From Stomorhina lunata (Eukaryota > Arthropoda > Insecta > Diptera > Rhiniidae): DNA of 64,000 bases. Below the pieces are notes generated by a model. That model was not told the DNA's origin and did no database searches. It saw only the letters and a program-made list of their open reading frames with translations. Below, one piece after another: positions 1-64,000 of the stretch. The translations under genes were made by a program, and so were the position numbers. The stretch covers positions 19,917,651-19,981,650 of the forward strand of contig OW121743.1 in assembly GCA_933228675.1 (NCBI GenBank), in the 5' to 3' direction. Positions within the stretch are counted from its first letter, which is position 1. Each line of letters starts with the position of its first letter.

Positions 1-1473
1 TAGAAAAATATTTCTAGCGAAAATTTGTCTATAGAAAAATATTTCTAGCGAAAATTTGTCCATAAAAAAATATTTCTAGCGAAAATTTTTGTATAGAAAA
101 ATATTTCTATACAAAAATTTTCTATAGAAAAATATTTATAGCGAAAATTTTTCTATAGAAAAATATTTCTAGCGAAAATTTTTCTATAGAAAAATATTTC
201 TAGCGAAAATTTTTCTATAGAAAAATATTTCTAGCGAAAATTTTTCTATAGAAAAATATTTCTATAGAAAAATATTTCTATAGAAAAATATTTCTGTAGA
301 AAAATTTTTCTATAGAAAAATATTTCTAGCGAAAATTTTTCTATAGAAAAATATTTCTAGCGAAAATTTTTCTATAGAAAAATATTTCTAGCGAAAATTT
401 TTCTATAGAAAAATATTTCTAGCGAAAATTTTTCTATAGAAAAATATTTCTAGCGAAAATTTTTCTATAGAAAAATATTTTTAGCGAAAATTTTTCTATA
501 GAAAAATATTTCTAGCGAAAATTTGTCTATAGGAAAATATTTCTAGCGAAAATTTGTCTATAGAAAAATATTTCTAGCGAAAATTTGTCTATAAAAAAAT
601 ATTTCTAGCGAAAATGTTTGTATAGAAAAATATTTCTATAGAAAAATTTTCTATAGAAAAATATTTCTATAGAAAAATTTTCTATAGAAAAATATTTCTA
701 GCGAAAATTTGTCTATAGAAAAATATTTCTAGCGAAAATTTGTCTATAAAAAAATATTTCTAGCGAAAATTTTTGTATAGAAAAATATTTCTATACAAAA
801 ATTTTCTATAGAAAAATATTTCTATAGAAAAATTTTCTATAGAAAAATATTTCTAGCGAAAATTTTTCTATAGAAAAATATTTCTAGCGAAAATTTTTCT
901 ATAGAAAAATATTTCTAACGAAAATTTATCTATAGAAAAATATTTCTAGCGAAAATTTTTCTATAGATAAATATTTCTAGCGAAAATTTTTCTATAGAAA
1001 AATATTTCTAGCGAAAATTCTCCTATAGAAAAATATTTCTAGCGAAAATTTTTCTATAGAAAAATATTTCTAGCGAAAATTTTTCTATAGAAAAATATTT
1101 CTATTGAAAATTTTTCTATAGAAAAATATTTCTAGCGAAAATTTTTCTATAGAAAAATATTTCTAGCGAAAATTTTTCTATAGAAAAATATTTCTAGCGA
1201 AAATTTTTCTATAGAAAAATATTTCTAGCGAAAATTTTTCTATAGAAAAATATTTCTAGCGAAAATTTTTCTATAGAAAAATATTTCTAGCGAAAATTTT
1301 TCTATAGAAAAATATTTCTAGCGAAAATTTTTCTATAGAAAAATATTTCTAGCGAAAATTTTTCTATAGAAAAATATTTCTAGCGAAAATTTTTCTATAG
1401 AAAAATATTTCTAGCGAAAATTTTTCTATAGAAAAATATTTCTAGCGAAAATTTTTCTATAGAAAAATATTTC
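1..1473. repeat. Minisatellite family A, 31-bp unit (left array)
   Basis: This is an uninterrupted head-to-tail array of a 31-bp unit; 1209-1239 is a clean example. Each unit contains CTATAGAAAAATATTTC followed by TAGCG and an AAAATTTTT block. Most units are near identical. Local variants replace TAGCG with TATAG, TATTG or TAACG, or TTTTTC with TTTGTC. Units are rich in overlapping short palindromes (CTATAG, AAATATTT, AAAATTTT). The array starts at or before base 1 and is cut at 1473 by a foldback element, resuming at 2658. It has no coding potential. Confidence 0.97.
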
Positions 1474-1507
1474 TCAAAAAGAAGTGTATTTGCATTTGAT
1501 CCCAAAC

Positions 1508-1535
1508 CTGTTACATTTATTTATTAATGTAACAG
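1508..1535. other. 10-bp stem, 8-nt loop hairpin in left foldback arm
   Basis: CTGTTACATT (1508-1517) pairs perfectly with AATGTAACAG (1526-1535) around the loop TATTTATT. The same hairpin occurs in each partial and full unit of the foldback. A sequence-diverged version with the same stem and loop lengths is found at 8212-8239. Conserved geometry despite stem changes suggests a functional structure, perhaps in the element's RNA. Confidence 0.8.
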
Positions 1536-1583
1536 ATCAATTTATTGATAAAAAGCCAAAAAATGTTTGCGGAGAAACCAAAT

Positions 1584-1629
1584 TCCTCGACGCGTTTCGA
1601 TGGTTGGTTAAGCCATCTCTTCAGGAGGA
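1584..1629 (-). ncRNA. Hammerhead ribozyme motif, left arm
   Basis: On the - strand the order is stem I GAGGA complement (1625-1629), CUGAAGA core (1618-1624), stem II GAUGG/CCAUC, GAA core, ACGCGU, C17 at 1589, then the stem I return GAGGA (1584-1588). All conserved hammerhead core positions (CUGANGA and GAAA) are present and both flanking stems pair. Predicted cleavage lies between 1589 and 1588. Stem III is only the self-complementary ACGCGU, so activity may need two copies, as known for short-stem-III hammerheads. It is the mirror of the right-arm copy. Confidence 0.82.
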
Positions 1630-2465
1630 TTATCCCCAATTTAGACAGATCGAAAACCTCGCATTATTACTAAATTTACAAACATAACTATTAAGAATTA
1701 TGTTCATAAACCAAAAGTAAAAGCGTAGATTATCGACTGAACAAAAACAAACATTTTTCAGTTTTCATCTACCTTCACTTCCCACATTCTTGCTGTAGCC
1801 GTCGGTTACTATATGCAGAATGCTGTGAAGAAGGGGGGGGGGGGGGGGGTAAGATGTTTTAAAATAAACAAGTTTATTTTAAAAAAATAAGCTGAATGCA
1901 TGCAGTTTTATCAAAAAATAACAAAATAGTCGGGATGTAAATATTATTCAAAAAGAAGTGTATTTGCATTTGATCCCAAACCTGTTACATTTATTTATTA
2001 ATGTAACAGATCAATTTATTGATAAAAAGCCACGAGGAATTTGGTTTCTCCGCAAACATTTTTTGGCTTTTTATCAATAAATTGATCTGTTACATTAATA
2101 AATAAATGTAACAGGTTTGGGATCAAATGCAAATACACTTCTTTTTGAATAATATTTACATCCCGACTATTTTGTTATTTTTTGATAAAACTGCATGCAT
2201 TCAGCTTATTTTTTTAAAATAAACTTGTTTATTTTAAAACATCTTACCCCCCCCCCCCCCCCTTCTTCACAGCATTCTGCATATAGTAGCCGACGGCTAC
2301 AGCAAGAATGTGGGAAGTGAAGGTAGATGAAAACTGAAAAATGTTTGTTTTTGTTCAGTCGATAATCTACGCTTTTACTTTTGGTTTATGAACATAATTC
2401 TTAATAGTTATGTTTGTAAATTTAGTAATAATGCGAGGTTTTCGATCTGTCTAAATTGGGGATAA

Positions 2466-2511
2466 TCCTCCTGAAGAGATGGCTTAACCAACCATCGAAA
2501 CGCGTCGAGGA
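2466..2511 (+). ncRNA. Hammerhead ribozyme motif, right arm
   Basis: Visible in order: stem I 5' strand UCCUC (2466-2470); catalytic core CUGAAGA (2471-2477); stem II GAUGG (2478-2482) pairing with CCAUC (2492-2496) around a 9-nt loop; core GAA (2497-2499); A15.1 to U16.1 as ACGCGU (2500-2505); cleavage residue C17 at 2506; stem I 3' strand GAGGA (2507-2511). This matches the CUGANGA/GAAA hammerhead consensus at every core position, including the G-C pair closing stem II. Stem III is minimal and self-complementary, as in retrozyme and Penelope-type ribozymes that act as dimers. Cleavage after 2506 would release an RNA starting GAGGAATTTGG, which is also where the element's repeat unit begins (2034 and 2507). 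Confidence 0.87.
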
Positions 2512-2657
2512 ATTTGGTTTCTCCGCAAACATTTTTTGGCTTTTTATCAATAAATTGATCTGTTACATTAATAAATAAATGTAACAGGTTTGGGATCAAA
2601 TGCAAATACACTTCTTTTTGAATAATATTTACATCCCGACTATTTTGTTATTTTTTG

Positions 2658-4070
2658 GAAAAATATTTCTAGCGAAAATTTTTCTATAGAAAAATATTTC
2701 TAGCGAAAATTTTTCTATAGAAAAATATTTTTAGCGAAAATTCTCCTACAGAAAAATATTTCTAGCGAAAATTTTTCTATAGAAAAATATTTCTAGCGAA
2801 AATTTGTCTATAGAAAAATATTTCTTGCGAAAATTTGTCTATAAAAAAATATTTCTAGCGAAAATGTTTGTATAGAAAAATATTTCTATAGAAAAATTTT
2901 CTATAGAAAAATATTTCTATAGAAAAATTTTCTATAGAAAAATATTTCTATTGAAAATTTTTCTATAGAAAAATATTTCTATAGAAAAATATTTCTATAG
3001 AAAAATATTTCTGTAGAAAAATATTTCTATCGAAAATTTTTCTTTAGAAAAATATTTGTATCGAAAATTTTTCTATAGAAAAATATTTCTATCGAAATTT
3101 TTTTCTATAGAAAAATATTTCTATCGAAATTTTTTTCTATAGAAAAATATTTCTATCGAAATTTTTTTCTATAGAAAAATATTTCTATCGAAATTTTTTT
3201 CTATAGAAAAATATTTCTATCGAAATTTTTTTCTATAGAAAAATATTTCTATCGAAATTTTTTTCTATAGAAAAATATTTCTATCGAAATTTTTTTCTAT
3301 AGAAAAATATTTCTATCGAAATTTTTTTCTATAGAAAAATATTTCTATCGAAATTTTTTTCTATAGAAAAATATTGCTATTGAAAATTTTTCTATAGAAA
3401 AATATTGCTATTAAAAATTTTTCTATAGAAAAATATTGCTATTGAAAATATTTCTATCGAAAATTTTCTATAGAAAAATATTTCTATCGAAAATTTTTCT
3501 ATAGAAAAATATTTCTATCGAAAATTTTTCTATAGAAAAATATTTCTATCGAAAATTTTTCTATAGAAAAATATTTCTATCGAAAATTTTTCAATAGAAA
3601 AATATTTCTATCGAAAAATTTTCTATAGAAAAATATTTCTATCGAAAATTTTTCTTTAGAAAAATATTTCTATCGAAAATTTTTCTTTAGAAAAATATTT
3701 CTAGCGAAAATTTTTCTTTAGAAAAATATTTCTATCGAAAATTTGTCTTTAGAAAAATATTTCTGTCGAAAATTTTTCTATAGAAAAATATTTCTATCGA
3801 AAATTTTTCTATAGAAAAATATTTCTATCGAAAATTTTTCTATAGAAAAATATTTCTATTGAAAATATTTCTATAGAAAAATATTTCTATTGAAAATTTT
3901 TTTATAGAAAAATATTTCTATTGAAAACTTTTTTATAGAAAAATATTTCCATCAAAAATTTTTCTATAGAAAAATATTTCTAAAATTTTTCTATAGAAAA
4001 ATATTTCTATGAAAATTTTTCTATAGAAAAATATTTCTATCGAAAATTTTTCTATCGAAAATTTTTCTAT
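2658..4070. repeat. Minisatellite family A (array resumed after foldback)
   Basis: This continues the 31-bp repeat in the same orientation. It is more varied than the left array: most units read TATCG or TATTG instead of TAGCG. A block at about 3085-3365 is a homogeneous run of roughly nine units of a 32-bp variant with GAAA followed by seven T, showing local homogenisation. Units decay towards 4070. Confidence 0.95.
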
Positions 4071-4945
4071 TGTACGTTTTTTCAAATAATTAAGAACCTC
4101 TGCTTTACCATGATTCTTGGTAGTAATTGAAACTGTAACACTGCAAAAACTTACTGAGAAGTTGATGTCACAGCTCTCTATAAATTTCTATTTTAACATC
4201 CATAAAATTTAGAATTTATTGGTACATTCTACAAAATGTTGTAAAATTTTGCGTTTTACACACTTTTTTTTGTTTTTTAAATTCTCTGTGACATGTAATA
4301 GAAAAAATTGTCATTCTCTTTCGCTCCAACTGGTGCAATCCAACGCAATAGTGTCTATCATCATTTTTCGAGTACGTGGTTTTATTTTGTCATCTATTTC
4401 GAAGAATAATCTGAAAAAAACGGCAACGAAAATTTTCAACCATAAATTTAAATTTTTCCAGTTCAGTTATAAATTTTGCAATCTTTGTTGTAATCGTGAT
4501 GGTTCCAAAAAACACACGTACCGCCGCCTCACTCTTTGTTGAAAGTAACAACAATAACTATAAAAATAACAAATTACAACAATGACAGAAACACTAATAA
4601 AAAAAGGTTATTACATTGACATTGACGTGAGTAAATCACAAAACAGAGAAATTATTAAAAAAAACACAACAGAAATATAAAATTTTGTTAATTAAATTTC
4701 CAAAGAATTTTAAATTTTATTACTAAAAATGAGACAAATTCGAAAGATGAAATTTTGAATTAATTATACAGATTGAAATGCTTCTGAAAAGAGTAAAATC
4801 TAAAAAAATATTTGATCTTAGAAAGAGATATTTACTCTTAAAAGTTGTCAATTATGCAAAGAAAATTTACTCTTAGAAGGTGTTAAATTGCCAGAGAAAA
4901 TTTACTCTTTAAAAGTTTAAAATTTCTAGAGTAAATTAACTTTTA
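4071..4945. other. AT-rich unique DNA, no supported gene
   Basis: Open frames here are short and lack coding character. Bases 4790-4940 carry three or four loose copies of a phrase around ATTTACTCTTA and AGAAAATTTACTC, resembling decayed relatives of the family B words elsewhere in the window. Nothing else is recognised. Confidence 0.6.
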
Positions 4946-5715
4946 ACAAGTAAGAAAGTGCTATAGTCGGTCAAGCCCGATAGCCTTCACCACTAAGGTC
5001 AAAGGTGTTATTTTTCCTGTATAAAGACAAATATTTGCTAAATTTTGCTATCATACAAACATTTTCTCAAAACTTATATATTTAAGCTGTTTCCGTCATT
5101 TGGACTTATATGAGAGCTAGGGTCAAATGTGGACTGATTATCTCGAAATTTGGCAAATTGATTACAGTTACAAAAATTATGTGTGCAAAAAATATTCTCA
5201 TTATCTTTAGATTTACGAGCGTTTTAGTGATTTTTGTCTCATTATTGCGTTTTTAAAGAAGAGTTTGTATGAGAGCTATGGCCAAATGTGGACCGATTTC
5301 AACGAAATTTTGTACTGTGATTTAAGTTTACATAAGCAGTATTTGTTTTAAATTTCATGAAAAAATATTTATATTTGTGGCCAATATATCAATTCCGGGA
5401 AGTGGGACCTATTTGAGGTACCATAAATAATTGACCGATTTTGACGAATTTCAATAGCCATGGTCCTATTATAAAAGAAATGATTTGTGGCAAATTTCAT
5501 CAAATTATCTTTAGAATTGCGACCTGTAGTTTGATTACAAGGTTTACATGGGGGTCCAGCCAGCCAGCCAGACGGACGGACATCGCTAAATCGACTCAGA
5601 AAGTGATTCTAAGCTTATTGGTATACTAAAAGGTGGGTCTAAGACAAAAATTTCTATGCGTTACATACATCAGCACAAACTTATAATACCCTTTCCACCT
5701 GTGGTGGTGAAGGGT
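4946..5715. repeat. Dispersed ~750-bp repeat, copy 1
   Basis: It begins ACAAGTAAGAAAGTGCTATA and ends in a CACC/GGTGGTGAAGGG hairpin-like tail. A second copy lies about 49 kb away (53866-54600) in the same orientation, with the same start, the same end and conserved internal phrases such as the block around 5280-5310 and the tail around 5570-5620 (GGACATCGCTAAATCGACTC style). Intergenic repeats of this style recur across higher Diptera. I do not assign it to a transposon class, and the short open frames inside it are not convincing. Confidence 0.85.
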
Positions 5716-5754
5716 TACATCTTCGACTACTAAGCATAACATAACATATTCAGC

Positions 5755-5771
5755 CTGGGTTCGATCCCCAG
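5755..5771 (+). other. tRNA T-arm-like hairpin (fragment)
   Basis: CTGGG-TTCGATC-CCCAG forms a 5-bp stem with a 7-nt loop matching a tRNA TΨC arm and the pol III B box GGTTCGANNCC. It is followed by TCTCGGC, a plausible acceptor 3' strand. No D arm, anticodon arm or matching acceptor 5' strand is seen upstream. It may be a tRNA 3' fragment or SINE-like relic, or it may be chance. Confidence 0.35.
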
Positions 5772-5971
5772 TCTCGGCAATATCAATTTATTTTTTTTTA
5801 TTTATTATTAATTTTGCGGTAATTACCGCAGCATCTACAGCAATAACACGCCGTCGATGAAAAATATTTAAATTGACTATAAAACAAAAAGCTTGAACAA
5901 TATGCGTCTAAATAACAACAAATGCCGCAACTTCACAGTTCTAAAGATAGATATGACAGTGCTGAATACTA

Positions 5972-6519
5972 CAGGGTGGCCCAAAAAGGCCGAAGGGGGG
6001 AAAGCAAACTGCATAAATTAATCGTTCTTGGGAATCTCATGGCTTTAGTTCTTGCACTAACTGCACCTTGTATGTGAAAAGATTTAAAATTCCCTTTAAT
6101 ATTTTGCGTAAAAACCGCCAAGCTCAGCAGAGCGCCTTCGAGTTGATGTTTCAGGATTCTCCTCAACACTCTCCAGAACGCGTTGAATATTTGCTTTACT
6201 AATAACAGAATGTGGTCTTCCGCTTCGTGGAAGATTCCTCACTGAGCCTTGTTCCTGAAAACGTGTCACTAAGCGTCGAATCATTGTTTCGGATGGTGAA
6301 TTTCGCACATTAAAATGACGACGATAGGCTCGTTGAGTTTGAATTATTGATCGTTGAAGATAAAGTTCTATGATTTTGGTTCGCTGGATAACGTGGTAAC
6401 CTTTCATAATTAATCTCCCAGATTGATTTTACAAGTCCTTAAAAGAAAAATAATAATAATAATTAAATTAGAGAAGTTATTAATTTTTCAAATCCGTTCG
6501 CGACTTTTGGGCCACCCTG
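5972..6519 (-). mobile_element. Internally deleted Tc1/mariner-type element
   Basis: The ends are perfect 15-bp inverted repeats, CAGGGTGGCCCAAAA at 5972-5986 and its complement ending at 6519. The element is flanked on both sides by TA (5970-5971 and 6520-6521), the target duplication expected for the Tc1/mariner superfamily. At 548 bp it is much shorter than an autonomous element of about 1.3 kb or more. It encodes only the N-terminal part of a transposase on the - strand, so it could move only with a transposase supplied in trans. Confidence 0.9.
6096..6407 (-). pseudogene. Transposase N-terminal DNA-binding fragment
   Basis: The 103-residue frame begins MKGYHVIQRTKIIELY. Residues about 5-60 look like the helix-turn-helix seen at the start of many insect mariner-like transposases (DUF4817 type), with the family phrases TMIRRLVTRFQEQGSV and PRSGRP. 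A second helix-turn-helix begins at TRRRSAELG near residue 88 and is then broken: the reading runs into unrelated residues because the DDE catalytic domain has been deleted. A remnant of sequence next to the 3' inverted repeat follows. It is not expected to be catalytically active, though a DNA-binding fragment could in principle be made. Confidence 0.8.
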
Positions 6520-6521
6520 TA

Positions 6522-8150
6522 TAATGATTTATCTTTGCTTTTTATCACCTTTCGCCTCTCTACTATCCCCTTTCCAAAGAAGGTTACCCAATTCGCAAAT
6601 ATTCTATATACAATTGTATATGCAGTCTTTGCCTAAGTGTTACTTCTCTTCATTTTTTTTTAAAGTCCAAAACCTGTTTATTTCCTAGTAAAATTTCCCG
6701 GTGAAGCTTGGTAAAAATTTGCCCTCGACACAATGCAAAATCGACCCACCACTAGCGCTTCAATAGATGACTGTGCCATGCGTTAGCACCCGCTCCAATG
6801 ATCATGGCCATATCCTGCTTGTTTTCCAGTTCTGACTTTGTCCAGACTTGGCTGGAGATAGATAGATCCTACACTGGTCTTGTAGGCCTTTACCTATAGA
6901 AAATAATGAAGAATTTATCTTCATCACTCCAAGGCGGCATCTGTTGGATAGGAGCTAGTAATGATCCAGGAACCCTGACTCTATCCAGAAAGGATTCAAT
7001 GATTGTTACCAAAAGCTTCTACAAGTCAGCGGATGAAGCAGGTTAGGGGTGTGTATTCAAAAAGTTTACTTCACATCTTCATTCTTTCCGCTATTAAGGT
7101 ATTGATGTGAGATACTGGCCCATATAACAAGAGATAGCCTGTATAGATCCTAGATCCTGATCTCCTGGGCTCCTATCTCATCGCTGCAAACGGAAAGAAT
7201 TAAGAAATAATTTTCATCACTCTAAGGCAGAAGCTTATTCGCATTGTTGATCGTGAATAGCAGCTAGTGATGATCCAGGAATCCAGGCTGGTGACTACTA
7301 GTGTAGGAATAGAAAATAATGAAAAATTAATCCTTATCACACCAAAGCAGCATCTGTTAAACGTGGATAGAAGCTTGTGATGATCCAGGAACTCTGGCTC
7401 TATCCAGAAAGTATGCTATGGTTGTTACTAAAAGGCTATAAGCTCCTACAAGCCAGCGGATGAGGTAGGTTAGGGGCATGTATTCTAGCTGAGAGCTCTC
7501 TTAACATCTTCATTTTTGTCGAAACTGTAGTCGCGAGTCTATTGATCAATTAAGCTAGTGGTGATAAGCTGTATCCTGAGTTATTACCAGCTTCTCGTCC
7601 CTTTTCCTTCAGCATTGCAAAGGAAAAGGGCAGAAGCGGATGTCTTGTGATGAAGATTATTCTATATAATTTTCATCATTCTCCGTTATCGTAACAATTA
7701 TGATGCTGAAGTCATCCTGATCTACATCCTCATTATTTGGGTTTGAGTGAGCTTCCTCGTCAACTTTCATGTCCGTCATCAACATTACTAAGAGAGTCCA
7801 AAATGGGGAAAGCCTTTGCTGTTTCCTTATGTACAAAAACACAGAGCTTAAATCTTAACCAGGTAGGCTCAAGACTTTGCAGACTTCTTTCCGCAGTTTG
7901 AGCGCCAGTAGCTTGTACATTGGGTTGGCAATGGGATTCTTACATCCAAAGATTTTGAAGCTTCCGACCGAAAACATGAGGCTCATTGGTAGAAAAAAGA
8001 GAGGGTGCATTTATACTTAACTGACAAGTCGAATGGAGATATATCGGCCACTGGGAAGCCACACCGCTTCACAATGTGGAAAATAGACGTCCTGTGGATT
8101 TAAAAAGTTTCCAACCATTTTAAATTTTCTTTATTTAACACACTTTTTTT
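6522..8150. other. Unique region with decayed direct repeats and a strong hairpin
   Basis: It has higher GC than its surroundings. Blocks at about 6896-7060, 7191-7290 and 7310-7510 are diverged direct repeats sharing GATCCAGGA, CTATCCAGAAAG, CCAGCGGATGA and GGTTAGGGG. The mixture of shared phrases and indels looks like an old duplicated mobile element or gene fragment, but I find no consistent open frame. A 61-codon frame at 7657-7842 (-) is acidic at its end and has no recognised family. A long hairpin lies at 7590-7637. Confidence 0.5.
7590..7637. other. Strong imperfect hairpin, 17 bp
   Basis: GCTTCT (7590-7595) pairs with AGAAGC (7632-7637), and CCCTTTTCCTT (7599-7609) pairs with AAGGAAAAGGG (7620-7630). 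A 3-by-1 internal loop separates the stems and the terminal loop is 10 nt. Such a stem is unusual outside the satellites here. It could be a transposon end relic or a structured RNA; no known family is recognised. Confidence 0.7.
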
Positions 8151-8211
8151 TTGGGACACCAAATATTAAATTAAAAAGTTTTACTGTTGTGTATTGCACT
8201 ACAATCCCAAT

Positions 8212-8239
8212 TTATTACAATTATTTAATATTGTAATAA
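8212..8239. other. 10-bp stem, 8-nt loop hairpin, diverged copy
   Basis: TTATTACAAT (8212-8221) pairs perfectly with ATTGTAATAA (8230-8239) around TATTTAAT. Stem and loop lengths equal those of the hairpin at 1508-1535, and the loop differs at one base, while several stem positions differ on both sides so that pairing is kept. Confidence 0.7.
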
Positions 8240-8397
8240 ATAAAGAAAAGATAAAACTGAAAAATATTTGTGTGTTTCTGTTCAGATGATAATCTTCGCT
8301 TTATGATGATAATTGTTTGATACAATAATTCTTATTTATTCTGTCCCTCAAATAAGATATAATTTGTGCTTTTCCCTCGGTCTAGAATTAGGGATAA

Positions 8398-8443
8398 TCC
8401 TCCTGAAGAGATGGCCTAACCAAAAATCGAAACGCGTCGAGAA
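8398..8443 (+). ncRNA. Hammerhead ribozyme motif, diverged third copy
   Basis: Core elements are intact: CUGAAGA at 8403-8409, GAAA at 8429-8432, ACGCGU at 8432-8437 and C17 at 8438. The helices are weaker than in the foldback. Stem II keeps GAU/AUC (8410-8412 with 8426-8428) and stem I keeps CUC/GAG (8400-8402 with 8439-8441). The core is better conserved than the flanks, as expected from past selection on the ribozyme; present activity is doubtful. Confidence 0.6.
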
Positions 8444-8470
8444 ACAACATTTTGATGTTTGATGTCTCAA

Positions 8471-9053
8471 AATTTTTGAAAAACCCTTTTTACTAAGATC
8501 AAAATTGTTATAGACAATTTTCTCTTAAACTAAGAGCAAAATTTTTATAGAAAATTTTCTCTTAAACTAACAGTAAAATTGTATAGAAAATGTACTCTTA
8601 AATAACAGAAAACTTTTATAAATAATGTTTTCTTTAAATAAGTGTGACATTTTAATACAAAATTTTCTCTGTGAAAGTGAGTAAAATTTTATAAATTTGT
8701 TTTATGGAGTCAAATTTTGGTTTTTCCTACTAAAAGAGTGAATTTTCTCTTAGAAATTTTTTTTTAGAATTTTTGAAAAACCCTTTTTACTAAGATCAAA
8801 ATTGTTATAGACAATTTTCTCTTAAACTAAGAGCAAAATTTTTATAGAAAATTTTCTCTTAAACTAACAGTAAAATTGTATAGAAAATGTACTCTTAAAT
8901 AACAGAAAACTTTTATAAATAATGTTTTCTTTAAATAAGTGTGACATTTTAATACAAAATTTTCTCTTTGAAAGTGAGTAAAATTTTATAAATTTGTTTT
9001 ATGGAGTCAAATTTTGGTTTTTCCTACTAAAAGAGTGAATTTTCTCTTAGAAA
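8471..9053. repeat. Tandem duplication, 297-bp period
   Basis: Bases from 8471 repeat from 8768 with an offset of 297. The copies are almost identical; one visible difference is CTCTGTGAAAG versus CTCTTTGAAAG. Each copy itself contains loose repeats of ATAGAAAATTTTCTCTTAAA, related in vocabulary to family B. The duplication is recent relative to the age of its internal repeats. Confidence 0.92.
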
Positions 9054-10039
9054 AAGAGAACAATTTTTATAGAAATTTTTAAACTCTTTAAATCAAAATG
9101 TTTGCTTTTCAGAAATATTAAAATTCTTTGGAATTAAATTTTCTTTTAAAACTTGATGAAAACAAAAAATTATTTAAAGCATCTGCAAATATTTTCCTTT
9201 GTTCTTTTACCCACTCAAGTATTTTATCAATTCCACTCCCACTTCTGACTAAATTTGATCTGTTTTCATTGGAACATTTTGCGTTTCCCTTTATCTCCAT
9301 CATCAATTTTTAATCAAACATTTAACAATGTCATGTTTTTACAATTTTTGTTTTTCGAAAACAATTGACATTCTTTCGCCTCAGTATTTTGTTGTTTTAT
9401 TTGTTATTGTTGAGCTTTAATAATTAAATTATCTATGTTGTCATTTTGTTACTAATTGGTCTTCTTTGTTGAAAATACATTTTATTTCACAACTTTTTTC
9501 TCCCCTAAAGCCTCAACTAAAATCTCTTTAGCAGAGAAACAAACAAAACCGACCGGGAGTGAAAGAGAATCATATGTCATGAAATTAGAAAAATAAAACT
9601 TTTGTTTTTGCCACATTTAAGTATAAAACGCGAAAATGTTTGGTTATTGGATGTGCAGGGGATGGAGGGGTAGAAATAGTTGCTGTGTTGAGTTGACAGT
9701 TGGATAACCTTGACCTTTACTGATTTGTTGACGACCTCCTCGTTGTGCTGTTTGCTCTGCTTTTCTCCATAAAGTCTCTGTTTTCCATATTTTTCCTTCA
9801 TATTTGTTTATTTTTTGTCGAATGGGGTTATGATAAAATACAATATCAGCCATCACTAACATGCCGCTATACAGTCAATGGCAAAATATGAGGTCATGTT
9901 AGGGAATTGCATTAGAAACATGAGTAAATAAAAATATTTTTCAATGTTTTAATTAGCGACAAAGGTATTTAATTTATTGTTTACCTTAAATGTCACACTA
10001 AAAGTTTTAAATTATTTTAAAAATTTAAGTATTTTTTAA
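9054..10039. other. AT-rich unique DNA
   Basis: It contains several short open frames on both strands (for example about 9118-9313 and 9577-9862), none with recognisable domains or coding bias. No repeat or RNA gene is recognised. Confidence 0.55.
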
Positions 10040-13000
10040 AATAAATAAAATTGTTTGCCAACACTGGTTATGTAAATGTAAAATTCTTTAAGTTTATTTT
10101 ATAGACTTGAATAGTATTCATTTAAATGAAAGTTAAATGCATTTTTTTTTGTTAAACTTTAATTTTGACAAAAATTTACCAACACTGTTTTTTTAAATGT
10201 TGAATTTAGTCATTTTCTTTCATAGATTGTAAATAGTTTTCATTCAAATGAAAGTAATATGCCAAAATTTTTTGTTAAACTTTTATTTTGACAATAATTA
10301 ACCAACACTATTTAGCCAAATTGCGAATTTTTGAGTTTCTTTAATTGATTTGGAATAGTTTTAACTCAAATTAAAATATTGTGCTCAATTGTTTTTGTTA
10401 AACTTTAATTTTAACAAAAATTAACCAACACTAATTATGTAAATGTTGAATTTTTAAAATTTCTTCCTAAAATTTAAATTATTTTTTATTCTGAAGAAAA
10501 TAAAATGCTTAATTTTTTTGTTTAACTTTGATTTTGACAAAAATTAACTAACACTGGTTTTCCAAATGTCAAAATCTATAAGATTATTTCAATAATTTGA
10601 ATTAGCTTCTTTCAAGTAAAAGTAAAATGCAAAAGTTTTTTTGTTAAACATCTATTTTCTCAAAAATTAACCAACACTGTTTCCTTATTGAATTAATTTA
10701 CAGGATTTAATCATAAATTATAAAGATTTTTAATGCTGTGTAATAGTATTTTTAAATTACTACATTACGGTTCTTTTATAACGTAATTATCTCTAAATTG
10801 TAATAAAATTTAACAACACTGGTTTTCTAAATAATGAAATTTTAGAGATTTGTGCAAAAATTTTGCTTTATATCGTCATTTCACTTGAAAATTTGAAATA
10901 AAAATTTTAAATTTTCTTATATTTGATCAAAATTACCAACACTATTTTTTAAAATCGTAAAATTTTCCTTATTTTTCTACGCATTCTTAATAATTAAGAA
11001 CTAATGGCAAATAATAATATTTTAATTGATTTTTAGTTTTTCGAATTTGTAAATTTTACGAAAATTAACCAACACTATTTAAGATTTTTACCTGATTTGT
11101 AAAATTTAATGGAACATTTTTAAAGATTTCTAACTATTTTGATTGGGTTTTGTTGTTAGAATATTCTTACATCTAATATTTGAAAATTTTATAAAAATTA
11201 ACCAACACTGTTTCTATACTTCTATATTTTGTAAGATTAGCTTACGCATTTATTTGTGATTTTCCATTGTATTGAGTAGGTAAATGCTGTATTGATAATC
11301 CTATATCAAAAATTTGTTAATTTTACAATAATTACCCAATACTATTTCCATATTTTTCGGAATTTGTTACATTTTATTAAAAATATAACAAAATTTACTC
11401 TTAAATAATTAACGTTATAAGTACCCTTAATTTGTTAGCATATTTTTATCTTAAAATTTTAAAAATTTTACACAAATTAACCAACACTGTTTTTTGTTTT
11501 TCATAATTTTTAGGTTTTGATTAAGGTTTTTTATTGTTTTCTTAAATATTAATTATTTTGGCATATTTCAATACAAAAATGTATAACTTTTGTGGTAATT
11601 AACCAACACTGTTTTTATCTTATCATTTAATTTGTAGAATTTCTTGGAAAATTTTAAAAAGTACCAATTATTTGAAGTAAACTTAGGTTAATATAATTGT
11701 ATTACACCTAAAATTTGATTTTGAAAAATATTAACCAACACTTTTTTCATATTTTCTCAACTTTTAAGATTTTATTGTTTTGGTTAGAGTTTGGTTGTTA
11801 AATCGTTTTTATAATCTGCATGATTTGAGTGGTCATTTTTGGTAATATTCTTTGAATCTGTTTTATTAGTTAGATTAATGTAATTTTGAAATTTAACAAA
11901 AATTTATCAACAGTATTTCAATATTTTTCTTTATTTGAAAGTTTTAATGGCATTTCTTCAAACATTTTTAATTGTTTTGAGTATATTTTGGTTAAAAGAA
12001 TATTTCTGCATCTATGATTTGATAATTTTTTAAAAATTAACCAACACTGTTTAAATATTTTTTGAAATTTGCCTGATTTAAATACATATTTTTGAATACT
12101 ACAATATGTTTTAGTTGTGAAAATACCCTTAAATACATAATTTGTTAATTTTACAAAAATTAACCAACACTGTTTTGATATTTTTCTTAATTTAGAAGTT
12201 TTTATGGAATTTCTTTGAATATTATTAGTTCTTTTGAGTATATTTTAGTTACTAGAATATTTCTACATGTATAATTTAAATTTTTCAGAAATTAACCAAC
12301 ACTGTTTAAATATTTTCTGAAATATTTAAGATTAAAGTGGACTCTTCTTAATATTTCTATATATTTTACGTGTCAGATTAGACTTATAACTATAATTTGT
12401 TAATTTTTCAAAAATTTACCAATATTTTCTCTAATTAATTAATTTTTATTTAAAAGTCTAAATTTTTTAGGTTAGTTTTAGCTTTAAAAATATTTTACAT
12501 TCATACTTTGTACGTTTTCAAAAACTAGCCAACATTTTTTTGTTAACCTTATTTGTGAGTTTTTATTAAAAATTTTTAACCTTTTCTAATGGTTTTATGT
12601 AGTTTTTGATAGTAATGATATTCTGACATCTATAATTTGCATATTTTACAAAAATTTACCAACATTGTTTTTAATTTTTTTCGTAATTTCTGTAATTTTA
12701 TTATGGTTTTTCGAACAATTTCAAATGTTTTTGTTGGTTAACACTGTAAAGACTCTGTTTAAGGTTATAAATTGCAGATTTTACAAAAATTAACCAACAC
12801 TTTTTTTTCTTATTTTCCTAATATGTGAGTTTTTGTTAGAAATTTTTACTCTTTCTAATTGTTTCATGTAGTTTTTGATAGTAATGATATTCTGACATCT
12901 ATAATTTGCATATTTTACAGAAATTTACCAACACTGTTCTTGAATTTTTTCTAAATTTTTGTAATTAATGGTAGTTTTTTTTTAATTTTCAAATGTTTTT

Positions 13001-13880
13001 GGTAGATTTTAGTGGTTAGGACTGTAAAGACTCTTTTTAAGGGTATGAGTTTACAAAAATTAAGCAACACTTTTTTCATGTTTTCCTAATTTGTGAGTTT
13101 TTGTTAGAAATGTTTACTCTTTCTAATTGTTTTATGTAGTTTTTGATATAAACGATATTTTGACATCTATAATTTGCATATTTTACAAAAATTTACCAAC
13201 ACTGTTCTTCAATTTTTTCTTAATTTTTATAATTTTGTAGTAGTTTTTTTAAAGTTTTCAAATGTTTTTGTTGGTTAACACTGTAAAGACTCATTTTAAG
13301 GGTATTAATTGCCGATTTTACAAAAGTTAACCAACACTTTTTTCTTATATTTCTAATATATGAGTTTTTGTTAGAAATTTTTACTCTTTCTAATTGTTTT
13401 TTGTAGTTTTTGGTATTAACGATATTCTAACATTTATAATTTATATATTTTACAAAAATTTACCAACACTGTTCTTGAATTTTTTCTTAATTTTCATAAT
13501 TTTATGGAAGTTTTTTCAAAGTTTTCAAATGTTTTTGATAGATTTTAGTAGTTAAGACTGTAAAAACTCTTCTTAAGGGTATAAATAGCCGATTTTACAA
13601 AAATTAACCAACACTGATTTTCAAAACTTTTGAGTTTTAAGTGGTTTTTAAATGAATTTGTACTGTTATGAGCTGTAGTTTAGAAATATACACTTTTTGA
13701 ACTGCAGTGAACTGCAGTTTAACAAAAATTTACCAACACTTATTTTAAAAAATTGCGAATTTTAGGTGGTTTTTGAGTAAGTTTGTTAATTTTTATGGTT
13801 TAAATTGGAAATTTACTATTTTTTCTTGCTATAAATTGAGAATTTAACAAAAATTAACCAACACTAATTTAAAAATTTCC
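10040..13880. repeat. Old satellite, ~120-140 bp period, about 30 copies
   Basis: The conserved anchor ACAAAAATTAACCAACACTG recurs about every 120-140 bp (near 10178, 10301, 10424, 10670, 11069, 11201, 11479, 11736, 12040, 12161, 12794, 13330, 13598, 13731, 13857 and between). Sequence between anchors is strongly diverged on the left. From about 12560 to 13600 alternate units resemble each other, giving a dimeric period near 268 bp: GTAAAGACTC recurs at 12756, 13024 and 13283. The array is non-coding. Confidence 0.92.
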
Positions 13881-15094
13881 AATTTTTAGCGATTTTTTTA
13901 AGGAAATTTTTAAAGATATGAGTATTATTTTAGAATTATAACAAAAATTGTAAGGCTTTTTTCATGATTCGACATTTTTTGTTACTCCTTGTATAGAATT
14001 GCCCCTGTTCAATTTCAGTTACATCATCATTTATGTTTTTAATTTTTTCATTTGTTTTCATTCTTGAAAATAAATATTTAAATAGCATTTGCTGTGTGTA
14101 GAATAGCCGATTACTAAATGAATTCAATGCAACAGTAAATGAATTGAAACCACAAATAATTTTCAATTTCAATACAAAATATTTTTCCCCAGTTTTCTTT
14201 TCGCTCCTCTTCTTCCAATGCATTTTTAAATTGAACTATATAAATATTATAAGAAAAACGTTTTAGAGCTGTGACTACAAAAAAAAATATTACAGTTATT
14301 ATTTGCGATACAACCCCCCAAAGAGCTCGCAATTGGCTTAAATTTTTTATTTGTATTTGCGTTACAAAATTTACGATAAAATCCACAACAATACAGACAC
14401 ATTAAGAGGGGGTAAAATTTCTACTAGAAAAATATCATAAACTATTTTTTTTACTAGATTTTTGTTTAAAATCACGTTTGATTTTATTACATTTTGGTTT
14501 GTTATTTATTTTAAGTTTTACACAATTTTTTTATTGCTATTTTGTTGATTTTGCTGTAGTAAAAAATTTCCTTTTGGAAAATTTGTATCCCTCTTAATAA
14601 ATTATTGCGCCATAGTATTTGCAAGCAATAAATAAATTTTAAAAACAAAAAAAAAAAAAAAAAAAAAAAAAAAAAGCCATAAAACATTATTTTTTTTACT
14701 GCACCATTTAACACCACTAGTAGCTGGTTGGGTAGATATTTTCCTCTTTTTTTGTTTCTTTTATTTCCTTCATTGTCCATATTTAGTTATGAGTGGTTGA
14801 GTATGAAGAGTGAATGATGTTGTTTTATCTTTTTCAAAATTATATTTTTGGTAAATTTTATTTCCAGCTCAAAATCATTTGGAAATTACAAAATATTTTT
14901 CGTTTTTATAAGTCAAATAAAAGAGTTTATTTAAGAGTTATACAAAATATTCTTTTCAATATAATAATATATTTCAATATAACTTCTCTCAAAATAGTTT
15001 CCAAAAGAGAAGCAAACTTGGAACCTAAAAAGAGCAAATCTTCTTTGGAAAACCAACTCTCAAAAAAACTCTATAAAAAATGGGATCTCCAAAT
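13881..15094. other. AT-rich unique DNA with a 29-bp A tract
   Basis: A tract of 29 A occupies 14647-14675. Open frames of 60-110 codons across this region are low-complexity (F, K, I and N rich) and not supported as genes. Towards 15000 the words AAAAAGAGCAAAT and TTTCTATAGAAAATAG appear, leading into family B. Confidence 0.6.
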
Positions 15095-15365
15095 AAGCAA
15101 ATTTTCTATAGAAAATAGAGTAAATTATCTATTGAAAATAGGCTCTTAAAAAGAGCAAGTTTTCTATAGAAAATATGCTCCTAAAAAGAGGAAATTTTCT
15201 ATAAAAAATAGGCTCTTAAAAAGAGCAAATTTTCTATAAAAAATAGGCTCTTAAAAAGAGCAAATTTTCTATAGAAAATAGGCTCTTAAAAAGAGCAAAT
15301 TTTCTATAGAAAATAGGCTCTTAAAAAGAGCAAATTTTCTATAGAAAATAGGCTCTCAAAAAGAC
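15095..15365 (+). repeat. Minisatellite family B, 35-bp unit (AAA-loop form)
   Basis: About seven units, each containing GCTCTTAAAAAGAGC (a 6-bp stem with AAA loop) and ATTTTCTATAGAAAAT (a perfect 16-bp palindrome). The array abuts family A directly at about 15366. Confidence 0.92.
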
Positions 15366-18300
15366 AGCCTAGAATATTTCTATCGAAAATTTTACTATAG
15401 AAAAATATTTCTATCGAAAATTTTACTATAGAAAAATATTTCTATCGAAAATTTTTCTATAGAAAAATATTTCTAGCGAAAATTTTTCTATAGAAAAATA
15501 TTTCTAGCGAAAATTTTTCTATAGAAAAATAATTCTAGCGAAAATTTTTCTATAGAAAAATAATTCTAGCGAAAATTTTTCTATAGAAAAATATTTCTAG
15601 CGAAAATTTTTCTATAGAAAAATATTTCTAGCGAAAATTTTTCTATAGAAAAATATTTCTAGCGAAAATTTTTCTATAGAAAAATATTTCTAGCGAAAAT
15701 TTTTCTATAGAAAAATATTTCTAGCGAAAATTTTTCTATAGAAAAATATTTCTAGCGAAAATTTTTCTATAGAAAAATATTTCTAGCGAAAATTTTTCTA
15801 TAGAAAAATATTTCTAGCGAAAATTTTTCTATAGAAAAATATTTCTAGCGAAAATTTTTCTATAGAAAAATATTTCTAGCGAAAATTTTTCTATAGAAAA
15901 ATATTACTAGCGAAAATTTTTCTATAGAAAAATATTACTAGCGAAAATTTTTCTATAGAAAAATATTTCTAGTGAAAATTTTTCTATAGAAAAATATTTC
16001 TAGTGAAAATTTTTCTATAGAAAAATATTTCTAGCGAAAATTTTTCTATAGAAAAATATTTCTAGCGAAAATTTTTCTATAGAAAAATATTTCTAGCGAA
16101 AATTTTTCTATTGAAAAATATTTCTATCGAAAATTTTTCTATAGAAAAATATTTCTATCTAAAATTTTTCTATAGAAAAATATTTCTATCGAAAATTTTT
16201 CTATAGAAAAATATTTCTATCGAAAATTTTTCTATAGAAAAATATTTCTAGCGAAAATTTTTCTATAGAAAAATATTTCTAGCGAAAATTTTTCTATAGA
16301 AAAATATTTCTAGCGAAAATTTTTCTATAGAAAAATATTTCTAGCGAAAATTTTTCTTTAGAAAAATATTTTTATCGAAAATTTTTCTATAGAAAAATAT
16401 TTCTATCGAAAATTTTTCTATAGAAAAATATTTCTAGCGAAAATTTTTGTATAGAAAAATAATTCTAGCGAAAATTTTTCTATAGAAAAATATTTCTAGC
16501 GAAAATTTTTCTATAGAAAAATATTTCTAGCGAAAATTTTTCTATAGAAAAATATTTCTAGCGAAAATTTTTCTATAGAAAAATATTTCTAGCGAAAATT
16601 TTTCTATAGAAAAATATTTCTATCGAAAATTTTTCTATCGAAAATTTTTCTATCGAAAATTTTTCTATAGAAAAATATTTCTATTGAAAATTTTTCTATA
16701 GAAAAATATTTGTATCGAAAATTTTTCTATAGAAAAATTTTCTATTTCCATCCACACAACATTCTATTGAAAAATATTTCTAGCGAAAATTTTTCTATAG
16801 AAAAATATTTTTAGCGAAGATTTTTCTATAGAAAAATATTTCTAGCGAAAATGTTTCTATAGAAAAATATTTCTAGCGAAAATGTTTCTATAGAAAAATA
16901 TTTCTAGCGAAAATGTTTCTATAGAAAAATATTTCTAGCGAAAATTTTTCTATAGAAAAATATTTCTAGCGAAAATTTTTCTATAGAAAAATATTTCTAG
17001 CGAAAATTTTTCTATAGAAAAATATTTCTAGCGAAAATTTTTCTATAGAAAAATATTTCTAGCGAAAATTTTTCTATAGAAAAATATTTCTAGCGAAAAT
17101 TTTTCTATACAAAAATATTTCTAGCGAAAATTTTTCTATAGAAAAATATTTCTAGCGAAAATTTTTCTATAGAAAAATATTTCTAGCGAAAATTTTTGTA
17201 TAGAAAAATTTTCGATAGAAATATTTCTATCGAAAAAATTTCTACAGACAAATATTTCTATCAAAAATTTTTTCTATAGAAAAATATTTCTGTTGAAAAT
17301 TTTTCTGTAGAAAAATATTTCTATTGAAAATTTTTCTATCGAAAATTTTTCTATCGAAAATTTTTCTATAGAAAAATATTTCTATCGAAAATTTTTCTAC
17401 AGAAAAATATTTCTATCGAAAATTTTTCTATAGAAAAATATTTATATTGAAAATTTTTCTATAGAAAAATATTTCTATTAAAAATTTTTCTATAGAAAAA
17501 TATTTCTATTGAAAATTTTTCTATAGAAAAATATTTCTATTGAAAATTTTTCTATAGAAAAATATTTCTATCGAAAATTTTTCTATAGAAAAATAATTCT
17601 ATCGAAAATTTTTCTATAGAAAAATATTTCTATCGAAAATTTTTCTATAGAAAAATATTTCTATTGAAAATTTTTCTATAGAAAAATATTTCTATTGAAA
17701 ATTTTTCTATAGAAAAATATTTCTATTGAAAATTTTTCTATAGAAAAATATTTCTATCGAAAATTTTTCTATAGAAAAATAATTCTATCAAAAATTTTTC
17801 TATAGAAAAATATTTCTATCGAAAATTTTTCTATAGAAAAATATTTCTATTGAAAGTTTTTCTATAGAAAAATATTTCTAGCGAAAATTTTTCTATAGAA
17901 AAATATTTCTAGCGAAAATTTTTCTATAGAAAAATATTTCTAGCGAAAATTTTTTTATAGAAAAATATTTCTAGCGAAAATTTTTCTATAGAAAAATATT
18001 TCTAGCGAAAATTTTTCTATAGAATAATATTTCTAGCGAAAATTTTTCTATAGAAAAATATTTCTAGCGAAAATTTTTCTATAGAAAAATATTTCTAGCG
18101 AAAATTTTTCTATAGAAAAATATTTCTAGCGAAAAATTTTCTATAGAAGAATATTTCTAGCGAAAATTTTTCTATAGAAAAATATTTCTATCGAAAATTT
18201 TTCTATAGAAAAATATTTCTAGCGAAAATTTTTTTATAGAAAAATATTTCTAGCAAAAATTTTTCTATAGAAAAATATTTCTCGCGGAAATTTTTCTATA

Positions 18301-18560
18301 GAAAAATATTTCTAGCGAAAATTTTTCTATAGAAAAATATTTCTAGCGAAAATTTTTCTATAGAAAAATATTTCTAGCGAAAATTTTTCTATAGAAAAAT
18401 ATTTCTAGCGAAAATTTTTCTATAGAAAAATATTTCTAGCGAAAATTTTTCTATAGAAAAATATTTTCATCGAAAATTTTTTTATAAAAAATAATTCTAT
18501 CGGAAATTTTTCTATAGAAAAATATTTCTATCGACAATTTTTCTGTGGAAAATTTATATT
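15366..18560. repeat. Minisatellite family A, 31-bp unit (longest array)
   Basis: About 100 units in the same orientation as the array at 1-4070. TAGCG, TATCG and TATTG variants occur in blocks, so neighbouring units are homogenised locally. The array is interrupted at 16740-16766 by a short stretch of non-satellite sequence. Confidence 0.97.
16747..16766 (+). other. 20-nt non-satellite filler identical to 18871-18890
   Basis: TCCATCCACACAACATTCTA lies inside satellite A and recurs exactly just upstream of the candidate exon at 18871-18890. It looks like a templated filler at a break point in the array, or an assembly join. Confidence 0.85.
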
Positions 18561-18819
18561 TTACTATAGAAATTTAGATTTATTTCATTAGATTAATATT
18601 TTTTATAGATTCTTCTTCTAATAAAGATCGATTTTATATTATAAATATTTATTTACTTATTTTGGAAGAGAATTTTGCAGATTTGTATAAACTCTTGTTT
18701 GAAGAGAACTCTTTTATTTTATCTCCTCTATTTTGTAGCTTTATCTTTTAACAATATTTGATTTCTTAAAAATTAATTAAATATTTTTCTTTTTTTTACA
18801 TTTTGCAAACATAATTTTT
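18561..18819. other. AT-rich sequence between satellite A and the candidate exon
   Basis: It contains a strong splice-acceptor-like sequence, CTCCTCTATTTTGTAG ending at 18738, after which the frame of the downstream exon is closed by a TAA at 18778-18780. From 18739 onwards there is no AG dinucleotide until 18930. Confidence 0.5.
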
Positions 18820-19197
18820 ATGAAACTATTTTCTTTAAACTCTACTCTACTACCTCTACTACAAATAAAATCCATCCACACAACATTCTACACTGTGCTA
18901 AAACAAAAAAAAATCAAAATAATTTCGAAAGATTTCAAAAAAGAAAAAGAAGCTGAAGAAAATGCACAAAAACTGTTTGTGGCTGAACAATTGCTGAAAT
19001 ATAAAAAAGAGCCCAAAACTGTCGATAGTCCTGATGAACAGGAACAAGAACGTCGTCTTTTGGAACAGTATTCCACGACGCCTAGCAGTGAGACAATGAT
19101 ATCAGCTGATGGTGATCAAATCACAATACATCATCCACGGGAAGAGCCCAGAAAGAAAAAATTGAGAGATTTCTTTGTGGCCGAATTTGGTATTTAA
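18820..19197 (+). CDS. Candidate exon of an unrecognised gene (probable coding part 18932-19197)
   Basis: The frame is open for 125 codons, but the first ~37 residues look like translated intron. From about residue 38 the composition changes to a highly charged protein segment: KKEKEAEENAQKLF, then VAEQLLKYKKEPKTVDSPDE, RRLLEQYSTTPSSE, and a basic C terminus ending FFVAEFGI. The nucleotide composition is also less AT-rich than the surroundings. A 191-nt AG-free, pyrimidine-containing stretch (18739-18929) followed by AG at 18930-18931 fits a 3' splice site with a distant branch point, putting the exon start at 18932. The TAA at 19195-19197 could end the protein; alternatively a weak donor at GGTATTT (from about 19190) could splice on. 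I do not recognise the family: no domain, signal peptide or membrane segment is seen, and the first half is probably coiled-coil or disordered. Confidence 0.5.
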   Translation: MKLFSLNSTLLPLLQIKSIHTTFYTVLKQKKIKIISKDFKKEKEAEENAQKLFVAEQLLKYKKEPKTVDSPDEQEQERRLLEQYSTTPSSETMISADGDQITIHHPREEPRKKKLRDFFVAEFGI

Positions 19198-20230
19198 ATT
19201 AAAAATTTTTAAAAATTTCTTTTCTAACTTCTAAAATCACAAAAATCCAAAAAAAAATAAAAAAAAAATACCTCTCAAAAACCATGTAATTGTGCTCACA
19301 CACCTTTTTATTCTCTTATACTCTCTCTTTTCACTTACACTCTCTTCACTTTTATAACGTGTAATAAATGTGTAGAGCAGTTGCAAAATTGATGTTGTGT
19401 TTTCTCTTAAATATTAGATGTATTTTGCTAGGAAGGACTGTAAAAATTTTGTACAAACCCCAAATGAGATTTTCCCCTCATTTTATTTGTTACCCCTCTC
19501 CGAAGCACTAAATGTTGTGAGTGTATATAAAACACAGAACCTTTTTTCCACTTTTTGTTGTTAAGAATTTCCTGGAAATCCACCACAGACCCTGATTTTG
19601 TATGTAACATGAGCACTCTCAGGTAAATGGTGGTCAGTCGAATTCTACAGCACTAAACCCTTTCCCCTTTCGTTTGTCTTCCTTTTGTAGTTTTTTGTTT
19701 AAATTGTTCCTTGAATTGTTTCAAATTGATTTTATTGTATATTTTTTTTTGATTCTTCACTAAATTGATTTATTTTTTATTGTTACCTTCTGTTCCAAAT
19801 CGATATTTTTGTGACCCATTCAGTCATCATCATCATCATGGTCATTTTGTAAAATGGTGTATAATTTCCGTATAAATTAATTTAATTTTTTTCTTGTATA
19901 AATATTTTATTGCTAAGTATTTTGTATATTTCTATTGACAAAGTCTATCTATCTTGAATAAACTAAATAGTGCCGCCTTTTTTAATCGATTTTTAAATAA
20001 ACATTATTTTGTTATAGTTAAACTTTTTTATAATTAATTGCTATTTGTGATATCTATGACTATGCGTATGTTTTTCTTAAAAGTTTTTGTTTGTTTAAAT
20101 AAAATTATGAAATTATTTCTTATCTCTTTACAACACTGCCTTTAACTATTGCTGTGTCATATTAATGAGTTTTTAACATTTAATTAAAATAAAAAATTGT
20201 AAGATAAATCGTAACATATTTCCTAAGAAA
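19198..20230. other. Flank downstream of the candidate exon (possible 3' UTR)
   Basis: AATAAA-type signals occur at 19257-19262, 19363-19368 and 19957-19962. A (CAT)n run is near 19827-19841. If the TAA at 19195 is the real stop, this would include the 3' untranslated region. No other gene is seen. Confidence 0.4.
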
Positions 20231-22210
20231 AGTTATAAAATAACAAATTTTCTGAAGAAAATAGGATTTTGAAAAGAAAAAATCTTGCATAGAATATAGA
20301 CTCTTAAAAAGAGCAAAGTTCCTATAGAAAATCGGCTCATAAAAAGAGCATAGGCTCTTAAAAAGAGAAAATTTCCTGTAGAAAATAGGATCTTAAAAAT
20401 AGCAAATTTTATATTCAAAATAGGCTCTTAAAAAGATTAAATTTGCTATAGAAATTAGACTCTTTAAAAATAGAGTTTTCTTTAGAAAATAACCTCTTTT
20501 TAAGAGCAAATTTTTTGATAGAAAATAGGCTCTTTTTAAGAGCAAAATTTCTATAGAAAATAGGCTCTTTTTAAGAGAAAATTTTCTATACAAAATAGGC
20601 TCTTTTTAAGAGCAAATTTTTTTTATTGAAATAAGAATGTTTTTAAGAGAAAATTTGCTATAGAAAACATGATCTTTTTACTAGCAAATTTTCGATAGAA
20701 AATATTCTCTTTAAGAGCAAATTTTCTATTGAAAATAGGCTCTTTTTAAGAGCAAATTTTCTATACAAAATAGGCTCTTTTTAAGAACAAATTTTCTCTA
20801 CAAAATAGGCTCTTTTTAAGAGCAAATTTTCTATAGAAAGTAGGCTCTTTAAGAGCAAATTTTCTATAGAAAATAGGCTCTTTTTAAGAGCAAATTTTCT
20901 ATAGAAAATAGGCTATTTTTAAGAGCAAATTTTCTATAGAAAATATGCTCTTTTTAGAGCAAATTTTCTATAGAAAATAGGCTCTTAAAAAAAGCAAATG
21001 TTCTATTTTTAAGAGCCTATTTTGAATATAAAATTTGCTCTTTTTAAGATCCTATTTTCTATAGAAAATTTTCTCTTTTTAAGAGCCTATCTTTCTAAGA
21101 GCCTATTTTCTATAGAAAATTTGCTTTTTCTAAAATAGGCTTTCTATAGAAAATTTGCTCTTTTTAGGAGCCTATTTTTTATAGAACATTTGCTCTTTTT
21201 ATGAGCCTATTTTCTATGGAAAATATGCTCTTTTTATGAGCAAATTTTCTATAGAAAATAGGCTTTATAGAAAATTGGCTCTTAAAAAAAGCAAATGTTC
21301 TAGAGAAATTAGGCTCTTAAAAAGGCTCTTCAGCCTTTTCTATACAAAATTTGTTTTTTTAAGAGCCTATTTTCTATAGAAAATTTGCACTTTTTAAAAG
21401 CCTATTTTATTTTTATTTTTAAGAGCAAATTTTCTATAGAAAATATACTCTTTTTAAGAAAATATACTCTTTTTAAGAGCAAATTTTCTATAGAAAATAT
21501 ACTCTTTTTAAGAGCAAATTTTCTATAAAAAATATACTCCTTTTAAGAGCAAATTTTCTATAGAAAATATACTCTTTTTAAGAGCAAATTTTCTATAGAA
21601 AATATACTCTTTTTAAGAGCAAATTTTCTATAGAAAATATACTCTTTTTAAGAGCAAATTTTCTATAGAAAATATACTCTTTTTAAGAGCAAATTTTCTA
21701 TAGAAAATATACTCTTTTTAAGAGCAAATTTTCTATAGAAAATATACTATTTTTAAGAGCAAATTTTCTATAGAAAATATACTATTTTTAAGAGCAAATT
21801 TTCTATAGAAAATATACTCTTTTTAAGAGCAAATTTTCTATAGAAAATATACTCTTTTTAAGAGCAAATTTTCTATAGAAAATATACTCTTTTTAAGAGC
21901 AAATTTTCTATAGCAAATAGGCTCTTTAAAGAGCAAATTTTCTAGAGAAAATTGGCTCTTAAAATGAAAAAATTTTCTATAGAAAATAGGCTCTTAAAAA
22001 GGAAAAATTCTCTATTGAAAATAGGTTCTTAAAAAGAGCAAATTTTCCATACAAAAAAGCTCTTAAAAAGAGCGAATTTCCTATAGAAAATAGGCTCTTA
22101 AAAAAAGAAAATTTTCTATAGAAAATATACTCTTTTTTTAAGAGCAAATTTTCTACAGAAAATATGCTCTTTTTTTTTCTTTTTAAGAGAAAATGGACTC
22201 TTAAAGAGCA
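20231..22210. repeat. Minisatellite family B, mixed orientations and variants
   Basis: 35-bp units occur in both orientations. About 20240-20460 are AAA-loop units, about 20500-20960 are TTT-loop units, 21005-21420 is an inverted patchwork, and 21430-21905 is a homogeneous run of a variant with ATACTCTTTTTAAGAGC. Beyond this the units decay. Frequent switches of orientation within 2 kb imply repeated inversion or template switching. Confidence 0.92.
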
Positions 22211-23655
22211 GTTTTTTTTTGAAGAATTTTTTTTAAATTTTCTAAAGAAATTTGTATCTTTTTGAATACTTAAATTTCTTATGAAGTATATTTGAATATT
22301 TGTTTTATTAAAGTATAATAAAGTTTTTTTTTGTGTTTGATATGATAAGAATAAAAACTGAAATATTACACTCTCGAAATTAATGATTTTCCATTGTTAG
22401 GAAGACACGCGATTCGATTGTCTTGAGACCAAAATAAAACTTTTTTCATAAGCAAAGAAAAACTATCAATATGAAATTGATATCTTTGAAAAATGATGGT
22501 AATGACTTGGATAAGTTGTTAAAGACATGAAATAGTTTTCCATTAAAATATTTTTTTCGGGTATTCATGTTAAGGGCCTTAAAGAGGTTTTAATTTTATT
22601 CTATAATTTTTTCGATTTTATTGGTAAATATTATTTACAGACATGATTTGTGTTAAATAATAGAATCGAAGAAACGAAAAAATTAAATTTATAGAACATG
22701 AAAATATTCTTAAGGTTAGGAAAATTATATAGATTTTGTTGATTGCCGTGATGTATGCTTCACTTATTTTGCCTTACTTAATATGATTTCATTTAACAAA
22801 TCTTGACTATGAAGACTAAGGCTAAGTTTGAAATTCAGTTTCAGTTGTCTTATACACAAGAGTTTTCGATATTTGTGATATTAGAAAAATCATGACCTTG
22901 AATATTGTGTGTATGTTTTTTGTTACGTTAACGAAGGAAAAACAAAGAAAATGAAGAAAAATTCTTGAAACTAAAAAAAAACGTATTTTATGTTGTGTTA
23001 CCTGCCACCAAAAACAAACCTGCTTGCCACAAACTGTTTCTGCCACAACATTCTAAACCAACAAAGTCAAGTCAAACGAACACGACCATCATCATCACAT
23101 AAAATTTGTTTCAACATGCAAACGTTCTAATGAAGGCACGTAACGTGTGTTCCATCGAAACAAGGTTACGTCTACGCCCCTTTGAATATACAGAATTTTT
23201 AATAGGAAAAATCTCTTACGTTTTTCAAATTTTGCTTATTCTTCTTATTCTAAAGCTTCTTCCGTTTTAGTGTTTTCTTTTCGTTTCCTGTAAATCTATT
23301 TGTATCTGTGTCTTTAGCTAATAAATACTTTTCACTTTAACGTTCATTACTTTCTAATAAACGAATACAAAAAAAAAATATATATATATACATAATTTGA
23401 TTTTCATTTGCTAAATGAAAAACGATAGAAATTAATGAAGTGAAGGCGTACAGACATATATTGAGAATATTATAAATTTTCGAAGAGATGTCGTCGTCAA
23501 TGTTTGGTAAAAGAAAACAGATTTAAATAAATGAGTTTTTGATAAATGCAATTATCTATTAATATTTATTACGAATATTATTTCCTATATTTTAAAAAAC
23601 AATAAAATATAATTATCTAATTTAAAAGTTACAAAAAAATCCTTAAAAAGAAAAA
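22211..23655. other. AT-rich unique DNA
   Basis: No supported gene. Bases 22980-23170 are relatively GC-rich and contain TGCCACAA-type words and a (CAT)n stretch, but frames are short. A (TA)n tract is near 23380. A 74-codon frame at 22822-23046 (-) has no recognisable domain. Confidence 0.55.
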
Positions 23656-23865
23656 AAAAAATTCTCTCTGCTCTTTTTAAGAGCATATTTTCGTTAGAAA
23701 ATTTGCTCTTCTTAAGAGACTATTTTCTATAGAAAATTTGCTATTTTTAAAAGCATATTTTGTATTGAATACTTTCTCTTTTTAAGAGCCTTTTTTCTAT
23801 AGCAAATTTGCTCTTTTTAAGAGCCTATTTTCTATAGAAAATTTACTCTTTTTAAGAGCGTATTT
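23656..23865 (-). repeat. Minisatellite family B interrupted by a LINE
   Basis: Six to seven 35-bp units read in the opposite orientation to the array at 31561-33330. The array continues at 25662 after the LINE insertion. Confidence 0.9.
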
Positions 23866-25661
23866 ACACTTGCCGCCTTCCTAGACATTGAAGGCGCTTT
23901 TAACAACATAAAACCAGAGTCTATTATTTCAACACTATCGCATACGCGGACGATGTCGCTATAGCAGTGTCAGGAAAATTTCTTAACACCCTGTCACAAC
24001 GTCTTGAAATAGCCCTTGACATACTTAACCGTTGGAGCATCTCTAACGGCCTGGGAGTTAATCCCACTAAAACGGAACTTGTACTTTTCTCGCGGAAATA
24101 CAAAATACCCAACTTTACTCTTCCAAAACTAAATAAGGTTGAACTCGTGCTCACTGACCATGCCAAAGATCTTGGGGTCATTCTGGACTCAAAACTGTCC
24201 TGGAGCCTAAACACCCAATTTAGGGTGTCCAAAGCATCTATTGCACTCTACTCATGCAGAGGAGCCATAGGCAAAACCTGGGGACTCAATCCCACTAATA
24301 CTGTCTGGCTCTTCGACATGGTCGTCAAGCCTATACTAATGTATGGTGCGCTGGTTTGGTGGCCTGCACTAACCAACTCAAGCCAACGGAATTCTTTCAC
24401 AAAAATTCTAAGAACATCCGCTCTAATGATCACGGGTGCCCTAAAAACTACATCATCCAAGGCGCTCTTTGTTATGCTCAACTGGCTCCCAGTCGAATTA
24501 ATGGCACAACAAATTGCCCTTAACTCGGCTGTTCGACTTAGCACTATCGGAACCTGGTCCCATTCGCAATCAGGACACTCCACTATCCTGGATAAATTTA
24601 TAGATATCCCTGACAATATTGATTACTGCATTCCCACCCCACTCTTCGACAAATCCTTTACTGTAACTATCTCTGGAGACCCACCATCCTTTGATGATGA
24701 CTGTCTGGAGGTATATACGGACGGATCTAAGTCAAAGATGGGCGTGGGAGGGGGCTTCTTCATTCCGCTTTTAGGGAAGGAAATCTGTTTTAAGCTACCT
24801 GATCATTGTAGTATCCTTCAATCCGAGATATCGGCCATATATAGGGCTGCCAATTGGTTAAAATACTATAGAATATACGGCAGGGATATTCGCTTTTGTA
24901 TCGACAGTCAGGCTGCCATAAAATCCCTATCTAATGTCCACACGACATCTGTTCTTACTCGTAAATGCCGGGCATCTCTAAATGAGATGGCGAGACATTG
25001 CAATATCGAACTTTTTTGGGTACCCGGGCACAACAACATACCTGGTAATTCCACTGCGGACAGACTTGCTAAATCCGGTGCTCTCCTGGGTCAGGATAAC
25101 ATCGATCAATTTACGGGAATACCGCTATCCGCCTGCAAATCAGAAATTAGGCAACTTCTTTATGAATCAGCGCAGAACACCTGGTCCCTTGAAACTACTT
25201 GTTCAATATCCAGGCAAACATGGCCCACTTATGACAAGAAACGCCACAGACTCCGCAACCTAATCTCGACCCTAACAGGTCATTGTACTTTTGGGCTGCA
25301 TGCCAGAAGGCTTAACCTTCAACACCATGACTACTGCCGTAGCTGTCACAACGTTGAAGAGGAGGAAACGGTTACTCATCTTCTCTGCCACTGCCCCGCT
25401 CTCTCTTTTTCGAGAGCTACCTTTCTGGGAGCACTCTATCTGCATGATCTATCCGATCTAGCGAGTATTGACATTCGCAAAATAGAATCGTTTATCAGAG
25501 CTACAGGATGGCTTGAATAAGCCTCTCATCGATGGTCTGGAATTAATTATCTTTGTTCTCTTTTCCAGTCTATTTCCTGCAGGTACCACAAAGGGACCGC
25601 TTCTAGGACCCAAGTGACGCTGACTAACCATCGGCTGCCTGCCTAACCTAACCTAACCTAA
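23866..25661 (+). mobile_element. 5'-truncated, internally deleted LINE of the RNase H-bearing I/R1/LOA group
   Basis: The insertion sits in family B satellite. It starts inside the reverse transcriptase domain (5' truncation, usual for LINEs), lacks part of the RT core, and keeps the RNase H domain, the C-terminal Cys/His segment and the 3' UTR. It ends with four CCTAA units (25642-25661). The flanking satellite words TAAGAGCGTATTT (left) and TAAGAGCCTATTT (right) could be a target duplication but are also simply satellite sequence. The GC content is clearly higher than its surroundings, marking it as a newcomer. Confidence 0.93.
23869..25520 (+). pseudogene. LINE ORF2 fragment: broken RT plus intact RNase H
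   Basis: Bases 23869-23930 encode RT motif A (LAAFLDIEGAFNN). A junction between about 23920 and 23940 then changes frame and moves directly to motif C AYADD (23940-23954), so motif B and neighbouring residues, about 80 codons, are missing. From there the frame is open to the TAA at 25518-25520. Numbered from the codon at 23967, the RNase H acidic residues are D252 (VYTDGS), E287 (QSEISA), D313 (CIDSQA) and D365 (STADRLA), all present. The thumb region has PILMYGALVWW. The C terminus has a zinc-finger-like YCRSC...H...C pattern. The endonuclease and the RT N terminus are absent. No reverse transcription is expected from this copy; the RNase H part has no visible lesion, so it is young. Confidence 0.92.
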
Positions 25662-27041
25662 GAGCCTATTTTCTATAGAAAATTTGCTCTTTTTAAGAGC
25701 CTATTTTCTATAGAAAGTTTGCTCTTTTTAAGAGCCTATTTTCTATAGAAAATTTGCTCTTTTTAAGAGCCTATTTTCTATAAAAAATTTGCTCTTTTTA
25801 AGAGCCTATTTTCTATAGAAAATTAGCTCTTTTCAAGAGCCTATTTTCTATAGAAAATTTGCTCTTCTTAAGAGCCTATTTTTTGTAGAAAATTTTATCT
25901 TTTTAAGAGCCTATTTTCTATAGAAAATTTGCTATTTTTAAGAGCTTATTTTCTATAGAAAATTTGGTATTTTTAAGAGCCTATTTTCTATAGAAAATTT
26001 GATCTTTATAAGAGCCTATTTTCTATAGAAAATTTACTCTTTTTAAGAGCCTGTTTTCTATAGAAATTTTACTCTTTTTAAGAGCCTATTTTCTATAGAA
26101 AATTTGCTCTTTTTAAGAGCCTATTTTTTCTTGAACATTTGCTCTTTTTAAGAGTCTATTTTCTATACAAAATTTGCTCTTTTTTAAGAGCGTATTTTCT
26201 ATAGAAAATTTGCTCTTTTTAAGAGCCTATTTTCTACAGAAAATTTACTCTTTTTAAGAGCCTATTTTCTATAGAAAATTTGCTCCTTTTAAGAACCTAT
26301 TTTCTATAAAAAAATGTTGCTCTTTTTAAGAGCCTATTTTCTATAAAAAATGTTGCTCTTCTTAAGAGCCTATTTTCTATAGAAAATTTGCTCTTTTTAA
26401 GAGCCTATTTTCTATAGAAAATTTGCTCTTTTTAAGAGCCTATTTTCTATAGAAAATTTGCTCTTTTTAAGAGCCTATTTTCTATAGAAAATTTGCTCTT
26501 TTTAAGAGCCTATTTTCTATAGAAAATTTGCTCTTTTTAAGAGCCTATTTTCTATAGAAAATTTGCTCTTTTTAAGAGCCTATTTTCTATAGAAAATTTT
26601 CTCTTTTTAAGAGCCTATTTTCTATAGAAAATTTGCTCTTTTTAAGAGCCTATTTTCTGTAGAAAATTTGCTTTCTTTAGGAGCCTATTTTCTATAGAAA
26701 ATTTGCTCTTTTTAAGAGCCTATTTTCTATAGAAAATTTGCTATTTTTAAGAGCCTATTTTCTATAGAAAATTTGCTCTTTTTAAGAGCCTATTTTCCAT
26801 AGAAAATTTTGCTCTTTTTAAGAACCTATTTTCTATATTTTCTATAGAAAATTTTCTCCTTTTAATAGCCTATTTTCTATAGAAAATGTTGCTCTTTTTA
26901 AGAGCCTATTTTCTATAGAAAATTTGCTCTTTTTAAGAGCCTATTTTCTATAGAAAATTTTCTCTTTTTAAGAGCCTATTTTCTATAGAAAATTTGCTCT
27001 TTTTAAGAGCCTATTTTCTATAGAAAATTTGCTCTTTTTAA
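25662..27041 (-). repeat. Minisatellite family B, 35-bp unit (reverse orientation)
   Basis: About 39 units containing GCTCTTTTTAAGAGC and CTATTTTCTATAGAAAATTT. The stretch 26370-26640 is very homogeneous. Confidence 0.96.
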
Positions 27042-28080
27042 ATAAACCTTAAATTCCTTTGAAATTTCACTTACCAAAAATTCTTTAATAAATATTTTAA
27101 ATAAATCGTTTAATTTAAAATTTATTACTTTATTATTGAAAATCCAAAGGAAAAATTCTTATAATTCCCCCCTTTTTTGACTGAATAAATATTTATTTAC
27201 CCACCTAAAAAGAAATTAAGGACATTATTTATGTACGAGTTGTATGACCTCAAGAAAAATTAAAATTTATGAATTATTAATTATTAATTTAACCTTGAAA
27301 TTTTAATTGTTTAAAGTTTTTTTCTGTTTAGAAAATTTATTTATTATTAATAATTCATTTTTAAAATATGTATACCAAAAAGCGTGTGGATTATAAATAA
27401 ATCAACTCATGTAAATATTTATTTAAACGAATTTTTCTCCTAAAAATAAGTTTAATAAAATTTGTCAAGTACGTGCTAAAATTAGTTTAAATAAATTAAA
27501 TAAAATTAATGGGAAATACTTATAGAAATATTTGTTCCCAATTTAAACTCTTGAAATTATTTTTAAAACCTTTTCCTTTCCGGATTTCGTTTGAAAAGAC
27601 TTTTTGCATGTCAAAATAAAATTAATTTTCCCTAAAGTATTTTCCCATTTTTCTCGAATCTGTTTTAATTTAATTTCTCTTTAAAATGCGCCAAAAAGTT
27701 GTTTTTATTGTTTAACATTTTGTGTTTTTTCTTTCGCTTTTCCTTAAGTAACTTAACTTTTTTTCTTCCTTTTCTGTTTTTCTTTAAAATTTTTATCTTT
27801 GGCGAAAAATAAAGTTTTAGTATCTTAATTTTTCTTAATATTCTTTTAGTTTTTCTTGTTTATTTTTCACAATTTTCCAGTTAAGTGTTGTAAATTGCTT
27901 AAGTTTTTTTTGTTTGTTTCGTGAAGAAACAAACTCTGGGAAAACAAGAAATTTTTTAAAACTAAATTAAAGACAAGGCAAAGCATTTGACATTTTGGAA
28001 AATTAAAGACAAATGTCTTTAACCCTATAAGGACAAATTGAAAAGGAAATTTGCCGTACAAAAATGAATTTTAGAACCTC
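27042..28080. other. AT-rich unique DNA
   Basis: Runs of TTATTAATTATTAATTTA-type sequence and long T-rich stretches. A 64-codon frame at 27867-28061 (-) is not convincing. Nothing else is recognised. Confidence 0.55.
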
Positions 28081-29750
28081 ATTTCAAGAGCAATTTTCTA
28101 TAGAAAATTTTTCTTTTTTAAGAGCCTATTTTCTATGGATAATTTGCTTTTTTTTAAGAGCCTATTTTCTGTAGAAAATTTTCCTTTTTTAAGAGGCTAT
28201 TTTCTGTGGAAAATTTTCTTTTTTTAGAGCCTTTTTTCTATAGAAAATTTGTTCTTTTTAAGAGCCTATTTTCTATAGCAAATTTGCTCTTTTTAGTAGA
28301 AAATTTGTTATTTCTCTGTAGAAGATTTGCTCTTTTTAAGAGCCTATTTTGTATAGAAAACTTGCTTCTTTTAAGGGGCTACTTTCTATAGAAAATATGT
28401 TATTTTTAAGAGCGTATTGTCTATAGAAAATTTGCTTCTTTTAAGAGTCTATTTTCTATAGAAAATTTGCTCTCTTTGAGAGCCAATTTTCTATAAAAAA
28501 TTTGCTCTTTTAAAAAGCTATTTTCTATAGAAATTTGCTCTTTTTAAGAGAATAATAATAATAAGAATAATTTATATAATTTGTTCTTTCTAGGAGACTA
28601 TTTTCTATCGAAAATTTGTTTTTTAAGAGCCTATTTTCTATAGAAAATTAGCTCTTTTTGGGAGCCTATTTTCTATAGAAAATTTACTCTTTTGAGGAGC
28701 CTAATTTCTATAGAAAAAAATTTGCTCCCTTTAAAAGCCTATTTTCTATAGAAAATTTGTTCTTTTTTAAAGCCTATTTTCTAAAGAAAAATTGCTGATT
28801 TTAAAAGTATATTTTCTATGGAGATTTGCTCTCTATAGAGATTTTGCTCTTGCCTATTTTCTACAGCAAATTTGTTCTTTTTTAGAGCCTATTTTCTATA
28901 GAAAATTTGTTCTTTTTCAGGACCTATTTTATATAGAAAACCTGCTCTTTTTTAAGAGCATATTTTTGTAGAAAATTTTCTCTTTTAAAGAGCCCATTTT
29001 CTACAGAAAAATTACTCTTCTTAAGAGCCAATTTTCTGTAGAAAATTTCTTCTTTTTTATAGAAAATTTTCGAGCCTATAAAATTTTAGGCTATTTTTCG
29101 TAGAAAATTTGCTCTTTTAAGAACCTATTTTCAGTAGAAAATTTCAGATAGAAAATTTTCCATTTTTAAGAGTTTAATTTCTATAGAAAATTTGCTCTTT
29201 TTATAAGCCTATCTTTAAGAGCTCTTTTTAAGATGTTGTTTTCTTTAGAAAATTTGCTCTTTTTAAGAGCTTGTTTTCTTTAGAAAATTTGATCTTTTTA
29301 TGAACCTGTTTTCTTTAGAAAATTTGCTCTTTGTAAGAGCTTATTTTCTAAAGAAAAAAATTTTTTTAAGAGCTTGTTTTCAATAGAAAATTTGCTCTTT
29401 TTAAGAGCCTATTTTATATAGAAAATTTGCTATTTATAAGAGCATTTTTTATTTTTAGAAAATTTTCTCTTTTTATAAGCTGGTTTTCTACAGAAAATTT
29501 GATCTTTTTAAGAGACTATTTTCTATAGAAAATTTGGTGTGTTTAAGAGACTGTTTTCTATAGAAAATTTGCTCTTTTTAAGAGCTTGTTTTCTATAGAA
29601 AAGTTGCCCCTTTTTAAGAGCTTGTTTTCTTTAGAAAATTGGCTCGTTTTAAGAGTTTGTTTTCTGTAGAAAATTTGCTCTTTTTAAGAGATTGATTTCT
29701 TTAGAAAATTTGCTCTTGTTTTTTATAGAAATGTTGGTCTATTTAAGAGA
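28081..29750 (-). repeat. Minisatellite family B, degenerate array
   Basis: Same unit and orientation as 25662-27041, but with many substitutions and indels. TTGTTTTCTTTAGAAAAT variants dominate after 29220. It is an older, less homogenised version of the array. Confidence 0.93.
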
Positions 29751-31560
29751 GTTTGAAATAAATTTATTAATTAATATTAATCATACGTCCAGCATTACGT
29801 TTATAAATAATTTGCAATTTTAATGATTTTCTGAGAAAATTGCAAACAAAATTTGATTTATTTTTAAATTTATTACTTTTTGTTTTCCAAGCCTTAATTG
29901 TTTTGTTAATAAATTTTTGTGATTTTAAATTTAAACTTAAAAGTCACTAGTGTTTTATTTGAGAATTTAATAACTTTTCACCTGGTATTAATGTCTAAAT
30001 AACATGAAAGTTGTTGCCAGTTTTCAGGCACCTACTCTCCCTCTAATTTTCGAATTGTAAGTGACATATGGGTATGCGGTTTTCTGCATAGAGCTTACCC
30101 TGTAGTTTCAAGGGCAGATCTGCGTTTAAAGGTATGTTAAAAGGCAAAGAACTTTGTAAAGTATTTTCTTGGTGGAGGATAGGAGAGGAGATGATTTTAT
30201 TTATTAGATAGAAGTCGTCCTTTTTATTTCCTTAGATTTGGAGGTTGTTCTTGTCTTGGATCTGTTTGGGTTATATAGGCACGCACACATCATTTTACTT
30301 ATACCAGCGTATTAAACCTGACACATTTGCGTTGTATTACTGTATAGTGTTTGCAATAAATTTTACATGTATTAGGGGAACACACATGTACTAAAGAATG
30401 CGTGACTTACAAATATTATGACAAAGAAAAAAAAAAAACGACACATGAGTGGCGTTCACATGTACCGAGAATAATCAAATAAAGCTAAATAAATAAGTTG
30501 TTAACCCCTTAAGTGAAAATGACGAGTCTTCAAAGACTTTCTGCACCAAAGTAGTTACTATGAACGGGCTATGTCCGCAATCTTTTTCATTCATTTATAG
30601 TAGTTCAATATTTTTAACTTAACTGTCTAAAATTGTCTTATTATAGATCAGTTTTGTAAAAGAAACTTGTACTTTAAGGGGTTACCATAATCAAAATTCA
30701 TAAGACTTAAGAAATACATATAAGGATGAGGTTAAGAAGAAAGGAAGCGAGAGAAAAACAACAAGTTGTTATTTTTCTTTTGGTAAAAAAATACACTTTT
30801 AGCTTTAATAGAAATACTGAAATAAAACTAAGCAAAAACTTAATAAGTTTCTACCCCACTTTGGCATTAAATATAAAGAAAAACAACTGCTGCTTAAATG
30901 CCCCAATAGTCCAATGTTTTAAAAATACTTTTATTTGAAAAATAAATGCAAACAAGGTCATCAAAAAAAGTAAAGCATACTTTTAGGCGGATTAACCTTA
31001 AAACACTTTTTCCAGCAAATGTTGCCTTTCCACTCGACTCTCCTTTACTCTTCCATTTTTTTTGCTAATATTTATTACATTTTATTTTTTTATTATTCAT
31101 TTTTACACAAAAAATATATATGAAAAATTATATACATTTTAACCTTTTGGCATAGTGACCGCCTTAGGCAGTTGAATGTTACTAACTTTTCATATTTTTA
31201 CCATCTATTTTTTCTTTTTGCTTCCTTTTCAACGTAAACTCTCATAAATGTCATAACTTGGCCTATGGTGTTTTTTTGTGTTACATTCACAATCCAAGGT
31301 ATATCATCATCATCCTCATGTTATACGTGAATATGGTTTAATTATAAAATAATTATGGCCTACTTTCTGGCGCAGTCACATACACATGAAGATTGTACAT
31401 TGGGTTTTGGTAACTATTGGCTTAAATAAATTTAGGTCTATGTTAAATACGCATTTACACAAATATCTGATAATAAACGATAATTTGTTAAGGGGTTTCC
31501 AAGAAAGCTAAAGATTTTAAACCTGAAATATTTAAATTTTCTTAACAAAATAGGATCTTA
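29751..31560. other. Unique DNA with possible splice signals
   Basis: No supported long coding region. Bases 30028-30056 are bracketed by a good acceptor (TTGCCAGTTTTCAG) and a consensus donor (GTAAGTGAC), so a 29-nt micro-exon is conceivable. GCATACTTTTAGG at 30975-30987 and GCCTACTTTCTGG near 31359 belong to a short motif that recurs across the window. The 70-codon frame at 30726-30938 is K/N-rich and unsupported. Confidence 0.5.
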
Positions 31561-33330
31561 ACCGGAACTTAACAAAATAGGCCATTAAAAAGCAATAAGC
31601 TCTTAAAAAGAGCAAATTTTCTATAGAAAGAGCAAATTTTCTATAGAAAGTAGGCTCTTAAAAAGAGCAAAGAGAAAATTTTCTCTAGAAAATAGGCTTT
31701 TCAAAAAATCAAATTTTCTCTTAAAAATAACTAAAAAAATATGCTACTCAAAAGAGCAAACTTCTGATAGAAAATGGGCTCTTAAAAAAAGCAAATTATC
31801 TATAGAAAATAACCTCTTAAAAAAAGCAAATTTTCTATAGAGAATAGGCTCTTAAAAAGAGCAAATTTTCTATAGAAAATAGACTCTTAAAAAGAGCAAA
31901 TTTTCTATAGAAAATATGCTCTTAAAAAGAGCAAATTTTCTATAGAAAATATGCTCTTAAAAAGAGCAAATTTTCTATAGAAAATAGGCTCTTAAAAAGA
32001 GCAAATTTTCTATAGAAAATAGGCTCTTAAAAAGAGCAAATTTTCTATAGAAAATAGGCTCTTAAAAAGAGCAAATTTTCTATAGAAAATAGGCTGTTAA
32101 AAAGAGCAAATTTTCTATAGAAAATAGGCTCTTAAAAAGAGCAAATTTCTATAGAAAATAGGCTCTTAAAAAGAGCAAATTTTCTATAGAAAATAGGCTC
32201 TTAAAAAGAGCAAATTTTCTATAGAAAATAAGCTCTTAAAAAGAGCAAATTTTCTATAGAAAATAGGCTCTTAAAAAGAGCAAATTTTCTATAGAAAATA
32301 GGCTCTTAAAAAGAGCAAATTTTCTATAGAAAATATGCTCTTAAAAAGAGCAAATTTTCTATAGAAAATAGGCTCTTAAAAAGAGCAAATTTTCTATAGA
32401 AAATAGGCTCTTAAAAAGAGCAAATTTTCTATAGAAAATAGGCTCTTTTTAAGAGCAAATTTTCTATAGAAAATAGGCTCTTTTTAAGAGCAAATTTTCT
32501 ATAGAAAATAGGCTCTTTTTAAGAGCAAATTTTCTATAGAAAATAGGCTCTTTTTAAGAGCAAATTTTCTATAGAAAATAGGCTCTTTTTAAGAGCAAAT
32601 TTTCTATAGAAAATAGGCTCTTTTTAAGAGCAAATTTTCTATAGAAAATAGGCTCTTTTTAAGAGCAAATTTTCTATAGAAAATAGGCTCTTTTTAAGAG
32701 CAAATTTTCTATAGAAAATAGGCTCTTTTTAAGAGCAAATTTTCTATAGAAAATAGGCTCTTTTTAAGAGCAAATTTTCTATAGAAAATAGGCTCTTTTT
32801 AAGAGCAAATTTTCTATAGAAAATAGGCTCTTTTTAAGAGCAAATTTTCTATAGAAAATAGGCTCTTTTTAAGAGCAAATTTTCTATAGAAAATAGGCTC
32901 TTAAAAAGAGCAAATTTTCTATAGAAAATAGGCTTTTAAAAAGAGCTAATTTTCTATAGAAAATAGGCTCTTAAAAAGAGCAAATTTTCTATAGAAAATA
33001 GGCTCTTAAAAAGAGCAAATTTTCTACAGAAAATAGGCTCTTAAAAAGAGCAAATTTTCTATAGAAAATAGGCTCTTAAAAAGAGCAAATTTTCTATAGA
33101 AAATAGGCTCTTAAAAAGAGCAAATTTTCTATAGAAAATAGGCTCTTAAAAAGAGCAAATTTTCTATAGAAAATAGGCTCTTAAAAAGAGCAAATTTTCT
33201 ATAGAAAACAGGCTCTTAAAAAGAGCAAATTTTCTATAGAAAATAGACTTTTAAAAAGAGCAAATTTTCTATAGAAAATAGGCTCCTTAAAAAGAGCAAA
33301 TTTTCTATAAAAAATTAGCTCCTTAAATAA
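31561..33330 (+). repeat. Minisatellite family B, highly homogeneous 35-bp array
   Basis: About 50 units; 31987-32021 is a clean AAA-loop unit. From 32441 to 32895 exactly 13 consecutive 35-bp units carry TTT instead of AAA in the hairpin loop, with everything else unchanged. AAA-loop units then resume. Near identity across 1.4 kb indicates very recent amplification. Confidence 0.97.
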
Positions 33331-34370
33331 TATTTTGTCATACTTGGCGTATGATTGACTGTTTGTCATACTTGACGTATGATTAATATTAATTAGGATG
33401 TAACTTTATAAAAATGTGTATATCTTTGTTGTTTCTTAAGATAATTAAATAAATTTAATTTTATAATAAAGTGACACTTTAAAGTTAATTATTTAATTGG
33501 TTTTGTTTTAATCATAATTAAAATTATTCTTTTTATTTAAGGTCAAACAAAAAATTTGTTTTTTAAACTAAAAAGGAAATTTATTTTTTCGCGAACTTTT
33601 GAATAATTAGACAACTTTTAAAATGAATCTTACAAATGTGACATAAAATACTTAAACTGTTCTTTATTTGGCCTTTAAAATATGCTGCTTATTTGTGACA
33701 AATATAAGTCATCCCTAAAATTAGGTTACATTTAATTTTGATCATTTGTCTTGTCTTTTCTCAAAGAAACTGAAAAGAAAACAAGAAAAATTTTTACTGC
33801 TAGCAAAACTATTTTCTAACTTTTACTAGCACAAGGCAACATAACATTTCATGTGTCTTCCCACTTTCTGCTCCTCTTGTAGACAAAAACAAGATAACTC
33901 TTAAAGGAACAAGTCAAATACACAGTGTCCTTGTTCGAAAGTTTGAAGTTTTATTTTTTTCCTTGTCAAAACAAAAGGACAACAGAACAAGAAGAAAAGT
34001 GTTACAGATATTTTAACAGCTTCTTTCTGTAAAAACAATTGTTCATTTGCTCTCGAGAGCAGAGTGTCGCTGTGAAAGGATCACGGTAATGGAAAACTTT
34101 GATGAAAATGTAAACGAAACCAAAAGTAATAAAGAGGTTTTCATTGTCTTATTGCTTTCACTTGGCAAATAACAAATATTTAATATTGACTTGAAAAAGA
34201 ATTAGTCAAAAGTAAAAGGCGTTAATGAATGTTTTAGTTTCTTTGCTTAAGGTTTTGGTAACAATTAAAGCATAGAAAAACTAAAGCATACCTAAAGGGC
34301 GTTAGATTGACATATATGTATATAGGAGGCGAATAGAAACTTGAAAAGTAGTAGAACAGCTATAGAATAG
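33331..34370. other. AT-rich unique DNA
   Basis: TTGTCATACTTGGCGTATGATT and its near copy (33335-33390) are two tandem copies of a motif found inverted elsewhere (29783, 52536). A perfect 12-bp palindrome, GCTCTCGAGAGC, is at 34049-34060. No gene is supported. Confidence 0.55.
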
Positions 34371-36640
34371 TTCGAGCGTACTGTTTTACTAATGATAAGC
34401 TCCAATCGTGGGTACTGTATAACTATCCATTAGCTTTATTCGTCGGTACTATGTGACTATCGTTTAGCTTAAATCATAGGTACTATATGACTATTGATCA
34501 GCTTCAACCGTGGGTACTATATTACTATAGGTTATCTCCAATATTGGATACTATATAACTATCGATTAGCTCCAATCGTGGGTACTATATAACTATTGAT
34601 CAGCTTCAATCGTGGGTACTATATAACTATCGATTAGCTTCAATCGTGGTTACTATATACCCATTGATAAGCTTCAACCGTGACTACTATAATACTATTG
34701 ATTAGCTTCAACCGTGACTACTATATTACTATATATTATCTTCAATCGTAGGTACTATATAACTATTGATTAGCTTCAATCGTGGGTACTATATAATTAT
34801 TGATTAGCTTCAATCGTGGGTACTATATTACTATCGTTAAGCTTCAATCGTGGGAACTATATAAGTATCGATTAACTTCAATCGTGGGTACTATATAACT
34901 ATCGATTAGCTTCAATCCTGGGTACTATATAACTATTTTACTATTATCTTCAATCGTGGGTACTATATAACTATCGATTAGCTTCAACCGTGACTACTAT
35001 ATTACTATTGATTAGCTTCAACCGTGACTACTATATTACTATAGATTATCTTCAATCGTAGGTACTATATAACTATTGATTAGCTTTAATCGTGGGTACT
35101 ATATTACTATCGTTAAGCTTCAATCGTGGGTACTATATAAGTATCGATTAGCTTCAATCGTTGGTACTATATAACTATCGATTAGCTTCAATCCTGGGTA
35201 CTATATAACTATTGATTAGCTTCAATCGTGGGCACTATATAACTATCGATTAGCTTCAATCGTGGGTACTATATAACTATCGATTAGCTTCAATCCTGGG
35301 TACTATATAACTATTGATTAGCTTCAATCGTGGGTACTATATAACTATCGATTAGCTTCAATCGTGGGTACTATATAATTATTCATTAGCTTCAATCGTG
35401 GGTACTATATTACTATAGATTATCGTCAATCGTAGGTACTGTATTACTATCGATGAGCTTTAATCGTGGGTACTGTATTACTATCGATTAGCTTTAATCG
35501 TGGGTACTATATAACTATTGATTAGCTTCAATCGCGGGTACTATATTACTATAGATTATCTTTAATCGTGGGTACTGTATTACTATCGATAAGCTTCAAT
35601 TGTGGGTAGTATATATTATTATCGATTAGCTTCAATCGTATGTACTACATAACTATTGATTTGCTTCAACCATGAGTACTATATTACTATAGATTATCTC
35701 TAATCGTGGAAACTGTATTACTATCGATTAGCTTCAACCATGAGTACTATATTACTATAGATTATCTCTAATCGTAATTACTATATTACTATCGATTAGC
35801 TTTAATCGTGGGTACTGTGTTACTTTAGATTACCTTCAATCGTTGGTAGTATATAACTATCGATTAGCTTCAATCGTAATTACTATATTACTATCGATTA
35901 GCTTCAATCGTGGGTACTATATATATAACTATCGATTAGCTTCAATCGTGGGTACTATATAACTATCGATTAGCTTCAATGGTGGTACTATATAACTATC
36001 GATTAGCTTCAATCGTGGGTGTTACATTACTATCGATTGGCTTTAATCCTGGGTACTGTATTACTGTCGATTAGCTTCAATCGTGGGTAGTATATAACTA
36101 TTGATTAGCTTCAATCGTAGGTACAATATAAATATTGATTAGCTTCAACTGTGGGTACTATATTACTATAGATTATCTCGAATCATGGGTACTCTATTAC
36201 TATCGATTATCTTCAATCGTTTGTAGTATATAACTATCGATTAGCTTCAATCGTGGGTATTATATAACTATTGATTAGCTACAATCGTGGGTACTATATA
36301 GCTATCGGTTAGCATCAATCGTGGTTACTATATTTCTATCCATTAGCTTCAATCTTGGATACTACATAACTATCGATTAGCTTTAATCATGAGTACTATA
36401 TAACTATTGATATGCTTCAATCGTAGGTACTATAGTAATATCGATTAGCTTCAATCGTGGGTATTTTATTACTATCGATTAGCTTCAATCATGCGTACTA
36501 TATAACTATTGATTAGCATCAGTCGTGGGTACTATATTACTATCCATTAGCTTCAATTGTGGGTACTATATTACTATCAATTAGCTTCAATCTCGGCTAC
36601 TACATTTCTATCCATTAGCTTCAATCGTGGTTCATAAGTA
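34371..36640. repeat. Minisatellite family C, 34-bp unit (array 1)
   Basis: Sixty-plus units; 35255-35288 is a clean example, made of TTCAATCGTGGGTACTATAT plus AACTATCGATTAGC. Divergence between neighbours is moderate, with common variants TTACTAT and TTTAATCG. Non-coding. Confidence 0.96.
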
Positions 36641-38140
36641 GTAGAACAGTAATAGAACGGTTTTAGAACATAAGTAGAACAAAAATTTAAAATAGTGACA
36701 TCCAAAAAGTATGCACTTCTTAATTTACTCAAAAGTCTCTAATTTTGACCACACATAAAATGAAACCTAAAAATTTAATGTCTTAAAAACATTGCCTTTC
36801 TTAAGGCTCTATATTCTATATAAAATATATTGCCTACTTTCAGTTGGTTTAAATTTATTTTTAAATCCTTTGTTTTTAACAATTTATTGCTAAACTTTTT
36901 CTAAATACAACTTGACATTTTAGCAAATGTCTTCAGTATTATTTTTACTTCAAATTACTGCATTTTCATTTTTAATTTTCTTTAGGATTTCCTTGTCTTA
37001 CATTTATAAATTTCTACTTTTAAATCCTTTTATTTTCTAAAGTTCTCGTATAAAATATTGCCTATTTAGATTTGTGTATAAATATAACAAATATTCTAGC
37101 AAAAATTAACAAAAGAATTTATACACTTTCTTTATAGTCTATATAGCAAAGACTTTTGTAGCTTTTACGACCACCTTGACCTTCTGCTGCTAATAGTTTA
37201 GTAGCAATAACTACTACATACTCCTAAAACTAGACTAGAATATTTTTAGTTTTATTCTTTAGGTTTTGTAGTTGTTTTTTCCCCTTCATGTTATTGTAGC
37301 TGCCTTTGCCACTTCAACAGTTTTTTTTTGTTTCTATATTCAAATACTTAAGGTTTGAGCTTAAAACAACTTGGAACTGCAAAAAAAAAACAAAATTACT
37401 AGACTGTTGACATGAAAAAAAGGAAAGAAAGAATTTTTTTCTAGTTTTTTTTTTTTTTTTTGTATAAAACTACAACTAGTGTAACCACTACTACTACAAC
37501 TAGTTAACAATATACATACACTTAAGTCATAGAGGAAAAGCTTAAAAGAAACAACACTCATACACACGAACACTTGAAATAACAGCAGGAAAGCTTATAC
37601 TCTCATACACATACTCATACATTCCTACTCTTACACTCTTTTTGTTGTTGTAATAGTTTGAGTTTCTAAAAGGATTTTCTATAGCCACCAAAGTGGTTGT
37701 TTCCTTTTAAAAGGGTATTTAAATATATTTAGTTAGTAGTTTATATTTTTTTTGTGTCCTTTCTCTTCAACAATTTGTAGGGAAAGAAGACCAAAACCTC
37801 TTGTCTAAAAAAATTGTTGTTGAAAATTGTGGCATATTTTTAGGGTCATCATTAAAATAAGAAAAAACTGTTTTGTCGACACATGTATGTATTTATTTAT
37901 TTTACTTTAGGGAAACAATTCCCCAAATACGCAAGCAGGCCTATTTTTGGTTTTAAGTAAGAGCAACAAATTACATAATTAAATAGATGACATTATGTTT
38001 TTTTTTGTTTTGAAACCAAATCCCTTATGGTTAGGCAATATTTTAGAAAATGCTTAATAAAATGTGTTATATGTTAAGGAGTTGTTTGGTACTTCTAATT
38101 AAGGAATAAATACTTTTAGGGGCTTTAGATTTATATTAAA
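36641..38140. other. AT-rich unique DNA
   Basis: Contains a T18-20 tract near 37447, (ACT)n-like sequence near 37485 and CATACACA-rich stretches near 37590. A 70-codon frame at 37361-37573 (-) crosses these simple repeats and is rejected. GCCTACTTTCAG at 36832 is one of the recurring short motifs. Confidence 0.55.
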
Positions 38141-38605
38141 TTTGATGACTTCAAATTGCCTTTAATCGTTGGCGTCATTCAGTTTTTTAATGGTTGTCAT
38201 TATATAGTCTCCAACTGGGTTTATTCGTAGTTATTATATACTTCACAATTGGAAACAGCCCTCAATTGCCTTTAATACCGCCCTCAGCTGCCTTTAATTA
38301 CTGGCATTATTTTCTTTTGAATTTTGTTCAATTGTTGCTGTTAGAAAGTAATTGACTTCAGTCTTAAGTTTAAAATGGATCCCAATTAACCACAATAATT
38401 AATAATATCTAATCGTTCGTTTTAATAGCCAATCCTCAACCAATTGCATTAGAAAAGGCCTGATCCTCCCACCTTAATGTCCCAACTCACTTTTTTACCT
38501 TCTTCGAGGTTGAGGGTTGCTTGCCGCTCGATCTGGCAGAGTAAAGACAAAAAGAAGACCACCCTTCTTGACCAAAGAAGAATGTCCTAACTCACAGACT
38601 TGGTC
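38141..38605. repeat. Decayed family C/D-like units plus a short GC-richer insert
   Basis: Bases 38150-38440 contain loose TTGCCTTTAATCG, CTCAATTGCC and TTATATA words resembling families C and D. Bases 38455-38600 are GC-richer, with AATGTCCCAACTCAC near 38479 and AATGTCCTAACTCAC near 38581 as a spaced direct repeat. Confidence 0.6.
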
Positions 38606-41600
38606 TTGATATTGACTAGCTTTAATCGTAGTTACTATATCACTATCGGTTAGGTTCAATCGTGGGTATTGTATTTCTATAAATTGCCTTCAATCGTGGG
38701 TACTATAATACTATTAATAAGCCTCAATCGTGAGTACTATATTACTATTGATTCTCTTTAATCGTGGGTACTGTATAACAATCGATTAGCTTTAATCGTG
38801 GGTACTATATTACTATTGATTGGATTTAATCGTATGTACTATATAGCAATCGATTAGATTCAATCGTGGATGCTATTTAACTATCGATTAGCTTCAATCG
38901 TGGGTACTATATAATTATCGATTAGCTTCAATCGTCGGTATTATATAACTATAGATTAGCTGTAATCGTGGGTACTATATTACTATCGATTAGCTTTAAT
39001 CGTGGGCATTCTATTACTATCGATTAGCTTAAATCGTGGGTGCTCTATAAGAATCGATTAACTTCAATCGTAGATATTATAGTACGTTCGATTAGCTTCA
39101 ACCTTGGATACTATATAAGTATCGATTAGCTCTAATCGTGGGCATTATATAACCATCGATTAGCTTTAATCATAGATATTATAGTACGTTCGATTAGCTT
39201 CAACCGTGGATACTATATAAGTATCGATTAGCTTCACTCGTGGGCATTGTTTAATTATCGATTAGCTTTAATCGTGGGAACTTTGTAACTATCGATTAGC
39301 TTTAATCGTGGGAACTATATAACTGTCGATTAGATTCACTATATTACAATCAACTAGCTTTGTTTGTGGGTACTATACTATTATCGATTAGCTTCAATCG
39401 TGGGTATTACATAATTATTGATTTGCTTCAATCGTAGGAACTATATAACTATCGATCAGCTCCAATCGTGGGTACTGTATTACTATCGATTAGCTTTAAT
39501 CGTAGGTATTATATAAGTATCGATTAGCTTCAATCGTAGGAACTATATAACTTTATATTAGCTTTAATCGTGGGTACTATATAATTATCGATTAGTTTCA
39601 ATCGTCGGTACTATATAACTATCGATTAGCTTTACTCGTAGATATTATAGGACGTTCGATTAGCTTCAACCGTGGATACTATATAATTATCGATTAGCTT
39701 CAATCGTGGTCATTATATAACGGTCGATTAGCTTCAATCGTGGGAGCTATGTAACTATCGATTAGCTTTAATCGTGGAAACTATATTACTATCAATTAAC
39801 TTCAATCGTGGGTACTGTATTACTATCAATTAGCTTCAATAGTGAGTATTACATAATTATTGATTTGCTTCAATCGTAGTAGCTATATAACTATCGATCA
39901 GCTCCAATCGTGGGTACTGTATTACTATCGATTATTTTTAATCGTAGGTATTATGTAGCAATCGATTAGCTTCAATCGTGGGCACTATATTACAATCAAC
40001 TAGCTTTGATTGTGGGTACTATATTACTATCGATTAGTTTCAATCGTGGGTACTATATTACTATCGTTTTGCTTTAATCGTAGATATTATAGTACATTCG
40101 ATTAGCTTCAACCGTGGATACTTTGTAAGTATCGATTAGTTTCAATCGTGGGCATTATATAACTATCGATTAGCTTTTATCGTCGGAACTATGTAACTAT
40201 CGATTAGCTTTAATCGTGGGAACTATATTACTATCAATGAACTTCAATCGTGGGTACTGTATTACTATATAACTGTCGATTAGATTCACTATATTACAAT
40301 CAACTAGCTTTGTTTGTGGGTACTATACTATTATCGATTAGCTTCAATCGTGGGTATTACATAATTATTGATTTGCTTCAATCGTAGGAACTATATAACT
40401 ATCGATCAGCTCCAATCGTGGGTACTGTATTACTATCGATTAGCTTTAATCGTAGGTATTATATAAGTATCGATTAGCTTCAATCGTAGGAACTATATAA
40501 CTTTATATTAGCTTTAATCGTGGGTACTATATAATTATCGATTAGTTTCAATCGTCGGTACTATATAACTATCGATTAGCTTTACTCGTAGATATTATAG
40601 GACGTTCGATTAGCTTCAACCGTGGATACTATATAATTATCGATTAGCTTCAATCGTGGTCATTATATAACGGTCGATTAGCTTCAATCGTGGGAGCTAT
40701 GTAACTATCGATTAGCTTTAATCGTGGAAACTATATTACTATCAATTAACTTCAATCGTGGGTACTGTATTACTATCAATTAGCTTCAATAGTGAGTATT
40801 ACATAATTATTGATTTGCTTCAATCGTAGTAGCTATATAACTATCGATCAGCTCCAATCGTGGGTACTGTATTACTATCAATTAGCTTCAATAGTGAGTA
40901 TTACATAATTATTGATTTGCTTCAATCGTAGTAGCTATATAACTATCGATCAGCTCCAATCGTGGGTACTGTATTACTATCGATTATTTTTAATCGTAGG
41001 TATTATGTAGCAATCGATTAGCTTCAATCGTGGGCACTATATTACAATCAACTAGCTTTGATTGTGGGTACTATATTACTATCGATTAGTTTCAATCGTG
41101 GGTACTATATTACTATCGTTTTGCTTTAATCGTAGATATTATAGTACATTCGATTAGCTTCAACCGTGGATACTTTGTAAGTATCGATTAGTTTCAATCG
41201 TGGGCATTATATAACTATCGATTAGCTTTTATCGTCGGAACTATGTAACTATCGATTAGCTTTAATCGTGGGAACTATATTACTATCAATGAACTTCAAT
41301 CGTGGGTACTGTATTACTTCCAATAAGCTTCAATCGTGGGTATTACATAATTATTGATTTGCTTCAATCGTAGGAACTATATAACTATCTATCAGCTCCA
41401 ATCGTGGGTACTGCATTACTATCGATTAGCTTTAATCGTAGGTATTATATAACTATCGATTAGCTTCAATCGTAGGAACTATATAACTTTCGATTAGCTC
41501 AAATCGTGGGTACTACATAACTATCGATTAGTTTCAATCGCGGGTACTAAACTACTATCGATTAGCTTTAATTGTGGGTGCTATATTACTATTTATTATC

Positions 41601-42180
41601 TTCAATCGTGAGTACTATATTACTATCGATTACCTTCAATCGTGGGTATTGTATAACTATAAATTTGCTTCGATCGTGGATAATATATTACTATTGATTA
41701 GCTTTAATCGTGGGTACTATATAATAATCGATTAGCTTCAATCGTGGGTACTATATTACTATCGATTAGCTTCAGTCGTGAGTACTTTATAACTATCGAT
41801 TAGATTCAATCGTGGGTACTATATTACTATCGATTAACTTCAATCGTGGGTACTGTATTACTATCAATAAGCTTCAATCGTGGGTATTACCTAATTATTG
41901 ATTTGCTTCAATCGTAGGAACTATATAACTATCGATCAGCTCCAACCGTGGGTACTGTATTACTATCGATTAGCTTTAATCGTAGGTATTATATAACTAT
42001 CGATTAGCTTCAATCGTAGGAACTATATAACTTTCGATTAGCTCAAATCATGGGTACTATATAACTATCGATTGGTTTCAATCGTCAGTACTATATAACT
42101 ATCGATTAGCTTCAATCGCGGGTACTATATTACTATCGATTAGCTTTAATTGTGTTTGCTATATTACTTTTTGTTATTAT
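38606..42180. repeat. Minisatellite family C, 34-bp unit (array 2)
   Basis: About 105 units in the same orientation as array 1, ending abruptly near 42150. The interior contains a ~950-bp higher-order tandem duplication (see separate entry). Confidence 0.96.
39315..41318. repeat. ~950-bp higher-order tandem duplication inside family C
   Basis: The segment from about 39315 to 40266 recurs from about 40265 to 41318. The offset is exactly 950 bp on the left and becomes 1052 bp from about 40870, because the second copy holds one extra 102-bp (three-unit) duplication. The lines compared appear identical over hundreds of bases although individual 34-bp units within a copy differ from each other, so whole blocks were duplicated very recently. 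Confidence 0.93.
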
Positions 42181-42965
42181 TTACATATATTACTATCAAT
42201 AATAATTATTACATTTTCGACAACATACTTCAAGACACAAACAATTTAAAATAACATGTAAATTTCTGTCACATATAAACAACAAAAAAAGTTTTTAATA
42301 GATAATGATGACAAGAGACAAAAGGACATAATTTGCTGAGACTATAGTATAATATATATTTTTGTAACATTTTTCTATTTTATTTCCCACACCCTCAAGT
42401 GTCTTTTAAGTACTAAAAGTTGTAATAATGATCTTGTGTTTGTCTTGTAGTTCTATTTGTTTTTTGAACATTTTTTTTCTGTGCTCTAAAATGTAAGTTT
42501 AAGTTCATTTTATCTTAAACATTTTCTATATTTAATAATAATGTCAGTATCATGTGTTTTTTCCCTTTAGCTGGCTTATGAACCATTTAAATTTAGTTTT
42601 TAGTTTTGCTTCTAACATCAACCACAAACTATGATTAATGTTTTCACTATTTTTTTCTCTTCAGTATTTTCTTTAGATAAATTTCATCTCTGTGCTGTGA
42701 TAAATAGAAGAGAAAGAACGTGTTTAAGTGTATCTTTAAGTATAACTAAACTATTATTTTTTTTGTTAGTATTACAATGCATTAGCATTGTTGGTTGGAT
42801 TTTTGTAATTTATCTTTAGCTTTAGCAGTGTAATGTCCTAAACAAGCTATCATTTTAAAGAAGACAGTGAAAAAATAAGTTTAAAGCCAAAAAGTAGGCA
42901 ATGAATTTTGAAAAGATTTAAAAATATGTATGTTTTTTGTAAGGAAATTGGTGTACATCTTTTAC
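42181..42965. other. AT-rich unique DNA
   Basis: No gene supported. The 62-codon frame at 42631-42819 has a hydrophobic end but no recognisable family. The complement of GCCTACTTTTTGGC lies near 42885-42899. Confidence 0.5.
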
Positions 42966-45560
42966 TTTTATCCTTGGTGCAATATTGGATTCAGTTGACT
43001 TCAATTGGAGGTACTAATTGGCCCTCAATTGGCTTCAATTATGTACGTTCATAATTTATCAATTAGTCTTAGTCGTTAGATTCAATTGGCTTCTATTGTG
43101 GGTACTAATTGGCGCTAAATTGGCCTGATTTGTAGGAACCAATTGGCATTCAATTGGCTTAACTTAGGGATAGTAATTGACACTTAATTGTTTTCATTTG
43201 GGTGTACTAAATAGTACTCAAAAGACTTTGATTTTGGATGATAATTGGCACTTAATAGACTTTAATTGTGGGTACTAATTAGCAATCTATTGGCTTAAGT
43301 TTTGATTACTCATAAGCATCCAATCGGCTTCAATTGTGAGTACTAATTGGCACTCCATTGGCTTTAATCGTTGGTCCTAATAGTTATATATATTTAGAAA
43401 ATATAAAATATTTTATTGGGTTCAATTGTAATTACTATTAACCATTTGATTGAATTCAATCGTATGCACTATAAACTATTTGATTGGACTCAATCTTAGA
43501 TATTATCAACTATTTGATTGGACTCAACCTTAGATACTATCAACTATTTGATTGACTTTAATCTTATTTTACTTTCACTAGTAAAACCTATGATCTTAGT
43601 CCTTAATCGGACTTAATCGGATTTAATAGATGGGTCTTAAATAGGCCTCAATTGTGTTTAATATTGGGTCTAATAAAGCCTCAATTGCCTTCAATCGTGG
43701 GTCTTATGAAGACCTCAATTGTCTTTAATCATAGGTCTAATGAAGACCTCAATTGTCTTCAATCGTAGGTCAAATATAGACCTCAACTGCCGTCAATCGT
43801 GCTGGTAATAAAGACCTCAATTGTCTTCAATCGTGGTCTAATAAAGACCTCAATTGTCTTCAATCGTGGGTCTTATTTAGACCTTAATTGTCTTCAATCG
43901 TGGGTCTAATAAAGACTCAATTGTCTTAAATTGTGGGTTTTATGTAGACCTCCATTTTCTTTAATCGTGGGTCTAATAAAGACCTCAATTGTCTTCAATC
44001 GTATGTTCTATATAGACCTCAATTGTCTTTAATCGTAAGTCTAATATAGACCTCAATTGTCTTTAATAGTAGGTCTAATATAGACCTTAATTGTCTTCAA
44101 TCGTGGGTCCTACATAGATCTAATTGTCTTCAATAGACCTCAATTGTCTTTAATAGTAGGTCTAATATAGACCTTAATTGTCTTCAATCGTGGGTTTTAT
44201 ATAGACCTCAATTGCTTTAGTCGTAGGTCTAATAAAGAGCTCAATTGTCTTTAATCGTGGGTTTAATATAGACCTCAATTGTCTCCAATCGTGGGTCTAA
44301 TACAGACCTCAATTGTCTTCAGTTGTGGGTCTTATATAGACTTCAATTGTCTTTAATCGTTTTCCTAATAAAGGCCTCGATTGTCTTCAATCGTGGGTCT
44401 TATATAGACTTCGATTGTCTTCAATCGTGGGTCTTATATAGTTCTCGATTGACTTCAATCGTGGGTCTTATACAGACCTCGATTGTCTTCAATCGTGGTC
44501 TTATATAGACCTCGATTGTCTTCAATCGTGGTCTTATATAGACCTCGATTGTCTTCAATCGTGGGTCCTCGATTGTCTTCAATCGTGGTCTTATATAGAC
44601 CTCGATTGTCTTCAATCGTGGGTCTTATATAGACCTCGATTGACTTCAATCGTGGGTCTTATACAGACCTCGATTGTCTTCAATCGTGGTCTTATATAGA
44701 CCTCGATTGTCTTCAATCGTGGGTCTTATATAGACCTCGATTGTCTTCAATCGTGGGTCTTATATAGACCTCGATTGTCTTCAATCGTGGGTCTTATATA
44801 GACCTCGATTGTTTTCAGTCGTAACCCTTATATAGACCTCGATTGTCTTCAATCGTGGGCCTTATATAGACCTCAATTGTCTTCAATCGTGGGTCTTATA
44901 TAGACCTAGATTTTCTTCAATCGTGGGTCTTATATAGACATCGATTTTCTTCAATCGTGGGTCTGATATAGACCTCGATTGTCTTCAATCGTGGGTCTTA
45001 TATAGACTTCGATTGTCTTCAATCGTGGGTCTTATATAGACCTCGATTGTCTTCAATCGTGGGTCTTATATAGACCTCGATTGTCTTCAATCGTGGGTCT
45101 TATATAGACCTCGATTGTCTTCAATCGTGGGTCTTATATAGACCTCGATTGTCTTCAATCGTGGGTCTTATATAGACCTCGATTGTCTTCAATCGTGGGT
45201 CTTATATAGACCTCGATTGTCTTCAATCGTGGGTCTGATATAGACCTCGATTGACTTCAATCGTGGGTGTAATATAGTCCGAAACTGCCTTTAATCCTAG
45301 ATCTCAATTCTCTTCAATCCAATCGTATGTGCAATATAGTAATCAATTGTCTTTAATCATGGGTCTTATGAAGACCTCAATTGTCTTTAATCGTGGATGA
45401 CATATAGACTTCAATTGTCTTTAATCGAGGGTCTAGTGAAGACCTCAATTGCCTTAAATTCTGAGCATAACATAGACCTCAATTCTCCTCAATCGTGGGT
45501 GTAATATAGTCTTCAATTGTCTTTAATCATGGCTCTTATATACACTCATTTGTCTTTAGT
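42966..45560. repeat. Minisatellite family D, 34-bp unit (array 1)
   Basis: It is degenerate at the left (42966-43560, with TTGGCTTCAATTGTGGGTAC words) and becomes regular by 43690. 45086-45119 is a clean unit containing TTCAATCGTGGGTC and TTATATAGACCTCGATTGTC. The run 44990-45240 is almost perfectly homogeneous. Frames read through it (for example 44421-44649) are translated repeat only. Confidence 0.96.
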
Positions 45561-48500
45561 CATTTGTATTACGAACATTTTACTCTTTTCAACCAAATCC
45601 CAATTTAACTTTAATCAAAGATTTTATTTACAATCTAACCTTCTGTCGCCATTTGTTTTAAAACTGCTTCCCCTTTGCTGCTGTGTTCTAACAATTTATT
45701 TTCCTGGATATAAATTCCATACCATCTTCCCGAATGATCTGAAGTAAGTTTTCCAATTTCGTATTTTTTTCTCTTTTACTGTTTTGCTTTAATTTGCTAC
45801 AGAAGCTACGATGACGACCTCAACTAACTACAAACAATTGTAACACAATTCCAAAGCATGTGAGGGAAAAACTAAATTCTAGTTTTTGTTTTAGGAAACC
45901 CAAGAGACCTAAAAGTCGGCAACACAAAAACAAAATTACAACACAAAATAATAGAGAAGAATAAGAGAGCAAAAAAAAAATGCTAAAACCAGAAAAATCC
46001 AATGAACATATGTTACATACCTCTAAATCCACTTTCCTTATGAACATGTGTTTTCCCATAAGGGGGCTAGAGGATTTATGAGTTTAACAAGACCTTCCTC
46101 TGTTCTGTATTCGAGTCAGAGCAAAAGTTGGATTTTTTTTCATATGTATTTAGTTAATTTGCTAGTGGTAAGAGATTTGGAAAATTTGGTCTTCTATAGA
46201 AGTTTTTATTTGGTCATTCTCTTGCTAAATGAAAGGAAATGTTTGATTTTAAAAATTAAAGCATATTTGAAGGCTTTTGAACTTAACGATAATGTCAAAT
46301 TTTGGTAATGGGGATTAGAAGTTGAAAAGTTGAAAAGATTTTGAGTAGTTTATGAAAGTAGAAATTAAAAAGCATAGTTTAAGGCAGAATTAAAATTTTT
46401 ATTTAAAAGTAGAAGTCTATTTTTAGGATTTTTGAAAAAAAAATTATGAACTTTTAACAAATTTGTTATAGGTTTTGGTAGTTAATGAATAATTTAAAAG
46501 CCATGGTTCAAGGCATTATTGAAATTCTTAAAAATTCTTTAATTTTTTTTCAAACACAATTTAAGTGATTAAAATGTTAATAAAGTATAGCCTATTTTTA
46601 GGAGCTTCTATAAATTTTGTTGTTAAATGTTTAGAAGTTAGTTTAAACATTTAATTTATTTCAATTGTTCACTCATTCATTGCTTTAAGGCTTTGTAATT
46701 ATAGCCACTCAAATTATTTCCTCCTCCTTGATGTTAGGCTTTGGAAATTACAAAGCTTTTTCAATTTCCTTAACATTTGTAAACTATAATCTGTTATCAT
46801 GACCAATCATGCGTTCTCTGAAAATGTAAGTGTGCGTGCGTATATATGTGTGTTTGTGTGTACGTCTATTTATGGCCTGTAAGCAAGTGTTTGATTGCAA
46901 AAACATAATTAAAATTTATAGCCTATCTAACAGGCTTAAACAAGCAACATTCAATCAAATCATTTGCATACATATGGGGGAGGCCAAAAACATGATTAGA
47001 AACAGGTAACAGGTTAATGGAATAGTAGATAAATTTGGAAAAGGGCTTAGAATTATTTAAGCAATTAAAGGAAGTATTAAATAAAATTTGTGGATTTGAA
47101 ATTTTTGAAATTGTTTTAAAAATCAAACTGAAAAAAATCTTTAAGGTTTCTTTCCTTTTTTGCTTTAATATATGTATCTTTTTTAAGAAATCTTTTAAAA
47201 AAATACATTTTCATAACCTACATTTAGGCTCATTTAAATTAAAAATATCTTAGCCTACTTTTAGGAGCTCACGTTTATTCTATTGTTCTCTCAGAACTTT
47301 GAATGTGGAAATAAATTTAAACATTTAAATGAATTTTGTAAAAATATCTTTTAAGAAAACTTTTTTCTCCTAATAAACTTAAAGTTTCCAAGAAATTTAC
47401 TTCTTTAATTCCTAATTTATATCTTTTTTAACATCTCTTTAATTTATTAAAGAACTATGAATTTTCCCTTAGTCTACATTAAGGCTTATCTAAATTAAAA
47501 TTATGTTGCCTACTTTAAGGAGATCATGTTTTTCAAAAAAAAAAAAAAAAAGATTTAAAGAAAATTGTGTGACAAATTCATTATAAAATTAAAAAAAAAA
47601 TATAGTAAAAATCAAAATTTTTTAAATATTATTTTAGCAAACATTTTTTCCTTAAAAAGCTCGAAAATATCTTTAAGTATTTCTATATTATATCCTCAAT
47701 TCATAAAAGAAAAATAATGATATATCAAGTTTATAAGTCAGTTTTTCATACAAATTTCTTACTATAAAGCCTTGATAATTTTATTATTCGTTTTTAAGTC
47801 AATTTGTAAAAAAAAAATTAGAAATCAAAATTTTTTTTTAAATATTTTGATAACAGAAGAATTTTGTTAAATAAAGTCAAAAGTATCTTATAAATTTTTC
47901 TCTTTTATTCCTTTTTTCAACAAATCTTTAATAAATTTAAGAATTACGAACATTTTTCTTAGCCTACATTAAGGCTTATCTAAATTATAAAATCGCTGCC
48001 TACTTTTAGGAGCCCACGTTCTTTTTTCTCATTGTTCTCTCAAAACTTTTTGGTTTTGTAAATAAATTTTCAACTCCACTTACTTTTCTTTTTAAATATT
48101 TATTAAAAACTCCTGCTCTCAGACTGTATTAAAGTTGATCAAAAGCCAAAGAAAGAAAAAAAAACGCACAGAGTGATAAAAAATAAGGTCATACTCTCTT
48201 ACCATACAAACACTTATTTAACCATATTTTCCTTCTTTTACAAAACTTTTGACGCATTTTTCATATTATTTTTTTTTTCTCCTTTTTCATAAACAAGAAA
48301 AAAGTGTTATAGCCATAAAAAACCCCATCAAGATAAAAAAGCCACTTTTTATTTAAATACAATTTTTGTTCTAAAGCTTCTATAAAAATTTACGTGAACA
48401 AAATATATCAAAAAAAAAAATATGAGAAAATTTAAGACAAAAAAGTTCTTATAAACTAAAAGTATACTACAGTTTTTTTTAATGAAAATAATATTCAAAA

Positions 48501-48900
48501 CCTGCCTACAACTTAAATAACCGCTTTGTACGCAGCATACTTTAAGGCTTATTTAAATTTTAAATAATAAAGCATACTTTGGGGATGCACTAGAGTGTAT
48601 GTGTTCTCACTCGCTAGCTCATTCATTCATACATTCAGTTTTCAAAGTGTAAAGGCTAATTACGTAAATGTAAACGTTGTGATTATGCCAACATTTTTAT
48701 GTTAAGAGATATAAAAAAAAGCTTTAAAGGATGTATAAGAGATTAAGGATAATGGATTATGACATTTTTTTTTTGGTATTTAGTTTAAGAAAATAATGGT
48801 TGCTTAGTTTTTCCTCTACGAAGCGGAAATCTAAAAGAGATCCTGACTGTCTGAGGCTGGGAATGTAAATTAATAGTCTATGATTTTATATAAAAGGAAT
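45561..48900. other. AT-rich unique DNA with a recurring ~50-bp motif
   Basis: GCCTAYTTTTAGGAGC-like sequence occurs at 46590, 47253, 47508, 47998 and 48572. In four of these it is preceded by AAGGCTTATCTAAATT-like sequence 15-25 bp upstream. A GT-rich microsatellite is near 46827-46865. GATCTGAAGTAAGTT near 45735 and AAAATGTAAGTG near 46816 look like splice donors, but no exon can be supported. The short frames are not convincing. Confidence 0.55.
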
Positions 48901-50800
48901 TTTATACTCAGACCTCAATTGCCTTCAATCGTGGGTCTAATATAGACCACTATTGCCTTCAATCTTTTGTCTAATGTCGACTCAATTGTTTTTAATCATG
49001 GGTACAATATAGACCTAAATTGATTTCAATCGTTTGTCTAATATATCCTCAATTGTCTGTAATCTAGACCCACGTTAATATAGACCTAAATTCAATTCAA
49101 TCGCGGGTCTAATATAGTCCTCAGTTATCTTTAATAGTGGGTCTAATATAGTTCTCAGTTATATTAAATAGTGGGTCTAATATAGACCTATATTGATTTC
49201 AATGGCGGGTCTAATATAGACCTCAATTGTTTTCAATCGTGGGTCTAATATAGACCTCAATTGTCTTCAATCGTGGGTCTAATATAGAACTTTAATATCT
49301 TCAATCGTGGATCTTATATAGACCTCAATTGTCTTCAATCGTGGGTATAGTATAGACCTCAATTATCTTCATTCGTGGGTCTAATATAGACCTCAATTGT
49401 CTTTAATAGTGGGTCTAATTTAGACCTCAATTGTCTTCAATCTTGGGTTAATTTAGACCTCAATGGTCTTTAATCGTGGGTCTAATATAGACCTCAATTG
49501 TCTTTTTTCGTTGGACTAATTCACACCTTAATTATTGACCTTAATTATCTTCAATCGTGGATTCAATTGTCTTTAATAGTGTTTTATATAACCCTCAATT
49601 GTCTTCAATTGTGGGTCTTATATACCCTTACTTGTCTTCAATCGTGGGTCTAAAATAGACCTCAATTGTCTTCAATCGTGGGTCTAATATAGACCCCAAT
49701 TGTCTTTAATCGTGGGTCTAAAATAGACCTCAATTATCTTCAATCGTGGGTCTAATATAGACGACCTCAATTGTCTTTAATAGTGGGCATAAATAAGACC
49801 TCAATTGTCTTCAATCTTGGGTCTAATATACCCCTCAATTGTCTTCAATCGTGGGTCTAATATAGACCTCAATTGTCTTTAATCGTGGGCCTAAATAAGA
49901 CCTCAATTGTCTTCAATCTTGGGTCTAATATACCCCTCAATTGTCTTCAATCGTGGGTCTAAAATATACCTCAATTGTCTTCAATCTTGGGTCTAATATA
50001 GACCTCAATTGTCTTCAATCGTGGTTCTAATATAGACCTCAATTGTCTTCAATCGTGTCTAATATAGATCTCAATTGTCTTCAATCGTGGGTCTAAAATA
50101 TACCTCAATTGTCTTCAATCGTGAATTATATAGACCTCAATTGTCTTCAATTGTTGGTGTAATATTGCTTTTAATTGTGGGTCCAATATTGCCATCAATT
50201 GTCTTCAATCTTGTGTTAATTTAGACCTCAATAGTTTTCAATCGTGGGTCTAATATAGACCTTAATTGTCTTTTTCATTCACACCTTAAATATCTTTAAT
50301 TGTGGATCTAATGTAGACCTCAATTGTCTTCAATTGCGGGTCTTATATACCCTTACATGTCTTCAATCGTGGGTCTAAAATAGACCTCAATTGTCTTCAA
50401 TCGTGGGTCTAATAAAGACCTCAATTGTCTTCAATCGTATGTTCTATATAGACCTCAATTGTCTTCAATCTTGGGTTTAATGTAGACCTCAATTGTCTTC
50501 AGTCGTGGGTCTAATATAGACCTCAATTGTCTTCAATCGTGGGTCTAATATAGACCTCAATTGTCTTCAATCGTGGGTCTAAAATAGACCTCAATTTTTT
50601 TCAATTGTGAGTTATAAAGACCTCAGTTGTCTTCAATTGTAAGTACTATAGACTTTAATTGTCTTTAATTGTGGGTGTAATATTGCCTCTAATTATGAGT
50701 GCAATGTTGTCTTCAATCATGGATCTTATATAGTCAATTGTTGGTTAAATATATTCCTTAATTTGTCTTTAATCGTGTGTCTTATATAGACCCAAATCGC
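48901..50800. repeat. Minisatellite family D, 34-bp unit (array 2)
   Basis: About 55 units with the CTCAATTGTC form rather than the CTCGATTGTC form of array 1, in the same orientation. Deletions and truncated units are common, and short composite blocks are repeated (for example 49790-49850 and 49865-49950). Confidence 0.95.
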
Positions 50801-53580
50801 TAAAAAGATGCATTAACTTTATAATTTTTGCCTTAAATAATTTAATATTTTAAATTCAACGAAATTTCTTTTCACAAAAAATTCTAGGTCCTTTTTCCTG
50901 GCTTTTGAATTTAAGTTCATTAATTTCTTTTTTCTTTTAACATTTATTACAACTTCCCTTTTGCATAAGTCATAATTTTATAAAGATAATTCATTATAAT
51001 TTCATCACTTTTTAGCCTAGTTTTCATTTTGGACACTCACGCTCTTTCCTCTGTTCAGTTACAGGCTGAAAATTAAAAATTAAAAAAATCACTGCATACT
51101 TTTAGGCTTTCAGGGCTTGCTCTAGAATTTATTGTGTACTTGATATTTTTGATAATTTAAATTTCTCTATAGAATTTTATACTTTTACTTATTCTTTTTT
51201 TTTTGTCTGTTTTGAAACATTTCAATGCAAGACAAAACTTTCAACACTGGCATATCCTTTTCATTATTTTTAAGAATTTTTTTTTATATATTTTTATAAT
51301 TTTTATTACAGCAAAAATATAGAAAAAAAAAAATTGTGAATAAAACTTTTGTTCTCTGTTGATATACTTGAAATTTTTTATAATTTTTTTTTTATTTTTT
51401 TGTTGGTGTTTGTTGGTATTTATTTTGTTAGTTTATGAAAATGATGATGACAAATCTGACATCTTTCATTGAGATCACGTTTTTGCTTCTGTTTAAGTAT
51501 GAGTCCAATTGTAGCCCAGCAATTTCAAATTGTAAGATGTTTTTTTAAGAAAAAGCTCACAAAAAAGGTTATGATTGCTGTGATCATAGTGATCCCACTA
51601 AGTCATAATTTGATCATATTCGTTTTCAAAACAATCATTTTTTAATCACATTAAATCCTATTATGATTCCTTAAAACATAATTTCTTTCCCTGACATTTA
51701 CATCTTAAAACAGTTAGTTCTTTCATTTGCAAGGGAGGCGGTCTTTACCTTTGAAACTGCCGGGTTGTAAATAAAATAGTATGTTTAGTCTATGTGTGTA
51801 TGTGTAAAAATGTAATTTGAATTTTACATTTTCTATATTTATACAGAAAAAAATTTCCTACTCTTCTTCTCATTTACAGTTTACTTTTCATTTTCATACA
51901 CATAAAAGTTTGTGCTCACATACACAAACAAACTTATACACATACTTGACTAAAATTTGCATCAAAATTGAAGTAACATAACCTACATACATTTACACCA
52001 GAAAAAAAAAACACATATTGTCACAGAAATATGTATTTATACATTCAAACATTCATCATATTTATTCTTACATTTCTATACTATTCTTCAAAAAACCCTA
52101 CAACATCTGCAAAAATGGTTAGCAAAAGGATGTGATATATAAGAAAGAATGAATGAATCGTATGGAAATCATAAAACTTTGTTCTTAATTCAAACACATT
52201 TAAAAGCATGATTTAAAATTTAAATAAATTTTTTTTTGTTCAACAATTTGTAACGTAACAGAAGCTCAGAGATGCTATGTTATGTAATTTAACATTTAAA
52301 AATTGTTTCATAGCCTGGCATATTGAAATAAAGGCAAAATATAATTTTTGAAAAATAAAATAATTTTTTCAAATGACATTCTTGGTCTTAATATAATTTT
52401 GGAATACAATTGTTTTGTGGTCATTTAATAGCTTAAAGTCTTAGCTTTTAAATGGCATTACAATTTTACAAATATTCCGAAAATTACCCAGGTTTGAACA
52501 ATTTTTGTAAAATAACCTCTTAATTAATATCAATCATACGCTTAGTATAACAAAATTTTAAAAAACTAATTTTGACAGTTTAGGTATTTTCGAAATTTTT
52601 TTTTCTTTTTAATTTCTAAAGATTATGCCCTAAGCTTTCGCAGGATTTTAAAATTTTAACAAAATTTTTAAAATTACCCTAGCAATAAAGCATTTCCTCC
52701 TACAAACCCTCAATTAGCATCAATTATACGCCATGTACAACTCAATTACTTTCAAACTAGTTATTAAACATTTAAAATTTGTAACTAAAATTATGTTTTT
52801 TTTTATAGTTCACTCCATAAAGGAAATAATTTAAACTTTTCTTAAGCAAAAACCTCCCATTTCATTGAATTAAATTCTCTAACTTTCGTCCAAAGTTCGT
52901 CCATGCGTAATAATACTTCCTCCCTACTGTTTTAATTGATTCGGTAAAAGTTTAATTTTATTTAAGACTTAATAGTTTCTGTTTCTGTTTTTTCTCAAAA
53001 CTTAAATATTTCTGGTAAATCATTCCCTTCCCCTGATTAAATTTATTTCTAAAACCACAAAAAATATATTTGAAATTATTTTCATCGACTCAGTTTTATG
53101 TCAGTCGCTATGACTGGCTGTCTGTCCGCCTGGTTTTTTTTAAGTTCTGAAACCGAAATTTATTTACTCTGACGTTTGGGTTATTTAACATCTCTTTTAC
53201 TCTCAGAATTTTTTAGTTTAATTTTGTTAAGCTTAAGTTTTCTAGTTTTTTTTTCTACTTTTCCGGATGAAATAAAACTTGAGTTTATTTTCTTAATATT
53301 CGAAATGCTCTACAAAAATTATGACGTGTTTTTCCTTTTCATTTAAACTTTTGGATTTTTTATATGTTTGAAATATTAGAGCATCATAGGAAGAGGTGGA
53401 AAATTGCTTCAGATATATTTAGATTCAATCTTGATTTAGTCTGGGTACAGTTCTAAATATATTTCTAGGTTCTTTGCAATTCTGCTATAGTTACACTCTT
53501 CTACTATAGTTCTTCCCCTATTTAAGCTCTAGTTATGCTCTTCCACTTTTATTTTACTAAATTTCTGCTTCGATTTTTAT
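50801..53580. other. AT-rich unique DNA
   Basis: Long T- and A-rich runs. GCATACTTTTAGG is at 51094-51106, and CATACG motifs lie near 52536 and 52725. CACATACACAAACAAAC-type simple sequence is near 51900-51960. No gene is supported. Confidence 0.55.
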
Positions 53581-53591
53581 GTATAAGTTCT

Positions 53592-53624
53592 CTTTTGCAT
53601 CGGCACCCGCAGCCGATGCAAAAG
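53592..53624. other. Perfect 13-bp GC-richer hairpin
   Basis: CTTTTGCATCGGC (53592-53604) and GCCGATGCAAAAG (53612-53624) are perfect complements around the 7-nt loop ACCCGCA. It stands out in AT-rich DNA. Its role is unknown; it could be a transposon relic or a structured RNA element. Confidence 0.8.
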
Positions 53625-53631
53625 TGCTACT

Positions 53632-53755
53632 TCCCTAGTTTTAGCACGCTTTCTGTATCTTTCTACAGGTTTTCTTGGCCGTCCCTATAGCCTTCCCTAG
53701 TTTTACCACGCTTTCTGTATCTTTCACCAGGTTTTCTTGGTCTACCCTATAGGGG
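53632..53755. repeat. Direct repeat, two copies of ~60 bp
   Basis: CCCTAGTTTTAGCACGCTTT and CCCTAGTTTTACCACGCTTT start two consecutive copies that continue through CTGTATCTTTC, CAGGTTTTCTTGG and CCCTATAG. A few substitutions separate them. Confidence 0.88.
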
Positions 53756-53865
53756 AAGATACAACTGCCGAACCCATGCGTTGAGTGTTTAAGTTTTTGG
53801 TAAAATTTATTTGGAATAGGCGTTTCTCTTTCCTACTTTACTCTCGATATCTTTCTTAATTAATG

Positions 53866-54600
53866 ACAAGTAAGAAAGTGCTATAGTCTGTCAAGCCCGA
53901 CTATACGATACCCTTCGCCACTAAGGTCAAAAGTGTTCTTGTTCCTGTATAAAGAAAAATATTTGCAAAATTTTGCCATCATACAAACATTTTCTAAAAA
54001 CTTATTATATATTTAAGCTATTTCCGTTTTTTGGACTTATATTAGAGCTAGGGTCAAATGTGGAGCGCTTATCTCGAGATTTGGCAAATTGATTACAGTT
54101 ATTACAAAAATTATGTATGCTCATTTAGTGCGTTTTGACAGAAGAGTTTCTATGGGAGCTATGGTCAAATGTGGACCGATTTCAACGAAATTTGGTAAAG
54201 TGATTTAGGTTTACATAAGCACTACCTGTTTTAAATTTCCTGAAAAAACATTGATATTTGTGGCCAATATATCAATTCCGGGAAGTGGGACCTATGGGAG
54301 GTACCATAAATAATGAACCGATTTTGTCGAATATCAATAACCATGGTCCCACTATTAAAAATAATAAATTATCTGTGCCAAATTTCATCAAATTATCTTT
54401 AGAATTGCGACCTGTAATTTGATTACATTGGTTTACATGTAATCGGACTGACATCGGACTGACATCGCTAAATCAACTCAGAAAGTGATTCTAAGTCTAT
54501 TGGTATATATTAATAATGGGTCTTAGACAAATATTTCTTTGCGTTACATACATCAGCACAAACTTAAAATACCCTTTCCACCTATGGTGGTGAAAGGTAT
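53866..54600. repeat. Dispersed ~750-bp repeat, copy 2
   Basis: Same start (ACAAGTAAGAAAGTGCTATA), internal phrases and GGTGGTGAAAGG tail as 4946-5715, in the same orientation, with several internal deletions and substitutions. A degenerate 27-bp tandem repeat follows directly. Confidence 0.85.
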
Positions 54601-55004
54601 AAATACAGCAGAAAAAAGTTGTTACTAAAAATTCTCTTCTGCTCTACTAAAGTAAGATAATTGTTACTAACAGTTACAGAATATTCCCCTTCTGCTCTAT
54701 TAATGTAAAAGTTCTCTTCTATTCTATTGATGTAGCAGTTCTCGTTCACTATTAGAACAATTCTCTTCTGTTCTTTTAACATATGAAAACTGTAACTAAA
54801 AACTAGAGAGCAATCCTCTTCTGCTTTAATAATGTAAAAGATCTCTTCTGTTCTATTAATGTAACAGTTCTCCTTCGCTCTATTATTGTAACAGTTATCT
54901 TCTGCTCTACTAATGTAAGAGTTATCTTCCGCTTTATTTATTTTACAGTTTTCTTCTGCTCTTTTTATGTAACAGGGCTCTATTAATGTTAACATTAAAT
55001 TTAT
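54601..55004. repeat. Degenerate 27-bp tandem repeat
   Basis: Units built on TTCTCTTCTGCTCTATTAAT and GTAACAG recur with a period near 27 bp. On the - strand this gives a 137-codon frame with a 9-residue period (phrases such as INRAEENCY), which is translated repeat rather than a gene. The words TTCTGTTCTA foreshadow the adjoining 12-bp satellite. Confidence 0.85.
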
Positions 55005-55098
55005 GTTCTAGTTCTGTTCTAGTTCTGTTCTAGTTCTGTTCTAGTTCTGTTCTAGTTCTGTTCTAGTTCTGTTCTAGTTCTGTTCTAGTTCTGTTCTA
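55005..55098. repeat. 12-bp satellite E1, left segment
   Basis: Repeats of TTCTAGTTCTGT, interrupted at a TA by the element starting at 55099. The array resumes in phase at 59780. Confidence 0.97.
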
Positions 55099-58000
55099 CA
55101 CTCAGAAAAAAAATGAACTAAAATTTAGGAAAATTTACTAAATTTGAGGAAAAAATGGTTGTCGTATGGCGCCAAAGCCGTTTTTTACAGCAATTGAATA
55201 AAAAAATTCCTTAATTCCTAGAAAAAAATTTCCTTTAGTTTTTGACAAAATTTCTTATATCAAACAAATTTTAACTAAAATCAAATAAAATTTAACTTAA
55301 AAAATTAAAAAAAAATACTATTATTTAGTTCATATTTTATCTGAAACTTCTTAAAAACAAGTAAATATTTCCTTTAATTTAGTTCAGATAAATATTTATC
55401 AATGCTATAAATAAGGAAAATTTTCCTTCATTTTAGTTAAAAGATAATTTATTTTTACTTAAAACAAGTAAAAACTGCAGTAAACTTGTTCAAATTTTCT
55501 ACGATAGTAGAAAAAGATTACTAAAATTCAGTAAATTATTTATTTTGATCTTATAAAAAATTTATAATTTTTAGGAAATATTTTCCTTAAAAGTGAGAAA
55601 AACAGTCAGAAAATAAATAAGTTTAATACTTATTTATAGTAAAATATTCATTCCCAGTATGAAATATTTCCTACATTAATCAAACTTATTTCTAGTTTTC
55701 AGTAAATTATATACTTATCTGAATTATATATTTCCTAAATAATACAAAAAGAAAAAGTACTAAAATTAAGTAAAATTATTTTCTAAAATATATATATCCC
55801 CTTTATAAAATAAAAGTATAAAAAATGGTATAAAGTATTTTTATTAATATCTTTTCATAACTTTACAAAAATATTTTAAATAACATAAATACATATACAT
55901 ATTTAAATAAGAAATAATATTTATATTTATAACAATTTTTACATTTGCTTATATATATGTACATACAAATTGGAGTGTACCTTATTTTTTAAAAATTTAA
56001 CCTCAATTTTCCCTAAGAAATGTTTTCCGTTACAAAAAAAATGTTATACAAAATTTTGTTTAGATTGCATTAGGGGTAGGCGTGCCGCATCCGCCCCCAA
56101 ACTGTAAAATTTTTTCTTATAGGGAAAAATTGGAGTATTTTTGGTTTTATCGAAATTTTAATCAATAACAACTTATACAAAAAAAATACAATAAATTAAA
56201 AGTCATAGAAATAAAAATGGATGAAGTAGTTTTGAAATTTCTTCCAATTTAAATAACTGCGGGCAATGACTCAATGTATTTCATTACCAATTCTTTGCCA
56301 TTAAATATCTGATCCTCTTACAAGTTTAAGAATTTATTTATTTGGAAATGTAATATAAACTTCAATATAAAAGAATTTTGGTTCATAACGTAAGTTATTG
56401 GAAAATAGATAAGTATTTATATTAATGTATTAATTAATAAAGACAAATTTTATAAGGTAAATAAATAAAAAAATCGTACTTCAGAATTTACTGCAGTATA
56501 ATACATTGAAAAATATAAAAGCCTTTTCATAGTCAAATTGTTATTTACTTTGATCAAATAACATGGAAGGGACGCTCTTTGTGACGCACGGCATCTTTGG
56601 CTACGGAACACTAGAGGTCCTTAGACTTCCCAATTTAACTAATCAAAGGTCATTTTGCGAAAAATATAAAATATGATATAGGGGTTTAATATATATTTTT
56701 TTTATAGTTTTTATTTAGAGCATACAGTTAGTTAGGGTAAATAAAATACATTATTTATTTTTATTATTACTAATCGAAAAAATTAAAGAAAATAAAGTTT
56801 AAACTTTAATTATATTAAATGTCAAAAATAGTTGGTTGGTTCGTTCACACTTTTATCAAATAATATTCATTGCCGACAATCTGACCCTATTCGGTTTATA
56901 TTCGTCCATCCGAATGTCAATGAACATGAGTTAATTAAAGTGTTTGGCAAAAGGAAAAAAATTATACCAAACAATGACTTTTGAATTTTAACTACAGTTT
57001 TTTCGATTTTGTATTAATAAATAATGTGTTAAGTTTTGCCCCTTACTGTAAGCCCTACTATAATTAACTGTTAGTTTAAAACACCTATAAGATTTTTTTA
57101 ATTTTAGATACTTATCAATGTATTACGCAAAAGCTCAATCTAAAAATGTATTTACCTTGAATATTTGTCCATTAATTTATTATAATAAAAAAAACTGTAC
57201 CTAAATCCAATAACTGCATTTAGAAGATTGCTTTTGGAGTTATTTAAAGGTTTTCTTTAAATTTGACATTAAATTATGATATTTAATATATAACAACCTA
57301 ATGTCGAACATTGAAAAAGACCCACCATAATATAAAAACTGAGAAAACAGTGTTCTAAAGTCATAGATAATGCATCACTTACATGGTTTGAGCCTTGATA
57401 TGCGGAGAAGTCCTATAACCTTTTTTGATTTCAAGAAAACGGCTGCTGAAGTTCATAATTGTGTCGAAGTATTCTAGATTTCAGGATGATATAGTTGGTG
57501 CTATAAGCCAAGCAACGCTTTTGATCGGTTTTAATTTGAAAGCCCAGATTTTTCTTGGTCAACCTCTCATCTCAACTGTGGACCTCCTAGTAGTATCACC
57601 TGGTTACCTACCTTAACATCCTTAAAGTAGTGAGCTAACAAGGACCTCAGGCTAGTAATCCGCTCCTGGAAAAAACTCATAATATGAAATAGAAACAATT
57701 AGAATAAAAACGAATAAAGGATCATAATCTAAGGATTAGCACCTGGAATATCAGAAATCTTAACAGAGGAGGTGCCCCGATTCAGTTGATGGATGTACCC
57801 GATAAGTACAAATGTGATATGATTGCTCTAATCTTCTAATCTCCTGGATGATTTGATGGAGTGGATGATTTGAAATGAGGTGACATACCGAGAGTGTTCT
57901 AATAAAGGTAAATATACGCTAACTGTAGAGGTATAAGTCTCCTTTCAATTGCTTATAAGATAACGAGCATCCTGTGTGCAAGGCTAAAACCCAATATTAA

Positions 58001-59779
58001 CGAAATAATTGGTGCCTCCCAATGTGACTTTAGACCAGGTAAATCCACCAAGAAATACAAATGGACACTTACCTTACTTTACTTCTTCGTGATGCTGCAG
58101 TTAATACAACTGGCAGATGTTACTCACATTTGCGTGAAGTGACTGCTGCCTTTTCCGGTATTGAAAATTATTCGATGAAAATGGGCCTAGTAATCAAAAA
58201 CAATACTGATGGTCTCTTCTAGCAAGCAGTCCATTAGAATTGGAGCACACGTGAACGTCGTCAACTATAGCTTCAGAGTTTTTAAAGAATTTGTCTACCT
58301 AGGTACGGCAGCGAATGTAAATAATGAAATTAAATGAAGAATCATACTTACTTAGCTTTGGAATGAAATCCACTCAACAGGAACTAAAATTACAAGTGTT
58401 ATTATATGGTGCTGAATCGTGGGCACCTGCACAAGCAGACGAAGCTGTTCTGGGAGTCTTTGAGAGCGCGTTTTGTAACGAAATTTATAAAAAAAAAATA
58501 CATTTTCTGTTGGAGAACATGACTTCAATAAGTCACACAAACAATTTTTTGCACAGATTCCAGCCGTAGTTTTTTTAATGCACAAATATTTCTTATAACA
58601 CAATATTAGAAAACATAATTTATTAACATTTATTTTTTAATACATTTTTAGGAAAAATTTAACTAATTCTTCGGAAAATTTTTACTAATTTTTAGAAAAA
58701 TTGAAACTAATTTTTAGGAAAATTTAAACTAATTTTTAGGAAATTTTTAACTAATATTTAGGAAATTTTCATCTCCTTGTTGATTTTTTGGTCTTTTATT
58801 TTGAGGCATTGTTTAATCGCAAATATTTCCTTTACTTATGTTATACAAAGATAGAAACAACAAACACAATTTTTGGCACAAATTTTTCATAACACAATTT
58901 TTTTTATACTGCTAATATCGAAAAAAAAGCGGAATTTGTAAGAAAACTATCACGAACTAAAATTGAAAATAAATTATAAATGAAAATAATTTATTGACAT
59001 TTACTTTTTTCAATATATGAACTAAATTTTAGGAAAATTTGAACTAATTTTTAGGAAATTTTTCTTAAATATAAGTATATAAATTTCAAGAAATTATAAC
59101 AATTTTACTCATTATAAAAAAATTATCCTAATTACTTCATAAATTTAAACATGATTTATTCTGATTTATCTGAACTAATTTTTAGGAAATTATCCTAAAT
59201 ATAAGTATATAACTTTCAACAAATTATTACAATTTTACTTATTATAAGAAGATTGTATACTATTGGACGTTTTAATTTATCTTAACTAATTTTAAATATT
59301 TTTTTCTTAAAATGCAGAAAGTCTTAAACTTGAAATTCATGATTAGGAAAATGTTCCTAGTAATTAGGAAAATAATGAACTTAAATTTACGACAACCACT
59401 TCCAGATTTTAGGTAAGTTCAATTTTATGAACTATTTTTCAGTAAATCATTTACTCAATCAAATTTTTTGAACTAAAGTCAATATTACCCAGTTTTATGA
59501 TGTGATGAACTAAAATTTAGGACATATTTACTAGTTTTTAACAAAAATTTCCTTAAAATAAATAATATTTTACAAAATTCATGCAATTTTTCTACGGAAA
59601 AATGTTAACTATTTTTTAGTATATGAACTATACATTTTTATTTAAATGTTGTATTTTTTACTAGCACGTAACAATTTTTCCTAGTTTTGAGTAAAAATTT
59701 ACTCTGAATAAGGATTTTTTTTTACTATTTTTAAGAATTTTTTTTTCCTCAAATTTAGTACATGTCTTTTTTCTGAGTG
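55099..59779. mobile_element. 4.68-kb inverted-repeat DNA element inserted in the 12-bp satellite
   Basis: The ends are perfect 13-bp inverted repeats, CACTCAGAAAAAA (55099-55111) and TTTTTTCTGAGTG (ending 59779). Further similarity (TACTAAATTTGAGGAAAA) lies just inside. TA is present on both sides (55097-55098 and 59780-59781), so a TA within the satellite was duplicated, as for Tc1/mariner-type transposition. About 1 kb at each end is filled with scattered copies of AACTAATTTTTAGGAAAATT in both strands, suggesting subterminal binding sites. No transposase frame is recognised. The interior is AT-rich, with a degraded LINE at 57735-58500. Superfamily is uncertain. Confidence 0.85.
57735..58500 (+). 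pseudogene. Decayed LINE endonuclease/reverse transcriptase
   Basis: Fragments in order: 57735-57840 reads like an apurinic endonuclease start (STWNIRNLNRGGAPIQ); 57921-58058 reads like RT (NCRGISLLSIAYKI, then NEIIGASQCDFRPGKST); 58090-58219 resembles sequence after the catalytic motif (AFSGIENYSMKMGLVI); 58255-58337 has FKEFVYLGTAANVNNE; 58393-58497 has VLLYGAESWAPAQADEAVLG. The catalytic YADD block and most of the intervening sequence are missing, with many stops and frameshifts. The family resembles RTE-like endonuclease-RT proteins rather than the LINE at 23866. It is nested inside the 55099-59779 element and is dead. Confidence 0.82.
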
Positions 59780-61790
59780 TAGTTCTGTTCTAGTTCTGTT
59801 CTAGTTCTGTTCTAGTTCTGTTCTAGTTCTGTTCTAGTTCTGTTCTAGTTCTGTTCTAGTTCTGTTCTAGTTCTGTTCTAGTTCTGTTCTAGTTCTGTTC
59901 TAGTTCTGTTCTAGTTCTGTTCTAGTTCTGTTCTAGTTCTGTTCTAGTTCTGTTCTAGTTCTGTTCTAGTTCTGTTCTAGTTCTGTTCTAGTTCTGTTCT
60001 AGTTCTGTTCTAGTTCTGTTCTAGTTCTGTTCTAGTTCTGTTCTAGTTCTGTTCTAGTTCTGTTCTAGTTCTGTTCTAGTTCTGTTCTAGTTCTGTTCTA
60101 GTTCTGTTCTAGTTCTGTTCTAGTTCTGTTCTAGTTCTGTTCTAGTTCTGTTCTAGTTCTGTTCTAGTTCTGTTCTAGTTCTGTTCTAGTTCTGTTCTAG
60201 TTCTGTTCTAGTTCTGTTCTAGTTCTGTTCTAGTTCTGTTCTAGTTCTGTTCTAGTTCTGTTCTAGTTCTGTTCTAGTTCTGTTCTAGTTCTGTTCTAGT
60301 TCTGTTCTAGTTCTGTTCTAGTTCTGTTCTAGTTCTGTTCTAGTTCTGTTCTAGTTCTGTTCTAGTTCTGTTCTAGTTCTGTTCTAGTTCTGTTCTAGTT
60401 CTGTTCTAGTTCTGTTCTAGTTCTGTTCTAGTTCTGTTCTAGTTCTGTTCTAGTTCTGTTCTAGTTCTGTTCTAGTTCTGTTCTAGTTCTGTTCTAGTTC
60501 TGTTCTAGTTCTGTTCTAGTTCTGTTCTAGTTCTGTTCTAGTTTTGTTCTAGTTCTGTTCTAGTTCTGTTCTAGTTCTGTTCTAGTTCTGTTCTAGTTCT
60601 GTTCTAGTTCTGTTCTAGTTCTGTTCTAGTTCTGTTCTAGTTCTGTTCTAGTTCTGTTCTAGTTCTGTTCTAGTTCTGTTCTAGTTCTGTTCTAGTTCTG
60701 TTCTAGTTCTGTTCTAGTTCTGTTCTAGTTCTGTTCTAGTTCTGTTCTAGTTCTGTTCTAGTTCTGTTCTAGTTCTGTTCTAGTTCTGTTCTAGTTCTGT
60801 TCTAGTTCTGTTCTAGTTCTGTTCTAGTTCTGTTCTAGTTCTGTTCTAGTTCTGTTCTAGTTCTGTTCTAGTTCTGTTCTAGTTCTGTTCTAGTTCTGTT
60901 CTAGTTCTGTTCTAGTTCTGTTCTAGTTCTGTTCTAGTTCTGTTCTAGTTCTGTTCTAGTTCTGTTCTAGTTCTGTTCTAGTTCTGTTCTAGTTCTGTTC
61001 TAGTTCTGTTCTAGTTCTGTTCTAGTTCTGTTCTAGTTCTGTTCTAGTTCTGTTCTAGTTCTGTTCTAGTTCTGTTCTAGTTCTGTTCTAGTTCTGTTCT
61101 AGTTCTGTTCTAGTTCTGTTCTAGTTCTGTTCTAGTTCTGTTCTAGTTCTGTTCTAGTTCTGTTCTAGTTCTGTTCTAGTTCTGTTCTAGTTCTGTTCTA
61201 GTTCTGTTCTAGTTCTGTTCTAGTTCTGTTCTAGTTCTGTTCTAGTTCTGTTCTAGTTCTGTTCTAGTTCTGTTCTAGTTCTGTTCTAGTTCTGTTCTAG
61301 TTCTGTTCTAGTTCTGTTCTAGTTCTGTTCTAGTTCTGTTCTAGTTCTGTTCTAGTTCTGTTCTAGTTCTGTTCTAGTTCTGTTCTAGTTCTGTTCTAGT
61401 TCTGTTCTAGTTCTGTTCTAGTTCTGTTCTAGTTCTGTTCTAGTTCTGTTCTAGTTCTGTTCTAGTTCTGTTCTAGTTCTGTTCTAGTTCTGTTCTAGTT
61501 CTGTTCTAGTTCTGTTCTAGTTCTGTTCTAGTTCTGTTCTAGTTCTGTTCTAGTTCTGTTCTAGTTCTGTTCTAGTTCTGTTCTAGTTCTGTTCTAGTTC
61601 TGTTCTAGTTCTGTTCTAGTTCTGTTCTAGTTCTGTTCTAGTTCTGTTCTAGTTCTGTTCTAGTTCTGTTCTAGTTCTGTTCTAGTTCTGTTCTAGTTCT
61701 GTTCTAGTTCTGTTCTAGTTCTGTTCTAGTTCTGTTCTAGTTCTGTTCTAGTTCTGTTCTAGTTCTGTTCTAGTTCTGTTCTAGTTCTGT
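59780..61790. repeat. 12-bp satellite E1, main array
   Basis: About 167 near-identical units of TTCTAGTTCTGT; only one substitution is obvious (GTTTTGTTC near 60541). The motif TTCTAG occurs in every unit. Such homogeneity implies very recent expansion or collapsed or replicated assembly. Confidence 0.98.
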
Positions 61791-62130
61791 CCTAGGTTCT
61801 GTTCTATATTCTGTTGTAGGTTCTGTTCTAGGTTCTATTCTATATTCTGTTGTAGGTTCTGTTCCAGTTCTGTTCTAGTTCTGTTCGAGTTCTGTTCTAG
61901 TTCTGTTCTAGTTCTGTTGTAGGTTTTGTTGTAGTTTTGTTCTAGCTTCTGTTCTAGGTTCTTTTCTAGGTTCTGTTCTGGGTTCTTTTCTAGGTCCTGT
62001 GTTAGGTTCTTTTCTTGGTTCTGGTCTAGGTTCTGTTCTCGGTTCTGTTCTACTTGGCTTCTAGTTTTGTTCTAGTTCTGTTATGTTCTAGTTCTGTTAT
62101 GCTCTTGCTATGTTAAACTCTAGTTTTGTA
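61791..62130. repeat. Degenerate edge of satellite E1
   Basis: Variants such as GGTTCTGTTCTAGG and TATTCTGTTGTAGG with 12-14 bp spacing decay into unique DNA, as expected at the edge of a tandem array. Confidence 0.9.
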
Positions 62131-63362
62131 ATACTCTAGCTCTTTTATGATTCAATTTTCTTGTTTTAAAAAATTTGCCCATTTCTGCCTTTTCTTCTCT
62201 TTTGTGACGTTTTACGTTTTAGCTTTCGAATTTTGCCTCTAGAATAATTCATTCATTTTATTTTAATTGAAAATAAGGAAATTTATTGTGTGAGGTTTTG
62301 GGTTTTATTTGTTGTTTTTGCCCCATTGCCATTATTTAAAATCTAATTTGTAGACAATATTATTTTATTGCAACGTTTCTGGATATTTCTGTGCAAATTT
62401 AATTTATTTATGACATTTTATAAATTTATTTTGAGGCTGTAATTTGCCTTCATTTATTTTAGTACCCAGGAAATATTAAAAGTGATTTTAGATTAAAATC
62501 TTAGATGTTGTTATTTTATTTTTATTAATGTTTCAAATGTTTAAAATAAAGAATAATTATAGGATTCAAAATTAGTTTATTTAAAGGTAATTCAAACTTC
62601 AAATTTGTTTGAATAATATCTTTTGGTTATTATTTATAAAATTTATTGCATTTCCTATTGGCATAAAAATTTCACAGTATTTCAATAATTTCCGTTTTAA
62701 ATTTAATTTGAAATTAATTTGCATAACATAGTTTCAGGCTGTACTAACAACTCTTTTATTCAAAAAAAAAAAAAAAAAAAACACAATTCCAAATTGAAAA
62801 TATAAACTAGAATGTAGGAAATATAGGTTAATAATTTTCTATTTGGTTTGGTTTTTATTATCTCTTTCTGGGTATTATTATTATTTTTTTTATATTCAAT
62901 AGCCTACAAATGCCTACAGTTCGTTAAACAAATACCACAACTCCCTGATGTATAGAAATGACACTATAATAAGCCTTATTGTAGGCTACATACAACATTA
63001 GTTTTTCATTTTCTAGGGAAAAGCAGAAAAAAAAACTGAGAAAAAACTAGCAAACAAATAGAAATAGAGATAGAGAAAAAAGCAAATACTGAACTGAAAC
63101 AATAATAAAAATGTGTAATTTACAGCATACCTTTAGGGAGTGGGTGATGCGTTTTGTTGTCGTTTTGTGGTTATTACGCAGAAAAAACGAGGATATGTAA
63201 ATGAAAATTTGTTTCTATTAAATAAAAACTTGTAACAAAGAAGCTTAAATTTAATACTAGTTATTTGAGAACAAATTGAATAAGTTTAAAGGAGCTTTTA
63301 ATTAATCTTTTAAACTGCTTAAAGAAGCTTGGAAAAGGGTTTTATTCTAGTTAAGTTTAATT
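62131..63362. other. AT-rich unique DNA between two 12-bp satellites
   Basis: No supported gene. A poly-A tract is near 62762-62780, and GCATACCTTTAGG is at 63125-63137. Confidence 0.55.
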
Positions 63363-64000
63363 ATAGTTCAGTTCTAGTTTAGTTCTAGTTCAGTTCTAGT
63401 TCAGTTCTAGTTCAGTTCTAGTTCAGTTCTAGTTCAGTTCTAGTTCAGTTCTAGTTCAGTTCTAGTTCAGTTCTAGTTCAGTTCTTGTTCAGTTCTAGTT
63501 CAGTTCTAGTTCAGTTCTAGTTCAGTTCTAGTTCAGTTCTAGTTCAGTTCTAGTTCAGTTCTAGTTCAGTTCTAGTTCAGTTCTAGTTCAGTTCTAGTTC
63601 AGTTCTAGTTCAGTTCTAGTTCAGTTCTAGTTCAGTTCTAGTTCAGTTCTAGTTCAGTTCTAGTTCAGTTCTAGTTCAGTTCTAGTTCAGTTCTAGTTCA
63701 GTTCTAGTTCAGTTCTAGTTCAGTTCTAGTTCAGTTCTAGTTCAGTTCTAGTTCAGTTCTAGTTCAGTTCTAGTTCAGTTCTAGTTCAGTTCTAGTTCAG
63801 TTCTAGTTCAGTTCTAGTTCAGTTCTAGTTCAGTTCTAGTTCAGTTCTAGTTCAGTTCTAGTTCAGTTCTAGTTCAGTTCTAGTTCAGTTCTAGTTCAGT
63901 TCTAGTTCAGTTCTAGTTCAGTTCTAGTTCAGTTCTAGTTCAGTTCTAGTTCAGTTCTAGTTCAGTTCTAGTTCAGTTCTAGTTCAGTTCTAGTTCAGTT
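63363..64000. repeat. 12-bp satellite E2, runs off window
   Basis: About 53 units of TTCTAGTTCAGT, one base different from E1 (CAGT for CTGT). A single variant unit (GTTCTTGTTCAG) lies near 63481. The array continues beyond 64000. Confidence 0.97.

Follow-up and report, generated by a model that had tools for sequence, protein, structure and literature searches.

Metazoan non-LTR retrozymes with type I hammerhead ribozymes are found as tandem repeats of 150-450 bp (PMC7229834, in part). According to the same portion of that source, a stable helix III is present in most invertebrate retrozymes and absent from the amphibian forms and from the forms in Penelope-like elements (PLEs). Hammerheads of the amphibian type, in which helix III comprises one pair and a self-complementary tetraloop, work poorly as monomers and better as dimers (PMC7229834, in part). 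PLEs are a strong candidate for mobilising animal retrozymes, on the basis of common hammerheads, tandem copies and co-occurrence (PMC7229834 and PMC7761336, both in part).

Among Penelope insertions, the head-to-head arrangement is the most frequent inverted form, junction palindromes are consistent, and simple AT-rich targets are favoured; a 31-bp tail and an inverted pLTR that is 37 bp shorter are also described (PMC3846280, in part). The purified PLE of Anolis cuts and extends both DNA strands and prefers AT-rich DNA. Its reverse transcription starts at two adjacent internal sites, and the sequence between them becomes a tail of 30-40 bp. Ribozyme cleavage is unnecessary for insertion by this enzyme in vitro, and no reads begin or end at the cut (PMC11167929).

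The locus described here lies in a stretch of 64,000 nucleotides from the fly Stomorhina lunata (the window). An insertion at 1475-2657, delimited by arm alignment and repeats, is composed of a head-to-head pair of partial tandem copies of a 473-nt hammerhead unit. Unit positions are numbered from the first base past the predicted ribozyme cut, and one full unit, from ribozyme cut to ribozyme cut, is located at 2034-2506 on the + strand. The right arm (2034-2657, sense on the + strand) comprises unit positions 1-473 and then 1-151 at its outer end. The left arm (1475-2032, sense on the - strand) runs from unit position 31, at 2032, to 473 and then from 1 to 114/115 at its outer end, position 115 being a base common to arm and flank. 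At the head-to-head junction (2033) is a single C, which is unit position 473 (C17) or else was added without a template.

Each arm consists of one unit, with a direct length of 473 nt in the right arm and 474 nt in the left, followed by part of a second unit; the right arm holds about 1.3 copies. The reverse complement of the left arm (1474-2032) is identical to the right arm (2064-2621) in 557 of 559 columns (99.6%), the only differences being a substitution and a step in a C run. The foldback is asymmetric, with arms of 624 nt (right) and 558 nt (left) and 31 unpaired nucleotides at its centre (2033-2063). The earlier note on this DNA had reported a near-perfect inverted repeat built from a 473-nt unit, a description that stands with its coordinates correct to 1 nt. 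It had missed the target repeat at both ends, the start of one arm at the ribozyme cut, and a diverged copy at 8249-8445.

The ends of the two arms do not coincide within the unit. The outer ends are found at unit positions 114/115 (left) and 151 (right), 36-37 nt apart, and at the inner ends the right arm reaches unit position 1 and the left arm stops 30 nt short of the head. The start of the right arm matches the predicted ribozyme cut to within 1 nt, the margin being one ambiguous C. By simple arithmetic, an arm end would fall at the cut by chance with a frequency of about 3/473 for a given end and 6/473 for either inner end. A scan of 2026-2056 for inverted repeats of at least 4 bases found no junction palindrome beyond one perfect 4-bp inverted repeat.

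The unit has a G+C content of 33% and contains no open reading frame, its longest ATG frames being 41 aa (sense) and 36 aa (antisense). At one unit position, a homopolymer is present as 17 G in the left arm (1833-1849) and 16 C in the right arm (2247-2262); runs of 16-17 G or C are odd for a window with 28% G+C. Weak self-matches in the unit (four 28-nt matches at 86% and two at 93%) were dropped as hairpin arms inside the unit.

The insertion target is a 31-bp AT-rich minisatellite, which forms the left flank (1-1474) and, in the same orientation, the right flank (2658-4070). A 13-mer resembling a target-site duplication (TSD), GAAAAATATTTCT, is present at 1462-1474 and again at 2658-2670; the two copies match exactly, and the bases adjoining them differ. 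With the insert and one 13-bp copy removed, the rejoined flanks agree with the minisatellite consensus in every base (124/124). In a 31-bp tandem repeat such as this target, the 13-bp duplication is ambiguous, being only a 13-bp phase shift that an 18-bp loss would explain just as well.

Other arrays are located elsewhere in the window. Long 11-bp satellite arrays (TAGTTCTGTTC and TAGTTCAGTTC) occupy 59780-62095 and 63364-64000, with 96% and 99% matches, respectively. Arrays of 35-bp units that appear by eye to be related, seemingly in both orientations, are found at 15113-15364, 20261-22174, 25659-27041, 28078-29717 and 31736-33327. Four large arrays of 34-bp units whose consensus units, compared by eye, have TTCAATCGTGGGT in common (34394-36630, 38610-42168, 43631-45556 and 48910-50683) are apparently diverged forms of one minisatellite.

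Both arms contain the invariant hammerhead core, CUGANGA ... GAA ... UH, with stems I and II. The type I hammerhead of the right arm (2458-2524, + strand) includes CTGAAGA at 2471-2477, stem II as GATGG/CCATC, GAAA, ACGCGT, and C17 at 2506, after which cleavage is predicted. Stem I (TCCTC/GAGGA) has an internal loop, and loop II has 9 nt. The mirror core of the left arm extends on the - strand from 1624 down to 1589, with a predicted cut after the C at 1589; the outer coordinates of this hammerhead (1571-1637) follow from symmetry with the right arm. An earlier claim that each strand bears a hammerhead with a full core and paired stem I is borne out, with only one complete hammerhead per strand. 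Helix III is one A-U pair closing a self-complementary CGCG, and a stable helix III is absent from the monomer; from its form, it is possible that the motif is a dimer-type hammerhead. An ATG inside stem II (2479-2481, + strand) is followed by GCT TAA, with 28 nt counted from the A up to and including the last base ahead of the cut; the diverged copy reads ATG GCC TAA at the matching place. The ATG could be there by chance.

Shuffled sequences rarely contain such a motif. When stems I and II were set to at least 4 bp and stem III to at least 2 bp, 2 of 20000 dinucleotide shuffles of the 624-nt arm gave a hit on the sense strand. Shuffles of the whole window (n=400, both strands) gave a mean of 0.0275 hits, and none had stems of 5, 5 and 2. 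In the window itself, a scan requiring stems of 4 bp or more recovered the two arms alone and missed the diverged copy. The looser pattern CTGANGA-N8..30-CGAAAC occurs at three places in the window, the two arms and the diverged copy, against 0.11 expected.

The earlier note had proposed a covariance-model check. At gathering threshold, an Rfam search of the whole window returned nothing, and a search of 1450-2700 (1251 nt) at E<=10 returned no hammerhead among 22 rows, each of which was below its own gathering score. Searches of 121-nt stretches gave a full-length match to Hammerhead_1 in each arm (23.1 bits, E 8.4e-4), a score that is below the gathering score of 34 bits; the low score may come from the minimal one-pair helix III. 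A twister-P3 row over the left-arm hammerhead (15.8 bits against a gathering score of 39.9, E 0.73) was taken as chance, and the central palindrome is the best explanation for the plant microRNA rows over 1947-2149.

One diverged relative of the unit is found in the 64-kb window, at 8249-8445 on the + strand. It corresponds to unit positions 292 to about 479, including the hammerhead block, and has 74.9% identity over 191 columns (E 1.8e-29); nhmmer places it at 8253-8445 (E 1e-21), and its Hammerhead_1 score is 16.7 bits (E 0.11). From GGGATAATCC onward, the hammerhead block is identical in 50 of 54 columns compared with 103 of 145 upstream (Fisher p 0.0011, with the block boundary picked after the alignment was seen). 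Two of the four differences in the block break stem II, one breaks stem I and one is in loop II, leaving both stems partly broken. None of the four is compensatory, and the copy lends no covariation support. Because the stem-breaking differences are uncompensated, this copy has probably decayed. No 8-16-base word suggestive of a duplication around it is shared between 7950-8262 and 8437-8520. Just upstream is an imperfect inverted repeat (8210-8241; 33 columns, 91%), and a similar hairpin is located upstream of the outer ends in the 473-nt unit. Perhaps these hairpins are analogous to the stem-loop where the Anolis PLE starts reverse transcription.

The RNA of the 473-nt unit folds more stably than its shuffles (z -5.69; 0 of 100 as stable). 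In minimum-energy folding of the isolated 70-nt motif, the hammerhead is not favoured and other structures are preferred. As a circle, the unit has a best predicted fold of -121.9 kcal/mol that is not the hammerhead, and enforcing the hammerhead gives -118.7 kcal/mol, a cost of 3.2 kcal/mol. For the full-length transcript, the predicted fold is a single long hairpin, with the whole hammerhead paired to the other arm. At equilibrium, as distinct from co-transcriptional folding, the hammerhead costs 3.2 kcal/mol above the best fold in the right arm alone, and when stems I and II are enforced in the entire foldback transcript the cost is 81.7 kcal/mol for either strand.

The idea that a transcript of the foldback from either strand would cleave itself is not supported by this comparison, given a ribozyme buried at that exposure cost, and the foldback as an active two-strand cleaver was rejected on it. 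Cleavage on both strands is also unlikely because each strand has one complete hammerhead with a dimer-type helix III. In the folding models, the inserted copy is probably no active two-strand cleaver. Rather than cleaving itself on both strands, the locus more likely is a dead insertion or, should it be transcribed, gives rise to long double-stranded RNA; double-stranded RNA from the foldback is speculation.

With this one insertion as the evidence, we lean towards a mechanism in which a non-autonomous hammerhead element of the retrozyme type was inserted once by PLE-type machinery, with both break ends priming reverse transcription. A multimeric RNA would be cut by its own hammerhead, yielding a linear template, 624 nt or longer, whose 5' end lies at the cleavage site. 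A PLE enzyme would make a staggered break with 13-nt 3' overhangs in the AT-rich minisatellite. Reverse transcription would be primed both by the top strand, from its end at 1474, and by the bottom strand, from its end at 2658, and would start at two internal RNA sites separated by 36-37 nt (unit positions 114/115 and 151). The two cDNAs, one extending all the way to the ribozyme cut and the other 30 nt shorter at that end, would then meet head to head, and filling in of the overhangs would create the 13-bp duplication.

Several observations favour this mechanism. The hammerhead core is rare in shuffled sequence (2/20000 for the arm) and has a full-length Hammerhead_1 match in both arms, and the hammerhead block is the better conserved part of the diverged copy. 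The 36-37 nt between the outer ends can be set beside the two adjacent start sites of the purified PLE, which account for its 30-40-bp tail. Because the right arm starts at the predicted cut, its template was probably a linear RNA of 624 nt or more that had been cleaved, and because the 624-nt arm is longer than one unit, that template would have exceeded a monomer. It may have been a multimer in which one hammerhead was cut and the next was uncut or, less simply, a circle read for more than one round and stopped at the cut. The polarity of both arms also fits: the antisense strand of each arm continues a 3' end of the target, and the element has its 3' ends outside and its 5' ends at the centre.

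Other observations count against it. At its start site, the left primer has a fair match to the RNA (8 of 12 bases, equalled by 12 of 473 sites), whereas the match of the right primer is ordinary (4 of 12 bases, a level that 244 of 473 sites reach). The lack of a match at the right end is in keeping with what has been reported for PLE start sites, for which homology is not needed (PMC11167929). Also on this side are the ambiguity of the TSD, the missing junction palindrome, the lack of a PLE gene among the 9 window frames put to Pfam, the Rfam scores below gathering, the uncompensated pairing changes in the diverged copy, the preference of the isolated motif for other folds, and the dispensability of ribozyme cleavage for the Anolis PLE in vitro.

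On balance, by analogy with PLEs, the insertion at 1475-2657 would have been made by PLE-type machinery, and the 473-nt unit perhaps descends from a PLE end. A fuller proposal is that the locus preserves, as a fossil, the mobilisation of a hammerhead retrozyme by Penelope-type machinery. The template would have been a linear multimer cleaved by the ribozyme, in place of a monomer circle, and the two ends of a single break would have served as primers. This proposal we regard as possible and put forward tentatively. If the proposal is true, then the head-to-head form of Penelope insertions would be linked to two-ended priming, and it would be known which enzyme moves animal retrozymes. A hammerhead unit with PLE-like ends and no open reading frame would be structural evidence for a link between retrozymes and PLEs, and the start of one arm at the ribozyme cut is relevant to what the hammerhead does in PLE-type transposition.

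Of 91 stop-to-stop frames of at least 55 aa outside satellites in the window, 9 were put to Pfam, and none of these 9 was a PLE gene. A 538-aa frame at 23904-25517 on the + strand has an RNase H domain (Pfam E 7.9e-11) and a sub-threshold end of a reverse transcriptase (E 1.1e-4), and on these matches looks like the remnant of a non-LTR retrotransposon. A 110-aa frame at 6099-6428 on the - strand matches DUF4817 (E 4.3e-12), with a sub-threshold match to HTH_32, and is transposase-like.

Other origins for the inverted arrangement can be considered. The same retrozyme and PLE-type enzyme might have been involved while the inversion came about through template switching or self-priming of one cDNA (hairpin synthesis), which we consider unlikely. 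Self-priming, which would need an antisense template, has been inferred from junction palindromes of rotifer Penelope copies (PMC3846280, in part), and the near-identity of the arms, with a single substitution and a single C-run step between them, is as expected if one arm were copied from the other. However, the junction has just the one 4-bp inverted repeat in place of a palindrome, and the cDNA end matches the stretch beside the left-arm start in only 5 of 12 bases, as well as 95 of 462 sites do, although a jump without homology is possible. Moreover, the outer ends are at different positions and each abuts a copy of the target repeat, neither of which one self-primed cDNA would need. Still less probable are two separate insertions of the unit, or a later inversion or replication slip in the array, with the PLE-like geometry arising by chance. 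AT-rich tandem DNA rearranges readily, and the TSD is only a phase shift in the repeat. Against such histories, the flanks rejoin around one insert (124/124 bases to consensus), no minisatellite is present between the two arms, the arms are identical in 557 of 559 columns, and one head is at the ribozyme cut.

The remaining explanations have far smaller probabilities. Long inverted arms and a short target repeat are features of a foldback DNA transposon with long terminal inverted repeats, in which the hammerhead-like sequence would be an accident. A cut-and-paste transposon needs matching ends, whereas the outer ends here differ in sequence (unit positions 114/115 and 151, an offset of 36-37 nt), and the arms overrun the tandem unit; this explanation was rejected as highly improbable. 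Near-identical head-to-head arms are also produced by missed-adapter reads or hairpin chimeras, and the locus could in principle be a fold-back artefact of sequencing or assembly. The flanks speak strongly against this, because they have the same orientation and are not mirrored: both sides match the same-strand repeat consensus at 62 of 62 bases and the opposite strand at 48, and the left flank matches the reverse-complemented right flank at 24 of 62. The arms, too, have different ends and two differences between them, and an artefact was rejected as more improbable still. Equally slight is the probability that the hammerhead is a chance look-alike in an unrelated repeat and was never a ribozyme. 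The Rfam scores below gathering, the preference of the isolated motif for other folds and the uncompensated changes in the diverged copy are what such a look-alike would give. The shuffle counts (2/20000 for the arm), on which this explanation was rejected, as well as the conserved block in the diverged copy and the arm boundary at the predicted cut, argue that the motif is not accidental.

The unit can be compared with several known systems, and its likeness to retrozymes and PLEs, suggested at the outset, is upheld by the shared hammerhead, the tandem unit without an open reading frame and the PLE-like ends. With the metazoan non-LTR retrozymes of Cervera and de la Pena (2020), it shares a short, ORF-less tandem unit of low G+C, a type I hammerhead, a self-paired unit and, if the ambiguous 13-mer is a true duplication, a TSD longer than 4 bp (PMC7229834, in part). 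It differs in its length, which at 473 nt is slightly above their range of 150-450 bp, and in its head-to-head arrangement, of which there is no mention in the portion of that source cited here. The newt satellite and axolotl retrozyme hammerheads resemble it in having a one-bp helix III with a self-complementary tetraloop (PMC7229834, in part). The unit length differs from theirs, loop II has 9 nt here, and the comparison is one of described structure. Transcripts of pDo500, an insect satellite of the cave cricket Dolichopoda, are reportedly processed by a hammerhead, as a study's title has it; the likeness to the unit here is in this processing and in a unit of about 500 bp.

Hammerhead strings of the 473-nt unit had 0 matches in viral and genome contig collections, neither of which was built from insects. 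Among papers with exact string matches, the one on hammerheads has artificial designs (PMC4191386, in part). A fly hammerhead unit like this one was not found in the literature searched, a scope that excluded most subscription journals.

In geometry the insertion resembles PLEs of the Penelope/Poseidon clade, the likeness extending to head-to-head arms, outer (3') ends offset by 36-37 nt with a further offset of 30 nt at the head, an AT-rich target with a candidate short TSD, and a minimal type I hammerhead with an ATG in stem II close before the cut. The foldback had been called unusual, a judgement that must be tempered, as inverted copies, head to head in most cases, are described as a common form of Penelope insertion (PMC3846280, in part). 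In contrast to PLEs, the insertion has no reverse transcriptase or GIY-YIG gene and is at most a non-autonomous relative, and in contrast to rotifer Penelope copies it lacks a junction palindrome. It also differs from the Anolis PLE, in which the ribozyme cut lies inside the reading frame (PMC11167929), in that one arm begins at the ribozyme cut.
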